A stretch of 64,000 nucleotides of DNA, from positions 80,530 through 144,529 of the forward strand of contig NZ_FNXF01000003.1 of NCBI RefSeq assembly GCF_900108485.1. Direction: 5' to 3'. The notes below the pieces were generated by a model. The model searched no databases. It worked only from the letters and a program-made list of their open reading frames with translations, and was not told where the DNA came from. Positions 1 through 64,000 of the stretch are shown here, one piece after another. Source of the DNA: Rheinheimera pacifica (GTDB lineage: Bacteria; Pseudomonadota; Gammaproteobacteria; Enterobacterales; Alteromonadaceae). How positions within the stretch are numbered: the first letter of the stretch is position 1; every line of letters begins with the position of its first letter. The position numbers and the translations under genes were made by a program.

Positions 1-16
1 TCTAGACGAAGGGGAC
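1..16 (-). tRNA. tRNA-Glu, 5' end only (cut by window edge)
   Basis: Read on the minus strand, positions 16 to 1 give GTCCCCTTCGTCTAGA. This matches the first 16 bases (acceptor arm and start of the D arm) of the well-known gammaproteobacterial tRNA-Glu. The rest, including the anticodon, lies outside the window, so the TTC anticodon is inferred. A 14-base spacer separates it from the tRNA-Ala upstream, so the two are probably one transcript. Confidence 0.85.
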
Positions 17-30
17 GCACGAATAAATCT

Positions 31-106
<76 letters not shown>

Positions 107-155
107 ACACTTTTGTGTTTTTTGCTAACCTGCGTTAGCGCTGAACACGGGGCGC

Positions 156-184
156 ATTCTAGGGTGCCACTGAAAATGTGTCAA
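156..184 (-). promoter_or_regulatory. Strong sigma-70 promoter of the tRNA-Ala/tRNA-Glu operon
   Basis: On the minus strand a perfect -35 TTGACA (184-179) lies 17 bases from a -10 TAGAAT (161-156). A GC-rich discriminator (GCGCCCCG) follows, as in promoters under stringent (ppGpp) control. Transcription should start about 40-45 bases before the tRNA. The leader holds a small hairpin, GCTAAC/GTTAGC with loop CTGC, at 124-139. Confidence 0.85.
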
Positions 185-454
185 CAGTTTTTTCAGCAGC
201 TTTTATCGTTCGGGCATTTTTTAAACGCAATGCTGAATTTACAGGCAAAAACTGTTGAAATTACAGACTTTATAACAGCTTAGCGAAGGGTTTAACTATA
301 TCGCTTCAAGCCAGCAACAGCTAAACAGAAAAAACGCTACTGCATTTGCCTGTCAGCATCGTGTTATGGCTGTTTTTTGTATAAACTAAGGCACATCAGA
401 TAAGCTGTATGCGCGGTATATAAGACCTGCGTTACTCTAAAAAGGATTTTCACT
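185..454. other. Intergenic region between the tRNA promoter and the XrtA-locus ATPase
   Basis: No coding sequence with a credible start is visible here. The stretch must contain the promoter of the ATPase gene at 455. A TATAAA near 380-385 is a possible -10 box, but I see no matching -35 box and no GG-N10-GC sigma-54 signature. Confidence 0.5.
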
Positions 455-1456
455 ATGTACGAAAAGTACTACGGGTTAAAGGAACGGCCATTCCAGCTCA
501 CACCAAGCCTGAATTTATTTTATGCCAGCAAACTGCATAAACGCGCCCTCGCCTATTTACAGTATGGCCTAAGTCAGGGCGAGGGTTTTATTGTCATCAC
601 CGGCGATGTCGGCACCGGAAAAACCACTATTGCCAACCAACTGTTAAGTCAGTTGAATCAGGATGAAATTATTGCCAAACAGATTGTCACGTCAAAACTG
701 GAACCTGACGATCTTATTCGGATGATTGCGTCCTGTTTTAATCTGGTGGTAACCGAGCATACGAAAGCCAGCTATCTTGATGCCATTTACAGCTATCTTA
801 AACGCCTGCATTCCCAGCATCGCAGAGCACTGCTGCTGGTAGACGAAGCACAAAACTTACCACTGGCTTCTATTGAAGAGCTACGTATGCTGTCTAATTT
901 TCAGCTCAATGGTAAACCCCTGTTACAAAGTTTCCTGCTGGGCCAAAATGAATTAAATGCGATTATTCAGGCCGACAATATGGAACAGTTTCGCCAGCGG
1001 ATTATTGCATCATCCAACTTATCCGCATTTCAGATTGAAGATACCAAAGCCTATATCCAATACCGTTTGCTGCAAGCTGGCGGCAACGCCGGCATATTGC
1101 AAGATGCCTGTTTCGCCCTTATTCAGCAGCATAGCCGCGGCATACCACGAAAAATTAATACCGTAATGGACAGAATACTGCTGTTTGGTTATTTAGAAGA
1201 GTGCCCGGTTATTACCGCAGAACATGTCAAGACCGTGCTGGAAGAGTTGTCACAGGAAATTGCCAACCAGCAACCATCGGCCCCTGTTATGCAAGTGCAG
1301 CAGCCCCAGACAGCATCAACTCAGAGCATGCTAAGTGAATTATCGGCGGTGCTTGACAGTGCGCTGGAGCAAAAAATCCGCATGGCAAAAGAACTTGATG
1401 TGTTGCTTAAACGACAGCAGCAATTACTCAACAGCAGAGATAATAAAGAATCATAA
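455..1456 (+). CDS. XrtA/PEP-CTERM locus AAA+ ATPase (ExeA-like secretion ATPase)
   Basis: A 333-residue AAA+ protein of the ExeA/GspA-like family regularly found in exosortase A loci. The N-terminal MYEKYYGLKERPF stretch is typical of the group. The Walker A motif GDVGTGKT is at residues 50-57 and the Walker B LLLVDEAQ at 126-133. The C-terminal ~60 residues are Gln-rich and look like an extended tail. Its role is unproven; it probably powers or assembles part of the polysaccharide or protein export machinery. The start is supported by AAGGA eight bases before the ATG. It stands alone on the plus strand, convergent with the leftward export operon, and a shared hairpin at 1474-1501 separates the two. 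Confidence 0.9.
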   Translation: MYEKYYGLKERPFQLTPSLNLFYASKLHKRALAYLQYGLSQGEGFIVITGDVGTGKTTIANQLLSQLNQDEIIAKQIVTSKLEPDDLIRMIASCFNLVVTEHTKASYLDAIYSYLKRLHSQHRRALLLVDEAQNLPLASIEELRMLSNFQLNGKPLLQSFLLGQNELNAIIQADNMEQFRQRIIASSNLSAFQIEDTKAYIQYRLLQAGGNAGILQDACFALIQQHSRGIPRKINTVMDRILLFGYLEECPVITAEHVKTVLEELSQEIANQQPSAPVMQVQQPQTASTQSMLSELSAVLDSALEQKIRMAKELDVLLKRQQQLLNSRDNKES

Positions 1457-1473
1457 ACCACGTATAACAACAG

Positions 1474-1501
1474 CGATACGCCTGCAACTACAGGCGTATC
1501 G
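1474..1501. terminator. Perfect 11-bp hairpin between convergent genes (likely bidirectional terminator)
   Basis: CGATACGCCTG (1474-1484) and CAGGCGTATCG (1491-1501) form a perfect stem around the loop CAACTA. The stop codon of the leftward outer-membrane gene (1488-1490) lies in that loop. Neither side has a strong T run, so it may act as an mRNA 3'-end stabiliser rather than a strong intrinsic terminator. Confidence 0.6.
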
Positions 1502-3116
1502 TGTAACTTAACCAGACTCTGTTTTCGGTAAGATCAAAGCTGTCTACTGATGAATTGCGGCTGATACGCTTTAGCATGGCTTTGATGTCAGAATGTTCAT
1601 TTAACTGGCGCTTAATGCCCATTTCTACCGATAAATTTTTGTCTTCGCGCTCATCGGTCAGATAGTTAATATCGTAATAATTGCTATTCAGTAGCAAGCT
1701 GGAGTGTTTTGATAACTTCCAGGATGACTGAACAGAAAAAGCGTTACGATTATTTTGTCGCTCGGTTTCAACATACTCATCTTCACTGCGGCTGAGCATT
1801 ACACTCAACGCCAGGCGGTTTTTATTGTAGCCTATTGTCATTGCCGCAGTTCGTCGCTTAATCAACTCCTCGCTAAGCTCAAGCTCTGCATTAAATAGCT
1901 GCCGAAACGATTCTCCGGTGCCTAACTGATAGTTATTTGTCGGCGGCCGAAAACAGTCTGTAAACTGAGCGGCACCGTCTGGACAGACAAAAATACCAAG
2001 ATCTTCAATAATCTGGTCAAAAGAAGATAATGTCTGCACATCTTCGCGAACAGACAACCTTAGCGACAAAAATCTGAGATTGTATTGCCCCTGCAAATTC
2101 GAGCTACGGCCAAAGTAACGCCGGTCAAGACTATAAGACAAAGACGTTCGTCGCGTCGGTGCCAGAAAAACTTCAGCAGCAAGATAATTCTCGTCAATAT
2201 CTTGCTGTTGCTCGCCGACAGAGCGTGTTGCCCAGTTTTGCGTAACATTAATTCGTGATGCCAGGCCAAACTGATACTCAAGGCCCACACCATATGACTT
2301 AAACTCATTGGCATAACCCGAGGTATTGTCGTTATCATCATAGCTGCCACGCACTATCATCGACAAACTCGGCTGCAATGGTAAACCAGCTGTAGCACTG
2401 GCCCGTTTACTGACAAAGTCTCCTCTGCTGCCCTGACGCCCGGTTTTATTGTAGTTTGCCGATAACTGCCAAAACAATGGTGATTGGCGTTGTGCACTGC
2501 CAAGCGCGAGAAAGCTGCTTAACGTATCATTGTCAAAACTACCTATATCATCCTGCAATTCAGGCTGTCTGGAACTTAGCTTATTGTAAGCCAGGCCAAG
2601 CTGAGCATTCACGTCAGCCGTTTGCAACGTGCGTAAATTTAAATTAGCACCATAATTGCTGGTTTTAGACAGGTTTTCAGTGCCGGTAATAATATCGGAG
2701 AACACACCGTTGCGTGAGTCTCGGATCCGGTAGCCGGAATCCGCACTTAAACCCAGGCTGACACGATCATCGTAAGCATTGAACATATTGCGCCAGCTAT
2801 ATTTATCCAGGCTTTTATGTGAGCGTTGCGCGTCGTCATACCATACTGATTCATTTTGTAAAAACAGTGCTGAAGAAGCGTTCTTACCGGTAAGGTTAAT
2901 AGCAACCGAAGGTTTCAGTAAAGCAGCCATCCCTTTGTCCAGACCACCACCAGCCTGCTCGTCTCTGATCCAGTAACCATAGGTACGGGTTTCTATTTCA
3001 GGTTTAATGTCTGTTTTTGCCGATAGCACCTGTGCTGGTGTCAGCAATGCAGCAATAGCAGTAACCAGCGGTGTTAATTTGGCTGGGTGGTACAGTACGG
3101 TTTTAGCCCGCGCCAT
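1488..3116 (-). CDS. XrtA-locus outer-membrane beta-barrel protein
   Basis: A 542-residue protein of the 'PEP-CTERM system associated' outer-membrane family that accompanies exosortase A. A signal peptide covers about residues 1-33, ending near VLSA. The rest is rich in alternating aromatic and polar beta strands and ends in an aromatic/hydrophobic strand (WLSYTIRL), as expected for a barrel inserted by the BAM complex. It probably forms or supports the outer-membrane exit for the polysaccharide. It is the last gene of the leftward operon. Its ATG lies inside the kinase gene's tyrosine-tail codons (14-base overlap) with no clear Shine-Dalgarno of its own, so translation is probably coupled. 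The specific transport function is inference. Confidence 0.85.
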   Translation of the reverse strand: MARAKTVLYHPAKLTPLVTAIAALLTPAQVLSAKTDIKPEIETRTYGYWIRDEQAGGGLDKGMAALLKPSVAINLTGKNASSALFLQNESVWYDDAQRSHKSLDKYSWRNMFNAYDDRVSLGLSADSGYRIRDSRNGVFSDIITGTENLSKTSNYGANLNLRTLQTADVNAQLGLAYNKLSSRQPELQDDIGSFDNDTLSSFLALGSAQRQSPLFWQLSANYNKTGRQGSRGDFVSKRASATAGLPLQPSLSMIVRGSYDDNDNTSGYANEFKSYGVGLEYQFGLASRINVTQNWATRSVGEQQQDIDENYLAAEVFLAPTRRTSLSYSLDRRYFGRSSNLQGQYNLRFLSLRLSVREDVQTLSSFDQIIEDLGIFVCPDGAAQFTDCFRPPTNNYQLGTGESFRQLFNAELELSEELIKRRTAAMTIGYNKNRLALSVMLSRSEDEYVETERQNNRNAFSVQSSWKLSKHSSLLLNSNYYDINYLTDEREDKNLSVEMGIKRQLNEHSDIKAMLKRISRNSSVDSFDLTENRVWLSYTIRL

Positions 3117-4053
3117 AATAATAACCGTAGCCGTAACCTTTACCCTGATTACGGTGTGCCTTGTTAATCAAAAATCCAATCGCAATGTCTTTGGGTAATA
3201 ATGCCACTGCCTGTTCTATTTCTGCCAGCTTAGAATGATTCTCTTCTACCACTACAACCGCCTGACCACACATAGAGGCCATTACGGCAGTTTCATTAAC
3301 GCCCAGCAAAGGGGGCGCATCAAAAATAACAATACGGTCTGAGTAACGCGAGGCAAACTCATTAACCAGCATCAACATACGTTCACTGGCAAGTAATTCG
3401 GTGGATAAGTGATGTGGCCGGCCAGCGGTAATAATCTTCAGCCTGTCGACATTGGTGCTCAGAATAATATCCGATACCTTAATCTCGCTTGACAGTAAAT
3501 AATCTGTCAGACCTATATCATGATGAATATTCAGCGTTTTTGATACACTGGGGCGCAGTACATCACTGTCTACCAGCAATACTGTCTTATCCTGTTCCAG
3601 TGCAATACTCAGAGCCAAATTGATCGCTGAAAAGGTTTTCCCTTCACCTGGCCTTGAGCTGCTAACCAGGATCAGATTGGGATGCTTTAACGTGCTGCTC
3701 AGTGCACCAAACGCGTTGCTGATAAGTTTGCGCTTAATAACGCGGTATTCTTCATTGATCAGACGACGCTCACTGGACAACGAAACAAAGTTTTTCTGCT
3801 CCAGTATTTTCAGGTCCAGCGTGACCGAAGGCTTATGCCCCTGAACACCTTCTGTTGCTGTTTGATTTTCTGCAGCAACGCTGCCCTCTGTAATAGCGCG
3901 GTATGCCGGTTCTCGTCTTGGCGCTGAAACCTCATGCGACAGGGTTGCATCAATATCCGGTGCTGCTACCTGCTGTGCACGCTCCAAGGTGGTATCCGCT
4001 TGCTTATCAGATACATCAGACTGTTTTCTTATGGCTTTTTCAATAATACTCAC
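3103..4053 (-). CDS. XrtA-associated tyrosine autokinase (BY-kinase)
   Basis: A 316-residue cytoplasmic bacterial tyrosine kinase that pairs with the Wzz-like protein encoded upstream. It has Walker A SRPGEGKT (133-140), Walker A' VLLVDSDVLRPS (158-169) and Walker B IVIFDAPPLL (241-250). The C-terminal tail GYGYGYYYGAG carries five tyrosines (307, 309, 311-313) for trans-autophosphorylation. In this family cycles of phosphorylation control polysaccharide chain length and export. The N-terminal ~90 residues are a low-complexity linker that in related loci contacts the chain-length protein. The ATG overlaps the upstream gene by four bases, and its own 3' end contains the start of the outer-membrane gene. 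Confidence 0.93.
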   Translation of the reverse strand: MSIIEKAIRKQSDVSDKQADTTLERAQQVAAPDIDATLSHEVSAPRREPAYRAITEGSVAAENQTATEGVQGHKPSVTLDLKILEQKNFVSLSSERRLINEEYRVIKRKLISNAFGALSSTLKHPNLILVSSSRPGEGKTFSAINLALSIALEQDKTVLLVDSDVLRPSVSKTLNIHHDIGLTDYLLSSEIKVSDIILSTNVDRLKIITAGRPHHLSTELLASERMLMLVNEFASRYSDRIVIFDAPPLLGVNETAVMASMCGQAVVVVEENHSKLAEIEQAVALLPKDIAIGFLINKAHRNQGKGYGYGYYYGAG

Positions 4054-5645
4054 CGGATCACCCTCAACAACAGCTCGGCAGAGCGGCCAAACAGCACTTC
4101 ATTGCTTAACAATGCGGCATAACATAGCAATAAGCCACCACTTAGCATGGCAAAATACAGAAAATGCAATCGCACCTGTTTTAGAATAGCGTGTTTATCT
4201 GTATGAGATACCACACCAAACACCGGATAATCACTTATGCTCTGTAATTGCAAAGCGCTTGTTAATACAGGCGAAATAAGGCTGCGCACAAACGCCATAA
4301 ATATTCCGGCCCCAAGCCCCACTAACAGAACCAGCGAGTAAAATAGCCCCCGGTTTGGCCCTGACGGCGTTAAAGGTACGCGTGGCGGCTCTATCACGTT
4401 GAACTGCACATCCTGAGATGATGCATCTGCACGGCGGGACAGCTCCATTGACTCTCTTCGGGCCAGTAAAGCTTCATACTTAGATTTGGTAATATCATAG
4501 TCGCGGTTCAGACCGGTAAATTCAGCTTCAATTTCAGGGATCAGGTTAAGCCTGCTTTCCAGTGTAGTTACCCGGTCCTGATAAGCCTGCACCCGCACCC
4601 GTGTAGAAGCGACTTCAGACTCCAGCCGTGACACACTGATACGTAACTCCTGATAAACTGCATTCTGATTCAGGTTACTGTTCTGGCCTGGATTTTCTGA
4701 CGACATTTGCGCCAAAGCTTCAAGTTCCGTGTCACGTTGTTGTTCCAGCTGCGTAAGTAAGCGCTTGGTTTCCAACACGTCGGGATGAAACTCAGTATAG
4801 CGGATCAGCAGATTATCCAGTTGTGACTGTAAAGTTTTTATACGTTCATCAAACTGGGTGGCAGGCCTGTTGGCACTGCCGGAATAAGGCATAACGCCAA
4901 ATACCGGCTCTTCACCCAGCAACTGGCTTTTAGATGACGCCAGCCGGGTTTCCAGCTCTCTAAGGGCCAGATTAGCTTCTTCCAGACGTTTCTTTTCGTC
5001 ACTGATTTGACTGTAGTAATCACTTTGATTACCCGGCAATATATTCATCCGGTGTTTTTTAAAGTCTGACAACCGAAGTTCAGCCTCGATCAGGCGGCGT
5101 TCGTAATCTGATATCTGATCAGTTAAAAAACGTTCTGCGGTTTGAGAATCTGCACGGCTTGAACCTATTCGGCCTTCAACAAAGTTGTTCAGCGTTTCTT
5201 GCACGACTTTAAGCGCCATTTGTGGCTGCGGGTTGTTATAAGCAATAACGTAAATATTTTCCCGGCCGGACGCCGATATTTTTATTTGCTTTTGCAGAGT
5301 ATTGATAAGGTCTTCAAAAGCTTTTTCGTCTTTGGCCTGAATATCAAGATCGGTAGCTCTGGCAATTTTCTCCAGATTTGGCCTGCTTAGCAGGGTACGC
5401 GCCATCAGCTTAATTTCATCTTCAGAATTGGTTCGCAAGGCAAGGCCTCGCAGCAGAGGTTCCAGCACAGTACTGGTTTCTACATATAACTTAGCATTAG
5501 CTTCGAAAGTGGGCGGCATGTTGTACACATATACCCACCCTACCGGGCAAATCAGCCAGGCGGTAATTACGATATAGCGTCTGCGCAGCCACACACCCTG
5601 AATATAGGTGCGTACCTGCTCAATCGCTTGTTGCAGTTCTTTCAT
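4050..5645 (-). CDS. XrtA-associated chain-length determinant (Wzz/PCP family)
   Basis: A 531-residue polysaccharide co-polymerase of the inner membrane. The first transmembrane helix is near residues 25-45, inside a Wzz domain. A long periplasmic coiled coil follows (about 160-400, rich in Leu, Glu and Arg heptads). A second membrane helix is near 430-450 and a further hydrophobic segment lies near the C-terminus. Proteins of this type set modal chain length and bridge the kinase to the outer-membrane export protein. A good Shine-Dalgarno (AGGGAG, six bases before the ATG) supports the start. It overlaps the kinase gene by ATGA. Unlike many family members it carries no fused kinase domain, consistent with the separate BY-kinase next door. 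Confidence 0.92.
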   Translation of the reverse strand: MKELQQAIEQVRTYIQGVWLRRRYIVITAWLICPVGWVYVYNMPPTFEANAKLYVETSTVLEPLLRGLALRTNSEDEIKLMARTLLSRPNLEKIARATDLDIQAKDEKAFEDLINTLQKQIKISASGRENIYVIAYNNPQPQMALKVVQETLNNFVEGRIGSSRADSQTAERFLTDQISDYERRLIEAELRLSDFKKHRMNILPGNQSDYYSQISDEKKRLEEANLALRELETRLASSKSQLLGEEPVFGVMPYSGSANRPATQFDERIKTLQSQLDNLLIRYTEFHPDVLETKRLLTQLEQQRDTELEALAQMSSENPGQNSNLNQNAVYQELRISVSRLESEVASTRVRVQAYQDRVTTLESRLNLIPEIEAEFTGLNRDYDITKSKYEALLARRESMELSRRADASSQDVQFNVIEPPRVPLTPSGPNRGLFYSLVLLVGLGAGIFMAFVRSLISPVLTSALQLQSISDYPVFGVVSHTDKHAILKQVRLHFLYFAMLSGGLLLCYAALLSNEVLFGRSAELLLRVIR

Positions 5646-5684
5646 CAGTCACTCCCTGAACCTTAACCAGCGTATCCGCGCTGC

Positions 5685-6320
5685 TTAAAACCATGCTTCC
5701 GGAATAATTACTACATCGCCAGGCAACATATCTACGTTGGCAGCAATTTTGCCATCGCGGATAAGGTCATCCAGCCTGACATTAAATGTTATTTGCTGGC
5801 CATCTTTCGTTCTTACCAGCTTGGCACCGTTACCGTTAGCAAATTCAGTTAAACCGCCAACTGCAATCATCAGATCAAGTACCGTCATATACTGACGATA
5901 ACTAACAGCCTGAGGGTTGGCAGCTGCGCCGATTACCCTAACCTGTTCACTGTATGGACCAACAAAATTGGTTACCGACACAGTCACAACCGGATCGCGG
6001 ATGTATTTACTAAGAATTGCCTCCATATCACGGGCAACCTGAGTGGGGGTTTTACCGCTGACGGGAACATCTTCAACCAGAGAAGTCGATACTTTACCAT
6101 CTGGCCTGACGATAAAAGTGCCGGACAGCTCCGGATTTCGCCAGACAAAAATTCCAACCGTGTCATTTGGGCCGATAAGATATTGGTAATTATCAACGGA
6201 GGTAGTCAAAGAGTTTTGCACCGTTGCCGGGGGCAACGTGGGATTGCTGCTGCAACCTGCTAAAAACAGACCTAAAATCAACGTTAAACCGCAATATCCT
6301 TTCGCTGGTGTAGCCATCAT
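5685..6320 (-). CDS. XrtA-associated polysaccharide export lipoprotein (Wza/OPX-type)
   Basis: A secreted lipoprotein of the outer-membrane polysaccharide export family. After the signal peptide comes a lipobox LFLAGCSS. A Poly_export domain follows (YLIGPNDTVGIFVWRNPELS), then an SLBB-type ligand-binding region to the end. Such proteins form the periplasmic/outer-membrane channel working with the Wzz protein encoded downstream. An ATG also exists at 6329, but the AAGG there touches it. AGGA with eight bases of spacing points to the ATG at 6320 (211 residues), so I use that. It is the first gene of the leftward four-gene operon and divergent from the sugar transferase. Confidence 0.92.
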   Translation of the reverse strand: MMATPAKGYCGLTLILGLFLAGCSSNPTLPPATVQNSLTTSVDNYQYLIGPNDTVGIFVWRNPELSGTFIVRPDGKVSTSLVEDVPVSGKTPTQVARDMEAILSKYIRDPVVTVSVTNFVGPYSEQVRVIGAAANPQAVSYRQYMTVLDLMIAVGGLTEFANGNGAKLVRTKDGQQITFNVRLDDLIRDGKIAANVDMLPGDVVIIPEAWF

Positions 6321-6397
6321 ATTACTCATCCTTTTACTGACGCCCTGATAATATAACTTAAAAAATTACCGTTGTGATGTAAAAATTGAAAATTTAA

Positions 6398-6426
6398 TTT
6401 TTGTTTTGCTGAAGAAATAGTATAAT
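6398..6426 (+). promoter_or_regulatory. Candidate promoter of the rightward glycan operon
   Basis: A perfect -10 hexamer TATAAT at 6421-6426 lies in an AT-rich divergent intergenic region, 80 bases before the sugar-transferase start. No good -35 hexamer lies 16-18 bases upstream (TTTTTG at 6398-6403 is the best), so the promoter may depend on an activator or on the AT-rich upstream DNA. Confidence 0.4.
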
Positions 6427-6505
6427 TAGTGCGCTTGGTTTTGCCTCATCGACCTTTTCGGTGGTGGTGATAGCTAAATGCAATGGATGCAACAAGGATG
6501 TCGTT

Positions 6506-7915
6506 ATGAGTAAAGCAAGTCGTTACGGACGAAATACGATTGCAGACAAGCTGTTTCTACTGGGTGAATTAGTACTGCTAGTGTTATCCAGTTTACTTGC
6601 CAGCTATGCCTACAGTTATTACCTGTCTCCTGTATCTTTTGAACATCGCCTGATTAATGCTGCGCTATTTGCGGCTTCAGTAATGCTGTGCGCTTTGTCA
6701 GTGGGTCTGTATGACCAGAAACTGCGCGAGGGGCAAAAAGGTATCATCAAGCGCGTTGTTATTACTCTGCTGTTTAACGCAATTTTGCTTGAACTGATTA
6801 TTTTTCAGCTGTTCTCCGTATTGCATATCAGTACGCTGTATCTGGCAGCGGCCTCTGTGTTTTCTGCGATCAGTGTATCGGCATTTCGCGCTTTCTTTCA
6901 CTACAACGATATTACCCGCATCAGCAGACGCCGGGTATTAATATTAGGTGCTGGTGAGCGTGCTTCCATTATAGAGCGCCGCATGCGACGTAATGTTGAC
7001 AAGCGCAATTTTGAAATTGTCGGCTTTACGCCGATCGAGGGCGATAAAGACGCCGGTATCGCCGAGCACAAGCTGGCAAAATTCGATTATAAAAACGACC
7101 TGTATCAGTATGTGGTTGAACACAACATTGATCAGTTAGTTATTGCCTGTGACGAACGACGCAATATGTTACCTGTCGAGCATTTATTTAAATGCAAAAC
7201 ACGTGGCATTGACGTTATTGAGATCCTTGATTTTATCGAGCGTGAAACAGGTCAGATTGCAGTGAACCTGATTTACCCGAGTTGGGTTATCTATGCCAAC
7301 GGCCTGGATTTAAATCAGCGCTTTAAAACCAATCTCGATTACAAGCTTAATGTCGTATTAGCTATTCTGCTACTGGCTGTTACCTGGCCTATTATGCTAA
7401 TTACCACCCTGCTTATTTATTTGGAAGACGGCCGCAAAACCGGAGCGTCAGTATTTTACCGCCAGATAAGAGTGGGATATGACGGCAAGCCATTTTATAT
7501 TGTTAAATTTCGCAGTATGCGGCCTGATGCTGAGAAAAACGGTGCCCGCTGGGCAACTGCAGACGATGACAGGGTTACACGTGTAGGCCGGATCATCCGC
7601 AAATACCGTATAGATGAACTGCCTCAGTTATTGAATGTGTTATCCGGTGATATGGGTTTTGTCGGGCCAAGACCTGAGCGGCCAGAGTTTGTTAATCAAC
7701 TGGCTAAAGACATCCCGTATTACAATCAGCGGCATAATGTTAAACCTGGCCTGACAGGCTGGGCTCAGCTTAAATATCCTTATGGCTCTACCGCTGAAGA
7801 TGCACAGGAAAAACTCAAATTTGACCTGTATTACATTAAACATCGCAGCCTGATGCTGGATTTGATGATTCTTGTCAGAACCGTAGAAATTGTACTTTTT
7901 GGCAAAGGACGTTAA
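6506..7915 (+). CDS. XrtA-associated priming sugar transferase (undecaprenyl-phosphate glycosyl-1-phosphate transferase)
   Basis: A 469-residue polyprenyl-phosphate hexose-1-phosphate transferase that starts the repeat unit on undecaprenyl phosphate at the inner membrane. N-terminal transmembrane helices are followed by a Rossmann-like module (VLILGAGERA). Another membrane helix and the catalytic bacterial sugar-transferase domain come next, with YRQIRVGYDGKPF, KFRSM and the signature LSGDMGFVGPRPERPEF near the C-terminus. A GTG at 6461 extends the frame. The ATG at 6506 has AAGGA at 6494-6498 with ideal spacing and begins MSKASRYG, so it is preferred. It is the first gene of the long rightward operon and divergent from the export operon. 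Confidence 0.92.
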   Translation: MSKASRYGRNTIADKLFLLGELVLLVLSSLLASYAYSYYLSPVSFEHRLINAALFAASVMLCALSVGLYDQKLREGQKGIIKRVVITLLFNAILLELIIFQLFSVLHISTLYLAAASVFSAISVSAFRAFFHYNDITRISRRRVLILGAGERASIIERRMRRNVDKRNFEIVGFTPIEGDKDAGIAEHKLAKFDYKNDLYQYVVEHNIDQLVIACDERRNMLPVEHLFKCKTRGIDVIEILDFIERETGQIAVNLIYPSWVIYANGLDLNQRFKTNLDYKLNVVLAILLLAVTWPIMLITTLLIYLEDGRKTGASVFYRQIRVGYDGKPFYIVKFRSMRPDAEKNGARWATADDDRVTRVGRIIRKYRIDELPQLLNVLSGDMGFVGPRPERPEFVNQLAKDIPYYNQRHNVKPGLTGWAQLKYPYGSTAEDAQEKLKFDLYYIKHRSLMLDLMILVRTVEIVLFGKGR

Positions 7916-7920
7916 TACCA

Positions 7921-8769
7921 ATGCAGTATGCACGGTTAAGAAGTAATGCGCTTACTGTAGATGTTGAAGATTATTTTCATGTCGCAGCGTTTGATGCCAC
8001 TGTGTCTCCGGCACAGTGGCCTGATTTTCCGCAACGTGTAGCACGTAACACTGAAATTTTACTGCAACAGTTTGATAAACATCAGGCTAAAGCTACCTTT
8101 TTTATTTTGGGCTGGGTGGCAGAACGCTATCCGCAACTGGTAAAACAAATTCACGCCGCCGGACATGAAGTTGCCAGCCATGGCTATGCTCATGCCAAAG
8201 CTTCTGTGCAAACAGCAGCTGAATTTTTGCAGGATGTCAGCCGGGCTAAGGCCATTCTGGAAGACATTACCGGCGCCGAAGTGGTTGGTTACCGTGCACC
8301 AAGCTTTTCTATTGGTAAAACCAATGAATGGGCGTTTGATGTACTCCAGCAGGCAGGATACCTCTATAGCTCCAGTACTTACCCTGTTGTGCACGATTTA
8401 TATGGCACACCGGATTGGCCGCAACAACCCTATAAACGGGCCGAAGGCATTTGGGAATGCCCGATGCCTGTATTAAATAAAGTTGGTAAGCAATGGCCCA
8501 TAGCAGGTGGTGGTTATTTTCGCCTGTTACCATACTGGCTTAGCAAAAAGTGTATCGACAGCTATCTGAAGCAAAGTGATGCACCTTATATGTTTTATTT
8601 TCATCCGTGGGAAATAGATCCGCATCAGCCACGGTTTGAGCAAGCACCATTTAAATCCAAATTCAGACACTACACTAACTTAAACCGCATGGAAGCTAAA
8701 CTGGTGCGCTTGCTGCAAGACTATCAGTGGCGTAGCGTCAAAGAAGTATATCAACCGTATTTTGCTTAA
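7921..8769 (+). CDS. XrtA-associated polysaccharide deacetylase
   Basis: A 282-residue NodB-type carbohydrate esterase (CE4) of the exosortase A subgroup. It has the early motif LTVDVEDYFHV (11-21) with the catalytic and metal aspartates. The zinc-site region GHEVASHGYAH carries H87 and H91, followed by YRAPSFS (124-130). The C-terminal YFHPWEID region is typical of the subfamily's extra domain. It should remove N-acetyl groups from a sugar of the exopolysaccharide or its lipid-linked precursor. No signal peptide is visible, so a cytoplasmic site on the precursor is plausible. The gene begins six bases after the sugar-transferase stop. Confidence 0.92.
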   Translation: MQYARLRSNALTVDVEDYFHVAAFDATVSPAQWPDFPQRVARNTEILLQQFDKHQAKATFFILGWVAERYPQLVKQIHAAGHEVASHGYAHAKASVQTAAEFLQDVSRAKAILEDITGAEVVGYRAPSFSIGKTNEWAFDVLQQAGYLYSSSTYPVVHDLYGTPDWPQQPYKRAEGIWECPMPVLNKVGKQWPIAGGGYFRLLPYWLSKKCIDSYLKQSDAPYMFYFHPWEIDPHQPRFEQAPFKSKFRHYTNLNRMEAKLVRLLQDYQWRSVKEVYQPYFA

Positions 8770-8784
8770 ACAGAAGGGAACCGG

Positions 8785-9813
8785 ATGTATCAACTGAATA
8801 CATTGTCGCTCAGGGACGAGCAAGCAGTGGCGTGGGATAATTTTGTAACAGCCAGTGACGAAGCCACCTTTTTTCATTTATCTGGCTGGCAACAAATTAT
8901 TGCCGATGCTGGTCATCGTTGTTATTACCTGTATGCCACTCAAAATAACCAGATTGTTGGTGTGCTGCCGCTGGCCCGCGTTAAAAGTATGCTGTTTGGC
9001 GATGCGCTGGTGTCTACGCCATTTTGTGTTTATGGCGGTGCGGTTGGCGAGCCAGCCGTTAAGCGTTTTTTGGAGCAGGAAGCGGTAAAACTTGCCACCT
9101 CACTGCAGGTAAAACATATTGAACTGCGTTATAAAACCGTGCAGGACAACGACTTTACCACCCGCAGCCAGCATGCTTACTTTGCCTGTGAACTGGCCGA
9201 AACAGCTGAGCAGATCCTGGCTAATGTAAAGAAAAAACAACGTGCGGTTATCCGTCATGCGTTGAACGAACCCTTGCAGTATACGCTGGACACCAACCCA
9301 AACGATTTTTACCAAACCTATTCAGAAAGCGTGCGCAATCTGGGTACTCCGGTGTTCAGCAAAGCCTTTTTCCAAAAAATTATGCAGGTATTTCCCGCGC
9401 AAACAGAAATTCTGACCGTGCGTAAAGATCAGCAACCGGTATCCTCAGTGCTGAGTTTTTATTATAAAGGTGAAGTGCTGCCTTATTATGGTGGCGGCAT
9501 CAGTGAAGCTAAATCACTAAAAAGTAATGACTATATGTACTACCAGCTGATGTGCCATGCCAGGCTGGATAAAAACTGTCAGCGTTATGACTTTGGCCGC
9601 AGCAAACTGGAGTCTGGTGCTTATCAATATAAAAAACATTGGGGTATGGAAGCGACAGAACTACACTACCAGTATAAATTGATCACCGCCCAGCAATTAC
9701 CGAACCTGAGCCCTAATAATCCTAAATATCAGCTATTTATCCGGCTGTGGCAAAAACTACCGCTGTCAGTAAGCCAGTGGATTGGCCCTGCCCTGTCGAG
9801 GTATCTGGGATGA
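8785..9813 (+). CDS. FemAB-family protein, XrtA system
   Basis: A 342-residue protein of the FemAB/GNAT-like fold found next to the deacetylase in exosortase A loci. The conserved centre includes VKKKQRAVIRHAL and the later YGGGISEAKSLKSND segment. FemAB proteins use aminoacyl-tRNA to acylate amino groups on cell-wall precursors. Following a deacetylase, this one may aminoacylate the amino sugar just unmasked; that is inference. AAGGGAA before the ATG supports the start. The stop overlaps the next start (ATGA). Confidence 0.9.
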   Translation: MYQLNTLSLRDEQAVAWDNFVTASDEATFFHLSGWQQIIADAGHRCYYLYATQNNQIVGVLPLARVKSMLFGDALVSTPFCVYGGAVGEPAVKRFLEQEAVKLATSLQVKHIELRYKTVQDNDFTTRSQHAYFACELAETAEQILANVKKKQRAVIRHALNEPLQYTLDTNPNDFYQTYSESVRNLGTPVFSKAFFQKIMQVFPAQTEILTVRKDQQPVSSVLSFYYKGEVLPYYGGGISEAKSLKSNDYMYYQLMCHARLDKNCQRYDFGRSKLESGAYQYKKHWGMEATELHYQYKLITAQQLPNLSPNNPKYQLFIRLWQKLPLSVSQWIGPALSRYLG

Positions 9814-11030
9814 CAGCCGCTAAACCGGATTTGCTGTTGCTGGTACACCGCATTCCCTATCCACCCAATAAGGGCGATAAAATCCGCTCATTTAATTTAA
9901 TGAAAGCGCTAAGCCAGCATTACACGGTGCATCTGGGCTGTTTTATCGATGATCCTTTTGACCGGCAGTATATAGATACACTCAGCCAGTGGTGCGCCAC
10001 CGTATTCTGTGTAAACCAAGCCAAGTGGCAGGCAAAGCTGTGCGCTTTGAGCGGTTTTATTAATAATCAGGCCATTACCCTGCCCTACTATTTCAGCCTG
10101 GCTATGGCTGCCTGGGTAAAAACCACAATTAGTACACATAAGATTGAAAAGGTACTGGTGTACTCCTCATCTATGGCTCAGTACGTCGATAAAGCTGATT
10201 ATCAGCAATTGATCAGAGTGATCGATTTTGTTGATATTGATTCAGACAAATGGCGCCAATACGCCGAAAAATCACGCGGTGTTAAACGCTGGTTTTATCA
10301 GCGGGAGGCCAGGTTACTGCTGCAATACGAAAAACAGATTTGTCAGCGCTTTAGCAGCAGCCTGTTCGTGTCAGACGACGAAGCCAGCGCATTTCGTGCC
10401 ATGCTGCCTGCTGAGTTGCAGCACAAAGTACACAGTGTATTAAATGGCGTTGATACTGACTATTTCTCACCCGATATTCCAGACTGCAGCACAGAACATA
10501 CATTGCCTGAGCAATATATCGTATTTACCGGCGCCATGGATTACTGGGCCAATGTAGATGCAGTCTGCTGGTTTTGTCAAAACATCTGGCCACGGCTAAA
10601 ACAGTTATACCCGCAGTTACACTTTATGATAGTCGGTGGTAAACCCAGCACTGAAGTGCGGGCACTTAGCCAGCAAGCGGGTGTAATTGTTACCGGCCGG
10701 GTAAATGATGTACGCCCTTATATCAGCCACGCCCGCTTTGCGGTAGCGCCTATGCTAATAGCGCGCGGTATACAGAATAAAGTGCTTGAAGCAATGGCAA
10801 TGAACAAGGCCGTAGTCTGCAGTGCCATGGCGATGGAAGGCATTAATGCCCCCGCTAGCGAAGATGCGGTAATTGCCGATGGGGTAGATAACTTTATCCG
10901 GGCTTGCAAACGGCAACTGGATCGCACTTCAGCGCCCTCTGCTAACCGGCAGTGGATTTTACAGCATTTTACCTGGCAACAAACGTTAGTACGGTTAAAC
11001 AGCTTTATCCATCCGGAGTTGCCGGCATGA
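9810..11030 (+). CDS. GT4-type glycosyltransferase, XrtA system (stp1 type)
   Basis: A 406-residue GT-B glycosyltransferase matching the first of the exosortase A-associated sugar transferase families. The N-terminal motif LVHRIPYPPNKGDKIRS is typical. The C-terminal domain has LNGVDTDYFSPD and the nucleotide-sugar binding segment RGIQNKVLEAMAMNKAVV. It adds a sugar to the lipid-linked repeat unit in the cytoplasm; donor and linkage cannot be read from sequence. The ATG at 9810 overlaps the upstream stop by ATGA and the protein then begins MTAAKPDLLLLV, so the longer frame from 9747 is rejected. Confidence 0.9.
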   Translation: MTAAKPDLLLLVHRIPYPPNKGDKIRSFNLMKALSQHYTVHLGCFIDDPFDRQYIDTLSQWCATVFCVNQAKWQAKLCALSGFINNQAITLPYYFSLAMAAWVKTTISTHKIEKVLVYSSSMAQYVDKADYQQLIRVIDFVDIDSDKWRQYAEKSRGVKRWFYQREARLLLQYEKQICQRFSSSLFVSDDEASAFRAMLPAELQHKVHSVLNGVDTDYFSPDIPDCSTEHTLPEQYIVFTGAMDYWANVDAVCWFCQNIWPRLKQLYPQLHFMIVGGKPSTEVRALSQQAGVIVTGRVNDVRPYISHARFAVAPMLIARGIQNKVLEAMAMNKAVVCSAMAMEGINAPASEDAVIADGVDNFIRACKRQLDRTSAPSANRQWILQHFTWQQTLVRLNSFIHPELPA

Positions 11031-12490
11031 CAGCCCTTAACCGCCAGGCTAACGTTTTGCTGCTTGTTGTGATCGGCCTGGCTTATATCGTGCTTTACGG
11101 CTCAACCTGGCTGGATATGGAGCGGGTGTGGCGCAGCTCTGCAACTTATAATCATTGCTACCTGATCCTGCCCATCTGTCTGTATTTTTTTTATCGCGCC
11201 AAAACGCCGCTTATTACGCCTTCCGCCGCCGGTTACTGGTTATGGCTACCGGCTCTTGGTTTAATATTGCTACAATTAATCTGGCTGTTTGGCTACGCGG
11301 CTGATATCGCCCTGCTGATGCATATTGCCGCCGTAATGTCGCTACAGGCGCTGTTATGGCTTGCTTTTGGTAATACCAACAGCCGTTTGCATTGGTTTGC
11401 CATCGCATATCTGATATTTCTGGTACCTTTTGGCGAAGAGTTATCGCCGTTTTTACAGAATATTACCGCCGATCTCACCGTGGTGATGTTGCAGGCTGTC
11501 AGCATTCCGGTTTATCGTGAAGGCCTTTACCTCGCCACTCCGGTAGGTTTATTTGAAGTGGCAGAAGCCTGCTCAGGCTTACGTTTTCTGATCGCATCAC
11601 TGGCTATTTCAGCGCTATTTGCCTACCTGCACTACAACAAAATCTGGAAACAGGTCAGTTTTGTCGTGTTTATGGCCTTGTTATCTGTACTGGCCAATGG
11701 TGTACGCGCTTTTATGTTGGTTTATATCGGTGAAAAAACCGATATGCGCTTTGGCTTTGGCGCTGATCATTATCTGTATGGCTGGCTGTTTTTCGGCCTG
11801 GTATTAATAGCCGGTTTCTGGCTGGGGGCAAAATTTTCAGATCCTACCCAGCAGCTTGAACGGCGCAGCAAACAGCATTTTAGTTTACAAACCAAGCCAT
11901 CAATGTTGATTCTGGCCACTGCAATTATTGCGCTAACCCTGAGTTACCGGTTGTCGTTAAACGTGATGGCAGAGCCCGCAGCGATACACAACCTTGCCAT
12001 GCCTTTTGCCAGTCAGCCGGTAGAAAAAAGTAACTGGGGTATCAATTTTATAAACAGTCTGGCCCAGAGCCATGCTCAGGATACTGCAGGTACCGAATAT
12101 TTCGTCGCCCGCTACGGTAATAAACAACAAAATGGCGAGCTGATTAACTGGCAGAACAACCTGTTTGATAAACAACGCTGGCAGGTACAACGACGTATTA
12201 TCGGTGCAGACAGTGCCATATTACAGTTAAGAAGCCTGACGAATGAACAACGCACTGTGCTGTACTGGTATCAGATTGACGAACAACGGGTAGTACCTGA
12301 ACTGGAAGTGAAAGTACGCCAGGCATTAAGTTACCTGGCTGATGATCAGTCCAGTGCTTATATTTTTGCTGTATCAGTTAATGGTAAAGCCTCAGAGCAA
12401 AACCTGGCAGTGTTGCAGCAAGCCGCAGCCTTATTGTCACAAACCCAAACTACTACGGAGCAGGCCGTTGCCGGAGGCCAATATGACTGA
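11027..12490 (+). CDS. xrtA: Exosortase A fused to an EpsI domain
   Basis: A 487-residue inner-membrane cysteine transpeptidase-like enzyme (EpsH/XrtA) that cleaves the PEP-CTERM sorting signal of secreted proteins. About eight transmembrane helices fill residues 10-310. The catalytic residues sit in EACSGLRF (C182), LANGVRAF (R227) and GADHYLYGW (H248). After residue ~315 comes a periplasmic EpsI-type domain (WGINFINSL, then the tryptophan- and glutamine-rich segment to the end). The XrtA-EpsI fusion is known in this family, and EpsI-family proteins are linked to exopolysaccharide production. The ATG at 11027 overlaps the previous stop by ATGA; upstream in-frame starts fall inside the glycosyltransferase gene. 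The likely substrate is the PEP-CTERM protein at 47408. Confidence 0.96.
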   Translation: MTALNRQANVLLLVVIGLAYIVLYGSTWLDMERVWRSSATYNHCYLILPICLYFFYRAKTPLITPSAAGYWLWLPALGLILLQLIWLFGYAADIALLMHIAAVMSLQALLWLAFGNTNSRLHWFAIAYLIFLVPFGEELSPFLQNITADLTVVMLQAVSIPVYREGLYLATPVGLFEVAEACSGLRFLIASLAISALFAYLHYNKIWKQVSFVVFMALLSVLANGVRAFMLVYIGEKTDMRFGFGADHYLYGWLFFGLVLIAGFWLGAKFSDPTQQLERRSKQHFSLQTKPSMLILATAIIALTLSYRLSLNVMAEPAAIHNLAMPFASQPVEKSNWGINFINSLAQSHAQDTAGTEYFVARYGNKQQNGELINWQNNLFDKQRWQVQRRIIGADSAILQLRSLTNEQRTVLYWYQIDEQRVVPELEVKVRQALSYLADDQSSAYIFAVSVNGKASEQNLAVLQQAAALLSQTQTTTEQAVAGGQYD

Positions 12491-13640
12491 GCGCCAGCAA
12501 CAACCGGTGCATATTGCTCATCTTATCTGGCACTTTAGCACCGGCGGCCTGGAAAATGGCCTGGTTAACCTGATAAACCATTTACCGCAGGACAAATTTC
12601 GCCATAGCATTATTACGCTAACCGGTCACGATCCGCAGTTTGCAACGCGTATCAAAACCAACAATGTCAGCCTGCACTGTCTGAACAAAGCTGAAGGACA
12701 TGACTGGGGCACTTTTGGCCGGCTAAATACGCTGCTGCAAAACCTGCAGCCTGACATACTGCATAGCCGTAATCTGGCAACGCTGGAACTGCAAGTTATC
12801 GGCTGGTGGCGTAAAGTGCCACTGCGTTTGCATGGTGAACACGGCTGGGACAGCCATGATATCGGCGGCTGTAACAAAAAGAACCGCTTGATACGCCGCG
12901 TATTCAAGAGCTTTGTTCAGCGCTTTATTTGCTTGTCATCTGAAGCTGAGCAGTATCTGACTGATATTATTAAACTGGATAAAAACCGGGTTGAACGCAT
13001 TTGTAACGGTGTAGAAATAGCCAAGTATGCCAATGCCCTGCCAGCAGAGCTGACGCTACCACCTGGCACTACGTCGCTTACCCCCATTGTATTTGCCACA
13101 GTGGGCCGTCTGGCCAGCGTGAAAAATCAGGCATTGTTGCTGCGTGCTTATAGCTTGCTATTGCAGCAACATCCGCAGTACGGCACAGAAAGTGCGCTGA
13201 TAATTGTCGGTGACGGCCCCTGCCGGCAAGAACTTGAGCAACTGCGCGATACCCTGCAGCTAGGCTCTCAGGTAGTATTTACCGGTAACCGGCAGGATAT
13301 TGCGCAGTTAATGCAGCGCTTTGATGTATTTGTGCTGCCCTCACTGGCAGAAGGGATTTCTAACACTTTGCTCGAAGCCATGGCTGCCGGTACACCGGTT
13401 ATTGCCACTGCCGTGGGGGGCAACCCGGATTTACTGCCGGCAGCACTGCTTGATACTAATCTGGTAGCCTCAGATAACCCGCAGCAACTGGCCAATGCCA
13501 TGCTGCGCTACCTGCAACAGCGCGACGCGCTGACTTATGACGCTGAATTGGTAAAAAACCATTGCCATCAGCACTTTAGTATAGATACGATGGTGCAGCG
13601 ATATCAAAAGCTTTATGAAATGACAAGGATGCAGACTTAA
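12483..13640 (+). CDS. GT4-type glycosyltransferase, XrtA system (stp2 type)
   Basis: A 385-residue GT-B glycosyltransferase of the second exosortase A-associated sugar transferase family. The N-terminus IAHLIWHFSTGGLENGLVNL is characteristic. The donor-binding region has VGDGPCRQELE and PSLAEGISNTLLEAMAAGTP, with the E-x7-E type acidic pair of GT4 enzymes. It acts in the cytoplasm on the lipid-linked oligosaccharide. The start at 12483 overlaps the xrtA end by eight bases and begins MTERQQQP. The longer frame from 12342 would overlap the EpsI coding region by 150 bases and is unlikely. Confidence 0.9.
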   Translation: MTERQQQPVHIAHLIWHFSTGGLENGLVNLINHLPQDKFRHSIITLTGHDPQFATRIKTNNVSLHCLNKAEGHDWGTFGRLNTLLQNLQPDILHSRNLATLELQVIGWWRKVPLRLHGEHGWDSHDIGGCNKKNRLIRRVFKSFVQRFICLSSEAEQYLTDIIKLDKNRVERICNGVEIAKYANALPAELTLPPGTTSLTPIVFATVGRLASVKNQALLLRAYSLLLQQHPQYGTESALIIVGDGPCRQELEQLRDTLQLGSQVVFTGNRQDIAQLMQRFDVFVLPSLAEGISNTLLEAMAAGTPVIATAVGGNPDLLPAALLDTNLVASDNPQQLANAMLRYLQQRDALTYDAELVKNHCHQHFSIDTMVQRYQKLYEMTRMQT

Positions 13641-13642
13641 CC

Positions 13643-15538
13643 ATGTGTGGTATAGCAGGAATTTATCAGCTGAAAACCCAGGCTACGCCTGAACCGCTAG
13701 TTCTGGCGAAAATGAATGACAGCCAATGGCACCGCGGGCCAGACGCCGGAGATTACTTTTTTCAGCCTACGGTTGGCCTGGCACACCGCCGGTTATCGAT
13801 TATAGATATTGCCGGCAGCCCGCAGCCCATGCAAAGCGCCAATGCACAGGCCTGTATAGTGTTTAACGGTGAAATCTACAATTACCGTGAGCTGCGCCAG
13901 GAGCTACTTGGCAAGGGCTATCAGTTTAATACCAACGGCGATACCGAAACCATTCTGAATGCCTGGCTCGAATGGGGCGAAGACTGTGTGCATCACCTGC
14001 GTGGTATGTTTGCTTTTGCTATCTGGGATAGTAGCCGGCATTGCCTGTTTCTGGCCCGTGACCGTCTTGGCATTAAACCGCTGTTTTACTCGCTGCTTGA
14101 TGACGGCCAGTTTATTTTTGGCTCTGAACTTAAAGTGCTGCGCAACCATCCGGATTTTGTTACCACGCTGCGCGACAGCACTATCGAAGATTATTTCAGC
14201 TTTGGTTATATTCCGGAACCTTACACTATTTACCAGCACAGCTATAAACTAGCGCCTGGCCATACTTTATTATTGCAGCACGGCCAGGCCCAGCTCAGTG
14301 AACCCAAGCAGTACTGGGATGTACCCACGCAGTGGCAACATGCCGTAACAGAGCAGGAACTGAGTGCAGAGCTGATCACAAGATTTCGTGAAGCAGTGGA
14401 TATTCGGCTGGTAGCAGAAGTGCCGCTGGGCGCCTTTTTATCCGGCGGAGTCGATTCAAGCGCCGTTGTCGCCATGATGGCCGGCCTGCAAAGTGAGCCG
14501 GTTAACACCTGCTCTATTGGTTTTGACAGCCCACAGTTTAATGAAACCGAGTTTGCCCGTCAGGTGGCCACGCGTTATAACACCAACCACCACGAAAATA
14601 TTGTTAGCCAGAACGATTTTGAGCTGCTGGACCAACTAGCAGACTTGTACGACGAGCCCTACGCCGACAGCTCAGCAATACCCACTTACCGCGTATGCCA
14701 GATGGCGCGCCAGCATGTTACGGTCGCCTTAAGCGGTGATGGCGCTGACGAGTTATTTGCCGGCTACCGCCGTTATAAACTGCACCTGAATGAAGAACGT
14801 TTTCGTAACTGGTTGCCACTGGCAATAAGAAAACCGGTTTTTGGCTTGCTGGGTAAAATTTACCCCAAACTGGATTGGGCTCCACGCTTTTTACGCGCTA
14901 AAACTACGTTTCAGTCGTTGGCGATGGACACCGTTGCCGGTTACCACAATTCTATTGCCATTTTGCGTCAGGATCAGCGCGACAGGCTGTTTTCAACAGC
15001 GTTTAAGCAGCGCCTTAACGGCTATAGCTCGCTGGAGGTATTTCGCCGTTATGGTAGCAAAGTACAACATCTGGACCCGATGAAAATAGCCCAGTATCTG
15101 GATATGAAAACCTATCTGGTAGGCGATATTCTGACCAAAGTAGACCGCGCTTCCATGGCACACTCGCTTGAAGTGCGGGTGCCATTTTTGGATCACAAAT
15201 TTGTTGAGTGGGCCTTTACCGCAGAATCGGGCGCGAATTTGCGAAACGGTGTGGGTAAATACTCGCTGAAAAAAGCACTGGAGCCGCATTTGCCGGCTGA
15301 TGTGCTGTATCGGAAAAAAATGGGCTTTGCCGTGCCACTGGCTGAATGGTTCCGCGGCCCGTTGCAGCAAAAACTGCAGGATAAGCTGCTGTCAGATGTA
15401 ATGATTAACAGCGGCTACTTTAATGTTGCCGAGCTAAAGCAGCTGATTGACGATCACAAACGCGCCCTGAAAGATAACAGCGCAGCGCTATGGACACTGC
15501 TGATGTTTGCCGCCTTCCTGGAGCGCAACAGCAAATGA
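13643..15538 (+). CDS. XrtA-associated asparagine synthase-like amidotransferase
   Basis: A 631-residue glutamine-hydrolysing amidotransferase of the AsnB family, exosortase A subgroup. Residues 1-7 MCGIAGI supply the N-terminal nucleophile Cys2. HRGPDAGDY (30-38) and FNGEIYNY (74-81) complete the glutaminase domain. The ATP pyrophosphatase domain carries SGGVDSS (267-273) and SGDGADELFAGYRRY. Family members form amide bonds; here the target is probably a carboxyl group on a uronic acid of the glycan, not free aspartate, but that is inference from context. The gene starts two bases after the glycosyltransferase stop. A second, degenerate paralogue sits at 24915. Confidence 0.93.
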   Translation: MCGIAGIYQLKTQATPEPLVLAKMNDSQWHRGPDAGDYFFQPTVGLAHRRLSIIDIAGSPQPMQSANAQACIVFNGEIYNYRELRQELLGKGYQFNTNGDTETILNAWLEWGEDCVHHLRGMFAFAIWDSSRHCLFLARDRLGIKPLFYSLLDDGQFIFGSELKVLRNHPDFVTTLRDSTIEDYFSFGYIPEPYTIYQHSYKLAPGHTLLLQHGQAQLSEPKQYWDVPTQWQHAVTEQELSAELITRFREAVDIRLVAEVPLGAFLSGGVDSSAVVAMMAGLQSEPVNTCSIGFDSPQFNETEFARQVATRYNTNHHENIVSQNDFELLDQLADLYDEPYADSSAIPTYRVCQMARQHVTVALSGDGADELFAGYRRYKLHLNEERFRNWLPLAIRKPVFGLLGKIYPKLDWAPRFLRAKTTFQSLAMDTVAGYHNSIAILRQDQRDRLFSTAFKQRLNGYSSLEVFRRYGSKVQHLDPMKIAQYLDMKTYLVGDILTKVDRASMAHSLEVRVPFLDHKFVEWAFTAESGANLRNGVGKYSLKKALEPHLPADVLYRKKMGFAVPLAEWFRGPLQQKLQDKLLSDVMINSGYFNVAELKQLIDDHKRALKDNSAALWTLLMFAAFLERNSK

Positions 15539-16740
15539 AGATCCTGCATATTTTCGATCATTCTTTGCCATTACACAGTGGTTACACTTTTCGCTCACGT
15601 GCTATTTTGCAGCAGCAACGTAAACTCGGCTACCAGACATGCCATGTTACCAGCCCGAAGCATCCAACCGAAGAGCAAGGTACAGAACAAGCCGAAGGCT
15701 TCAGCTTTTACCGTACTTTGCCTTATAGCAGCTGGTTTTGGCGCTTACCGGTGTTAAAAGAGCTGGCCGTGGTACTGGCACTGAAAAAACGCATATTACA
15801 CATTATCAGCCTGGAAAAACCTGACGTACTGCATGCGCACTCACCGGCACTAAACGGTCTGGCCGCTTTATGGGCAGCCAAAAAAGCCAAACTGCCGGTG
15901 GTTTATGAAATACGGGCGTTCTGGGAAGATGCCGCAGTTGACCATGGTACCTGCACTGAGGGTGATCTGCGCTACAACATGACGCAATCACTGGAAACCC
16001 ATGTGGCTAAAAAAGCGGATGCCGTTACCACTATTTGCGAAGGGTTAAGGCAAGATCTTGTCAGCCGTGGGATCAGCGCAGAAAAAATAACTGTGATCCC
16101 CAATGCCGTTGACCCCGAGCAGTTTCAGCTTATTCGTGAAAAAAACGCCGCGCTTGAGTTGCAGTTTAAGCTGAAAAACAAGCCGGTACTGGGCTTTCTT
16201 GGTTCATTTTACGCCTATGAAGGTTTGGATCTGCTGATCAGGGCCCTGCCATTGATCAGACAAAAAGTGCCGGATGCCATGCTGTTACTTGTTGGTGGCG
16301 GGCCACAACAAGAGGCGTTGCAGCAGCTGGTTAGCGAGCTTCAGCTTAATGATGCTGTGATCATGCCCGGCCGGGTGCCACACAGCGATGTAATGCAATA
16401 TTACAGCCTGGTCGATTTACTGGTGTATCCGCGTAAAGCCATGCGCTTAACCGAACTGGTCACGCCACTAAAACCTCTGGAAGCCATGGCGCAAGGTATG
16501 ATGCTGCTGGCATCTGATGTTGGCGGCCATCTGGAGCTGATTGAGCATGCCAAAACCGGCTGGTTATTTCAGCGCGACAATGTTGATGATCTGGCCGAGC
16601 AAGCTGTCAGAGCATTAAAAAATTTCAGTACCAACGACAGCATTATTGATAATGCGCTGCATTATATCCAGACAGAACGCAACTGGGCGGTGTCTGTGGG
16701 CCGTTATGCAGATATTTATACGAGGCTGGCTCGTGTCTGA
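15535..16740 (+). CDS. GT4-type glycosyltransferase, XrtA-associated (Daro_2409-like)
   Basis: A 401-residue GT-B glycosyltransferase. The N-terminal MKILHIFDHSLPLHSGYTFR is typical of the exosortase A-associated family, with its glycine-rich acceptor loop. YEIRAFWEDAAVDHGT follows in the first domain. The donor-binding domain has VIPNAVDPEQF, FLGSFYAYEGLD and TPLKPLEAMAQG with conserved acidic residues. It probably adds one sugar of the repeat unit. The ATG overlaps the amidotransferase stop by four bases; an in-frame start at 15490 lies inside that gene and is discounted. Confidence 0.9.
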   Translation: MKILHIFDHSLPLHSGYTFRSRAILQQQRKLGYQTCHVTSPKHPTEEQGTEQAEGFSFYRTLPYSSWFWRLPVLKELAVVLALKKRILHIISLEKPDVLHAHSPALNGLAALWAAKKAKLPVVYEIRAFWEDAAVDHGTCTEGDLRYNMTQSLETHVAKKADAVTTICEGLRQDLVSRGISAEKITVIPNAVDPEQFQLIREKNAALELQFKLKNKPVLGFLGSFYAYEGLDLLIRALPLIRQKVPDAMLLLVGGGPQQEALQQLVSELQLNDAVIMPGRVPHSDVMQYYSLVDLLVYPRKAMRLTELVTPLKPLEAMAQGMMLLASDVGGHLELIEHAKTGWLFQRDNVDDLAEQAVRALKNFSTNDSIIDNALHYIQTERNWAVSVGRYADIYTRLARV

Positions 16741-17842
16741 TAGCGTAAACAACTTACATATCTGTCTGGTGGGCCCTGTCCCGCCACCTGCTGGTGGCAT
16801 GGCAAACCAAACGCGGCAACTCAAAGCACTGTTGCAACAAGATGGCGCAACCGTTGAACTGGTAGCGGTAAACCCGCCTTATCGTCCGGCATTTGCTGGC
16901 CGCATTGTGGGGCTGCGTGCGCTGTTCAGGCTGATACCTTATATTATTAATCTGTATCAGGCTGTAGGCAGAGCAGAAGTAGTTCATATAATGGCTAACT
17001 CTGGTTGGTCCTGGCATTTATTTGCCGCGCCTGCTATCTGGATAAGTTACCTGCGCCGTAAACCGGTTATTGTTAATTACCGCGGCGGACACGCCGAAAC
17101 CTTTTTCGCTGCCAGTTGGCGCAAAGTGCATTTCTCGCTGCGCCGCGCCAGTGCCGTGCTGGTACCTTCTGCTTTTTTACAGCAGGTGTTTGCCAGCTAT
17201 GCTCAGCCATCAGCGATAGTGCCAAATATTCTGGATCATACGCTGTTTTATCCAGCTTCCGCACCCAAAGCTGAGACGGTTACCGCCCCGCATTTTATTG
17301 TTACCCGTAATCTGGAAGCCATTTACGATGTGGCTACCGCCCTAAAAGCCTTTGAGCTGATATATCAGCAGTATCCACAGGCAAGGTTAACCATTGCCGG
17401 TACCGGCCCGTTGTTAGCCCAGTTGCAGCAACAAGTGCAGCACGCAGGGCTGACACAGGCAGTAAGCTTTGCCGGCCGGCTTGACACCACGCAAATGGCA
17501 GAGCTGTACCGCAGTGCTGATATTATGCTAAACAGCAGCCTGGTTGATAACTCCCCTAACTCGGTTATTGAAGCCATGGCCTGCGGAGTGCCGGTAATAA
17601 GCACCAACGTTGGCGGCATTCCACGTTTAGTCACAGATAAAACCGACGCTCTGCTGACAGAGCCGGGCGATTATCAGGCTATGTTTACTTATGCACAACA
17701 GCTGCTGACGTCGCCTGCGTTGCGCCAGCATTTAGTGCAAAATGGCCTGCTGAACAGCAGCCGTTTTCACTGGCCTATTGTTGGCCGGCAATTAGCCGGA
17801 CATTACAACACGGCAATACGCGCCATGGAGCACACGGCATGA
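16733..17842 (+). CDS. GT4-type glycosyltransferase
   Basis: A 369-residue GT-B glycosyltransferase. The N-terminal HICLVGPVPPPAGGMANQT has the glycine-rich loop of GT4 enzymes. The C-terminal domain shows IAGTGPLLAQL and NSPNSVIEAMACGVPVI, the E-x7-E donor-binding signature. A GTG start at 16733 is chosen because GAGG lies seven bases upstream and it overlaps the preceding stop by eight bases. ATG codons further upstream in this frame lie well inside the previous gene. It is the fourth glycosyltransferase of the operon besides the priming enzyme, so the repeat unit probably has at least four or five sugars. Confidence 0.87.
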   Translation: MSDSVNNLHICLVGPVPPPAGGMANQTRQLKALLQQDGATVELVAVNPPYRPAFAGRIVGLRALFRLIPYIINLYQAVGRAEVVHIMANSGWSWHLFAAPAIWISYLRRKPVIVNYRGGHAETFFAASWRKVHFSLRRASAVLVPSAFLQQVFASYAQPSAIVPNILDHTLFYPASAPKAETVTAPHFIVTRNLEAIYDVATALKAFELIYQQYPQARLTIAGTGPLLAQLQQQVQHAGLTQAVSFAGRLDTTQMAELYRSADIMLNSSLVDNSPNSVIEAMACGVPVISTNVGGIPRLVTDKTDALLTEPGDYQAMFTYAQQLLTSPALRQHLVQNGLLNSSRFHWPIVGRQLAGHYNTAIRAMEHTA

Positions 17843-19197
17843 CAGCGCTTTATACCCGTTTTATTTCAGCCATAATTTTCCCGCTGCAGGAATATTTTAA
17901 AAAGCATGACAGCGTACGCCGCCGCCGCCAGTTAGAGCAAAGCCAGTGGTTGCCACTGGAGAAATTGCAACAGTTGCAAAACCACAACCTGCAGCGCTTT
18001 ATTACTCAGCTTTACCAGCAGGTGCCCTACTACCGCAGCCTGATGCAACAACACAACCTTACGCCTGATGATATTCAAACTGCGGCTGACTTAAGCAAAC
18101 TACCATTTTTAACTAAAGCGCTGATCAGCGAGCATTTTACTACACTAAAAGCCGATAATGCCGGCGAGCTGAAGCGCTTTAACACCGGCGGTTCCAGCGG
18201 CCAACCGTTGATTTTTTTACTCGGCAACGAACGGGTATCGCACGATGTTGCTGCCAAATGGCGGGCAACGCGCTGGTGGAATGTGGATATTGGCGACAAA
18301 GAAATTGTTGCCTGGGGCTCTCCTATTGAGCTTAATGCTCAGGATAAAGCCCGCATCTGGCGCGACCGGCTGTTTCGCTCGGAACTGGTGCCAGCCTTTG
18401 ATTTAACTGAAGATAAACTACTGAGCTTTTTACAGCAAATACGCGATGTTAAACCGCGCATGTTGTTCGGCTATCCGTCGGTTTACCACTTGCTGGCCCA
18501 AACGGCACAGCGTCATGGTATTGCCATGAACAATCTGGGCATTAAAGTAGTATTTGTTACCTCTGAGCGGCTCTACCCTTATCAGCGTGAGCTGATAAGC
18601 TCGGTATTTGGTGCGCCGGTAGCTAACGGCTATGGTGGCCGCGATGCCGGTTTTATTGCCCATCAATGCCCGCACGGCGGCATGCATTTATCCTACGAAG
18701 ACATTATTGTAGAAATAGTGGATGCTCAGGGCCAGGTGCTGCCTGCCGGGCAGGCCGGAGAAATTGTGGTTACCCACCTGGCCACCTCGGAATTTCCTTT
18801 TGTGCGCTACCGTACCGGCGATGTCGGCACCATCGCGACAAACAGCTGCAGCTGTGGCCGCAGTTTGCCGCTGCTGGAATCTATTGAGGGGCGCAGCACC
18901 GATTTTGTTATGGCCGCTGACGGCACTATGATGCACGGCCTGGCACTGATTTATATTCTGCGCGACATTAGTGGTATAACAGCATTTAAAATTGTGCAGG
19001 AGTCACTCAGCCTGACTGCTGTGCAGGTGGTATGGCAACAGGGCGAATTACCTGCTGACATACGCCAGCAAATCTGCAGTGGCCTCCAAGCCAGGCTGGG
19101 ACAAAACGTGGAAATTGATGTGCAACAGTGCGATGAAATAAAACCAGAAAAATCAGGCAAGTATCGCTACGTTATTAGCAAGGTAACAGCGGTATGA
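17839..19197 (+). CDS. CapK/PaaK-like adenylate-forming ligase
   Basis: A 452-residue member of the phenylacetate-CoA ligase (PaaK)/CapK family of adenylate-forming enzymes. The phosphate loop TGGSSGQP is at 116-123. YPSVYHLLAQ, ANGYGGRDAGFIA and the acidic YRTGDVGTI segment mark the AMP-binding core. A four-cysteine-like patch (CSCGRSLP) follows, and the C-terminus KPEKSGKYRYV carries the usual catalytic lysine region. CapK homologues occur in capsule loci and probably activate a carboxylic acid for transfer to sugar. The acid used here is unknown. ATGA overlaps join it to both the upstream glycosyltransferase and the downstream microprotein. Confidence 0.85.
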   Translation: MTALYTRFISAIIFPLQEYFKKHDSVRRRRQLEQSQWLPLEKLQQLQNHNLQRFITQLYQQVPYYRSLMQQHNLTPDDIQTAADLSKLPFLTKALISEHFTTLKADNAGELKRFNTGGSSGQPLIFLLGNERVSHDVAAKWRATRWWNVDIGDKEIVAWGSPIELNAQDKARIWRDRLFRSELVPAFDLTEDKLLSFLQQIRDVKPRMLFGYPSVYHLLAQTAQRHGIAMNNLGIKVVFVTSERLYPYQRELISSVFGAPVANGYGGRDAGFIAHQCPHGGMHLSYEDIIVEIVDAQGQVLPAGQAGEIVVTHLATSEFPFVRYRTGDVGTIATNSCSCGRSLPLLESIEGRSTDFVMAADGTMMHGLALIYILRDISGITAFKIVQESLSLTAVQVVWQQGELPADIRQQICSGLQARLGQNVEIDVQQCDEIKPEKSGKYRYVISKVTAV

Positions 19198-19277
19198 TCG
19201 ATAGTTTTTACCTGTTAACGGCCATAGTCGCGGTGTGCTACCTGTTATATTGGGCTGACAGGCAGGATAAAAGCTGA
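19194..19277 (+). CDS. Translationally coupled 27-residue membrane microprotein
   Basis: A short open frame of 27 codons plus stop. Its ATG (19194-19196) overlaps the ligase stop by four bases, and its TGA (19275-19277) shares one base with the ATG of the next gene (19277-19279). The translation has one hydrophobic helix at about residues 4-20 (FYLLTAIVAVCYLLYWA) and a charged tail DRQDKS, so a single-span inner-membrane peptide is expected. A weak AAGG lies ten bases before the ATG. Overlaps at both ends in an operon full of ATGA junctions argue for real translation. I recognise no family. It could assist the adjacent O-antigen-ligase-like membrane protein, or only couple translation between its neighbours. 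Confidence 0.65.
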   Translation: MIDSFYLLTAIVAVCYLLYWADRQDKS

Positions 19278-20626
19278 TGCGCGATTTATTACTGGTTCTG
19301 TTTTTATTTGTCGCGATTTATTTCTGCTTTAAACGGCCATTTTTAGGGATTGCATCCTGGGCATGGATCTCGCTGATGGCCCCGGCGAACTGGGCGTTTG
19401 GTTTTTCCAGCAGTTTCCGGCTTAACCTGACCATAGTACTGGTCACGGTTATATCCTATATTGTGGTGCAAAAAAGAAAGACTTTTGCTTTCAATTCAAT
19501 AAGTTTCTGGATTTTGTTATTCGCCATCTGGACATTAATTACCTCGTTTACCAGCTTGCACAGTATCTCAACGTACGCAACTGACTACTGGCAGCAGTTT
19601 ATTAAGGTATTAATTTTTTACTTCTTTATATCTCTGATTATTAATAAAAAACTACATATAGACACCTTAATATGGGCAATTGTGCTGGCCATTTCCTCCT
19701 ATGCCGCCATGGAGTCGGTTAAATTTATTCTGTCAGGTGGTGGCCATATGGTTACAGGCCGGGCCGGTGCTATCCGCGATCGTAACGATTTTGCCGTTGC
19801 CGTTAATATGTGTATTCCACTGATCGTTTATCTGATCTACGCCACCCGGCATTATTACTTAAAACTGGGCTTGTGGGGCCTGCTGCTAATGAACATTCTG
19901 GCTATTGTCGGCACAGGTTCACGTGGCGGTTTTATTGGTCTGACAATACTGGCTTTAGCATTTTGGTGGAAGTCTAAACGTAAACTACTTTGGGCCCTGT
20001 TAGCCCTTATTATATTGCCCACCGCTTATCAGTCTACGCCGGAACATTGGCGCGAAAGACAAAGCACCATTGAAACTGCATCCACCGATGACGCCTCTTT
20101 TATCGGCAGGTTATGGGCCTGGAAAATTGCAGTTATGATAGCGCGCGACCACCCTATTACAGGTGCCGGATTTATGGGGGCAACAGACCACCTGGTGTGG
20201 CATAGCTACGCGCCTTTCACGCCATTTTTTGGCCCGATTGAAACACCAGAAATACCTGAAGGTTCAGCCCCTAAAGCCGCACATAATATCTATTTTCAGG
20301 TATTGGGTGATCACGGCTATGTTGGCTTAAGCATCTTTCTGATGATTTTAACCAGTATGTTATGGGTAAACAGAGGTAACCGGTTAAAAGCCAAAAAACA
20401 TCAACAGCTCTGGTGCGAAAAACTCAGCGCAGCAATATCATTGTCTCTGATAGGTTTTTGTGTCACCGGCGCTAACGTTAGCCTGGCGTATTTTGACTTA
20501 TTTTATGCCCTGGCTGGCATTGTCTCGGTAATATCGATATATAAACTTTATCAGCCGCAGCAACGGCCAGCCAAAAACGATACAACAGCAGAAACCACAC
20601 CCTATCGGCCAAAGCTAACCTACTAG
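19277..20626 (+). CDS. XrtA-associated O-antigen ligase/polymerase-like protein
   Basis: A 449-residue polytopic inner-membrane protein of the Wzy/WaaL superfamily, in the exosortase A-associated putative O-glycosylation ligase group. About ten to twelve hydrophobic helices are visible. The large periplasmic loop after residue ~270 holds the conserved RLWAWKIA and AAHNIYFQVLGDHGYVG segments, including the histidine expected of O-antigen ligases. It probably polymerises the repeat unit or transfers glycan to a protein or lipid acceptor, perhaps the PEP-CTERM protein. It is the last gene of the long rightward operon and is followed by a strong hairpin. Confidence 0.88.
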   Translation: MRDLLLVLFLFVAIYFCFKRPFLGIASWAWISLMAPANWAFGFSSSFRLNLTIVLVTVISYIVVQKRKTFAFNSISFWILLFAIWTLITSFTSLHSISTYATDYWQQFIKVLIFYFFISLIINKKLHIDTLIWAIVLAISSYAAMESVKFILSGGGHMVTGRAGAIRDRNDFAVAVNMCIPLIVYLIYATRHYYLKLGLWGLLLMNILAIVGTGSRGGFIGLTILALAFWWKSKRKLLWALLALIILPTAYQSTPEHWRERQSTIETASTDDASFIGRLWAWKIAVMIARDHPITGAGFMGATDHLVWHSYAPFTPFFGPIETPEIPEGSAPKAAHNIYFQVLGDHGYVGLSIFLMILTSMLWVNRGNRLKAKKHQQLWCEKLSAAISLSLIGFCVTGANVSLAYFDLFYALAGIVSVISIYKLYQPQQRPAKNDTTAETTPYRPKLTY

Positions 20627-20628
20627 AA

Positions 20629-20654
20629 ACTCTGCGCTTAATAAAGCGCAGAGT
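20629..20654. terminator. Hairpin terminator between convergent genes
   Basis: ACTCTGCGCTT (20629-20639) pairs perfectly with AAGCGCAGAGT (20644-20654) around an AATA loop, between the end of the XrtA core operon and the 3' end of the leftward repeat protein. T runs on both sides are short, so strength is uncertain. It probably serves both directions. Confidence 0.65.
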
Positions 20655-20658
20655 GGCT

Positions 20659-21375
20659 TTAAGGTATTATCCTGCCTTGTGCCTGCAGTTTATTTCTCAA
20701 CCCCGGCACCGGGTAGCCAAGCTGATAAGCTCTGGTTGCGTAATGTACGGCGTCATCTGTCTGCCCGGCATCAAGTGAGTACCAGCCCAAAAAGTAATTT
20801 AACTCTGCTGATTCAGCCTGCAAATTCTCAGGTGCCTGTTTCAACACTTTTAGTGCAGCTTTGGCATCGCCGTTTCTTTTCAGGTAATAAGCTAAAGCCG
20901 TGTAAGACAGTGAGTTATTTTTATGGGTTTTTAATAAGCCCCGCAGCGTCTCAAAACCGGCCTGTTTGTCGCCCATTTCAAAATGCACCTTGGCCATATC
21001 AATATAAATTTCCGGGTACCAGCTGTGATCTTTATTGATATTGCGTGCAGTAAACTGAATTTCACTTAGTGCCCGCTTTAAATTTGCTTCACGCAGATTA
21101 CCCGAGCTTGACTCGGCACGTTTAAGATAGACCACCCCAGCACAATAGTGCCAGGCTCCGCCAGCTGATTCGGCAAAGGCCAGCGCCTTACTACTGTCGG
21201 CTTTACTCTGGTTAGGGTACAAACCGGATTTACGCGCTGAGCCGGTTGCAGAATATGCCAGTTTGCAACGTTGATCCCAGGTACTGAACTCAGCCTGGGT
21301 AGGCGTAAAATCAAAACCGAACACAGATGTCGGTAATATTAGCGCTGCGGTATAAATAAAAACTGATTTTTTCAT
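20659..21375 (-). CDS. Secreted TPR-like repeat protein of unknown function
   Basis: A 238-residue protein with a signal peptide MKKSVFIYTAALILPTSVFG and helical repeats that look like tetratricopeptide units (for example LSYTALAYYLKRNGDAKAAL and LNYFLGWYSLDAGQTDDAVH). It is likely periplasmic and a protein-protein adaptor. The frame could start at 21384, but AGGGA lies eight bases before the ATG at 21375, and that start gives a normal Lys-Lys signal peptide. It is transcribed alone, against the flanking glycan genes. I recognise no named family. Confidence 0.75.
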   Translation of the reverse strand: MKKSVFIYTAALILPTSVFGFDFTPTQAEFSTWDQRCKLAYSATGSARKSGLYPNQSKADSSKALAFAESAGGAWHYCAGVVYLKRAESSSGNLREANLKRALSEIQFTARNINKDHSWYPEIYIDMAKVHFEMGDKQAGFETLRGLLKTHKNNSLSYTALAYYLKRNGDAKAALKVLKQAPENLQAESAELNYFLGWYSLDAGQTDDAVHYATRAYQLGYPVPGLRNKLQAQGRIIP

Positions 21376-21536
21376 CACTACCATCCCTGATAAATATTAT
21401 TAAAAGCAAAAACGCATTAACCATAGCAAAATCCGGCCAATTTAGCATTACTGATCATCCGGCTTTAACTTTGCCGCGCCAGACGTTAGAATGGCGCATT
21501 GCCGTAAAGGTTATGGCAAAAATTCAAGAGGATTGC

Positions 21537-22970
21537 ATGGATAGCATATCCAGCCGGGCCCGCACGGCTTTCAGATGGACATTGAGTTTGCGACTGCTGT
21601 CACAGGTGTTTACCTGGCTTTCGTCTCTTTTTGTTATCCGCCTGCTCACTCCGGCTGATTATGGCATAGTGGCCATTGCTGAAATGGTGCTGATGCTGGC
21701 ACTGCAATTTGCCAGTGCCGGGCTGGGTGACGTTCTGGTGCGGCAAAAGCAGCTGGACGAGCCTTACATCAGAAAAATTCTCAGCTTACTTATGCTGCTA
21801 AACGGCGGCCTTGCCATATTGCAGCTCAGTTTTGCTGGCGCTGTAGCCGCTTTCTACCAGCAACCGGCTCTGGAATATGTGCTGTACGTTTCGGCAGCGG
21901 TGTTTCTGGTAATGCCATGGATCACGGTGTCATCCAACCTGCTTGCCAGAGAAATGAATTTTAAAAGCCGCTCTAAAATCGATTTTGCCGCCACCCTCAG
22001 CGGCAGCGCGCTGGCATTGCTGTTAGCCTTTTATGGCTTTGGTTTCTGGTCACTGATACTGTCAAATATTGTGGTGGTGTTTATCCGCGCTATTGGCTAT
22101 AACCTGACGCTGCGCCGGTTTTACCTGCCACTGTTTCAGTTTGGTGGCATGTTGCCGGCATTAAAATTTGGCCTGACATTGATGGCTACCGGCATACTGT
22201 TTACGCTATTTATGAAAGCCGACATTCTGATTGCGGCCAGATTTATTGAAGCCAGCCAGCTTGGCTATTACGCCGTGGCAATGCATCTGGCATTAATGCC
22301 AATGACAAAAGCCATGCCGCTGATTAATGAAGTTGCTTACCCTATGTACGCCGCTATCGGGCACGACAAGCAAAAGTATCAGCAGGTATTCTGTTATATG
22401 CTGCGCATTATTACCCTATTTTGCTTCCCGTTATTTTATGGTTTTGCCGCTACTGCCGATGAGCTGGTGCAACTGGTGCTGGGCCAGCACTGGAGCCATG
22501 CCGTGTTGCCGTTGCAGCTGATACTGCTGACCATACCGCTGCGCATTATTTCAAACCTGTTTACACCGCTGATGAAGGCGCTGGGCTTTCCCTCTACCGG
22601 CCTTATCCATGTCAGTTTTTCGCTGTTGCTGACGGTCATTGCCATTTATTTTGCTTCGGGCTATGGAATTACCGCGGTGGCAGCATCCTGGCTTATTACC
22701 ACCCCCCTGTTTTTCCTGTTTGCGGTATACTTATGCGCTTCGCGCGCGGGTATCAGCAGCATGGCAATTATCGGGGCAGTTATGCCGCCATTGCTGTTAT
22801 CCTGCGCTATGTTGGGGTTACTGTATGGCATGCAGCAACTGGTATTGGCCGACATGGCTATGCTGCCAAGGCTGATGATCATGATAGTGGCCGGTGCAGT
22901 GTTTTATGCGCTTGCGCTGCGCTTGTGTTTTAAAGAACGTTTTAACGAGGCCCTGAAATTCAGGCTCTGA
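21537..22970 (+). CDS. Wzx-type polysaccharide flippase (MOP superfamily)
   Basis: A 477-residue protein with about twelve to fourteen transmembrane helices of the oligosaccharide flippase family. FVIRLLTPADYGIVAIAEM near the N-terminus is the usual signature. It should flip the undecaprenyl-linked repeat unit across the inner membrane for polymerisation. A TTG at 21471 would extend the frame by 22 residues of unlikely sequence. The ATG at 21537 follows AGAGGA and begins MDSISSRARTAFRWT, so it is chosen. It heads the second, probably variable, rightward glycan module. Confidence 0.9.
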   Translation: MDSISSRARTAFRWTLSLRLLSQVFTWLSSLFVIRLLTPADYGIVAIAEMVLMLALQFASAGLGDVLVRQKQLDEPYIRKILSLLMLLNGGLAILQLSFAGAVAAFYQQPALEYVLYVSAAVFLVMPWITVSSNLLAREMNFKSRSKIDFAATLSGSALALLLAFYGFGFWSLILSNIVVVFIRAIGYNLTLRRFYLPLFQFGGMLPALKFGLTLMATGILFTLFMKADILIAARFIEASQLGYYAVAMHLALMPMTKAMPLINEVAYPMYAAIGHDKQKYQQVFCYMLRIITLFCFPLFYGFAATADELVQLVLGQHWSHAVLPLQLILLTIPLRIISNLFTPLMKALGFPSTGLIHVSFSLLLTVIAIYFASGYGITAVAASWLITTPLFFLFAVYLCASRAGISSMAIIGAVMPPLLLSCAMLGLLYGMQQLVLADMAMLPRLMIMIVAGAVFYALALRLCFKERFNEALKFRL

Positions 22971-22985
22971 TACAAGGATAGTATT

Positions 22986-23891
22986 TTGCAGCTCTATTAT
23001 TTTAAAGATAAAGAAGGTAATTTCGGCGACGATCTGAACCCCTGGTTATGGCAGCAGTTGTTCCCGGATTTCTTCCGTGCTGATGCAGCCGAGCTGTTTG
23101 TCGGTGTAGGCACGCTGTTAAATCATCGCATTCCAGCGGCACCGGCGGTAACTGTATTTGGCTCCGGCCACGGTTATGGCCAGTTACCTGCCATCAATGC
23201 AAACTGGAAGTTCTACTGTGTACGCGGCCCGTTAACAGCTCAGGCGCTGGGGTTACCAGCAGAGCTGGCGATTACTGATCCGGCATCGTTATCTGCACAG
23301 TTGTATACCCCTGCCGTAAACAAACAATATAAAGTCAGTTTTATGCCGCATTGTGAAAGTGCGCGGCTGGGCGACTGGGCCAGAGTATGTCAGCAGGCCG
23401 GTATCCACTTTCTCGACCCGAGAAAACCTTTTCTGCAGGTTTTTGACGGCATCAGGCAATCAGAGCTACTGCTAACAGAAGCTATGCATGGCGCCATACT
23501 TGCCGACTCGTTTCGCGTACCATGGATCCCGGTAAAAGCCTATCCGCATATATCAGAATACAAATGGCAAGACTGGCTGCAGTCGGTACAGCTAACTGCA
23601 GAGTTTTCAGCTATTCCGCCGGTATGGCGAGGCGATCAGTCGGCAGAGAAAACCGTGCGGCTGAAAAATATGCTTAAGCGCAGCTTGCAAAATACGCCGT
23701 TATGGCGCTCAGACTGGGGAGCACCACCACCACGGCAATCTCCTGCACACCATATCGATCTGGTTGCGGCAAGATTGGCAGATATTGCCAATATCACCGC
23801 GCCGCACCTGAGCAGTAATACCGTATTTAATAACAACACGGCACGCTTGCAGGAAAAGGTACACCAGTTTAAGCAGGACTTTGGTATTTGA
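22986..23891 (+). CDS. Polysaccharide pyruvyl transferase family protein
   Basis: A 301-residue enzyme of the polysaccharide pyruvyl transferase family, which transfers pyruvate from phosphoenolpyruvate as a ketal onto sugars. Visible family features are GNFGDDLNPWLW near the N-terminus, FVGVGTLLNHRIP, RGPLTA and LLTEAMHGAILADSFRVPW. The gene uses a TTG start, with AAGGA at 22974-22978 and seven bases of spacing; no suitable ATG is near. It should add an acidic pyruvate group to the exopolysaccharide. It lies 15 bases after the flippase gene. Confidence 0.88.
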   Translation: MQLYYFKDKEGNFGDDLNPWLWQQLFPDFFRADAAELFVGVGTLLNHRIPAAPAVTVFGSGHGYGQLPAINANWKFYCVRGPLTAQALGLPAELAITDPASLSAQLYTPAVNKQYKVSFMPHCESARLGDWARVCQQAGIHFLDPRKPFLQVFDGIRQSELLLTEAMHGAILADSFRVPWIPVKAYPHISEYKWQDWLQSVQLTAEFSAIPPVWRGDQSAEKTVRLKNMLKRSLQNTPLWRSDWGAPPPRQSPAHHIDLVAARLADIANITAPHLSSNTVFNNNTARLQEKVHQFKQDFGI

Positions 23892-23892
23892 A

Positions 23893-24870
23893 ATGGTATC
23901 TGAAATGACAAGCCCTTTAGTCAGTGTCATTATCCCGTGCTATAACAGCGCCGCCCATATTACAGCAGCGATTGACAGCGTACTGACGCAGGATTACGCC
24001 AACATCGAAGTCATAGTAGTAGATGACGGCTCAACCGATAACAGCATTGATATTTTGCGCCAGTTTGGTGACAAAATTATTGTGCTGCAACAGGCTAACC
24101 AGGGGCCTGCAGCAGCCCGGAATGCCGGTATGCGCATCGCCAGCGGGCAGTTTATCGCCTTTAATGACAGTGACGATTTATGGTTACCCGGTAAATTAAC
24201 CGCACAGATCACCTATTTACAACAACACCCGGAGATCGGCTTATGCTATTGCGGCTGGGCCATCTGGCATGGTGAAACGTCGCTGGAGCAGATCTCTGCT
24301 CAACTGGCTGATGCCGGTCAGACTGATGCAGCTGAAGATGCCTATTACAGTGGCTGGTTATATCTGAAGCTGCTGAAAGACTCGGTTATTCATACCATAA
24401 CTGCCGTAATGCGGCGGGAAATAATAGACACCATTGGCATGTTTAATACGGATTACCGTATTGGCGAAGATCATGATTTCTGGCTGCGGATATCGCAACG
24501 ATATCAAATGGCAAAACTGTCGCAAACCTATGCGGTGTACCGTGATAACCCACATAGCACGACAAAAAAAGTACATGCGAAAAACTTCAGCCTGCTGGTG
24601 CTTGAATCTGCCGTGGCACGCTATGGCCTTACCTGCCCTTCCGGCGCACGAGAATCTCAGGCGGTTGTTAACAACTATCTGGGCGGCCGGCATTTTACTT
24701 ATGGCTATAATGCGATGATACAAGGCCACAGAGATAAAGCGCTGGTATCGTTTAAAGGTTGTATTCGCTATCGTTACCGGCTGGGTAAAGCGGTATTACT
24801 TAGTGCTATATGTGCAGTACCGCTGTTGTATAAACTGTTTTTACGTAAAAAAATACCGGCAAGTAGTTAA
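23893..24870 (+). CDS. GT2-family glycosyltransferase
   Basis: A 325-residue GT-A glycosyltransferase. VSVIIPCYNSAAHI opens the domain. VIVVDDGSTDNSIDIL follows with the nucleotide-binding aspartates, AARNAGM comes next, and NDSDDLW is the metal-binding DxD region. The acceptor side has GEDHDFWLRI, with the catalytic base region ED. The last ~20 residues are hydrophobic and basic and may attach to the membrane. Several starts are possible; the ATG at 23893, just past the pyruvyl transferase stop, is used, while the codon at 23881 would overlap it. It extends the repeat unit; donor unknown. Confidence 0.87.
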   Translation: MVSEMTSPLVSVIIPCYNSAAHITAAIDSVLTQDYANIEVIVVDDGSTDNSIDILRQFGDKIIVLQQANQGPAAARNAGMRIASGQFIAFNDSDDLWLPGKLTAQITYLQQHPEIGLCYCGWAIWHGETSLEQISAQLADAGQTDAAEDAYYSGWLYLKLLKDSVIHTITAVMRREIIDTIGMFNTDYRIGEDHDFWLRISQRYQMAKLSQTYAVYRDNPHSTTKKVHAKNFSLLVLESAVARYGLTCPSGARESQAVVNNYLGGRHFTYGYNAMIQGHRDKALVSFKGCIRYRYRLGKAVLLSAICAVPLLYKLFLRKKIPASS

Positions 24871-24914
24871 GTGAAACAATGATTGTTAACTGTAATAAAG
24901 TAAGGAATACCATA

Positions 24915-26726
24915 ATGTGGCGCCATGCAGGAACTGACACCTTTACAGCAGCTGATGCCGGCACTACCACGCCGCCCAGCTATATGCTTAGCCTTAACGG
25001 GACAGGTGCACTGAATACACTGCATATTTTCAGCCAGCGCCCGTTGCAGGTAGCAGAAGATGACCAGACACTGGTATGCCTGCTGGGCCGGGTGAGGCCA
25101 TATAACCAAGATTACCTGCCCAGCGATGCTGCACAATGGTTTTTACAGTTGCATCAGCAACAGCCGCAACAGTTTTATACGCAGATTGCCGGTTTCTTTG
25201 TATTGATCATTGTCGACAAACACCAGGGTACCGTTAGCATAGTCAATGACCATGTCGGCGCGGTGCCTTTTTATATCGACAGCAGACAACAAGGTCAACT
25301 GGTACTGAGCGACAGCCTGTCGTTATTGCGCCAGCATAACCCCTGCGTAAATCTGGATACACAAGCAGTATACAACTACTTGTATTTCCACTGCATTCCG
25401 TCGCCTGATGCCATATACCAGCAAATCAAAAAGCTGGAACCGGGTGTAACCTTTACGGTTGGCCCAGATGGCAACCTGCATAGCGAAACCTATTATCAGC
25501 CTGATTTCACCCCATCAGCCGAACCACAGCAGTTATTACAGCAGCAATGTCAGCAACTGATCTCCGAAGCCGTTGCGCGTAATATCAGCCCCGACTGCGC
25601 AGCCTTTTTAAGCGGTGGGCTGGATAGTTCAACAGTAGCCGGTATGCTGGCAAAGCACAGCGCTAATACCGGTGCCAGCGCCAAAACCTATTCGATTGGT
25701 TTTGAAGCACAAGGCTACGACGAAACAGCCTATGCCCTGATCACAGCAAAACATTTCGGCACCGAACATAAAGTGCATTACCTGCAGCCGGCAGAAATCA
25801 CGCAGCATTTTAGCACCGTGGCCGCCGCCTTTAATGAACCCTTTGGTAACTCTTCTGCGATGGCAGCGTATATCTGTGCCAAAGTGGCTGCAGACGATGG
25901 TATAAAAGTGCTGTTAGCCGGCGATGGTGGCGACGAAATATTTGCCGGTAACGAGCGCTACGTCAAACAAAAAACCTTTGAACATTACCGTGCCCTGCCA
26001 GGCCCACTGCGCTTATCGCTGGACCTGTGTTTCTACAACGGCCTGGCCGCAAAATTGCCGGGGCTGAAAAAGGCGTATAGCTATATTAACCAGGCCAAAG
26101 TCGCCTTACCGGATCGGCTGGACAGCTACAACTTTTTAAACCGGTTTGATATTAACGACATGTTTTGCCCGGCGTTTATTGCCCATATTGACAGCCAGTT
26201 GCCGTTACAACAAAAGCAACAACGTTATAAAGCGTGCCGCTCTGCTGATGCCGTTGACTGCATGATGTATCTGGACTGGAAATTTACCCTGGCAGATAAC
26301 GATTTGGTTAAAGTTAGCAGCATGTGTCAGCTGGCCGGTGTTGAAGTGCGTTACCCGCTGTTTGAAAAAGAAGTGGTCGATTTTAGCTGCAAAGTCAGCG
26401 CCGGTATAAAAGCACCGGGGCAAAAACTGCGTGATTTTTACAAACGCAGTTTTACCGGGTTTCTGCCCGATGCCACCCTCAGTAAAAGCAAACATGGTTT
26501 TGGCCTGCCGTTTGGCGTATGGATGAAACAACAACCTAAACTGCAACAAATAACCGCAGATAGTCTGGCCAGCCTGAAACAGCGCAATATTATTCAGCCA
26601 AGCTTTATCGATAAAGCACTGGCAACCTATCAGCAAGGCCATTCAGGTTATTATGGTGAGCTGGTATGGATTATGGTTACGCTGGAATTGTGGCTACAAC
26701 AACATGAGGCCGGTTATGTTGCATAA
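24915..26726 (+). CDS. Asparagine synthase-like protein with degenerate glutaminase domain
   Basis: A 603-residue AsnB-type protein. The C-terminal synthetase domain is intact: LSGGLDSS at about 232-239 and LLAGDGGDEIFAGNERY bind ATP and substrate. The N-terminal half still resembles a glutaminase domain in length and in segments such as IVNDHVGAVPFYI. However, it begins MWRHAGTD with no Cys at position 2, and the RGPD and FNGEIYN motifs are missing. The start at 24915 is set by AAGGA eight bases upstream; the ATG at 24879 gives no MC start either. It probably uses free ammonia or another amine, or makes a different amide bond (compare beta-lactam synthetase). Its neighbours suggest the substrate is a glycan precursor. 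Confidence 0.85.
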   Translation: MWRHAGTDTFTAADAGTTTPPSYMLSLNGTGALNTLHIFSQRPLQVAEDDQTLVCLLGRVRPYNQDYLPSDAAQWFLQLHQQQPQQFYTQIAGFFVLIIVDKHQGTVSIVNDHVGAVPFYIDSRQQGQLVLSDSLSLLRQHNPCVNLDTQAVYNYLYFHCIPSPDAIYQQIKKLEPGVTFTVGPDGNLHSETYYQPDFTPSAEPQQLLQQQCQQLISEAVARNISPDCAAFLSGGLDSSTVAGMLAKHSANTGASAKTYSIGFEAQGYDETAYALITAKHFGTEHKVHYLQPAEITQHFSTVAAAFNEPFGNSSAMAAYICAKVAADDGIKVLLAGDGGDEIFAGNERYVKQKTFEHYRALPGPLRLSLDLCFYNGLAAKLPGLKKAYSYINQAKVALPDRLDSYNFLNRFDINDMFCPAFIAHIDSQLPLQQKQQRYKACRSADAVDCMMYLDWKFTLADNDLVKVSSMCQLAGVEVRYPLFEKEVVDFSCKVSAGIKAPGQKLRDFYKRSFTGFLPDATLSKSKHGFGLPFGVWMKQQPKLQQITADSLASLKQRNIIQPSFIDKALATYQQGHSGYYGELVWIMVTLELWLQQHEAGYVA

Positions 26727-27660
26727 AATACTGCAAGTTACTGGTAAACTCCTTGGCCGCAATAAGCTAAGTATTCTGATTTATCATCAGGTACTGGCAA
26801 AGCCCGATCCAATGCGGCCCAGCGAACCTACCGCAGAGGTGTTCGACTGGCAAATGCGCTTATTGCGCGACTATTTTACCCCGCTGTCACTGCAGGATGC
26901 CCTGCAACATCTGCAGCATAATACCCTGCCCGCCAATGCAGTGTGTGTTACCTTTGACGATGGTTATCTGAATAACCTGACAGTAGCCCAGCCCATACTG
27001 GCCAAATACGGCATTCCGGCCACGGTGTATGTTGCCACAGCTTTCAGCCAGGGTACCAATATGTGGAATGACCGGCTGATTTATCTGTTTTCGCAACCTG
27101 AGCGCCAGCAGCTACAACTGGGCGATACGCAGTTAGCCTTAACGGACGCCGCAGACCGGCGCAGTAAAGCGCAGCAATGGCTGAAAAAATTAAAATACCT
27201 GCCAATAGCACAGCGGCTGGAAAAAATTGACCAGTTTTATCAGCAAAATAATGCCACCGAGCAAGAGCCACTGATGATGTCACCAGCGCAGATAAAACAG
27301 CTATCTGACAGCGGCGTTACCATTGGCGCCCATACGGTAAACCACCCTATTTTAAAGGTGATGCCTGAAGAACAGCAGTTACAGGAAATTACTCAATCGA
27401 GGCAACAACTGGAAAACTGGCTGGGCAAACCTGTGCAGCACTTTGCCTACCCTAACGGGGTAAAAGACACGGATTTTGATGACACTACGGTAAAACTGGT
27501 TACTGAATCCGGCTTTAGCAGCGCGGTGATTACTAACTGGGGCGTGTCTACTGCAACAACATCACCCTACCTGCTAAAACGCTTTACACCCTGGGATAAA
27601 AGCCCGCTGAAGTTCCACAGCCGGCTAACCCTTAACTATACCAAGCCTGCACATGTCTGA
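26716..27660 (+). CDS. Polysaccharide deacetylase (NodB domain)
   Basis: A 314-residue carbohydrate esterase 4 protein, the second deacetylase of the locus. VCVTFDDGYLNN holds the paired aspartates. IGAHTVNHPIL gives the H-x3-H metal site, and FAYPNGVKDTDFDD is the usual third motif. GAGG six bases before the ATG at 26716 supports this start; upstream starts in the frame fall inside the synthase gene, with which it overlaps by 11 bases. No signal peptide is obvious, although the first ~20 residues are basic and hydrophobic. It probably N-deacetylates a sugar of the second module. Confidence 0.87.
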   Translation: MLHKILQVTGKLLGRNKLSILIYHQVLAKPDPMRPSEPTAEVFDWQMRLLRDYFTPLSLQDALQHLQHNTLPANAVCVTFDDGYLNNLTVAQPILAKYGIPATVYVATAFSQGTNMWNDRLIYLFSQPERQQLQLGDTQLALTDAADRRSKAQQWLKKLKYLPIAQRLEKIDQFYQQNNATEQEPLMMSPAQIKQLSDSGVTIGAHTVNHPILKVMPEEQQLQEITQSRQQLENWLGKPVQHFAYPNGVKDTDFDDTTVKLVTESGFSSAVITNWGVSTATTSPYLLKRFTPWDKSPLKFHSRLTLNYTKPAHV

Positions 27661-28723
27661 CCCGGTTTGCTGGCAAGTACAGCTGTTTGATATAAACGAT
27701 CCGCAGTTTTTTGCGGACTGGACCCTGTTAAGCAACAGCTATCATGGCAATAATCAATTGCTTGGCACTGAGTTTCTTACCTCATTATTAGTGTATTTTG
27801 GCCATACACCGTTATACCAGGTGCGTGCCATCTGGCAGGGGCAAGTGCAATGTCTGATGTTGCTGCGACAGCGAAACAAACTGATCTGGGAGTTGTATAA
27901 GCCCAGCCAGGCTCAGGTTGGCTTGTTGCTGATAAATCCGGCCTTTACGCCAGATGTAACGGCATTACTCCGCGCATTACCGGGCATAGCAGCCCGTATC
28001 GATTTTCTCAGCCTGGATCCGGCAGAACATCTGGCGCTACTCAATGCACTGCATGATCATCAGCAGGCGTTTTATGCCACTAATATGCAGATAAGGTTAC
28101 AAAACGGCTTCGACAGCTATTGGCAGTTACGCTCAAAAAACCTGCGTAAAAATATGTCGCGCTATGAAAACCGCCTGCAACGCGAAAATACAACTGTCGA
28201 TTTTCGCCAGATCAGTAGTGCGCAACATATTAAGTCTGCTGTAGATCGCTACGGCATGATCGAATCTAAAGGCTGGAAAGGTAAACTCGGTACGGCCCTG
28301 CATCCCAGCAACCGGCAAGGCCAGTTCTACCGCGACTTTTTATATCAGCTGGCGCAGCAGAACAATGCCATGGTTTATGAATACTACATACAAGACCGGC
28401 TTGTTGCCTCCAGGCTATGTTGCATCAAACACGATATGCTGATTATTCTGAAAACAACTTTTGATGAAGAGTTTAAAAGCTTCGCGCTGGGCCGCCTGTT
28501 GTTAAAACAGATCCTGCATACGCTGTTTGACAACCACAGCGTAAAAGTAATCGATTTTTATACTAACGCCTCACCAGAACAGCTTGAATGGGCTACCGAC
28601 ACCCGCTCTATCTACAACGGCACCGTGTATGCAAAAAACATCTTTGGCAACACCTTACAGTTATTAACCCGGCTAAAGCAAAAACTGAAGAAAAAACCCG
28701 TGGCAGAGGTGGCTGAACCATGA
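27653..28723 (+). CDS. GNAT/FemAB-like acyltransferase (CelD type)
   Basis: A 356-residue protein of the acetyltransferase group often called CelD/BcsL-like, related in fold to FemAB. The central helix YWQLRSKNLRKNMSRYENRL is the family hallmark. The C-terminal half contains the acyl-donor fold segment FALGRLLLKQIL and IDFYTNASPEQLEW. It overlaps the deacetylase stop by eight bases and is followed by a similar gene with an ATGA overlap. The likely role is N-acylation of an amino sugar exposed by the deacetylase; donor and acceptor are unknown. Confidence 0.8.
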   Translation: MSDPVCWQVQLFDINDPQFFADWTLLSNSYHGNNQLLGTEFLTSLLVYFGHTPLYQVRAIWQGQVQCLMLLRQRNKLIWELYKPSQAQVGLLLINPAFTPDVTALLRALPGIAARIDFLSLDPAEHLALLNALHDHQQAFYATNMQIRLQNGFDSYWQLRSKNLRKNMSRYENRLQRENTTVDFRQISSAQHIKSAVDRYGMIESKGWKGKLGTALHPSNRQGQFYRDFLYQLAQQNNAMVYEYYIQDRLVASRLCCIKHDMLIILKTTFDEEFKSFALGRLLLKQILHTLFDNHSVKVIDFYTNASPEQLEWATDTRSIYNGTVYAKNIFGNTLQLLTRLKQKLKKKPVAEVAEP

Positions 28724-29724
28724 CAGAGCCAGCCGTACAACAGAGCCCTTCAGCTTTACCGCCGGTGTTTGTCTGCAACTACTGGTTCAGTGCTTTTGCC
28801 GAGCATGTAAACCATAACAAACACAACTTTAGCCTGCCTTTAACCGCTCATGCCGGCCTGGCTTTTTTTAGCAGCACACCAAACCAGCCTGATAATATCC
28901 TGGACAGCATGACGAATTACTACTCGCCAATCTATGGTATTGCCGGGCAGCCGATAGCCACTTTGCCCTGTGCTGCGACTTTACAACAACACGCCGGTAT
29001 ATTTTCAGCCTACGATTATATTAATATTCTACCGCTTTACAGCAACCAGGCGCAGGCCTGGTGCCAAAGCTTTGCCACCTTAGGTTTTAAGGGCTTTATG
29101 TACCAACACTCGGTAAACTGGTATGAGCCCAATATCACCAGCTTAGCGCAGTACTGGCAACGCCGGCCCAGCCAGCTGAAAAACACGCTGAAACGTAAGC
29201 AAGAGCTGATGAATAAAGACGGTAACTTTAACGTAAAAGTATACAGCGAAGGTTCTGCAGAAGTGCTGATGCAAGCGCTGATTGATTACCATCAGGTGTA
29301 TTACCACAGCTGGAAACGCTCTGAACCCACCCCGGCTTTTATTGACAGCATCTGCCAGCACAACTGGCAAATTAATGCCCTGCGTATTGGCGTCATTTAC
29401 TACAATAACGAACCGATAGCAGCACAAATATGGTTTGTATACGATAAAACCGCTGCCATTTTCAAACTGGCTTATAACAAAGACTTTACGCGCTTCAGCC
29501 CGGGAACAGTGCTGACAGCCGCACTGCTTGAGCATGTGATATGCCTTGACAACGTTAACACGGTCGATTTTCTTACCGGCAATGACGATTATAAAAAAGA
29601 CTGGATGTCAGCAAAACAGCCACTTTATGGTATTCAGCTATGTAACAACCGGACATGGCGCGGCAAACTAAAGGCGCTGACGAACGCTATTGCCAACTTT
29701 AAACACAAACCCGCGCCGAAATAA
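28720..29724 (+). CDS. GNAT/FemAB-like acyltransferase (second copy)
   Basis: A 334-residue protein of the same broad family as its upstream neighbour. YWQRRPSQLKNTLKRKQEL is its version of the family helix, and FSPGTVLTAALLEHV with VDFLTGNDDYKKDWM completes the GNAT-like core. Outside these motifs the two neighbours differ strongly, so they are probably distant paralogues with different substrates and not a recent duplication. It is the last gene of the second rightward module and converges with the DegT-like gene 30 bases away. No terminator hairpin is evident between them. Confidence 0.8.
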   Translation: MTEPAVQQSPSALPPVFVCNYWFSAFAEHVNHNKHNFSLPLTAHAGLAFFSSTPNQPDNILDSMTNYYSPIYGIAGQPIATLPCAATLQQHAGIFSAYDYINILPLYSNQAQAWCQSFATLGFKGFMYQHSVNWYEPNITSLAQYWQRRPSQLKNTLKRKQELMNKDGNFNVKVYSEGSAEVLMQALIDYHQVYYHSWKRSEPTPAFIDSICQHNWQINALRIGVIYYNNEPIAAQIWFVYDKTAAIFKLAYNKDFTRFSPGTVLTAALLEHVICLDNVNTVDFLTGNDDYKKDWMSAKQPLYGIQLCNNRTWRGKLKALTNAIANFKHKPAPK

Positions 29725-29753
29725 TCACACTACTTTGTCGTCAGCTTGCAGAA

Positions 29754-30824
29754 TCAGCCTAATGCCTTCACTATGTGTTGCAGTTGCTGTTTTGATAAAG
29801 CCTGATGCACCGGCAGTTGTACCAGATGTTGTTGATAGTGGCTGGCAATGCCGGTTGCTGTTGTTGCCAGCTCTTCCCAGCGCAATACCTGAATTTGCTG
29901 CTGACGCAATCGCGTAAAGCCATAAATGTCATGCAGTAAAAACGGCAGTACGTAAGGTACGTCATGCTCTGTCAGAGTTGGATATAATACCTGCCCCGCA
30001 CTGCTGCGCTCCAGCTGCTGCGCTAAATAGTGATAATTTTCCCGCCGCTGCCGGCTAATGGCAGCGTAATTACTGCGTAACATCAGCCAGCGGCTGGCTC
30101 GTAAACAATCAGCAATTTGCATACCGGCGCGAAAATAACGCAAATCTGCATCAGCAGAGCCAGTTATCGGCCGATTACCGCTGCGCAGCGCTTTTAATTC
30201 TGTAGTAAAACCGGCAGCTACCTGCGTATCAGCTTTATAACCGGGGAGGTACAGCACGCCGCCATCTGCGGTACCCAAAGTTTTAGCAATACTGCTGACA
30301 CTGGCGCTGATAGCTGGCGGTTGTGCCGCGCAGGTTTGCCAGAAATGCGCCAGGCTATGCGCGTTATCTTCAATTACGGCTTTGTTAGCAGCAAACGCCA
30401 CCTGAATAAGCTCATCAGCATTTTGACTAAAGCCAAAATAACGCACCACTACCACATGGGTAACCTGCGGGGTAAGTAAGTGGCTAAAAGTAGCAATATC
30501 GGTGCTTAAATCGGCCAACTGCGGGTAAAATACAATGTTATAACCGGCATAAATAAATGGCTCTACTAACGCCGGGCAATGATACGCCGGTAACAACACG
30601 GTATTTTGCTGCGCGCTATGCTTTAAATGCAAAGCTGCTGCCGCCAGTGCATATCTGGCACGGCTAAAAGTGCTAACATGGTTAACAGGCAGCGGATATC
30701 GCCATAAACTACTGCCTGTTAACGTAAAGGCAGGTTGTGCTTTGATCAGCGAAGGCGGGAAATGTTTGGCATCCATTAATGGCGCAGAAAATTGTACCGG
30801 CATTGACTCAGTCCATGAATTCAC
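29754..30824 (-). CDS. DegT/DnrJ/EryC1-type PLP aminotransferase-like protein
   Basis: A 356-residue PLP-dependent protein of the sugar aminotransferase fold. LLPAYHCPALVEPF is the cofactor-phosphate region. IEDNAHSLAHF carries the aspartate that contacts the pyridine nitrogen (D153). SSIAKTLGTADGGVLY supplies the Schiff-base lysine (K181). Members convert keto sugars to amino sugars for polysaccharides, which fits the neighbouring N-acyltransferases. The start is uncertain: GTG at 30824 and ATG at 30803 are both possible, neither with a strong Shine-Dalgarno. It is divergent from the hydrolase genes. Confidence 0.82.
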   Translation of the reverse strand: MNSWTESMPVQFSAPLMDAKHFPPSLIKAQPAFTLTGSSLWRYPLPVNHVSTFSRARYALAAAALHLKHSAQQNTVLLPAYHCPALVEPFIYAGYNIVFYPQLADLSTDIATFSHLLTPQVTHVVVVRYFGFSQNADELIQVAFAANKAVIEDNAHSLAHFWQTCAAQPPAISASVSSIAKTLGTADGGVLYLPGYKADTQVAAGFTTELKALRSGNRPITGSADADLRYFRAGMQIADCLRASRWLMLRSNYAAISRQRRENYHYLAQQLERSSAGQVLYPTLTEHDVPYVLPFLLHDIYGFTRLRQQQIQVLRWEELATTATGIASHYQQHLVQLPVHQALSKQQLQHIVKALG

Positions 30825-30892
30825 ACCGCACTATGCTATAGCAGTACCACCGCACAAACAACAACCCAAATAGTTGCCTAAATACAAAAAGT

Positions 30893-30911
30893 ACCAAGAT
30901 ACAAACTTGGT
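30893..30911. promoter_or_regulatory. Inverted repeat in divergent intergenic region
   Basis: ACCAAG (30893-30898) and CTTGGT (30906-30911) form a perfect 6-bp inverted repeat with a 7-base centre, between the DegT-like gene and the hydrolase operon. It could be an operator or a small hairpin in the hydrolase leader. No protein can be named for it. Confidence 0.35.
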
Positions 30912-30970
30912 CATCGCCTCAGCAACGGTTATCATAGGGCCTGTTCAGGTTTACGCACAAGGAAGGTAAA

Positions 30971-31801
30971 GTGCAACAACATCACCTCAGTACCGGTTTT
31001 ATTCAGCTGAACCAGCGACAGTTATTTCTTCGCACCATGCAAAACAGCGGGGGTAATGGCAGTGCTGTTATAGTTATTCCACCGTTTGCCGAAGAAATGA
31101 ATAAATCCCGCCATCTGCTAAACGCGGCTATGCGGCAATTGGCTGCGGCTGGTTACAGCTGCTTTATGCTGGATAATTATGGCACCGGCGACAGCGCCGG
31201 TGATTTAGATCAGGCCAGCATAGACATCTGGCGCGATGATCTCTACCAATTATTGCTGCTGTTGCAGCAACAGGGCTACCAAAACATCAACTTTATTGCT
31301 GTGCGCTTTGGCGTAATACAACTGTTCGATTTAATGAATAAACACATTTTACCGTTGCCGATGCAGCAACTGGTGTTATGGCAGCCGGTATTTGATGTCA
31401 GTAAATTCTGGCAACAGTTTGTACGGTTAAAAGTGGCAGAAGCCATGGCGGCAGGCAATAAAATCAGCCAGAAGGATTTGGAGCAGCAGCTAAGCGAAGG
31501 TGAAAATATTGAAATTGCCGGTTATCCGATTAGCCCGGCGTTTTATCACAGCCTGCTTGATATCAATAGCAGCTCTCCGGCGCAACTAAGCGGCATTAAG
31601 CTGCAGTGGCTGGAGACATCGCAGCTGGATACCGTGGCCTTACCGGTACAAAAAATGCGCGAGCAGTTACAGCAACACTGCCAGCTACATTATACCCAGC
31701 TAAAAGCCGAGCCCTACTGGCAAACGGCAGAGCTGGCCAGCGCAGAGCAACTTATTGCCCTTACCCTGCAATACTTAACTGAAGGTGCGCAGCATGACTG
31801 A
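30971..31801 (+). CDS. XrtA-associated hydrolase 2 (alpha/beta fold)
   Basis: A 276-residue alpha/beta-hydrolase-like protein of the 'hydrolase 2, exosortase A system-associated' group. VIVIPPFAEEMNKSRHL forms the oxyanion-loop region and LDNYGTGDSAGDL the acidic strand segment. Where a G-x-S-x-G nucleophile elbow is expected the sequence reads FIAVRFGVIQL, without serine or cysteine, so ordinary esterase activity is doubtful. A GTG start follows AAGGAAGG. The next gene, hydrolase 1, overlaps it by eight bases; the two are found together in many XrtA loci. The biochemical role is unknown. Confidence 0.87.
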   Translation: MQQHHLSTGFIQLNQRQLFLRTMQNSGGNGSAVIVIPPFAEEMNKSRHLLNAAMRQLAAAGYSCFMLDNYGTGDSAGDLDQASIDIWRDDLYQLLLLLQQQGYQNINFIAVRFGVIQLFDLMNKHILPLPMQQLVLWQPVFDVSKFWQQFVRLKVAEAMAAGNKISQKDLEQQLSEGENIEIAGYPISPAFYHSLLDINSSSPAQLSGIKLQWLETSQLDTVALPVQKMREQLQQHCQLHYTQLKAEPYWQTAELASAEQLIALTLQYLTEGAQHD

Positions 31802-32636
31802 ACGCTATATCAGCCTGGCAGGCGCCGGTTATCAGCTCAGTGCCATTTTGCATCAGGGCGCAGCAACAACCGGCGTATTATTGATTGTGGGCGGGCCACA
31901 GTACCGCGTTGGCAGCCACCGGCAGTTTGTTAAACTAAGCCGCTATCTGGCTGCTCAGGGCGTACCTTCAATGCGGCTGGATACTGCCGGCATGGGTGAT
32001 AGCAGCGGCGGTAAAGCCGCGTTTTATCAGCAAACGGCAGATATTGAACTGGCGATTGATGCTTTTTTCCAACAGTGCCCGCAACTAACACAAGTGGTGC
32101 TGTGGGGCCTTTGCGATGCTGCCAGTGCTATTTTGATTAAACTCAACCGGCCAGATCCACGCATCAGTGGTGTAATACTGCTGAATCCCTGGGTGCGCCA
32201 GCAGCAAAGCCATGCCAAAACCATGCTCAAACACTATTATTTAAAGCGTCTGCTAAGCAGGCAGTTCTGGCATAAACTATTTGGCGGCGGTTTGGCGCTG
32301 CGTCGTAGCCTCAGCTCGTTCTGGCAGACATTACGGGCCAGCAAAACTGCCACTGTCGCCGCAACAGCCCAGCTTACAGTAACAGAGCAAAATTATGTCG
32401 CCGCCATGCTTAGTGGCTGGCAGCAATTTAATGGCAAAGTGCTGCTGATAAGCAGTGGTAACGATCTAACTGCGCAGGAATTTTTGCAGCTATGTGCCGA
32501 CAACCCGGCCTGGGGTAAATGTTTGCAGGATGCCGGGCACTACCCTATCAGCGATGCCAGCCATACTTTTTCCAGCGCGCGCTGGCGGGAGCAGGTTGAG
32601 CAACAAAGCTATAATTTTTTGCAAACCACAAAGTAA
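31794..32636 (+). CDS. XrtA-associated hydrolase 1 (alpha/beta fold)
   Basis: A 280-residue alpha/beta-hydrolase family protein of the 'hydrolase 1, exosortase A system-associated' group. LIVGGPQYRVGSHRQFV and RLDTAGMGDSSGG match the strand-loop motifs of the fold. The nucleophile elbow reads WGLCDAAS, with cysteine in the position normally held by serine. The C-terminal AGHYPISD supplies the histidine region. The start at 31794 has AAGG eight bases upstream and overlaps the hydrolase 2 stop; the codon at 31785 is less well placed. The substrate is unknown; an acyl or thioester intermediate linked to the ACP/ligase genes at 41068-43059 is a possible guess. Confidence 0.87.
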   Translation: MTERYISLAGAGYQLSAILHQGAATTGVLLIVGGPQYRVGSHRQFVKLSRYLAAQGVPSMRLDTAGMGDSSGGKAAFYQQTADIELAIDAFFQQCPQLTQVVLWGLCDAASAILIKLNRPDPRISGVILLNPWVRQQQSHAKTMLKHYYLKRLLSRQFWHKLFGGGLALRRSLSSFWQTLRASKTATVAATAQLTVTEQNYVAAMLSGWQQFNGKVLLISSGNDLTAQEFLQLCADNPAWGKCLQDAGHYPISDASHTFSSARWREQVEQQSYNFLQTTK

Positions 32637-32678
32637 ATGCTGTTGATACCGTTCGGTTAAATAAAGCCAGGGAGCAGG

Positions 32679-35015
32679 ATGCTTATGCACAGCACTAACA
32701 ACGAAGCCGCTTTGCACAAATGGTTGCTGCTGGCTTGTGTGCTTTATCTGGCCTTTATTATTTACGGCAGCCTGGTGCCTTTGCGTTATGTCGCGCTGCC
32801 GTTAAACGACGCAATAGAACGCTTTTGGCAAATTCCGTATCTGCAGCTTGGCATACGCTCACGCGCTGACTGGGTAGCCAATATTCTGCTGTTTGTCCCG
32901 TTTGCTTTTTTACTTTGTGCGCTTAGTTTCCGCCCCGGCGCAACTGCTGTAAACCTGTTACTTGCTGGTGTTATCTGGCTGTTTTGCGCCGCTTTAGCCG
33001 TTAGCATAGAGTTTACCCAGTTGTATTTCCCGCAGCGCACAGTGTCCATTAACGACATTATTGCTGAAGCCACCGGCGCTATGCTGGGTATCATTTTGTA
33101 CTGCTTCAGAGGCCGTCAGCTAAAACAGTTTTTAGCCTCGCTGGCGCTCATCCGTGGTCAGGCTTCGGTAGTTACTTACCTGCTAATTGGCTATGTTGCT
33201 ATTTTTGTCCTGTACAACCTGTTACCGCTGGATCTAACCCTAAGCCCGGTAGAGCTATATAAAAAGTGGCGTGAAGGCCGTATTATACTGCTGCCATTTT
33301 CCGGTTACCGCGGCTCTGCAGCTGAAATTGGCTATGCGGTACTAAGCGATATTCTGTTGTGGTGCCCTATCGCCGTGCTGTTGTATCTGCAACAAAAGCA
33401 GGCAGGCATCAGGTTGTACAGCAAGGTGCTGTTACTGGCGCTGCTGCTGGAATTTTGTCAGTTGTTTGTATACAGCCGGGTTACCGATATCAGTGATGTA
33501 CTCTGCGCCTTAATAGCCACCTGGCTTAGCGTAACGTTGTTGCGTTTGTGGCAACGCAACCCTGCTAGCAATATTGCCGGTCCCACGGCAAAACTCACGC
33601 CGTGGTTGTTGTGGCCGGGTGCAATTGTGCTGTACAGCCTGCTGCTTTTAATGCTGTTTTGGTATCCGTTTAACTTTAATTTTGACTGGGCTTTTATCAA
33701 CCAGCGGCTGCAAGCTGCACAGGGCAAGGTGCTGCTGGAGTCGCTTTACTTTGGCACTGAGTACCGTGCTATTACTGCACTGCTGCAAAAACTGCTGGCA
33801 TTTCTCCCGCTTGGAGTGTTACTGGCGCTGTTTCAGCGCAGGTTGTCGCTGCGCTGGCAGCAACACACGGTACAGGTTATTGGCAGTATTTATGTGATTA
33901 CCCTGGCATTATTATGCGAAGCTATGCAACTGGCATTGCCCGGTAAAACGGTAGATATTACCGATACCGTACTGCAAATAGGTGGTGCTGCTGCGGGCTT
34001 TGGTTTCACTGTTTTTTTCGCTAATCGCCTGCAGCAGCCAGACAGCGCTGTGTTTAATCATCCCCATGCCGTACCACCTGGCTTATCAACCCCGTTAGCC
34101 GTTACACCGGCATCAGCGTTGTACATAAAGCTCGCCAGCCATTTGGCTGTATCCGTGCTGGCCATGTTTTTGTTAAGCCTGGTGCCGGCATTACCCTACA
34201 ATGTGAGGGAACTGTTAAGCGATAATATCAGCGCTATTCCTGGTTTGTGCCTGATGCTGTACCTGCTGGCTATGCCCGCAGTGTTGAGTTTTAACAGCTA
34301 TGCCCGTTTTATCCTCTGGGCCCCACTACTGTGTCTTACGCAGAGCCTGGTTATATTCTGGCTGCTGTACGCCACCGTACCGACAGAATCACTGCATGAC
34401 ATTGTTGGCGCTCCGGTAACAACGCTGCCACGGGCCTTTGAGTTAATGCTGCGTTTTATCGGCTTTTTCAGCCTGATCCAGTTTAACTGTATGGCAGCAC
34501 TGCAATTTATTTACAGCCGTAGCAAAATACCCGCCACCATTTTATGGCTCGGCGCGAATGCTGTAGTGGCGCTGTTCTGGTATCTGGCCGTAGTAAAAAT
34601 GGCAGCAACTGACAATATTGTTGAGCTACTGGCAGATGGCGGCAGCCTGATTGCCATCACAGCACTTACTGCGTGGCTGATGTTGTTGTTTAGCCTTGCC
34701 GCTTATTTAGCTCAGCAATGCTGTGCCCCAGTGCACACCCGCTGGAAATATCTGCCACTGCTTATCTTATTTGTGCTGCCGCTGTCCTGGTGGCTGCTGC
34801 AAAATGCCACTGAAAGTGTTATCGTCAAATACCAGCAAGCTTATTCAGCGCTACAGTTTTTGCTCAGTACGGACAGAACCCAGTATGCCGCTCCGCTGCA
34901 ATTATTTATGCGCTACAGCCTGGCTTTTATCACACTGCTTGGGCTGTTGTGCTGGTTTTTTATTCCGGCTTTAGCGCTGCGGCGCAATGTAAAATTCTCT
35001 GGTTCAAGGGCTTAA
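32679..35015 (+). CDS. Large multi-span membrane protein with three VanZ-like units
   Basis: A 778-residue polytopic membrane protein. Three segments repeat the VanZ pattern of an N-terminal helix with an aromatic/Pro loop, a 'LPFA/LLFxPxAxLL' helix, and an E-x2-Q-L...(V/I)-D-x2-D ending. They lie at about residues 15-150 (LLFVPFAFLL, EFTQLYFP, SINDII), 170-290 (LLWCPIAVLL, EFCQLFVYS, DISDVL) and 310-450 (LAFLPLGVLL, EAMQLALPG, DITDTV). The remaining C-terminal third has about eight more helices of unknown type. Single VanZ-domain proteins occur in many XrtA loci, and a three-unit version is unusual to me. Starts at 32679 or 32685 are both possible. It is eight bases from the next, unknown gene. 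Confidence 0.75.
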   Translation: MLMHSTNNEAALHKWLLLACVLYLAFIIYGSLVPLRYVALPLNDAIERFWQIPYLQLGIRSRADWVANILLFVPFAFLLCALSFRPGATAVNLLLAGVIWLFCAALAVSIEFTQLYFPQRTVSINDIIAEATGAMLGIILYCFRGRQLKQFLASLALIRGQASVVTYLLIGYVAIFVLYNLLPLDLTLSPVELYKKWREGRIILLPFSGYRGSAAEIGYAVLSDILLWCPIAVLLYLQQKQAGIRLYSKVLLLALLLEFCQLFVYSRVTDISDVLCALIATWLSVTLLRLWQRNPASNIAGPTAKLTPWLLWPGAIVLYSLLLLMLFWYPFNFNFDWAFINQRLQAAQGKVLLESLYFGTEYRAITALLQKLLAFLPLGVLLALFQRRLSLRWQQHTVQVIGSIYVITLALLCEAMQLALPGKTVDITDTVLQIGGAAAGFGFTVFFANRLQQPDSAVFNHPHAVPPGLSTPLAVTPASALYIKLASHLAVSVLAMFLLSLVPALPYNVRELLSDNISAIPGLCLMLYLLAMPAVLSFNSYARFILWAPLLCLTQSLVIFWLLYATVPTESLHDIVGAPVTTLPRAFELMLRFIGFFSLIQFNCMAALQFIYSRSKIPATILWLGANAVVALFWYLAVVKMAATDNIVELLADGGSLIAITALTAWLMLLFSLAAYLAQQCCAPVHTRWKYLPLLILFVLPLSWWLLQNATESVIVKYQQAYSALQFLLSTDRTQYAAPLQLFMRYSLAFITLLGLLCWFFIPALALRRNVKFSGSRA

Positions 35016-35022
35016 CCATTCC

Positions 35023-36321
35023 ATGCTAAATAGGTTATCGCGCTATTTTTTGCGCAGCGTAGTGTTATTGGCAGTGCTTGCCGTGACTTTGTTTTTTCTT
35101 ATTACATCAAAACCGGTGTTATCACAGCGGACTATAGAAGCCAGCGATGTTACCACGGCGCAACGTGTGCTATCTGACACCGTGCAGCATCTGGCGCAAC
35201 CCAACGGCAATATAAAACTGATCTTTGATCAGCAGCAGCTGGATGCGCTGATGAACGTGGCCAGTTATGCCCTGCCACAGGTAGAGTTTAGTGGTGTGCT
35301 TAATCCGTTTGGCGTAGCGTTACATGGCCAGGCCAACCTGCCGCTAAGCTGGCCCAGACGCGGTGTACAGACGTCCTGTTTATTTATGCCGTCAGACAGA
35401 GGTTTCGCTATTGAACACTGCAAACTGGGCGCAATAAAGCTACCGGGCTGGATTGCTAACCCGTTGCTAAGGCTAATGGTGCGCACTGTCATCGCTACAC
35501 CGGCAGATCAGCAGTTGCTGGCTTTATTCGCCAGAGGCGAGCTGATAAACAGCCGCCTGCATTTTGAGGCAGCCAATGCCAGCCCGATTAAACTAAGCCT
35601 GCATCCGCAAATTCATCGGCCATTTAGTTTTGGCTCAGCCCAAAGCGCGGCGGCAGATGTCGAATTTTATCTGCAGCAGTTAAAACAGTTACAACGCCAG
35701 CATAAACGCGAGCGCCGGCTGGCATTTTTTGCCCACAAACTGTTACTTGTTGCTATAAACCGCGCAGACAACAGCGATTTAGAAACCGAGTATACAAACG
35801 CTCTTTGGGCTCTGGCTGTGGCCTTTGCCAACAAAAGATTTATTTATTACGCCAACCCTGACGTAAAGCTGCATCAGGTACCGAATATGCCACCCATGCT
35901 GCTAAACGGCCGGCGCGACCTTACCCTACACTTTTTATATTCGGCGGTGCTACAAATGCTGGGAAATACTCAGCTATCGCAGCAAATTGGCAATCTGAAA
36001 GAGATTATGGATGCAGACAGAGCCAGCGGTGGCTCGGGTTTCAGCTTTGTCGACCTGGCAGCAGACAGAGCCGGCACCCACTTTGCTGAGCACTTAGCAT
36101 CAGTAACACCGCAACAGTTAAGCCAGTTTAACAGCCTGACCTTTGAACAAGCGATAATGCCGCCGACGCAGGATTTACCAGAAGGTTTAACTGAACAACA
36201 ATTACAACAAAAGCTTGGTGGCTATAATGGCGCAGGTTTTAAACAGCTGGAGCAGGAAATTACCCGGCGCATTAATGCATTAAAGCTATATAACAGCCTG
36301 CCAAAGCCAGCTGTTAATTAA
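35023..36321 (+). CDS. Anchored protein of unknown function, downstream of the VanZ protein
   Basis: A 432-residue protein with one N-terminal hydrophobic anchor (about residues 11-30, VVLLAVLAVTLFFLITS) and a large, probably periplasmic, soluble part. That part is rich in Gln and Leu with no recognised catalytic motif. It begins with a beta-rich section (VEFSGVLNPFGVALHGQANL) and continues as mostly helical sequence containing a short DADRASGGSGFSFVDLAADR stretch. It follows the VanZ gene by eight bases and probably shares its mRNA. Its stop overlaps that of the opposing sulfotransferase gene in TTAA. I do not recognise the family. Confidence 0.65.
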   Translation: MLNRLSRYFLRSVVLLAVLAVTLFFLITSKPVLSQRTIEASDVTTAQRVLSDTVQHLAQPNGNIKLIFDQQQLDALMNVASYALPQVEFSGVLNPFGVALHGQANLPLSWPRRGVQTSCLFMPSDRGFAIEHCKLGAIKLPGWIANPLLRLMVRTVIATPADQQLLALFARGELINSRLHFEAANASPIKLSLHPQIHRPFSFGSAQSAAADVEFYLQQLKQLQRQHKRERRLAFFAHKLLLVAINRADNSDLETEYTNALWALAVAFANKRFIYYANPDVKLHQVPNMPPMLLNGRRDLTLHFLYSAVLQMLGNTQLSQQIGNLKEIMDADRASGGSGFSFVDLAADRAGTHFAEHLASVTPQQLSQFNSLTFEQAIMPPTQDLPEGLTEQQLQQKLGGYNGAGFKQLEQEITRRINALKLYNSLPKPAVN

Positions 36322-37280
36322 AAATCATCGCGGTAATAATGCCCGGCGTTAAACTGCTGCGCTATATTTTTTATCCGCAGTTGCACGTCATCAGGCAGCT
36401 GTTTGCGCCATTTATAGGCAGATTTTAACGGGTCTTTAGTGGTACTGTAATAAGCACTGTTGTCGCTGCCATGTACCGACTGCGCCAGATACTGCAGGCA
36501 TTGCTGGTCTGCTTTTAAGCCACAAAATGCCAGACACTGCTGCAACACCTGTTGGGGGTTTTTACACAAGTTTTCATATACCAGTACCATGTTGCTGCTG
36601 TCACCTGCACATTGCGCCAGCGCAAAATCATTAATAATGCCCCAACGCACTGCCAGCCGCTCTTCTTTACTCATTTGCTTTAAGCTGTCCAGGCTAAAGC
36701 GCTGCTCGCCACTTTGCTGCAGTAATTTAGTGTACAGATCCCAGTCTTCCCAGATTGGCAAACCACCATCAAACAAGCCGGCGTCCTGTCCTTTTAATGT
36801 AGAAGCAATATGGCCACACGGATGGCGTAGTATATGAATGCTGCGTGCCGGCACCAGTTGTTTAATCGCCGCCATGCGGCCAAGTGACTCGATTGACTTC
36901 CAGACGATTTGTTGCTGCGCAGATTGCAACCGTAATGGCTTAATAAACCGCGGCACACCCAAGCGGCCAGCTATTTTAGTAGCGTAAGCACTGCCCAGAA
37001 AGAGCAACCAGCTAACCGGGTTAAGGTAGTCTTTGGCAAAAAACGGCCGCGAGGCAATCACTTTTTCCGCTTTGCTGGTAAACCATAACTCAAGTTGTGA
37101 CTGCAATGGATACTGCGTGGCTTCATCTGCCTTTAACAATAACGGAATAGCTATATTTGGCTGCACGCTGTCTGGCTCATGCAAATAGTACGTCTGGCGC
37201 TGTGCATCAAACAGTTTACCAAGCCAGGTAGTACCTGAACGGGGCATGCCAAATAACAAAATACAGTGTTTACTCGTCAT
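36318..37280 (-). CDS. Sulfotransferase family protein
   Basis: A 320-residue cytoplasmic sulfotransferase-like protein. The 5'-phosphosulfate loop FGMPRSGTTWL (10-20) and the 3'-phosphate region IHILRHPCGHIAST are the two signature binding motifs for PAPS. LVYENLCKNP is also typical. It should transfer sulfate to a sugar hydroxyl of the polysaccharide or its precursor. AAGGA eight bases before the ATG supports the start. Its 3' end meets the unknown gene in overlapping stop codons. It is placed upstream of, and reads the same way as, nothing nearby, so it is likely a single-gene unit or read through from the left-going promoter at its 5' side. Confidence 0.87.
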   Translation of the reverse strand: MTSKHCILLFGMPRSGTTWLGKLFDAQRQTYYLHEPDSVQPNIAIPLLLKADEATQYPLQSQLELWFTSKAEKVIASRPFFAKDYLNPVSWLLFLGSAYATKIAGRLGVPRFIKPLRLQSAQQQIVWKSIESLGRMAAIKQLVPARSIHILRHPCGHIASTLKGQDAGLFDGGLPIWEDWDLYTKLLQQSGEQRFSLDSLKQMSKEERLAVRWGIINDFALAQCAGDSSNMVLVYENLCKNPQQVLQQCLAFCGLKADQQCLQYLAQSVHGSDNSAYYSTTKDPLKSAYKWRKQLPDDVQLRIKNIAQQFNAGHYYRDDF

Positions 37281-37340
37281 TAAAATATCCTTATTAAGCC
37301 CGTTATATTGCTAATTATTCACACCTCAATGGCAGGTCTT

Positions 37341-38732
37341 TTAAAACTGAAAATAAATAAAAGGCGCTTCGCCCGATCCCAGCATAAGCATACTGTAAAG
37401 TAACAGTACCACAACTGAGGCCTGCAGCAGTTGTGGTGTGGTCAGGTAACGCTGTTGCCATAACGCCATATAATGCTGCGGGATCAGGTGCAGTACTATT
37501 GCCACCAGTAACGCAACCGCGCCGGCAGTAGTAAGATGAAACGATAATGCCATGTTTTGCCAGATAGCCTGCAGGTAGCCCCCGGCTTGATGCAGATCCT
37601 CAGCCCTGAACATTACCCTTAATACACATACCAGAAAAAAGGTTCTTAGCACTGCCAGCGCCCAGCGCCAACCTGTTTGGCTGCCAAACCAGCCGTACTT
37701 ACGCATATAACGCTCAAACGCAACCAGCACACCATGGCAAAAACCATAAAGCAGAAAATTCCAGCCAGCCCCATGCCATACCCCTATGGCAACAAAGGTG
37801 AGTACCAAATTGATATAAACATTGCCGCGTTTACTGCCACCCAGCCCGTGATAAAGGTAGTCGCGGAAAAAAGACGACATAGAAATATGCCAGCGCTGCC
37901 AAAAATTAGAAATACTGTCGGCCAGGTAAGGCCGGTTAAAATTTATCGGCAACTGATAACCCAATAAACGGGCGCAGCCTCTGGCAATATCGGTATAGGC
38001 GGAAAAGTCCAGATACACCTGAAAACTGTAACCTATTAATGCCAGCACTAAAAATGCGGAAGAATGATTAGCGTAGTCCGTAAAGGCCGGGTCAACCAAA
38101 TGCAGCGCCAGTATATCTGCCAGCAATACTTTTTTAATCAGGCCGCGGATAATCAGCATAACCCCTTCCTGCTGTGCAGCGCTGTCAGCAGGGGTATGCT
38201 GCGCCAGTTGCGGCAGAAAATAACTGGCGCGCACTATTGGCCCGGCAACCAACTGCGGAAAAAACGATACAAACAGTGCAAAGTCGGCCAGCGAATCAAC
38301 AGGGTCCAGCTGCCGGCGATAAATATCTATCGTATACGACAACGCCTGAAACGTATAAAACGAGATCCCCACCGGCAAAATAATATGCAGAATATTAATA
38401 TGCGACGACATGCCCAGCATGGAAGCGACGGCATCCAGATTAGCGAGAAAGAAATTAAAATACTTAAACAGCCCCAGCACACCTAAACTAAACAGCAGCG
38501 ATACCGACAGCCAGATTTTGGGCCTTGCCGAGTAACGAATTAACCGGCCACAGTAAAAATTTACTACTGTCATAGCAAACAGCAAAGCACCAAAACGCCA
38601 ATCCCAGCTCATATAAAACCAGTAACTGGCCAGCAATAGCAGCATCTTCTTCTGGCCGTTGTGCTGAACTAGCCGCAGCAAAATAACCAGAGCAATTAAA
38701 AACACATAGAAATGAAATGACGTAAAACTCAT
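37341..38732 (-). CDS. MBOAT-family O-acyltransferase (AlgI-like)
   Basis: A 463-residue polytopic membrane-bound O-acyltransferase of the AlgI/DltB group. SYTIDIYRRQ, WQRWHISMSSFFRDYLY and IGVWHGAGWNFLLYG, with the catalytic histidine in WHG, are visible. It moves acetyl or another acyl group across the inner membrane for attachment to the exported polysaccharide. It overlaps the upstream SGNH hydrolase-like gene by ATGA, so the two probably work together, as AlgI and AlgJ/AlgX do in alginate O-acetylation. Confidence 0.92.
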   Translation of the reverse strand: MSFTSFHFYVFLIALVILLRLVQHNGQKKMLLLLASYWFYMSWDWRFGALLFAMTVVNFYCGRLIRYSARPKIWLSVSLLFSLGVLGLFKYFNFFLANLDAVASMLGMSSHINILHIILPVGISFYTFQALSYTIDIYRRQLDPVDSLADFALFVSFFPQLVAGPIVRASYFLPQLAQHTPADSAAQQEGVMLIIRGLIKKVLLADILALHLVDPAFTDYANHSSAFLVLALIGYSFQVYLDFSAYTDIARGCARLLGYQLPINFNRPYLADSISNFWQRWHISMSSFFRDYLYHGLGGSKRGNVYINLVLTFVAIGVWHGAGWNFLLYGFCHGVLVAFERYMRKYGWFGSQTGWRWALAVLRTFFLVCVLRVMFRAEDLHQAGGYLQAIWQNMALSFHLTTAGAVALLVAIVLHLIPQHYMALWQQRYLTTPQLLQASVVVLLLYSMLMLGSGEAPFIYFQF

Positions 38733-39781
38733 GGCGTTACCTGCCGCGTATCTTTTAATACCTGCGCCAGCGCAACAGCAACGGCCTGCTCACCTTTAGC
38801 TGAAAAATGCACGCTATCAGTAAAGTATTCGCGCCCACCAGGCACCTGCCCGGATAAACTGACATAATGCACATTAATAAACTCAGCAGCTACCTGCTGT
38901 TGCACCTGGTTATATTGTTCAAACACCTCAGAAAACTGTCCGACAGTTAAACACGGCGTGTAATAAAGTGCTGAAGCGGCCAGTTGCTGCTGTAACTGCA
39001 GTGGCTGCTCTTTACGAAAGGAGCGCAAATTTTCAGCAAACAATATGGTTTTAACCTGTCGCTGTTGCGCCAGCTTAACTATTTGCCTTAGTGAGGCAGC
39101 ATATTGCTGCAGGTAAGGGCTAAGATCGGGCATCGGGGAAAACTTGTAAGGCACGTAGCGTAAATCTGTGCTGTTTTTCAACAGTAAATCAACGCTTAAT
39201 AGCCATTTGGGTGCTTGTAACTGCGGCAAAGCATAACTTTCAGTGGTGCTGCTGCGCCGACACAACCGGCCAATGTCATTGCTTAAACCAGAATAAAGAA
39301 TTAATACATCTTCTGACAAGCCTGCCAGTTGCTCGGCATATAACAAATACTGGCTGCCAATATCATTTCCCGGTATACCGGCATTAATGACCTCCAGCGG
39401 CATATCGCTGCTGATCCGCTGCAGTATCGCCGGAAAAGTATCATCGTTGGTAGCAGCATAAGCGCCATAAGTGCTCGAAGCGCCAAGCGCGATAACTCTG
39501 GTAGTACTGCTTGTTTTTGCTCCGACAGCTGCAGAGCGCAGCCCCAGTTGATTACTTTGTACCTTAATGCTGCTGCCGGCAAACTCGATATCCGGTGCCA
39601 GCAGCTGATAGCCATCATGTTGCACAAAAAGAGAAACAGCTTGTGCACTGTCAGCAAAGGCGGCGTTAAGAATGCTATTTCCAAACTTTAGCTGCGCCCT
39701 TACTTGCAGCACAAATTCCATCAGTACAAACAACAGCAGGGCCAGTAATAAGGTTTTCCCTATCTGACTGTCCTTAGCCAT
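38729..39781 (-). CDS. SGNH/GDSL-type hydrolase partner of the MBOAT protein
   Basis: A 350-residue protein with an N-terminal signal anchor (TLLLALLLFVLMEFVLQV) and a periplasmic SGNH fold. The nucleophile block is IALGASSTYGAYA, the glycine block NAGIPGNDIGSQY, the Asn block GLSNDIG, and the Asp-His pair is in DSVHFSAKGEQ. Such proteins often transfer acyl groups delivered by the neighbouring MBOAT to the polysaccharide. Translational overlap with the MBOAT gene supports this. It follows the decarboxylase gene by 30 bases on the same strand. Confidence 0.87.
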   Translation of the reverse strand: MAKDSQIGKTLLLALLLFVLMEFVLQVRAQLKFGNSILNAAFADSAQAVSLFVQHDGYQLLAPDIEFAGSSIKVQSNQLGLRSAAVGAKTSSTTRVIALGASSTYGAYAATNDDTFPAILQRISSDMPLEVINAGIPGNDIGSQYLLYAEQLAGLSEDVLILYSGLSNDIGRLCRRSSTTESYALPQLQAPKWLLSVDLLLKNSTDLRYVPYKFSPMPDLSPYLQQYAASLRQIVKLAQQRQVKTILFAENLRSFRKEQPLQLQQQLAASALYYTPCLTVGQFSEVFEQYNQVQQQVAAEFINVHYVSLSGQVPGGREYFTDSVHFSAKGEQAVAVALAQVLKDTRQVTP

Positions 39782-39811
39782 GTTGAAGCTCTCTGTTTAG
39801 TGGTTATAAGA

Positions 39812-41071
39812 TCACAGTAAAATCTCCGCCACTGCTGCATGGCCAAGAAAGTCCTGTGGGCTTGCTGTGGGCCCGTAAGCCCCAGACTGGTACACCACTA
39901 CCCAGTCTCCTATGTCAGCCTGCGGCAGGCTGACTTTATCTGCGAGTATATCCAGTGGCGTACATAAAGGCCCCACCACTGTTACCGGTTCAGCAGCAGC
40001 TTGCTGCATTTTATTGCCAATAGCCACCGGATAATTTTTACGGATCACCTGGCCAAAATTGCCGGAATTTGCCAGATGGTGATGTAAACCACCGTTACAT
40101 ACCAGATAGGTTGTGCCCCGCGACACTTTTTTATCCACCACCTGACAAGCATAAACGCCAGCCTCTGCTACCAGGTAACGGCCAAGTTCAATTACCAGCT
40201 CTATACCGGCAAGGGCGTGTTCGTATTGCTGTAGTAGGTGTTTAAGCGATAAACCAATAGGCTGTAAATCAAGCCGTTTTTCACCGGGAAAATAAGGAAT
40301 ACCAAAACCACCACCCAGATTGATCAAATCAGGCCGGTATGGGCACGCGGCAACCAGTTTAGCCGCCAGATCAAACGTAAGCTGATGTGCTTCTGTCAGT
40401 GCTTCAGTTTTTAGATTTTGCGAGCCGCAAAAAATATGAAACCCACGCAACTTCACCGGCATGGCGGCAATCTGGGTCAGTAGCTCAAACACTTGCTCTT
40501 CATCAATACCAAAAGGCTTAGCACCACCGGCCATTTTCATGCCTGAAGCTTTAAGCTCAAACGCCGGGTTAACCCGCAGTGCTACCTGGGGTGTGACCTT
40601 ATGCTGTTTACCCAACTGGCAAATACGCTGCAGCTCACTGGCCGATTCTACATTTAGCGTTACACCTGCTGTAATAGCAGCGGCAAGCTCAGTATCAGTT
40701 TTACCCGGGCCGGCAAAGCTGATATCGGCTACCGGCATTCCGCTTTGTAATGCCAGCAGCATTTCTTTTTGTGATGCCACATCAAAACCATCTACCAACG
40801 GGCGCATATGCTGCACAACAGGCCAGTATGGGTTAGCTTTTACCGCATAGTGCAGCTTAATTCTGCCAGGAATTGCCGCCCTGAAACGCTGGATCTGTTG
40901 GTTTATAATCTGGCGGTCGTAAGCATAAAACACAGTTTTGCCAAGCATAGTACTAATAGCATTAAGGCTGAAACCGCCCAGCAACAGCTCATCCCCCTGA
41001 CAGCTAAATTGTGACATCAGCTCATGCTGCGGCGCTTGTGGCCGTGTTTCTGTATTCAGGCTACTACTCAT
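39812..41071 (-). CDS. XrtA-associated PLP-dependent decarboxylase
   Basis: A 419-residue fold-III PLP enzyme of the ornithine/diaminopimelate decarboxylase type, exosortase A-associated subgroup. LHYAVKANPYWPV carries the PLP lysine (K78). INLGGGFGIPYF is the glycine-rich phosphate loop, and VVGPLCTPLD the cysteine-containing second active-site segment. It likely decarboxylates an amino acid bound to the acyl carrier protein at 42817 or a free amino acid; the ligase gene next to it (ATGA overlap) supports an aminoacyl- or acyl-ACP route. The exact product is unknown. Confidence 0.92.
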   Translation of the reverse strand: MSSSLNTETRPQAPQHELMSQFSCQGDELLLGGFSLNAISTMLGKTVFYAYDRQIINQQIQRFRAAIPGRIKLHYAVKANPYWPVVQHMRPLVDGFDVASQKEMLLALQSGMPVADISFAGPGKTDTELAAAITAGVTLNVESASELQRICQLGKQHKVTPQVALRVNPAFELKASGMKMAGGAKPFGIDEEQVFELLTQIAAMPVKLRGFHIFCGSQNLKTEALTEAHQLTFDLAAKLVAACPYRPDLINLGGGFGIPYFPGEKRLDLQPIGLSLKHLLQQYEHALAGIELVIELGRYLVAEAGVYACQVVDKKVSRGTTYLVCNGGLHHHLANSGNFGQVIRKNYPVAIGNKMQQAAAEPVTVVGPLCTPLDILADKVSLPQADIGDWVVVYQSGAYGPTASPQDFLGHAAVAEILL

Positions 41072-42660
41072 CTGGATGCCTCATTAAAATAACCCCGGTA
41101 CTGCTCTGACAATAGCTTACGATCAATTTTACCATTGGCATTTTTTGGCAGCCCTTGCTGCACAATTAAAGCTTTTGGCTGCATAAAATTAGGCAAACTG
41201 CGTTTTAGCTGGGTTGTCCAGTTAGCAATGTCCGGTTCATTACCGTCTTTGCAGGCAAATAACACCAGAATGGCTTGCTCCAGCTCAGGGTGCGGCACAC
41301 CAATGGCGGCAACATCAACCAGTGCAGGGCTAAGTTGGTACACGGCCTCTTCCACTTCAGTAGGGCTAACCCGATAACCTGAAGTTTTAATCATTTCATC
41401 GCGCCGGCCAATAAAGTATAAAAAGCCATCTTCATCGCAGCGCACTGTATCGCCAGACCACACCGCAAGCTGCGGTAGCTGGATACCTTTAGGGGCTACC
41501 GGGTCAAACTTAAAGCGCTCAGCAGTTTTATCCGGGGCATTCCAGTACCCCAGGCTGACCAGCGGCCCGCGGTGCACCAGCTCTCCTGGCTCATTTGGCG
41601 CACACAAGCTGCCGTCTTCACGCACAACGACAATCTCGGCATTTGGAATAGCTTTACCCATAGAGCCGGGCCGCTTTTCCAGCTCAGCTGGCGGCAAATA
41701 GGTAGAACGGAAAGCCTCAGTTAAACCATACATTAAATAGGGTTCAGCTTTATTGAAAACCTGCTGCAGCTGTTGCAGCAAAGCCTGTGGCATAGCCCCA
41801 CCGGAGTTGGTCAGATAACGCACAGTATCGGTGCTGCCTTCAACCCAGTTAGCTTTGGCCAGCTGCGCCCACAAAGGCGGTACCGCAGCAATGCCGGTTA
41901 CCCCGTACTGCTGCACCGTGCGCACTACATCCTGTACCAGGAAAAAATCCAGCAACACCACACTGGCACCGGTTAAAAACGCGGTGGTCAGCTGGCTCAG
42001 GCCATAATCAAAGCTCAGGGGTAACAATGCCAGTAATACATCATCGGCTGTATTGTTAAGATAACTGGAGACACTCTGAGCGCCCACCAGCATATTACGG
42101 TGAGACAGTACCACCCCTTTGGGTTTACCGGTGCTGCCCGAGGTATACAAAATAGCCGCCATGTCCTGATCGGTTGCATGCGGATATAACTGCAATGTTC
42201 TGTGGCTGACATCAGCATAAAATGACTTCAGCTGAATATGCGCCAGCGGGCTCATATCTTCAGTAACGTCAGTCAATAACACCGTGTGCAAATCACTGCA
42301 CAAATGCAGTTCTTCTTCTAAGGTCGCCAGCCGGTCTTTGCTGGTAATCAGCACCCGGACATTACAATCCTGCAGTATATGGGCTACCTGCGCCGCCTTT
42401 AAACCCGGATTCACCGGCACAAATACCGCACCGGCCATTGCGCAGCCAAACAGGCTGAACACGGTTTCAAATTGTTTGGGCAGGTACACCGCCACCCTGT
42501 CAAAACGCTTAACATCCTGCGCTTGCAACTGCACAGCAGTGGTTGTTACGCCTGAAGCAAGTTCAGCATAAGTTAAGGCGGTATTTTTAAAGTACAGTGC
42601 AGGACGCTTAGGAAAACGTGCAGCAGACTGGGTAACGATATCGTGGAGATTTTTGGTCAT
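41068..42660 (-). CDS. XrtA-associated acyl-CoA ligase (AMP-forming)
   Basis: A 530-residue adenylate-forming enzyme of the ANL superfamily, exosortase A-associated group. LYTSGSTGKPKGV is the phosphate loop, YGLTEAFRSTYLPP the adenine region, and SGDTVRCDEDGFLYFIGR the hinge. The C-terminal PKNANGKIDRKLL provides the catalytic lysine. It probably activates an acid (amino or fatty acid) and loads it on the divergently encoded acyl carrier protein. A GTG at 42681 is possible, but GAAGGA just before the ATG at 42660 decides the start. It heads the leftward ligase-decarboxylase-SGNH-MBOAT unit. Confidence 0.92.
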   Translation of the reverse strand: MTKNLHDIVTQSAARFPKRPALYFKNTALTYAELASGVTTTAVQLQAQDVKRFDRVAVYLPKQFETVFSLFGCAMAGAVFVPVNPGLKAAQVAHILQDCNVRVLITSKDRLATLEEELHLCSDLHTVLLTDVTEDMSPLAHIQLKSFYADVSHRTLQLYPHATDQDMAAILYTSGSTGKPKGVVLSHRNMLVGAQSVSSYLNNTADDVLLALLPLSFDYGLSQLTTAFLTGASVVLLDFFLVQDVVRTVQQYGVTGIAAVPPLWAQLAKANWVEGSTDTVRYLTNSGGAMPQALLQQLQQVFNKAEPYLMYGLTEAFRSTYLPPAELEKRPGSMGKAIPNAEIVVVREDGSLCAPNEPGELVHRGPLVSLGYWNAPDKTAERFKFDPVAPKGIQLPQLAVWSGDTVRCDEDGFLYFIGRRDEMIKTSGYRVSPTEVEEAVYQLSPALVDVAAIGVPHPELEQAILVLFACKDGNEPDIANWTTQLKRSLPNFMQPKALIVQQGLPKNANGKIDRKLLSEQYRGYFNEASR

Positions 42661-42816
42661 AGTATCCTTCAGACCTTTCACTTTTTATCCCTTTGTGTGC
42701 AATAATAAAACAGTTTTGCGGAAAATCCGACTGTAATTTATCTACTCTGTGTAGTTTAACCGCAGCGGCCCCTTTTACGCAAATCAGGGAACTACCTGTC
42801 ATTTTAAGGAAGCATT

Positions 42817-43059
42817 ATGCCACACCAGCAACTTCTCGCTGATATCTTACGCGCCGTCTTGCAAATAGATAAACAATTTACCGACGATACCCCCTTGCTG
42901 GGAGCTATTCCTGAGTTTGATTCTATGGCAGTTATTGCTGTAATAACCGAACTGGAAGAGCAACTGGGTATCCAGATTAATGATGATGAAATATCCGCCG
43001 ACGTCTTTGAAAACTTTGGCCAGTTAAATAAATTTGTCACTCAAAAACAAGCTGCCTGA
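42817..43059 (+). CDS. XrtA-associated acyl carrier protein
   Basis: An 80-residue acyl carrier protein. The phosphopantetheine serine is S36 in EFDSMAVI, which replaces the classical DSL. The length, acidic composition and four-helix pattern fit. AAGGAAG precedes the ATG. It probably receives an acyl or aminoacyl group from the divergent ligase and presents it to the decarboxylase or to an acyltransferase of the locus. The two divergent genes share a 156-base control region. Confidence 0.9.
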   Translation: MPHQQLLADILRAVLQIDKQFTDDTPLLGAIPEFDSMAVIAVITELEEQLGIQINDDEISADVFENFGQLNKFVTQKQAA

Positions 43060-43123
43060 CATCGCATTATGCCTTATATGGTACAGCGTCAGACAGTAAA
43101 ACCTCAGGTATAAAGGACACAGT

Positions 43124-44368
43124 ATGCAGAGTTTTTCCCGTGTATCAGTAATAGGTTTGGGCTATATAGGTTTACCTACCGCCGCAGTTATCGCCTCCCG
43201 CGGCGTGGAAGTGCTCGGCGTTGATGTGTCAGAGCATGCGGTTAACACCATCAATCAGGGCAAAATTCATATTGTCGAACCTGATTTGGATATGCTGGTA
43301 CAAGCTGCCGTCACCACCGGCAAGTTAAAGGCATCTTTAACACCGGAACCGGCTGAAGCTTTTATGATAGCAGTGCCCACGCCGTTTAAAGAAAATAAAA
43401 CCCCTGACTTAAGCTATATCAAGGCAGCGCTGGAAAATATTGCCCCGGTTATCGCTAAAGGCAACCTTATTGTGCTTGAATCAACCTCTCCGGTTGGTAC
43501 TACCGATAAAATTTCAGCCTGGCTGGCTGAACTGCGCCCGGATTTGGTCATGCCACATCAGGACCCGGACAAAGCCGATGTTTTTATTGCCCACTGCCCC
43601 GAGCGCGTATTACCTGGCCGGGTATTGCAAGAGCTGGTTAGCAACGACCGGATTATTGGTGGTATTACCGAGCGCTGTGCGCAAAAAGCCGTCGCCCTGT
43701 ATCACCTGTTTGTCCGCGGCGAATGTTTACTAACTAACGCCCGCACGGCAGAGATGGCTAAGCTGACTGAAAACTCGTTCCGCGACGTCAATATCGCTTT
43801 TGCCAATGAACTGTCGATGATTTGTGATCACTTAAAAATTAATGTTTGGGAACTGATCAAACTGGCCAACCGCCACCCACGGGTTAATATTTTAACACCC
43901 GGCCCAGGCGTAGGTGGCCACTGTATCGCTGTTGATCCATGGTTTATTGTTGACTCCGCGCCAGAGCAGGCGCAGATTATCCGCAAGGCGCGTGAAATCA
44001 ACGACAGTAAACCGCTGTACGTGATTGATAAAATAAAGCAGGCCGCTGATCAGTTTAAAAAGCCGGTAATAGCCTGTTTAGGCTTAGCGTTTAAAGCAGA
44101 TATTGACGATTTACGTGAAAGCCCGGCGCTGGATATCGCCATGTCATTATTAAAAGACAATATTGGCGAAATTTTGCTGGTAGAGCCTAATATTAAACAG
44201 CTACCGAAAAAGTATGCAGACCACAACGACAAGCTAACTTCTTTGCCACAGGCATTAGAGCAAGCCAATATATTAGTGGTACTGGTCGACCATAAGCAGT
44301 TTAAAACCCTGCACCCGGTAGATGTAGCAACCAAAGTTGTTATTGATACCAGAGGCATTTTCGGTTAA
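43124..44368 (+). CDS. wecC: UDP-N-acetyl-D-mannosamine dehydrogenase
   Basis: A 414-residue NAD-dependent nucleotide-sugar 6-dehydrogenase. VSVIGLGYIGLPTAAVIAS is the NAD-binding Rossmann start (7-25). VLESTSPVGTT contains the usual substrate loop, and GPGVGGHCIAVDPW holds the catalytic cysteine C267. It oxidises UDP-ManNAc to UDP-ManNAcA in two steps, giving an acidic sugar donor. No UDP-GlcNAc 2-epimerase (WecB) is in the window, so that substrate must be made elsewhere. UDP-GlcNAc 6-dehydrogenase is a possible alternative activity, but WecC-type motifs are clear. Confidence 0.88.
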   Translation: MQSFSRVSVIGLGYIGLPTAAVIASRGVEVLGVDVSEHAVNTINQGKIHIVEPDLDMLVQAAVTTGKLKASLTPEPAEAFMIAVPTPFKENKTPDLSYIKAALENIAPVIAKGNLIVLESTSPVGTTDKISAWLAELRPDLVMPHQDPDKADVFIAHCPERVLPGRVLQELVSNDRIIGGITERCAQKAVALYHLFVRGECLLTNARTAEMAKLTENSFRDVNIAFANELSMICDHLKINVWELIKLANRHPRVNILTPGPGVGGHCIAVDPWFIVDSAPEQAQIIRKAREINDSKPLYVIDKIKQAADQFKKPVIACLGLAFKADIDDLRESPALDIAMSLLKDNIGEILLVEPNIKQLPKKYADHNDKLTSLPQALEQANILVVLVDHKQFKTLHPVDVATKVVIDTRGIFG

Positions 44369-44399
44369 CGAAAATCATTTCGCTACAAGGAGTGTAACT

Positions 44400-47156
44400 A
44401 TGAAAAAAACTACCCTGCTCGCCAGCGCCGTTATGCTGGCGCTGCTTTCCGGTTGTGGCAGTAAAGATGCAACAGAGCATTACAGTGATGCGCTGAGTTT
44501 TATTCAGAATAAACAATACAGCGCTGCTGTAATCGAATTAAAATCGGCTGTGCAGCAAGAACCGGAAAATGCAGAATACCGTTTAGCTCTTGGTTTACTT
44601 CAGTTGCAGATTGGCGACAGTATATCTGCAGAAAAAGAGCTGGCCCGCGCCCTGAGTTATGGCACCGACAAGCATAAAGTGGCTTTGCCGTTGGTTCGCA
44701 GTAGCTATCAGGCGGGTGATTATCAGGCAGTGCTGGCGCACTTTTCTGATGAGACACTGCCACCGGAACAGCAAGTTTATATTGACGTATACCGTGCTCT
44801 GGCTCAGTTAGAGCTCGGTGACGCCGAGGCTGCAATAGCTCTTTTTGACCAACTGGCAACACAAAACAACTTCAGCGATGCGGCAATTTATGCCCAGGCG
44901 CATTTACTTATTGCCAATCGCAATAATAGCCAAGCACTTGAGATCATTAATCAGGTGCAGCCTGACAGCTTACTTTATGCCGAAGCATTATTTCTGCAAG
45001 GCAGAACTCAGTTAGCAGAAGAGCAGCATGCCGCTTCTATTGAAAGTATGCGCAACTATCTGACCATGGTGCCTAATAACTTGCAGGCCCGCCTGATGCT
45101 GACGCAAAACCTTGTCAGCACAGAGCAGTTTGATTTAGCAGATAAAGAATTAGCCTTGCTGCTCAAAGCGTTTCCAAATCAGCCGTTTACTAATTATCTG
45201 AAAGCGGTGTTGGAGTATGAGCGCGAGAACTACACCCTGGCCAAAGAACATGTTGAAAAAGCCATCAACAATGGTCTGCGTAATACCAGCGCACGTATTA
45301 TTGCTGCATTAGCATCTCTGCATCTGGGGTTGGAGAGCCAGACATTAAACCATCTGAGCGCGATACAAAACCAGTTACCGCAATATCCGCCGTTGCAAAA
45401 TCTTTACGCTTCACTGCAATTAAAGTCTGGCCAGCTTGATCAGGCTCAGGCGATTCTGGTTAACCAGGATCCGCAGGCAATGGATTACAAATTACTCGCA
45501 GCAACATCATTCCAGCTGATTAAACAAGGTTCCGGCAGTGCAGCACAAGAGCTGATTGCCAAATATGAACTAAGTGAAAACAGTAAAGATGTCGCCTCAA
45601 TGACAACCTTAGGCCTGCTTAAAATGGGCATTGATGGCCAGGAATCAAGCGGTTTACGGGATCTTGAACAAGCTCTGCAATTGGACCCAAGCCAGAGTCA
45701 GACCCGCGTCGTGCTTGCTATCAGTTACCTCAGACAAAAAGAGTATGACAAAGCCTCAGCCATAGTTGATGAGTGGCTGACAGACGAAAAGCTGGCTGTT
45801 GTTGGCTACAATCTGAAAGCCTATGGCGCTATGCTGCAAAAGCAGTTTGACGAAGCTGAAGTGTTTCTGCAACAAGCGCAGCAAGCCACTGCTGATCAAC
45901 CTTTTACTTTACTATTGCAAGCCCTTGTTGCCGGCACGAAAAGTGATTTTGTGCAAGCAAAGCAACTTCTGGTTAGATCAATAGAGAAACATCCATCTTA
46001 CCTGCCGGCATTACAGCAGTACTATGCGCTCAGCAAAGATGATGACAAAGGTGCTGACGCAATAAAACGGGCTGGCGCTATTTTAAAAGATAACCCGGGC
46101 AACAACGCACTGCGGTTAACGTTAGCCCGTATGTACTACCAGCAACAAGAGTTTAAAAAAGCTATAGAGGTAATTGGCGATCCATCAGTGAATATGGTTA
46201 ATGCCACCGCAGCTTACTGGCTGACCTTAATAGACTCACATGCCCAGCTTGGTAATCAGAAAGAGGTGCTGGCTTTAAGCGAACGCTGGTACCAGCAAGA
46301 GCCCGAAAACCTGCGGGCAGCATACTTCTATGCTACCAGCCTTAGTCTGGCTAAACGCCATGCTGAAGCGATAAATGTTGCTGATAAACAACTGGTTAAA
46401 CATCCGAAAAATCCAATGCTGCTGCGTAGCAAAATCATGGCATTGTCTGAATCTAAAGACTATACCAAAGCGTTGGATAGCTTCAAAAGCCTGACAGAGC
46501 AAGATGCAGCAACGGCTGAAATGCAGTTTTTAAAAGGCCGGGTACTGTTTTTAAACGGCCAGATCCCACCGGCAATTGCTGCTTTTAATCAAAGCTATCA
46601 GTTAGCGCCAACAGATCAGACAGCCATGTTTATTGCTGAAATTTATTCAAAAGACTATTCACACCAACGTGCTGTAGAGTTTTTAGAAGGCCATTTCAGT
46701 AAAGCCCAGGCTAGCGGCAACCTGAAATTGTTTTACGCCAACCTGCTACTGGAATCTGATAAGAAAAAAGCCTTTGGGCTTTATGATGAAATTTTGCAGG
46801 CCTCTCCTGACAACTACATCATACTGAATAACTATGCCTGGATCCTCGCAGAGCAAAATCAGTTACCTGAAGCCAAACAGCATATTGAAAAAGCGATCAA
46901 GCAGGCACCAAAGCACCCCGACGTATTAGACACTTACGGCAAAGTGCTGATGAAAATGGATAACCTGCCAGACGCTATAAAAGCTTTTGAGCAGTCTCTG
47001 GCGATAAGGCCAGAGAATGATCTGGTTAAGCTTAATTATGCCGAAGCACTGGTACGTGCTGATAATAAAAGCAAAGCTAAAACGGTACTGGCTAATGTAA
47101 AAAGCCGTGATGCTGAAGTCATCAAACGGGTTGACGCCATTAACAGCATGTTGTGA
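44400..47156 (+). CDS. prsT: XrtA/PEP-CTERM system TPR-repeat lipoprotein PrsT
   Basis: A 918-residue lipoprotein made almost wholly of tetratricopeptide repeats. The signal peptide ends in lipobox LLSGCGSK with the lipidated Cys19. Repeats continue to the C-terminus (for example IILNNYAWILAEQNQLPEAK). Exosortase A loci regularly carry this protein; it is thought to be an outer-membrane periplasmic scaffold for export or sorting. The ATG at 44400 has AAGGAG seven bases upstream; the frame open from 44337 overlaps the wecC gene and lacks a signal peptide. It is 31 bases after wecC and is followed by a 12-bp perfect hairpin. Confidence 0.94.
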   Translation: MKKTTLLASAVMLALLSGCGSKDATEHYSDALSFIQNKQYSAAVIELKSAVQQEPENAEYRLALGLLQLQIGDSISAEKELARALSYGTDKHKVALPLVRSSYQAGDYQAVLAHFSDETLPPEQQVYIDVYRALAQLELGDAEAAIALFDQLATQNNFSDAAIYAQAHLLIANRNNSQALEIINQVQPDSLLYAEALFLQGRTQLAEEQHAASIESMRNYLTMVPNNLQARLMLTQNLVSTEQFDLADKELALLLKAFPNQPFTNYLKAVLEYERENYTLAKEHVEKAINNGLRNTSARIIAALASLHLGLESQTLNHLSAIQNQLPQYPPLQNLYASLQLKSGQLDQAQAILVNQDPQAMDYKLLAATSFQLIKQGSGSAAQELIAKYELSENSKDVASMTTLGLLKMGIDGQESSGLRDLEQALQLDPSQSQTRVVLAISYLRQKEYDKASAIVDEWLTDEKLAVVGYNLKAYGAMLQKQFDEAEVFLQQAQQATADQPFTLLLQALVAGTKSDFVQAKQLLVRSIEKHPSYLPALQQYYALSKDDDKGADAIKRAGAILKDNPGNNALRLTLARMYYQQQEFKKAIEVIGDPSVNMVNATAAYWLTLIDSHAQLGNQKEVLALSERWYQQEPENLRAAYFYATSLSLAKRHAEAINVADKQLVKHPKNPMLLRSKIMALSESKDYTKALDSFKSLTEQDAATAEMQFLKGRVLFLNGQIPPAIAAFNQSYQLAPTDQTAMFIAEIYSKDYSHQRAVEFLEGHFSKAQASGNLKLFYANLLLESDKKKAFGLYDEILQASPDNYIILNNYAWILAEQNQLPEAKQHIEKAIKQAPKHPDVLDTYGKVLMKMDNLPDAIKAFEQSLAIRPENDLVKLNYAEALVRADNKSKAKTVLANVKSRDAEVIKRVDAINSML

Positions 47157-47162
47157 TATAAC

Positions 47163-47190
47163 AGCTGTGCTGCAGCAATGCAGCACAGCT
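47163..47190 (+). terminator. Hairpin after prsT
   Basis: AGCTGTGCTGCA (47163-47174) and TGCAGCACAGCT (47179-47190) form a perfect 12-bp stem with a GCAA tetraloop six bases after the prsT stop. The T run that follows is weak (TCTGTT), so it may stabilise the mRNA end as much as terminate. Confidence 0.7.
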
Positions 47191-47309
47191 TCTGTTAAAG
47201 CAGCTTCACTATAAAAAACACCTCCGGCTACTGTCACGTAATTTTACAACATCAGTTTTCAACCACACCACCAATCACACAAGTCACTGATAAAAAACAA
47301 CAAAAAAAG

Positions 47310-47327
47310 TTGGCACCAAAAGTGCTT
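47310..47327 (+). promoter_or_regulatory. Sigma-54 (-24/-12) promoter of the PEP-CTERM gene
   Basis: TTGGCACCAAAAGTGCTT has the invariant GG (47312-47313) and GC (47324-47325) with exactly ten bases between. The -24 element TTGGCAC is a consensus match; the -12 element GTGCT differs at one position from TTGCW. Transcription should begin near 47337, about 70 bases before the ATG. In XrtA systems the PrsK/PrsR two-component pair with an RpoN-dependent regulator is known to accompany the locus, so this is a natural PrsR target. No enhancer site is identified. Confidence 0.8.
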
Positions 47328-47407
47328 ATATATAAGTCGATTGCTTGAGGATAAGTTTGCGGGGCAACCCAACTAGCTTGTGTGGAAACTTCACTAAGGA
47401 AATGAAA

Positions 47408-48169
47408 ATGAAAAAATTACTTGCAGGATTATTTTTAGCTGGAGCGGCGGCCTTTAACGCCAGTGCTTCAGTAATTATGTTTGACGACAGCTCATTTGGC
47501 GGTTCAGGTTCTACCATGTTCGACGAAATCGACTGGGATCCGGATCTGGCACAAGTGACTCAAACTGACACTAACGGCAATGGCTCAATTTTTGGTGGTC
47601 AGGACGATTTTATGGAGTTCGGCCAGACATTAATGGTTAACTTCAAACAATCAGGTATGCCAAACTTTTTACCATCAGCATACGAAGTATTTCTGGACTA
47701 TGAATTTAATGGTACAGCAGAAGCCTTCCCTAACTTTGGTGGTTTAATTCAGGTTTTATTTGCTGGCGGTTCTGCCACTTTATGGGCTGACACCACTGTA
47801 AACGGTGCTTACGATGCAGGTACTGCGACTGCTTTAGGTACTTTTTCATTGGTTAACGGCAACTGTATGACAAGTGTTGCTGGTGTTGGTGCTTGTGATA
47901 TCACCATGAAGTTTAACGCTAACCCAGGTTACTTCTACCACAATGGTAACGATATCTCTGGTAACAATGCTGTGTATTCACAACTGATTGTTACTGTGCA
48001 GAACATTATTGGTTTATCACCAAACTATAACGGTGTTCCAGGTTCTACTCAGGAATTCCAAATCCGTCACGATGGTAACCAAACCTTCACTGTACCAGAA
48101 CCAGCAAGCTTAGCATTGTTAGGTTTAGGTCTGTTAGGTTTACGTCTGAACCGTCGTAACAAAGCCTGA
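47408..48169 (+). CDS. PEP-CTERM sorting domain protein (likely XrtA substrate)
   Basis: A 253-residue exported protein. The signal peptide is about residues 1-20 (MKKLLAGLFLAGAAAFNASA). The mature part is rich in Gly, Asn, Asp and Phe, with two Cys near the centre. The C-terminus VPEPASLALLGLGLLGLRL is a complete PEP-CTERM tripartite signal: the PEP motif, a hydrophobic helix, and the basic tail NRRNKA. XrtA should cut near the PEP motif. AAGGA seven bases before the ATG at 47408 sets the start. Codon use favours GGT, CGT, AAC and TTC, unlike the neighbouring glycan genes, which suggests high expression. A sigma-54 promoter and a terminator frame it as a single-gene unit. Confidence 0.95.
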   Translation: MKKLLAGLFLAGAAAFNASASVIMFDDSSFGGSGSTMFDEIDWDPDLAQVTQTDTNGNGSIFGGQDDFMEFGQTLMVNFKQSGMPNFLPSAYEVFLDYEFNGTAEAFPNFGGLIQVLFAGGSATLWADTTVNGAYDAGTATALGTFSLVNGNCMTSVAGVGACDITMKFNANPGYFYHNGNDISGNNAVYSQLIVTVQNIIGLSPNYNGVPGSTQEFQIRHDGNQTFTVPEPASLALLGLGLLGLRLNRRNKA

Positions 48170-48185
48170 TTTATCAGCGCTATTA

Positions 48186-48213
48186 AAAAGGGCATCTGAT
48201 GATGCCCTTTTTT
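48186..48213 (+). terminator. Intrinsic terminator of the PEP-CTERM gene
   Basis: AAAAGGGCATC (48186-48196), loop TGAT, then GATGCCCTTTT (48201-48211) running into further T bases. This is a classical rho-independent terminator 17 bases after the stop codon. Confidence 0.92.
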
Positions 48214-48269
48214 ATTGTCTTTTACACTGTGTCTGCCGATTGAGCGTTTTTTTGCGTTGTATCTCTGCT

Positions 48270-50237
48270 TTACTCTACCAGCAATTGTTGCAGACTAAAC
48301 CGCAGCGAACGCGAAGCGGGTTGCTCACTACGCCCTACCCGGCCAAAAAATACCTTATTAGCAAATACTTGTGGCGGTAATAACGCAGCCAGCTTTTTGT
48401 CCATCGCCACTGCGTTGTCAAATGCTTGCTGGTTAGTGGTGAACTGCAGGTTGTCACGCAAATAGCCGGAAAAAATAACCGGTGTCTGCTCAGGCTGAAA
48501 GCCTAGTTTTAGCTTAGTTGCCGTAAGCCAAAAACGCTGTAAAGCGCTCCCTGCGGCCACCTGTTGTTCCAAGGTCACCGGTGCCTCAGCAGCAGTGCTA
48601 TATAGCACAAAGTGTGCACTGCAGCGTAATGCCGGTAATAAATCCAGTTGCAATCTGGGTGCTATGGTCCCCCCCATATATTTGGCCATAAACTCAAAGC
48701 GCTCCCAGCTTGCCAGCGCCCATTTCATCAGTTTTGCCGTGGCGGCATCTACGCCCAATGCCTGCTCGGGGATTTTGTCTATACTGAACTGCTTACCCCA
48801 ATCGATGATTTTGCTATGTACATCATAACCCTCTTTCATAATCAGCCGGGTGTAAGCATTACCATATAATAACTTAGCGATAGTCCAGCGCTCAGCTGAG
48901 CTTTCAAACCAGTGCACCGCGAAGCCAGGCGGTAAAGCCATTTCAAGCTGACGCTTTTCACCGGAGTTCAGTGCTGTAGTGCCCATTGGCCTGCGTTGTA
49001 CGGTTCGTGTTTCAATATAAGGGGCAAGCGCATCAGCTTTAATGCTGCTGTCTTGCAACAAAGCAATTTTATACACCGGATGCTCTGCATCAGAGCGGTC
49101 AATGTCGCTGATTTCCAGCTGATATCCGCGTTCAGAAGCTGCGATACGGGCAGTTTCGAGTAAAGCACCGTGGGCCATATTGCTGGCAAAGCCGTTTAAA
49201 TCGTATACCACATCGTGGCGGGTATCATTACCCAGAATGTCGCAACTTAATGCCGATGTCGGTCGAAAGCGCCAGCATTGGGTATTGTCACCACTGGGTG
49301 CCCAGCGGGCTTTATCTAATACATAACGTAATGGATCCTGTTCCGGTGCGGTTTTAGGCGCTATTTGCACGGGTTGATTCAGAAAGTACTTCCGTCCCAG
49401 ATGAAGTGCCAGCCGGTTTATGGGATTGGCATTGCCAAAAGGCCGCCAGCTAACTTTATAGCTATTACGATAAGCATCAAATTGCAGGCTTCTGGGCGCG
49501 GCAATAACTTTCCCGCGGTTCAGCATCAGCTTTAATGCCTGAGTTGCTGCAACGCCGGCGCAAAGCTCGCAAGCCATGATAGTTGACGGCCCTTTGCGCT
49601 CAGGCAAATTTATACTTTCTGGTACCACTAAATAGGCACTGTGCAGTCTGGCAGGCGATAACCCGACAAAAAAGCGCAAATACTGTTCATTTTCATCACA
49701 GCCATCAAGTAGAAAATATTGCTCAAATGTCATCTTGCCGGGCAAAAAGTTCAGGTTCGCTACCCCCATCCCCAAAGGCGCAGCGGTTACCGCAGGAATA
49801 CCCGCATCATAGGCTTTTCTGAACATCAGGCTTCTGATTTTCAGCGCAAAAAAGTCAAGCCCATCAATATATACATCAACATCCTGTAAAAAAGCGTCGA
49901 TATTACTTTCAGTAACACCGTCTGCAAAAGTGGTTATTTCCAGATCCGGGTTAATATCCAATGCCATTGCTACCAGTGTATCGAGCTTTTTCTGGCCCAC
50001 GGAAGATAATCTGGCACCGGCCTGACGGTTAAAGTTTTCAATATCGAAACTGTCAAAATCTGCCAGGTGAAACCGGCCAACACCAAGCCGGGCCAGCGTC
50101 AGTAAGTGTGCTCCCCCAACCCCTCCCATACCGGCAATTGCCACGCGCTTACTGGCCAGCAGTTGCTGTTCTGCTAAGGTTAGCCAGCCAATATTGCGCG
50201 AAAATGCTTTGTAATAGTCAAAATCGGATGAACTCAT
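48270..50237 (-). CDS. E1-like (ThiF/MoeB) adenylyltransferase fused to a nitroreductase-like domain
   Basis: A 655-residue fusion. Residues ~1-270 are an E1/ThiF/MoeB fold: VAIAGMGGVGGAHLL (33-47) is the ATP loop, and FDIENFNRQ (64-72) carries the usual Asn and Arg. A single CxxC (ACELC, 223/226) replaces the normal two zinc knuckles. Residues ~300-655 resemble a nitroreductase flavoprotein; RWAPSGDNTQCWRF (311-324) is the FMN-loop-type start. ThiF plus nitroreductase fusions are known in a few bacteria (Rv1355c-like proteins); the substrate is unknown. The gene begins four bases after the acyltransferase stop, with AAGGA spacing of about eight, so both are probably translated together. Confidence 0.82.
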   Translation of the reverse strand: MSSSDFDYYKAFSRNIGWLTLAEQQLLASKRVAIAGMGGVGGAHLLTLARLGVGRFHLADFDSFDIENFNRQAGARLSSVGQKKLDTLVAMALDINPDLEITTFADGVTESNIDAFLQDVDVYIDGLDFFALKIRSLMFRKAYDAGIPAVTAAPLGMGVANLNFLPGKMTFEQYFLLDGCDENEQYLRFFVGLSPARLHSAYLVVPESINLPERKGPSTIMACELCAGVAATQALKLMLNRGKVIAAPRSLQFDAYRNSYKVSWRPFGNANPINRLALHLGRKYFLNQPVQIAPKTAPEQDPLRYVLDKARWAPSGDNTQCWRFRPTSALSCDILGNDTRHDVVYDLNGFASNMAHGALLETARIAASERGYQLEISDIDRSDAEHPVYKIALLQDSSIKADALAPYIETRTVQRRPMGTTALNSGEKRQLEMALPPGFAVHWFESSAERWTIAKLLYGNAYTRLIMKEGYDVHSKIIDWGKQFSIDKIPEQALGVDAATAKLMKWALASWERFEFMAKYMGGTIAPRLQLDLLPALRCSAHFVLYSTAAEAPVTLEQQVAAGSALQRFWLTATKLKLGFQPEQTPVIFSGYLRDNLQFTTNQQAFDNAVAMDKKLAALLPPQVFANKVFFGRVGRSEQPASRSLRFSLQQLLVE

Positions 50238-50241
50238 ACGG

Positions 50242-51015
50242 TTAGTCCTTTTGCCGGATTAAATAAGGGTAAAGCCGCAGTTGCGGGGCTAACTGGCTTT
50301 TTAGCATATTAAACAACTGCAGAATTTCCGGGTTAAGTGCCGATATGAACTTATGCTCAGGAAGATAAAATAACGCGCGGGTGCCGTGATAATCCATTTC
50401 ATCACCGATTTGCTCAAACGCCAACCCTAACCGCTCAAGGCGTTTTTTTAACCTGGGTTCCACCACAACAAACATAGCCTTGTGATGACACATTTGTACC
50501 AGCGCTATAATACTCAGGTACAAGCCGATGGCAATATTAGGGAAGTTTCTGCGTTCTTCTTCTGAAAATACATCTTTTTCCAGATTAATCTCGTTGATGA
50601 CATAAGGCGTATTTTGCTCACCTAAACGACGGCGAAACGCCTCAGGCACAGCAAGCCGGGAAATTTCACTGAAAGAACCGCGTTCAAATTCAGACAGATC
50701 AATTAAATCGGTTCTGACTGACGACAAACAGTGCTGTTCAAACGGCAGTTGATAAGATGGGTTCTCTGCCGGAGGAATAACCAGCCGAGCAGTGCCGGCA
50801 TACTGGCCAGTCCTTTTATGCACCAACAGCAGGGCAAAAGAGTACTCGTCACACTCATCGGTTTCCATACCATTTTCGCGCAACGGCTCCCAGCCCAGTT
50901 CTTCACAGTACACTGAGTGTCTGATCTTAAAAGACTCTTGTCGTAACGCTGTTGAAGCGGCAAACTTAATTTCAAAATACTGCTTAAAGTTGTCGGCCAG
51001 ACTGACACAATCCAT
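50242..51015 (-). CDS. PEP-CTERM/exosortase-associated acyltransferase (LuxI-like fold)
   Basis: A 257-residue protein of the GNAT-type group described as PEP-CTERM/exosortase system-associated acyltransferase, related in fold to N-acylhomoserine lactone synthases. FKIRHSVYCEELGWEP near the N-terminus aligns with the LuxI-type R-x2-V/F region, and TARLVIPP and SEISRLAVPEAFRRR match its later conserved blocks. It probably transfers an acyl group to an amino compound; acyl-ACP or acyl-CoA as donor is inference. It heads a two-gene operon with the E1/nitroreductase fusion, close to the PEP-CTERM gene. GGAT before the ATG is a weak Shine-Dalgarno. Confidence 0.87.
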   Translation of the reverse strand: MDCVSLADNFKQYFEIKFAASTALRQESFKIRHSVYCEELGWEPLRENGMETDECDEYSFALLLVHKRTGQYAGTARLVIPPAENPSYQLPFEQHCLSSVRTDLIDLSEFERGSFSEISRLAVPEAFRRRLGEQNTPYVINEINLEKDVFSEEERRNFPNIAIGLYLSIIALVQMCHHKAMFVVVEPRLKKRLERLGLAFEQIGDEMDYHGTRALFYLPEHKFISALNPEILQLFNMLKSQLAPQLRLYPYLIRQKD

Positions 51016-51071
51016 GATGATATCCAGTTAATACATTAGACTCAGTAAATATAGTAGCCACTCTTTGTTTG

Positions 51072-51125
51072 TTTTACATAGTAAAATCATCTAACAATGC
51101 GAATTTCATATACTAAATTATTTAG
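51072..51125. promoter_or_regulatory. Two perfect palindromes upstream of the acyltransferase operon
   Basis: TTTTAC-ATA-GTAAAA (51072-51086) and CTAAAT-T-ATTTAG (51113-51125) lie in the 134-base intergenic region before the acyltransferase, inside AT-rich DNA that also must hold its promoter. They could be operator sites. AT-rich palindromes also arise by chance, so this is tentative. Confidence 0.35.
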
Positions 51126-51149
51126 AGTCACACCAATTTCACAATAATA

Positions 51150-51647
51150 TTAACTAACTGTGTATTTAGCCGCCAACTGTTGTAACGAAGCTCCGGTAAC
51201 CCGGTTTATCCGCCAATCTTCTAGCATAGTGGCGCCCTGTGCCTGATAAAAATCTATTGCAGGTTGATTCCAGTCTAGTACAGACCACTCAAGACGGCCA
51301 CAGTCACGCTCGACAGCCAGTTTTGCCAGATAACTCAGCAGTACCCGGCCCAAACCTTTACCACGGTATTCAGGCAATACAAACAGATCTTCCAGATAAA
51401 TACCTGGTTTGGCTAAAAATGTTGAATAATTATGAAAGAACAATGCAAAGCCGGCAGCCTTTTTATCATATTCTGCAATGACAACCTCGGCATAAGCTTT
51501 GTGACCAAATAATGTCTGTTGTAATTTTTCTTCTGTAGCCACAACCTGATCTGACAGCCTTTCATATTCAGCCAGCCCTTGAATAAAAGTCAATATAACA
51601 GGTACATCTTGCGGTGTGGCTAAACGCAAATGAATTTTATCAGACAT
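51150..51647 (-). CDS. GNAT family N-acetyltransferase (SSAT-like)
   Basis: A 165-residue acetyltransferase of the GNAT family, closest in pattern to the spermidine/spermine and thialysine N-acetyltransferases. GIYLEDLFVLPEYRGKGLGR is the acetyl-CoA binding segment (R/Q-x2-G-x-G/A), and LEWSVLDWNQPAIDFYQAQG is the usual substrate-side motif. It acetylates a small amine in the cytoplasm; which one cannot be told. It stands alone between the acyltransferase operon and fadE. Confidence 0.88.
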   Translation of the reverse strand: MSDKIHLRLATPQDVPVILTFIQGLAEYERLSDQVVATEEKLQQTLFGHKAYAEVVIAEYDKKAAGFALFFHNYSTFLAKPGIYLEDLFVLPEYRGKGLGRVLLSYLAKLAVERDCGRLEWSVLDWNQPAIDFYQAQGATMLEDWRINRVTGASLQQLAAKYTVS

Positions 51648-51665
51648 AACAGCTCCTTAAAGCAA

Positions 51666-51705
51666 TAAAAAAACGCCGACACAGCATCAGGCTCTGTCGG
51701 CGTTT
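51666..51705 (-). terminator. Intrinsic terminator of fadE
   Basis: On the minus strand AAACGCCGACA and TGTCGGCGTTT form an 11-bp stem (51671-51681 with 51695-51705) followed by a run of seven T bases. It ends the tetR-fadE transcript just before the GNAT gene. Confidence 0.9.
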
Positions 51706-51721
51706 GAGTGTAGCAAGTTGT

Positions 51722-54037
51722 TTAGACGACGTCAGCTGAGGTTAAAGCACGACTTTCCAGATCGCCCGCCTTAAAGCTATCTACGCTGATAGCGCTAAAA
51801 CGCAAGGCATTCATTTTCAATAACTGTTTAGATTCCGTGTCGCTTATCACTTCAGCCAGTAAGGCTTGCTCAATGGTTTGCTCCAGTGGTTGCTTACGCG
51901 GTAGCTTACCATCGCGCTGGGCCTGATAAATCTTCTTCATTACAGGCTGCGCTTCATACATTGCTATAAAAGCGCTTTCCATCAACCCCGTTGCATCGTC
52001 CTCACCCTCGCCGATGTAACACAGATGTGTTAAACGGTCGCGTACCACACCAGGTTTAGACATCGCTTCACAGATCTGAATCGCAGTATCGTCATCCGGC
52101 ATTTTGTAGCCAATGCCAAACGGAAATACCAGAACACGCAATAACCCGGCAACAAAGCGATTAGGAAAGTTAGCAAAGAAGCCATCAAAAGCACGGCCAA
52201 TTTCAAACAACGCCCGCTGCAGGCTGTAATGCACAAATGGCAGATCACATTGCTGACGACCATTATCTTCATAGAATTTTAATACGGCGGAGGCAATATA
52301 CAGCTGGCTTAATACATCACCTAAGCGCGCTGATAACATTTCACGGCGTTTTAACTCACCGCCTAAAATCAGCATCGAAAAATCTGCACTTAATGCCAAG
52401 CCACGGCTCATACGGCTTAACTGTTTATAATATTTAGCAGTTTCACCAGATACTGGAGCAGTGTTAAAAGCACCTGCTGTTATACCCTGCCACAGCGCAC
52501 CGAAAGTATTCCCCATAGCAAAGCCGATATGCTTAAGCAGCAAGCTGTCAAATTGCTTTAAGCCCTGTTCAGCATCCGGGTTTGCCGCCGCTTCCAGTTC
52601 TGCCAGTACATAGGGATGGCAACGCGTTGCGCCCTGCCCGAAAATCATCAGGTTACGGGTCAGAATATTTGCGCCTTCTACCGTAATGGAAATGGGTATA
52701 CCCATATAACCATGTGCCAGGTAGTTTTTCGGCCCGATCTGAATAGCGCGGCCAGCATGAATATCAAAGGCATCATTCATTAAGGTTCGCGACATTTCAG
52801 TCATGTGGTACTTGGCAATAGCCGTTACCACGCTTGGGCTTAGTTTCATGTCAATTGCGCCGGCTGTCATAACCCGCATGGCTTCAAGGCTGTAGGTAAA
52901 ACCGCCGATACGGGCAAGTGATTCCTGAACACCTTCAAACTTACCAATTGATAAGCCAAACTGCTGGCGTACATAGCCATAGGCACCGGTCATTCGCGCC
53001 GCCAGGTGCCCAGTAGCGGTGGCTAATGCTGGCAGACTGATACCCCGTCCTGCTGATAAACATTCAACCAGCATCCGCCAGCCACGGCCGGCATAATCAG
53101 GCCCGCCAATAATCCATTCCAGTGGAATAAACACATCTTTACCGTAGGTAGTACCATTCATAAACGCCATATTCATCGGGAAGTGGCGGTCACCAATCTC
53201 AACACCTTTATGGCTGGTAGGAATAAGCGCACAGGTAATACCCAGCTCTTCTTTATTGCCAATTAAGCCATCCGGATCATACAGTTTAAAGGCAAGCCCC
53301 AGCACTGTTGCCACCGGTGCCAATGTAATATAGCGTTTATCCCAGTTAAGACGAAGACCAACGACTTCTTTGCCTTCAAATTCCCCCTTGCACACAACAC
53401 CGGTATCCGGAATGCCACCAGCGTCAGAGCCTGCCTCAGGGCCTGTCAGCGCAAAACAGGGCACATCAGTGCCATTGGCTAAGCCGGGTAACCAAAAGTC
53501 TTTCTGCTGCTGTGTGCCGTAGTGCATTAGCAACTCGCCAGGGCCTAATGAGTTAGGCACCATTACCGTTACCGCGGCGGTTAAACTGCGGGTAGCAATA
53601 CGCGAAACAATAGTTGAGTTGGCAATAGCAGAGAACTCGCGGCCGCCGTAGGATTTAGGAATAATCATCGCGAAGAAGCCTTCACGTTTTAAGAAATCCC
53701 ATACCTCAGTAGGCAAATCCCGCTGTTCCTGCACAATCTTGTAGTCATCCAGCATTTTCAGCAGGGTTTCTACCTGATTGTCCATAAAAGCCTGTTCATC
53801 AGCATTTAGCTCCGCTTTAGGGAAACTATGCAGCTTGTGCCAATCTGGCTTGCCCTGAAACAGATCACCGTCCCACCATACATCACCTGCTTCCATCGCT
53901 TCACGTTCTGTATCAGACAGTGGCGGCAGAATTTTTTTGAACATGGTAAACACAGGTTTGGTAATTAAATTACGGCGAATATCAGCAACGCCAAAAATCA
54001 CCGCCAGCGTGACAACTAATACTAATAGAATCAACAT
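51722..54037 (-). CDS. fadE: Acyl-CoA dehydrogenase FadE
   Basis: A 771-residue acyl-CoA dehydrogenase of the FadE type, first step of fatty-acid beta-oxidation. The N-terminus is a hydrophobic anchor (MLILLVLVVTLAVIFG) followed by a basic stretch. CFALTGPEAGSDAGGIPDTG is the FAD/substrate signature, and ERM-type helices and a long C-terminal extension fit the large FadE family (E. coli ~814 residues). AAGGAAG before the ATG at 54037 is better than the codon at 54052, which gives MKEDN. It begins one base after the TetR stop, so it is cotranscribed with its probable regulator. Confidence 0.92.
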   Translation of the reverse strand: MLILLVLVVTLAVIFGVADIRRNLITKPVFTMFKKILPPLSDTEREAMEAGDVWWDGDLFQGKPDWHKLHSFPKAELNADEQAFMDNQVETLLKMLDDYKIVQEQRDLPTEVWDFLKREGFFAMIIPKSYGGREFSAIANSTIVSRIATRSLTAAVTVMVPNSLGPGELLMHYGTQQQKDFWLPGLANGTDVPCFALTGPEAGSDAGGIPDTGVVCKGEFEGKEVVGLRLNWDKRYITLAPVATVLGLAFKLYDPDGLIGNKEELGITCALIPTSHKGVEIGDRHFPMNMAFMNGTTYGKDVFIPLEWIIGGPDYAGRGWRMLVECLSAGRGISLPALATATGHLAARMTGAYGYVRQQFGLSIGKFEGVQESLARIGGFTYSLEAMRVMTAGAIDMKLSPSVVTAIAKYHMTEMSRTLMNDAFDIHAGRAIQIGPKNYLAHGYMGIPISITVEGANILTRNLMIFGQGATRCHPYVLAELEAAANPDAEQGLKQFDSLLLKHIGFAMGNTFGALWQGITAGAFNTAPVSGETAKYYKQLSRMSRGLALSADFSMLILGGELKRREMLSARLGDVLSQLYIASAVLKFYEDNGRQQCDLPFVHYSLQRALFEIGRAFDGFFANFPNRFVAGLLRVLVFPFGIGYKMPDDDTAIQICEAMSKPGVVRDRLTHLCYIGEGEDDATGLMESAFIAMYEAQPVMKKIYQAQRDGKLPRKQPLEQTIEQALLAEVISDTESKQLLKMNALRFSAISVDSFKAGDLESRALTSADVV

Positions 54038-54038
54038 A

Positions 54039-54725
54039 TTATCTTCCTTCACTCGCCATTGCAGGCGCGGTATGACTTAATTGAGTAACAGTGGCAACAG
54101 GTGCAGCAATGGCTGCAGACAAGTACGGCAGTAAGCGTAAAATCACGCCTTCAATATCAACTTTTTCATTAAAATCTGCTTCGGCGATTTCAGCTAAGGC
54201 TTCATTAGATGCCATGGTAAATACCACAGTACCCAGTGAAAAATGCAGCCGCCAGAATAGCTCGCTGGGTGGCAAATCCGGACAGGCTTGCTGTACCAGT
54301 AATACCAGCTTATCCAGTACACGGCCATAATGATGGTTAAAAAACCAACGCAAGTGCCCCTGCACATCGGTATAACCACGGCCCAGCAGTTGTAAAAAAA
54401 TACGGGCACCGTTCTGATGTACTTTATTTAACTCCAGTAACGGCTTTACAAACACCGATAACACCTGGCTTAAGCTATTTGGCTGTTGCACGGCCAGCAA
54501 GCGGGTAAACTCCTGATCCAACCGCGGCATCAGCACCACGAGGTAGCGCTGCAGCACGGCCTGAATAAGTTCTTTTTTTGAACCAAAATGGTAATTGACC
54601 GACGCTAAATTAACCTCAGCCATGCTGGTTATTTGCCGCAAAGAGGTATCGGTAAAGCCCGTTTCGGCAAACAATGTTTGTGCCGCATCGAGAATTTTAT
54701 TTTGGGTGCTGTGCTTAACAGACAT
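54039..54725 (-). CDS. TetR-family fatty-acid regulator (PsrA/FadR-like)
   Basis: A 228-residue TetR repressor. Its N-terminal HTH has KILDAAQTLFAETGFTDTSL, then MAEVNLASVNYHFGSKKEL as recognition helix. The C-terminal ligand domain is of the PsrA type, which binds acyl-CoA in pseudomonads. The start at 54725 is chosen because the longer frame to 54749 would run through the palindromic operator. Genetic linkage to fadE makes acyl-CoA-responsive control likely, but the ligand is inference. Confidence 0.85.
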   Translation of the reverse strand: MSVKHSTQNKILDAAQTLFAETGFTDTSLRQITSMAEVNLASVNYHFGSKKELIQAVLQRYLVVLMPRLDQEFTRLLAVQQPNSLSQVLSVFVKPLLELNKVHQNGARIFLQLLGRGYTDVQGHLRWFFNHHYGRVLDKLVLLVQQACPDLPPSELFWRLHFSLGTVVFTMASNEALAEIAEADFNEKVDIEGVILRLLPYLSAAIAAPVATVTQLSHTAPAMASEGR

Positions 54726-54741
54726 AACGCCACCAATATTT

Positions 54742-54766
54742 AAACGCATGTTTGAAATGTACGTTT
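54742..54766. promoter_or_regulatory. PsrA/TetR-type operator upstream of the tetR-fadE operon
   Basis: AAACGCATGTTT (54742-54753) is an inverted repeat, AAAC-N4-GTTT, matching the PsrA-type pattern. The adjacent AAATGTACGTTT (54755-54766) is a second, imperfect copy at 13-base spacing. They sit 17 and 30 bases before the chosen tetR start, where autorepression would be expected. Confidence 0.65.
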
Positions 54767-54915
54767 GAATTTAAATACTGTCAAGCGGCAAATCAGCAAC
54801 TGGTCTAACCTGGTATAATTATCGGGCTTTTTTGTTGTACGTCATTGGTATTGTGCAATTTGAAACTTAAACTAGTGGCTTACTGTCATTAGCTTTGCCG
54901 GAGTTCTTGTTACCC

Positions 54916-56166
54916 GTGCTGAAAATAAAACCCGAAGCGTTAAAACTGGGCTATGCCATTAAGCTACCTGCCGGTTGGCTGAAACATCCGTTCTTGTCTG
55001 GCAATATGATTATAGAAAACAGCCAGCAGCTACAAATTATCAAATCGCTCAATCTGGATTATGTGTTTTTTTACCCGGATAAAAGTGTCCAAGTTGCACA
55101 ACCGGCAGAGTTAAGCGACGAGGACACAGCCGGGTTTAATATGGCAGCCAGTGAAGCGCAGCTGAAAATGCAGCAGGAAAAAATGCAGCGCATTGAGCAA
55201 GCCAAAGCGCACCGGCGTGATTTACAGCGCACTGAAAAAGCCTTTGCTCAATCTTTGCTGCAGGTAAAAAGCCTGATGAGCAAAATTAACAGCCGCCCGC
55301 TCAACGCTATAGAAGAGGCCGGCAGCCTGATCAGCGCCATGGCGGATATTCTGCTCGGAGCCGATTCGCTGGTGCTGCATTTAATTTCCGGTGCAGCGAA
55401 AGAGCAGGAAGGCCTGTATTATCACTCTTTGAATGTGGCTACTTTGTCAATGATGCTGGCAAAAAACCTTAACCTGTCGCCAGCGCAGGTTAAAACCGTA
55501 GGCATTGGCGCTTTGTTCCATGATATTGGCAAAATTAAAATACCCAGCCAGATTTTACGCAAAACCACAGAGCTGAGTACGCCAGAGCAAAACCTGCTAA
55601 AGCTGCATACCAAATATGGTGTGGAGTTAGTGGGTTTAACCGATACCTTTCCCCTGGACGCCTGGCCTATTATTGAGCAACACCACGAATATATTGACGG
55701 CAGCGGCTACCCTAAGGCTTTAAAAGAGCCACAAATAGATGCGTTAGCTAAAATTGTGGCGGTAGTTAATGCGTTTGACAATTTGTGCCATCCGCTGGAT
55801 ATCAGTAAATCACGATCGCCGCACCATGCGCTGTCGTATATGTACCGCAGTATGAAAGGTAAACTGCCGGAGCGCGAGATGAAAGTGATGATTAAAATGA
55901 TGGGCGTGTACCCACCAGGTACCATCGTTTTATTGTCTGATCAACGGCTGGGCATTGTCATGTCAGTAAACAGCGACAGCCTGCTGTGCCCCAACGTACT
56001 GGTGTATGACGCTGATGTGCCAAGACTGGAAGCGCCAATTCTGACATTAGAGCCTGATAAACTCAGCATCAGCAAAGTGGTTAAAATTCAGTCGTTACCG
56101 CAACATATTGCTGAATACCTCAACCCCAGAGCGCAGGTCAGTTACCATATTCAGGGCAAAAACTGA
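54916..56166 (+). CDS. HD-GYP domain protein (c-di-GMP phosphodiesterase)
   Basis: A 416-residue signalling protein. The N-terminal ~130 residues resemble the DUF3391 partner domain (KLGYAIKLPAGWLKHPF). The HD-GYP domain has HSLNVATLSMMLA, GIGALFHDIGKIKIP with the HD pair, EQHHEYIDGSGYP with the GYP motif, and IVAVVNAFDNLCH. It hydrolyses c-di-GMP, so it can oppose exopolysaccharide production. A TTG at 54895 extends the frame. The GTG at 54916 gives a standard MLKIKPEAL start, with GGAG upstream at a rather long 12-base spacing. The start is therefore uncertain by seven residues. Confidence 0.88.
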   Translation: MLKIKPEALKLGYAIKLPAGWLKHPFLSGNMIIENSQQLQIIKSLNLDYVFFYPDKSVQVAQPAELSDEDTAGFNMAASEAQLKMQQEKMQRIEQAKAHRRDLQRTEKAFAQSLLQVKSLMSKINSRPLNAIEEAGSLISAMADILLGADSLVLHLISGAAKEQEGLYYHSLNVATLSMMLAKNLNLSPAQVKTVGIGALFHDIGKIKIPSQILRKTTELSTPEQNLLKLHTKYGVELVGLTDTFPLDAWPIIEQHHEYIDGSGYPKALKEPQIDALAKIVAVVNAFDNLCHPLDISKSRSPHHALSYMYRSMKGKLPEREMKVMIKMMGVYPPGTIVLLSDQRLGIVMSVNSDSLLCPNVLVYDADVPRLEAPILTLEPDKLSISKVVKIQSLPQHIAEYLNPRAQVSYHIQGKN

Positions 56167-56184
56167 TGCTGCTTTACAGATAAG

Positions 56185-56286
56185 CATGACCGGTTTGCTC
56201 TAAATCAACCGTTGGAGGCCATGGATGGCCGGAATCGAGCCTCAGGGACGATTCATGGCGTGTTGATGTGAGCAAACCGCGTCATG
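56185..56286 (+). ncRNA. Highly structured element, possible small RNA or dispersed repeat
   Basis: Arms CATGACCGGTTTGCTC (56185-56200) and GAGCAAACCGCGTCATG (56270-56286) pair with one bulged C, and ATCAAC (56204-56209) pairs with GTTGAT (56262-56267). Inside are two hairpins: GGCCATGGATGGCC (56217-56230) and GAATCG/CGATTC (56232-56254). Both loops show GGA motifs like CsrA/RsmA sites. It lies between the HD-GYP stop and a terminator, so it could be a 3'-UTR structure, a small RNA, or a mobile repeat. Confidence 0.5.
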
Positions 56287-56300
56287 TAAGACAATAAACT

Positions 56301-56333
56301 GGCCACTGCCGGGCAGTGCCGCTGGCCTTTTTA
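56301..56333 (+). terminator. Hairpin terminator after the HD-GYP region
   Basis: GGCCACTGCC (56301-56310) pairs with GGCAG and TGGCC further right, with an internal bulge, followed by TTTTT. It ends the HD-GYP transcript and any RNA from the structured element. It abuts the 3' end of the opposing peptidase gene. Confidence 0.7.
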
Positions 56334-58553
56334 TTACTTCAGATGTCGGTCAAAAAACTGCGTAATACTTTTATGCAGATGGGTTTGTACCGGCTGGCCA
56401 AACATAGAGTGCTTACTGCCCGGGTAATTAATCATATCAAACAGTAAGCCCTTATCCTGCAGCTGTTTATACAGCTTGGTGCTGTGGGTAAACAACACAT
56501 TATCATCTGCCATACCGTGGTAAATCAGCAAGTTACCTTTTAAGCCATCGGTGTAAGGAAATACCGCACTGTCGGTATAGCCTTGAGCATTTTGCGCAGG
56601 GTGGCCTAAATAGCGCTCAGTGTAATGGGTGTCGTACAGTGCCCAATCAGTAACCGGTGCACCGGACACTCCGGCAGCGAAGTAATCACCGGCTTTAAAC
56701 ATCGCCATTATCGCCATATAACCACCGTAGCTGTGGCCGTAAATAGCCACCTTCTTCGCATCGACATACGGCAGGCTGCGCAGATATTCTACGCCACGGA
56801 TTTGGTCATTTAGTTCGGCTTCACCCAATTTCAAATAAATCGGATCTTCAAAGGCTTTACCGCGGTTATAAGAGCCGCGGTTATCCAACTGAAAGACCAG
56901 GTAGCCTTGCTGCACTAAATAATGCAGATACAAGTCACGCGCACTCCAGCTATTGGTTACACGTTGGGCATGCGGGCCACCGTATACGCTGACAATTACC
57001 GGATATTTTTTATCCTGCGCCAACGTTTTTGGCGCAAACAGCCGGTAATGCATAGTTTGACCATCTTCTGCTTTAAGCGTACCAAAACGCGGCGCCGTCA
57101 GTTCAGCATGATAAGGCGTGAGCGCATGGCTGCTGTTCAGCTCGTTTTGCTCCAGCCAGGTTAGCACTTTACCGTCCAGGCCACGCAGCGCCACTTTAGT
57201 CGGCGTACTGACATTAGAAAAGCTGTCGATAAAGCTGCTGCCATCTTTGGCCATCACCAACGCATGGTCAAAACCGGCTTCGGTTAAACGCTTAATATTG
57301 CCATCTTTTAAACTGACCTGATACAGATGCCGCTCCAGCGGCGTATCTTTACGGCCGGTAAAGTACACCATGCCTTGTTTTTCGTTTACCGCATCCAGCT
57401 CATCTACTACCCAGTTACCACTGGTTAGCTGGCGCAGCAATTTGCCGTTAAAGTCAAAGTGATACAGGTGCTTATAACCGTCACGTTCAGAGGCCCAGAT
57501 AAAGCCCTGCTCGTTAGCCAGAAAATGTAAATCATCATGCAGGTTCAGCCAGGTTTTGCTGCTTTCGCTCAGCAGTACTTTTTGCTGATTATTGCTTAAG
57601 TCGACCAGCCGCAGCTCCAGCTGCTGTTGGTTACGGCTTTGCCATTGGTAACTTAAATAGCGGGCACTTTTGGTCCAGTCAACCCGCGGTAAGTAGATAT
57701 CTTCGTCATCACCGTGTGAAATCCAGTTCACGCTGCCGTCTTTGAGTGCTACCACACCCAGCTGAATTTTGGCATTGGCGGTGCCGGTATAAGGATAGCG
57801 CTGGTTAAACAGTTTTATTTCGTCGGCATAAATCTCATTGCGTACTACTTCAGCCACACCGCTTTCATCGGTACGGGTAAAGGCAATTTTGCTGTCATCC
57901 GGTGCCCACCAATAGCCGGTCATACGGCCCATTTCTTCCTGGGCAACAAATTCTGCCATGCCGTTTTTAATATCGCCGCCACCGTCAGAGGTTAGCTGTG
58001 TTTCTTTGCCGCTGGCAATTTCCAGCACAAACAGGTTCTGATTACGGATAAAGGCCACATAACGCCCGGTAGGCGAAATCGTAGCATCGGTTTCAAACTC
58101 GCTGGTATCGGTGAGTTTTTTTGCGCTTTTGCTGCGTAATTCGTAGTAGTACAAATCACCGTTTAGCGGAAATAACAAGGCATCGCTGTTTTTTGACCAG
58201 CTGTAACTGATAATACCCGAGGCAAATAAGCGCATGCGCTCGCGGCGGGCTTTTTCTTCATCAGATAAGGTTTCAGCGCCACTGATTAAGCTGTCGGCGT
58301 CAACCAACAGGCTGTGTTTGCCTTCTTTAATATGGTATTGCCATAAATCCAGCCGGTTAGCGTCCCCGGCCTTGCCTTTAAGGTAGGTTACCCTGCTGCC
58401 ATCCGGCGCCATGCTTAATGAGCGTGGTGTGGCACCGCTTAATGCCGGATCAGCAAATAAGCGCTCTAACTCCAGTTGCTTAGCATTAAGCATATTGCTG
58501 CCTCCGAATAGTAAACACAGTGCCAGTACAAAACGTGGTAATTTAACGTGCAT
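56334..58553 (-). CDS. S9 prolyl oligopeptidase family protein (dipeptidyl peptidase IV-like)
   Basis: A 739-residue secreted serine peptidase. The signal peptide covers about 1-24 (ALCLLFGGSNMLNA). A seven- or eight-bladed beta-propeller of DPP IV type fills the N-terminal two-thirds. The C-terminal alpha/beta-hydrolase domain has GHSYGGYMA with the nucleophile serine, YHGMADDNVL with the aspartate, and YPGSKHSMFG with the histidine. It should remove X-Pro or similar dipeptides from peptides in the periplasm. Upp is divergent upstream. Confidence 0.92.
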   Translation of the reverse strand: MHVKLPRFVLALCLLFGGSNMLNAKQLELERLFADPALSGATPRSLSMAPDGSRVTYLKGKAGDANRLDLWQYHIKEGKHSLLVDADSLISGAETLSDEEKARRERMRLFASGIISYSWSKNSDALLFPLNGDLYYYELRSKSAKKLTDTSEFETDATISPTGRYVAFIRNQNLFVLEIASGKETQLTSDGGGDIKNGMAEFVAQEEMGRMTGYWWAPDDSKIAFTRTDESGVAEVVRNEIYADEIKLFNQRYPYTGTANAKIQLGVVALKDGSVNWISHGDDEDIYLPRVDWTKSARYLSYQWQSRNQQQLELRLVDLSNNQQKVLLSESSKTWLNLHDDLHFLANEQGFIWASERDGYKHLYHFDFNGKLLRQLTSGNWVVDELDAVNEKQGMVYFTGRKDTPLERHLYQVSLKDGNIKRLTEAGFDHALVMAKDGSSFIDSFSNVSTPTKVALRGLDGKVLTWLEQNELNSSHALTPYHAELTAPRFGTLKAEDGQTMHYRLFAPKTLAQDKKYPVIVSVYGGPHAQRVTNSWSARDLYLHYLVQQGYLVFQLDNRGSYNRGKAFEDPIYLKLGEAELNDQIRGVEYLRSLPYVDAKKVAIYGHSYGGYMAIMAMFKAGDYFAAGVSGAPVTDWALYDTHYTERYLGHPAQNAQGYTDSAVFPYTDGLKGNLLIYHGMADDNVLFTHSTKLYKQLQDKGLLFDMINYPGSKHSMFGQPVQTHLHKSITQFFDRHLK

Positions 58554-58569
58554 TATTGTCCCTGCGACT

Positions 58570-58600
58570 TTGATTTAATTTTGCTTGCCGTTTGTATAAT
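58570..58600 (+). promoter_or_regulatory. Candidate promoter of upp
   Basis: A consensus -10 TATAAT at 58595-58600 lies 71 bases before the upp ATG. The best -35 (TTGATT at 58570) is spaced 19 bases, slightly too far. Confidence 0.45.
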
Positions 58601-58670
58601 GCTTCAGGCCAAACTGCAAGAAAAAGCCGCTTGCGTTATGCTTAGCTGCGATAAAAAGAGGATTTAATAC

Positions 58671-59297
58671 ATGAAACTAACCGAAGTTAGCCACCCGCTG
58701 GTAAAACATAAAATTGGCCTGCTACGCGCTGCAGATATCAGTACCAAGCAATTTCGCCAGCTGGCGGCAGAACTGGGTAGCCTGCTAACCTACGAAGCCA
58801 CAAAGGACTTAGCCACAGAAACCGTTACTATCGACAGTTGGAGCGGCCCGGTTCAGATTGAGCAAATTCAGGGCAAAAAAGTTACGATAGTGCCGATACT
58901 GCGCGCAGGCCTGGGCATGCTCGATGGTGTACTGGAGCTGTTACCCAGCGCCCGCATCAGTGTGGTGGGTATTTATCGCGATGAGAAAACCCTGCAACCG
59001 GTACCGTATTTTCAAAAACTGGCGTCCGATCTCGGGCAACGCCTGGCGATAGTGGTTGACCCTATGCTGGCTACCGGCGGCTCACTGATCGCCACTATTG
59101 ATTTGTTAAAACAACATGGTGCCAACCATATTAAAGCGCTGGTATTGGTAGCCGCGCCCGAAGGTATTGCAGCACTGCGCCTGGCGCATCCGGATGTCGA
59201 GCTGTACACCGCTGCGGTTGACCGTTGCCTGAACGAGCACGGCTATATACTGCCCGGCTTAGGTGATGCCGGTGATAAACTGTTTGGTACCAAATGA
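58671..59297 (+). CDS. upp: Uracil phosphoribosyltransferase
   Basis: A 208-residue enzyme that makes UMP from uracil and PRPP in pyrimidine salvage. [16 protein letters not shown] and the PRPP loop [16 protein letters not shown] are clear, as is the C-terminal [18 protein letters not shown]. The length equals that of the E. coli enzyme. AGAGGA before the ATG supports the start. The next gene follows with an eleven-base gap to its GTG. Confidence 0.98.
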
Positions 59298-59307
59298 GGA
59301 CAACCCA

Positions 59308-60198
59308 GTGCAGTTAATACCCTGGTCTTATCACACCCGCCAAGGCTTTACCCTGCGCGGCTATCGCAGCGAAGCCAGCGGCAAGCCGGTATTGCATATA
59401 TTGCATGGTAATGGTTTTTGCAGCCGGATGTATCAACCCATGCTGCAACTACTGGCAGCGGATTATGACTTGTTTTTATCGGATGCTCAGGGTCATGGCG
59501 ACAGCGATCACGGCGGCGCTTTTGTCGGCTGGAATAAAAGCGCGGAACTGGCAGCCGAAGCCTGGCTGGCACATAAAAATGTCTATCCCGATGTACCGGT
59601 ATACGGTGTTGGTCACAGCTTTGGTGGCATTTTAACAGCGTTAATCCACACAGTTGCCCCTAGTCCCTTTACCGGTGCCGTCTTGCTTGACCCGGTGTTA
59701 TTTACCCCCGGTATGCTAACGGTAATGAGTACATTAAACGGTGTACGGCTATACCATAAAAACCCGCTGGCCAAAGCGGCACTGCGCCGCCGCCAGCACT
59801 GGCCGGACAGAGATACCGCACTAAATTACCTGAATAATCGCGGTATGTTCGCCAACTGGCATCCCGATGCACTGGCTGCCTATATCGATCATGCGCTAAA
59901 GCCGTCAGAGCACGGCCTGAGTTTAAAATGTTTACCACAGCGCGAAGCGGATATTTTTGCCTCATACCCGCATAAACTCTGGCAGCAACTGGCACAGCAG
60001 TGCCCGCCGGTACATGTAATTTACGGTGATAAAAGTTATGACTTTATCGCTAAATCACTGCGTAAATGGCAAAAACGTAATGCCGCTGTCAGTGTTGAAC
60101 AAGTCAGCGGCGGCCACTGCTTTATGCAGGAAGATCCACAATCAGCGGCACAGTATATTCAGCTTGCGGTTAGAGCACTGAATTGTCAGTTGAAATAG
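59308..60198 (+). CDS. Alpha/beta hydrolase
   Basis: A 296-residue alpha/beta hydrolase. LHILHGNGFCSRMY is the oxyanion loop, SDAQGHGDSDHGG the acidic-strand turn, and VGHSFGGILTAL the nucleophile elbow with S104. The C-terminal SGGHCFMQEDP carries the histidine. No signal peptide is visible, so it is cytoplasmic. The GTG at 59308 has GAGGA seven bases upstream and sets the start; codons further upstream overlap upp. The substrate is unknown. It is probably cotranscribed with upp. Confidence 0.87.
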   Translation: MQLIPWSYHTRQGFTLRGYRSEASGKPVLHILHGNGFCSRMYQPMLQLLAADYDLFLSDAQGHGDSDHGGAFVGWNKSAELAAEAWLAHKNVYPDVPVYGVGHSFGGILTALIHTVAPSPFTGAVLLDPVLFTPGMLTVMSTLNGVRLYHKNPLAKAALRRRQHWPDRDTALNYLNNRGMFANWHPDALAAYIDHALKPSEHGLSLKCLPQREADIFASYPHKLWQQLAQQCPPVHVIYGDKSYDFIAKSLRKWQKRNAAVSVEQVSGGHCFMQEDPQSAAQYIQLAVRALNCQLK

Positions 60199-60257
60199 CT
60201 GTTAATACACGGCCTGAATTCCGTTATAATGGCGAAAATATTAACCTGGAACCCCAG

Positions 60258-61364
60258 ATGAAAAAGCGTTTATTAGTTACCGCACTGCTGCTGTCCGCCT
60301 GTAGCCATTTACCGTCTGAGCGACCTGCAGACACTACTACTCTAAAGGTGCCACCACAACCTGTCGTGGTGTCAGAGCCTGAAGATGTAGTAATAGAAAA
60401 TTCCGATACAGCAGAGTCTGTAGCCACCGATTTTGAGCATATCTTTGTTGATAGTGATATGACATTCAGCGGCACCCTGCCGTGCGCTGATTGCCCGGGG
60501 ATCAGCTATCATATTAACCTGTACCGCGATGGCCGTTTTGAGGTACGCCAGGAGTATCTGGAACGGAATCAGGTTAATCTGGTAAAAGGGATCTGGTTAC
60601 TGGAAAACCGTAGCCTGCATCTGGTTAATCAGCAGCAAACCCTGCCAGCCTTTCATTTTTTATCTAACCGGCAATTAACCATGCTGGATTTAAGCGGCAA
60701 ACCTATCAGCGCTAATCAACAGTATCAGTTGCAGCGTGCCGCCGAATTTAAAAAACTGGATACCCGCCAGGCTATGCTTGGCTTATATATGCTGAGTAAT
60801 AATCAAGCCACCTTTACCAGTTGCCGCAGTGGCGACAGCTTAAATGTGGCCAATACCCAGCACCACTTACCGGTAATGCGCCAGTATCAACAGGACGCCC
60901 GTTTCAACGGCAATGCCGTTATTGCCACCTTAGTAGGCCGCAGAGGCCAGGACGATCAGGCCAATACGCTGTTTATTGATAAATTTGAACAATTCTGGCC
61001 AGGCGCCACCTGCCCCGATCAGATCCAACCTGGCAAAATGCAGGGTATTGTTTGGCGTGCAGAAAAACTGACCGACCGTTATGTACCGCAACAGCTTAAC
61101 GTCAGGGTAATTTTTGACCAGAACGACCGCTTATATGGTTTTGCCGGCTGCAATAACTTTAACGGTAACTACAAGCAGCGCTCTAATCAGTTAACAGTAC
61201 AACCGCTGGTAAGCACACGTAAATTCTGTGCTGAAAGTAGTGAGCTGGAACAACAGTTTACCCAGTCACTGCAATCGGCCGACCGTGCTGAAGTAAATGG
61301 CGATAAATTACAGTTGTTTAAAAATAACCAGCTTATTTTGCAGTTTAAGCCTGCGGTTAACTAA
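60258..61364 (+). CDS. NlpE/META-domain lipoprotein
   Basis: A 368-residue lipoprotein. The signal peptide ends in LLLSACSH. The first soluble part has FSGTLPCADCPGISY with a CxxC and RDGRFEVRQEYLE, the NlpE N-terminal pattern. The C-terminal ~100 residues form a META/HslJ domain (FAGCNNFNGNYKQ, STRKFCAESSELEQQF). NlpE in E. coli senses envelope stress, but this combination with a META domain is a different architecture and its role is unknown. The ATG at 60258 is chosen because it starts the signal peptide; the frame open from 60183 lacks one. Confidence 0.85.
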   Translation: MKKRLLVTALLLSACSHLPSERPADTTTLKVPPQPVVVSEPEDVVIENSDTAESVATDFEHIFVDSDMTFSGTLPCADCPGISYHINLYRDGRFEVRQEYLERNQVNLVKGIWLLENRSLHLVNQQQTLPAFHFLSNRQLTMLDLSGKPISANQQYQLQRAAEFKKLDTRQAMLGLYMLSNNQATFTSCRSGDSLNVANTQHHLPVMRQYQQDARFNGNAVIATLVGRRGQDDQANTLFIDKFEQFWPGATCPDQIQPGKMQGIVWRAEKLTDRYVPQQLNVRVIFDQNDRLYGFAGCNNFNGNYKQRSNQLTVQPLVSTRKFCAESSELEQQFTQSLQSADRAEVNGDKLQLFKNNQLILQFKPAVN

Positions 61365-61412
61365 CCGCAGCAACTGACTTTTATCCGCGCAGTTTGCTCC
61401 AGCGCAGACATA

Positions 61413-61440
61413 AAAAAAGCCACCTTGCGGTGGCTTTTTA
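61413..61440. terminator. Bidirectional intrinsic terminator
   Basis: AAAAAAGCCACC (61413-61424) and GGTGGCTTTTTA (61429-61440) pair around a TTGC loop. A T run on each strand lets it end both the lipoprotein transcript and the leftward ribosomal-protein transcript. Confidence 0.93.
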
Positions 61441-61452
61441 TTGCGGCGTAAA

Positions 61453-61812
61453 TTACGCTGCTAAGGCTTGTTTCGCTTTGCTCACTAAAGCAGTAAAGGC
61501 TGCTTTATCGAATACCGCGATGTCAGCTAAAATCTTACGGTCGATTTCCACAGAGGCTTTTTTCAGGCCATCAATGAAACGACTATAAGACAAACCATTC
61601 ATACGTGACGCAGCGTTGATACGCGCGATCCACAGTTGACGGAACTGACGCTTACGTTGACGACGGTCACGGTAAGCATATTGGCCGGCTTTAATAACGG
61701 CTTGGAAAGCAACACGATAAACACGACTGCGGGCACCGTAGTAACCTTTGGCCTGGTTTAACACCTTCTTATGACGCGCACGCGCCGTTACACCACGTTT
61801 AACTCTTGGCAT
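61453..61812 (-). CDS. rplT: 50S ribosomal protein L20
   Basis: A 119-residue basic protein, [18 protein letters not shown] at the N-terminus, [18 protein letters not shown] in the middle. The length and sequence match bacterial L20 (E. coli 118). It binds 23S rRNA early in large-subunit assembly and represses its own operon in E. coli. It follows rpmI by 17 bases and is the last gene of thrS-infC-rpmI-rplT. Confidence 0.99.
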
Positions 61813-61829
61813 GTCAGACTCCTAATTAA

Positions 61830-62027
61830 TTATGCGTACGGCATGCAACGGACTAAGCCGGCAATGTCTACTTTAGCGACTAAGGTTTTTGGACCTAACT
61901 GACGCTTACGCTTAGAGGTCTTCTTCGTCAGAATGTGGCGAAGGTGTGATTGCTTACGTTTAAAGCTACCAGAAGCGGTTTTTTTGAAACGCTTCGCAGC
62001 ACCTTTATTGGTTTTCATCTTTGGCAT
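61830..62027 (-). CDS. rpmI: 50S ribosomal protein L35
   Basis: A 65-residue, very basic protein ([20 protein letters not shown]), matching bacterial L35 in length and sequence. It sits between infC and rplT as in E. coli, where L20 represses both genes through a pseudoknot in the rpmI leader. I cannot fold that leader here. Confidence 0.99.
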
Positions 62028-62115
62028 AGTTAAAAACTCGCATTGTTAAGTTACAACGAATAATAAGGCGTTAACCCCACACTTTGCAGTGCGGGGTTAC
62101 ACTTGAAAGCACCTA

Positions 62116-62658
62116 TTACTTCTTATTTGGGGCCAGCATCATGATCATCTGGCGACCTTCCACCCGTGAAGGGAAAGATTCGCACAAGGCAATGTCTGAT
62201 AAATCTTCTTTAATCCGATTTAACATATCAATACCAATGTCAAGATGCGCCATTTCACGACCACGATAGCGCAGCGTTACTTTAGCTTTGTCACCCTCTT
62301 CAATGAAGCGACGCAGGTTGCGTAGTTTTACCTGGTAATCGCCTTCATCAGTTCCAGGCCGGAATTTTATTTCCTTAATCTGGATCTGTTTTTGCTTCTT
62401 CTTCTGCTCTTTCAGAGCTTTACTCTTTTCAAACAGGAACTTACCGTAGTCCATCAACTTACATACTGGCGGTTCGGCTGTCGGGCTGATCTCTACTAAA
62501 TCTGCACCGCCTTCCTCGGCCAAACGAATGGCTTCAGCAATACTTACTACACCCAGCTGCTCACCTTCAATACCAATTAACCGTACCTCTGGCAGGTTAA
62601 TTTCTTCATTGATCCTGTTAGGACGGTTTGCAGGTAATGTTTTCTTTCCTACTTTAAT
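62116..62658 (-). CDS. infC: Translation initiation factor IF-3
   Basis: A 180-residue initiation factor, the same length as E. coli IF-3. The gene starts with the rare ATT at 62658, eight bases after a strong GGAGG (62667-62671); no ATG or GTG gives a full-length product. The N-terminal domain follows ([15 protein letters not shown]), then the linker with its many lysines ([16 protein letters not shown]) and the C-terminal domain. IF-3 blocks initiation from non-canonical codons, so an ATT start lets it lower its own synthesis; this is known in E. coli. It is 42 bases after thrS. Confidence 0.98.
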
Positions 62659-62700
62659 AGTATGTTCCTCCGAAAATTAATCTTATACGCTTAATTTGGT

Positions 62701-64000
62701 TCAAACCCGGGTTTTAATTTCTGTTGTCAGCTTTTCTACAAAGGCTGCAACCGACATTTTACCCAAATCTTCACCCTTGCGCGTTCTCAGTGCAATATCA
62801 CCGGCTTCCATTTCTTTATCACCAACGACAACAAGGTAAGGAATGCGCTTAAGCGTGTGCTCGCGAATTTTAAAGCCTATCTTCTCATTTCTCAAGTCAC
62901 TTATGACTCTAATACCGTGAGATTTGAAAGTTTTTACTAAATTCTGTACATATTCGGCCTGATTATCGGTAATGTTCATCACCACCACCTGAGTCGGTGC
63001 CAACCATGCAGGAAATAAACCGGCATATTCTTCAATTAAAATACCGATAAAACGCTCAATTGAACCCAAAATAGCACGGTGGATCATTACCGGCGTTTGC
63101 TTCTCGCCACTTTCAGCCACAAAAGTGGCACCTAAACGGCCCGGCAACGCAAAGTCTAACTGCACAGTACCACACTGCCAGGCGCGGCCTAAACAGTCAT
63201 GCAGGGTAAATTCAATTTTAGGGCCGTAAAACGCGCCCTCGCCCGGCTGTAAATCATAGGCGATATCATTGGCTTTTAACGCTTCTGTCAGGCCTTGCTC
63301 AGCACGGTCCCACATCTCGTCAGTACCGATACGCTGTGCCGGCCGTGTAGACAGTTTTACAGCGACGTTTTTAAAGCCAAAAGTACTGTAGGTGTCAAAC
63401 ACCATCTGGATACATTTGGTCACCTCGGCCTGCACCTGATCTTCGGTACAGAAGATATGCGCATCGTCCTGGGTAAAGCCGCGTACGCGCATTAAACCGT
63501 GTAAGCCACCTGAGGGCTCGTTACGGTGACAACAACCAAACTCGGCCATCCTAAGCGGTAAATCGCGGTACGACTTTAAGCCCTGATTAAAAATTTGCAC
63601 GTGGCCCGGGCAGTTCATTGGCTTAATGGCGTACTCGCGATGCTCTGACTGGGTAGTAAACATATTATCGGCGTACTTTTCCCAGTGGCCGGATTTCTCC
63701 CACAGCACGCGGTCCATCATTAGCGGGCCTTTTACTTCGTCGTAGTCGTACTCGCCTAGCTTTTCACGCACAAAGCTTTCCAGCTCACGAAAGATAGTCC
63801 AGCCATCGTTGTGCCAGAACACCATACCCGGTGCCTCTTCCTGCCAGTGAAATAAGCCCAGCGCCTTACCAATTTTACGGTGATCGCGCTTTTCGGCTTC
63901 TTCTAACTGCAGTAAATACGCCGCCAGCTGCTTTTTATCAGCCCAGGCAGTGCCGTATATCCGCTGCAGCATTTTGTTTTTCGCATCGCCGCGCCAGTAG
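62701..64000 (-). CDS. thrS: Threonine-tRNA ligase, C-terminal part (runs off right edge)
   Basis: The frame is open to the window end, giving at least 432 residues of a ~640-residue enzyme. [17 protein letters not shown] at the edge is the start of the catalytic class II core. The zinc-binding cysteine is in [12 protein letters not shown] and motif 3 is in [16 protein letters not shown]. The anticodon-binding domain ends the protein. It charges tRNA-Thr in the cytoplasm and in E. coli represses its own translation. The N-terminal editing domains lie outside the window. Confidence 0.98.

Follow-up and report, generated by a model that had tools for sequence, protein, structure and literature searches.

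A probable OxzAB-type oxazolone operon as an exchangeable module of the exosortase A locus in Rheinheimera pacifica

The closest described counterpart of the genes considered here is the OxzA/OxzB pair of Pseudoalteromonas rubra, which originates from the work of de Rond et al. (2021) and is described, in the excerpts of PMC10404671 and PMC12856293 on which we draw, as an acyltransferase and a ThiF-FDO fusion. In the mycobacterial system, TrzA acylates tryptophan; the ThiF-FDO fusion TrzS then carries out an ATP-dependent cyclisation and an O2-dependent desaturation, for which an Asp of the ThiF domain and an Arg of the FDO domain are required (PMC12856293, in excerpt). TyzACB carries out the same reactions on tyrosine by means of separate proteins (PMC10404671, in excerpt), and the producers of thalassotalic and kyonggic acids have short operons of synthase, ThiF and nitroreductase genes (PMC12479983, in excerpt). 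What oxazolone lipids do is, in the excerpted text of PMC12856293, a major unresolved question. A link between the acyltransferase and the exosortase/PEP-CTERM system was reported by Craig et al. in 2011, as cited in PMC4897644, PMC7293339 and PMC11072679.

Here, we describe a gene pair of R. pacifica that, judging from sequence comparisons, is very probably an oxazolone operon of the OxzAB type and an exchangeable module of the exosortase A locus, with a lipid product that would serve the exosortase/exopolysaccharide surface programme. The pair lies in a stretch of 64,000 nucleotides, referred to here as the window, and the features discussed are collected in Table 1. The two genes are on the same strand, with the fusion following the acyltransferase after a gap of four bases, an operon-like arrangement. 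An initial annotation had described a two-gene operon with this spacing beside a PEP-CTERM gene, and this observation was confirmed. The PepA open reading frame opens with a TTG at 47345, and the ATG at 47402 is its likely start. The acyl carrier protein-like protein is a possible source of the acyl group. In the window, XrtA, PrsT, the acyl-CoA ligase, the decarboxylase, an XrtA amidotransferase and a polysaccharide deacetylase are over their cut-offs, marking the region as an exosortase A locus; the XrtA ATPase (TIGR03015, 310.8 against 324.5) and hydrolase 2 (TIGR03101, 188.8 against 202.75) are slightly under theirs.

Table 1. Features of the window discussed in the text
Feature	Positions	Strand	Length or basis
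Acyltransferase, N-acyl amino acid synthase-like (OxzA position), TIGR03694	50242..51015	-	257 aa
ThiF/E1-flavin-dependent oxidase fusion (OxzB position)	48270..50237	-	655 aa
E1/ThiF domain of fusion, residues 1-288	49374..50237	-	NF006077 match and fold
Acg-like flavin-dependent oxidase domain of fusion, residues ~299-652	48282..49343	-	2YMV fold match; NF005901 and NF047509 below cut-off
PepA, flocculation-associated PEP-CTERM protein	47402..48169	+	PepA model over cut-off
Terminator-like hairpin separating the convergent PepA and fusion genes	48185..48212		
PrsT TPR lipoprotein, exchanged along with the operon	44337..47156	+	Over model cut-off
Segment without blastn similarity to genome G018 (exchanged cassette)	44651..51192		
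Exosortase A (XrtA)	10952..12490	+	TIGR03109, 292.5 bits, cut-off 208
Exosortase A system-associated acyl-CoA ligase, TIGR03098	41068..42681	-	Over cut-off
Exosortase A system-associated PLP decarboxylase, TIGR03099	39812..41071	-	Over cut-off
Acyl carrier protein-like protein	42817..43059	+	Weak family matches, below cut-offs

Three further ideas about the setting of the operon were set aside. As to sigma-54 control, a simple scan of the window for -24/-12 elements gave one site with two mismatches, at 13028 on the minus strand, and none at the operon. A sigma-70 promoter 5' of the acyltransferase was rejected in the same way, the seven promoter-like matches between 47100 and 51700 comparing with 7.8 in shuffled sequences. 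As to a plasmid-borne operon, a tblastn search of 72,556 plasmid records with the fusion as query returned four at E ≤ 1e-30, none of which covered 80% of it.

The acyltransferase passes TIGR03694 with 242.9 bits against a curated cut-off of 111.95. In predicted fold it resembles LuxI-type AHL synthases and FeeM (2g0b), and it passes the Pfam Autoind_synth model (31.7, cut-off 24). Its identity as an AHL signal synthase was nevertheless rejected, the resemblance being limited to the fold and short Pfam matches, whereas the curated NCBIfam models for AHL synthases are far below cut-off (NF010408, 29.5 against 292; NF052393, 21.9 against 250).

The E1 domain of the fusion scores 410.6 bits against NF006077 (cut-off 266), and structure comparison of the fusion returns a ThiF/MoeB fold together with 2YMV. 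In an alignment of 21 fusions, N70, R71, K84, D125 and D128 of the ThiF domain, which we take to be its catalytic and ATP-site residues, are invariant, and D128 lines up with an Asp of TcdA chains; several Arg residues are also invariant. The fusion fails the Rv1355c/TrzS model NF005901 (157 bits, cut-off 476) and the PRK14851 model NF011424 (376.6 bits, cut-off 1170), the latter alignment spanning residues 5-652. Among named records, the fusion shares 95% identity with its counterparts in Rheinheimera sp. EpRS3, R. pacifica and R. hassiensis, and 98% with the one in a gammaproteobacterial MAG.

On the pattern of the characterised relatives, the acyltransferase would take a fatty acyl group from a donor, acyl-CoA or acyl-ACP, and place it on the amine of an L-amino acid with an aromatic side chain. 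Tyrosine or phenylalanine is the most likely substrate, a choice suggested by the homologues and, indirectly, by the phenol-oxidase-type enzyme that takes the place of the fusion in related genomes. The E1 domain, with ATP, would then adenylate the carboxylate and close a five-membered oxazolone, a cyclisation that has been shown for TrzS and TyzB, and the Acg-like flavin domain, with O2, would remove two hydrogens at C-alpha/C-beta, as shown for homologues. The expected result is an acyl tyrazolone or phenazolone, or its hydrolysis product, an N-acyl dehydro-amino acid, and this chemistry may be matched to one particular combination of PrsT with a PEP-CTERM protein. The initial annotation had seen an E1/nitroreductase fusion and had suggested activation, reduction and acyl transfer by two proteins working on one substrate. 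The fused architecture stands, as does the placing of these activities in one small route, and the shared substrate is well supported by the characterised relatives (PMC12856293 and PMC10404671, in excerpt). The reduction does not stand: the nitroreductase domain resembles Acg-like flavin-dependent oxidases, and because the characterised relatives desaturate with O2 it is probably an oxidase, expected to desaturate rather than to reduce. The order must also be changed, with acylation coming first and ATP-dependent cyclisation and desaturation following, and the route is already known as OxzAB.

Within the genus, an exosortase is present in 30 of 31 genomes, and the same 30 hold two TIGR03694 copies over cut-off; the one genome without an exosortase (G009) has no TIGR03694 copy over cut-off and no PEP-CTERM match. 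The partner 3' of the exosortase-locus acyltransferase, on the same strand, differs among these 30: it is the fusion in eight, an E1 protein alone in six and a VAO-type flavoenzyme in 16, and the spacing ranges from a 98-base overlap (of the longest open reading frames) to 66 bases. No second (oxidase) domain is listed for the six E1-only genomes at E ≤ 0.001. PepA accompanies the fusion in all eight genomes that carry it. Two kinds of partner were never found at one genus locus, among the window and 29 fetched loci, each 15-17 kb long; for the VAO type this exclusion was examined at the level of the locus. Beyond the genus the alternatives are not strict: in a Thiomargarita locus (L184) a fusion occurs together with a VAO-type gene, with about 4 kb between them.

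The VAO-type partner, which is absent from the window and is unrelated to the E1-FDO fusion, is an FAD enzyme of ~550 aa (Pfam FAD_binding_4). In all 16 genomes it is like the 4-alkylphenol oxidase family by sequence and by its phenolate residues, matching structure chains of p-cresol methylhydroxylase and vanillyl-alcohol oxidase. Tyr89, Tyr507 and Arg508 (numbered as in locus L066) correspond in the alignment to a Tyr and a Tyr-Arg pair in p-cresol methylhydroxylase, presumably its phenolate-binding residues, and are invariant in 16 of 16 genus proteins. Such an enzyme would suit N-acyl tyrosine. In the class it is present in three of 369 genomes at E ≤ 1e-40. In two of them (G114, G166) the gene adjoins a TIGR03694 gene, all three residues are kept, and the class search gave no exosortase match; the VAO-acyltransferase pairing can thus exist alone. 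In the third (G209) the two genes are on different contigs, and Phe and His replace the two Tyr.

A quick rpoB tree of 27 of the 31 genus genomes (G022, G023, G026 and G027 left out) requires at least six changes of partner, three of which are needed for the fusion state alone, and the genomes G001 and G008, the one with the phenol oxidase and the other with E1 alone, share 98.5% in rpoB. By contrast, a quick tree of PrsT, found in 29 of 30 genomes (G022 left out), places all eight fusion genomes in one clade with full SH-aLRT support, the only support measure used for these trees. The acyltransferases fall into two distant clades: members of the first accompany the fusion or E1 alone, those of the second the phenol oxidase or E1 alone. 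Between G000 and G010, identity is 95.1% in rpoB, 94% in UDPdh and 91% in FadE, but 44% in PrsT and 36% in the acyltransferase. When the window is compared by blastn with G018, a VAO-type genome, both flanks align at ~75-79% and the cassette segment of Table 1 is unaligned (pieces of ≥120). Because the PrsT tree, unlike the rpoB tree, groups the fusions, and PepA is present with eight of eight, the acyltransferase and the fusion are transferred jointly with PrsT and PepA, and these comparisons show that the cassette is exchanged between species.

The initial annotation had tentatively tied the route to the exosortase system, and co-occurrence supports this well. At E ≤ 1e-30 the E1 is present in 40 of 369 class genomes, 38 of which have an exosortase (89 of 329 without E1), and in 79 of 162 family genomes, all 79 with an exosortase (48 of 83 without E1), in comparisons and Fisher tests that ignore relatedness and shared ancestry. 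TIGR03694, the family whose name refers to exosortase, gives a lower proportion in the class, 34 of 47 genomes over cut-off. The link between E1 and exosortase is not absolute: G128 and G390 have E1 and TIGR03694, with no exosortase detected in the class search. Where E1 and exosortase are on one contig, they are less than 50 kb apart in 15 of 20 cases in the class and 53 of 62 in the family, measured from start to start with contigs taken as linear. Of the 38 class genomes that have both genes, 20 contribute such a same-contig pair; in the family, 62 of the 76 considered do so, a set that leaves out G000, G378 and G169.

Gene context was surveyed in fetched loci, 29 from the class, 26 from the family and 80 from named records. 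Around E1, the class loci comprise 13 fusions, seven with a separate adjacent oxidase gene and nine without an oxidase gene, and the family loci four, ten and 12, respectively; given the strict E limits of the class and family searches (1e-30, 1e-40, 1e-30), an oxidase domain elsewhere in E1-only genomes could be missed. An acyltransferase, called as a match of >40 bits to a profile built from the genus acyltransferases, is found within 1 kb in 12 of the 29 class loci, 19 of the 26 from the family and 42 of the 80 named ones. A single exosortase query run inside the fetched loci matched five open reading frames, a result left unused. The refuting condition set by the initial annotation, that the pair is seldom adjacent in other genomes, receives a mixed answer: acyltransferase and fusion are adjacent in eight of eight genus fusion genomes, but a gene of this acyltransferase family is within 1 kb in 41 of 65 fused named loci, some of which are cut by contig ends, and in 22 of 30 genus genomes the acyltransferase has other partners.

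Most simply, selection at the locus would favour an N-acyl aromatic amino acid in modified form, which alternative tailoring enzymes produce and which is matched to the PrsT/PEP-CTERM pair; we further infer that the lipid may act together with the sorted protein. A surface role gains support from the Methylomonas sp. LW13 mutants in a related acyltransferase, which do not form a distinct polysaccharide band, an effect that was complemented (PMC11072679, in excerpt), and from the PEP-CTERM gene in the stieleriacine cluster (PMC7293339, in excerpt). A fuller reading, which we put forward tentatively and regard as doubtful in its entirety, has a swappable-tailoring cassette inherited together with the PrsT and the PEP-CTERM protein that match it; the N-acyl amino acid would be a working partner of the sorted protein. 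C-alpha/C-beta oxidation of the N-acyl aromatic amino acid would be the selected function, because two non-homologous oxidases fill the same slot. The lipid could be, for example, a matrix lipid bound by the sorted protein or, at the boldest, the acceptor or an activated (azlactone) donor in exosortase sorting.

Different chemistry would be needed if the E1 domain were a protein-modifying or thiocarboxylating enzyme of the MoeB/ThiF/ubiquitin-like kind that has a small carrier protein as its substrate, and if the oxidase domain served some unrelated step. The fold, similar to those of ThiF, MoeB, MccB and eukaryotic E1s, is compatible with this, but the ThiF, MoeB and Ube1 models among the matches listed are far below cut-off (the best, PRK08644, at 86.5 against 159), the partner gene belongs to an N-acyltransferase family, and the characterised ThiF-FDO fusions work on N-acyl amino acids (PMC12856293, in excerpt); we consider such a system highly improbable and have set it aside. 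The identity of the amino acid is a closer matter. Tryptophan, the substrate of TrzAS (PMC12856293, in excerpt), or a non-aromatic amino acid would give a different oxazolone, and specificity is not readable from the sequence here. The presence in the same slot of a 4-alkylphenol oxidase-type enzyme with phenolate residues, suited to N-acyl tyrosine, speaks against this, though indirectly, since that enzyme goes with a different acyltransferase clade, and we think such a substrate unlikely.

The role of the product is the point on which a serious competitor has to be weighed, namely that the same chemistry yields an oxazolone-type lipid or N-acyl dehydro-amino acid that works as a diffusible signal or an antibiotic-like metabolite, and that the position of the operon at the exosortase locus reflects co-regulation in biofilms and no physical role in PEP-CTERM sorting. 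Stieleriacines are reported to alter biofilm communities, their cluster containing the PEP-CTERM gene mentioned above (PMC7293339, in excerpt), and in proteobacteria sub-inhibitory antibiotics induce oxazolones, which are similar to cell-cell signals (PMC12856293, in excerpt); G128 and G390, moreover, keep the pair with no exosortase detected. A closer tie to the exosortase is suggested by the complete co-occurrence in the family, by the joint absence from G009 and by exchange along with PrsT and PepA, and we rate a purely diffusible role at a little under an even chance.

To our knowledge, the acceptor used by bacterial exosortases is still unknown, and the results on co-occurrence and on the cassette connect this question with that of what oxazolone lipids do. 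The genus offers a natural experiment, in which close relatives have different tailoring enzymes and PEP-CTERM proteins, and a single species lacks exosortase, acyltransferases and PEP-CTERM proteins altogether. The polysaccharide band of Methylomonas sp. LW13 is an existing phenotype to score (PMC11072679, in excerpt). Neither an association of E1 with exosortase nor an exchange with a phenol-oxidase-type partner was reported in the literature searched, which consisted mostly of titles and the beginnings of abstracts, with key papers represented by those citing them. The 2006 PEP-CTERM/EpsH paper (PMC1569441) has no occurrence of acyltransferase, ThiF, nitroreductase, adenylyltransferase or FAD, and the accessible parts of PMC2907700, PMC13385065, PMC8776678, PMC12078418 and PMC11631085 do not link ThiF or oxazolone lipids with exosortase.

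Compared with known systems, the N-acyl amino acid synthases of Craig et al. share the acyltransferase half and its previously reported exosortase link, which in the excerpted citing papers concerns the synthase only; the present data add the link with E1 and the swapping of partners. The thalassotalic and kyonggic acid systems have the same three activities, for N-acyl dehydrotyrosines, and short operon spacing, but their ThiF and nitroreductase are separate genes, and an oxazolone was not observed (PMC12479983, in excerpt). TrzA-TrzS (Rv1356c-Rv1355c) likewise combines an acyltransferase with a ThiF-FDO fusion in an operon, with cyclisation preceding desaturation, but is tryptophan-specific, and the excerpted PMC12856293 does not mention an exosortase link. 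The nearest likeness is to OxzA-OxzB, also of a gammaproteobacterium, in which the acyltransferase gene adjoins the gene for a ThiF-flavin oxidase fusion; membership of this OxzAB/TrzS group is assigned by architecture and by the papers' descriptions, in excerpt, P. rubra being absent from the 80 named loci. The Rheinheimera pair differs in its setting, an exosortase A locus with PepA next to it, and in having its fusion replaced by other partners in related species. It would thus be a further example of the OxzAB kind, with known chemistry, to which the exosortase context and the swapping of partners are the added part.

A second copy of the TIGR03694 acyltransferase scored above the cut-off in all 30 of the exosortase-bearing genomes of the genus; that of G000 lies on a separate contig, close to a gene judged by eye to be MarR-type regulator-like. 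In G009, of the same genus, the exosortase and both TIGR03694 copies are missing and PF07589 gave no PEP-CTERM match at E ≤ 0.001, an absence of the whole system. In the window, the acyl carrier protein-like product encoded with the exosortase A-associated ligase could feed the acyltransferase.

Coordinates of features discussed in the text
Feature	Location	Coordinates
Second TIGR03694 acyltransferase	G000, contig C45 (locus L002)	548701-549366
Exosortase A-associated ligase, PLP decarboxylase and acyl carrier protein-like gene	Window	39812-43059
VAO-type gene	L184 (Candidatus Thiomargarita nelsonii)	16037-17659

At four genus loci (L064, L065, L069 and L072), the slot region beside the locus acyltransferase carries two PEP-CTERM-like genes each, near the acyltransferase module. 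Outside the genus, a 4-alkylphenol-oxidase-type (VAO-type) enzyme adjoins a TIGR03694 acyltransferase in G114 (L200) and G166 (L201), and an exosortase was not detected in either genome. The Thiomargarita locus holds both partner types, its VAO-type gene (418 bits against the genus profile) lying ~4 kb from an E1-oxidase fusion. E1-like genes also occur on plasmid records, namely NC_008741.1, two further Nitratidesulfovibrio plasmids and Bdellovibrio AP029178.1; they align with either residues 11-377 or residues 11-278 of the fusion and are 42-47% identical there.
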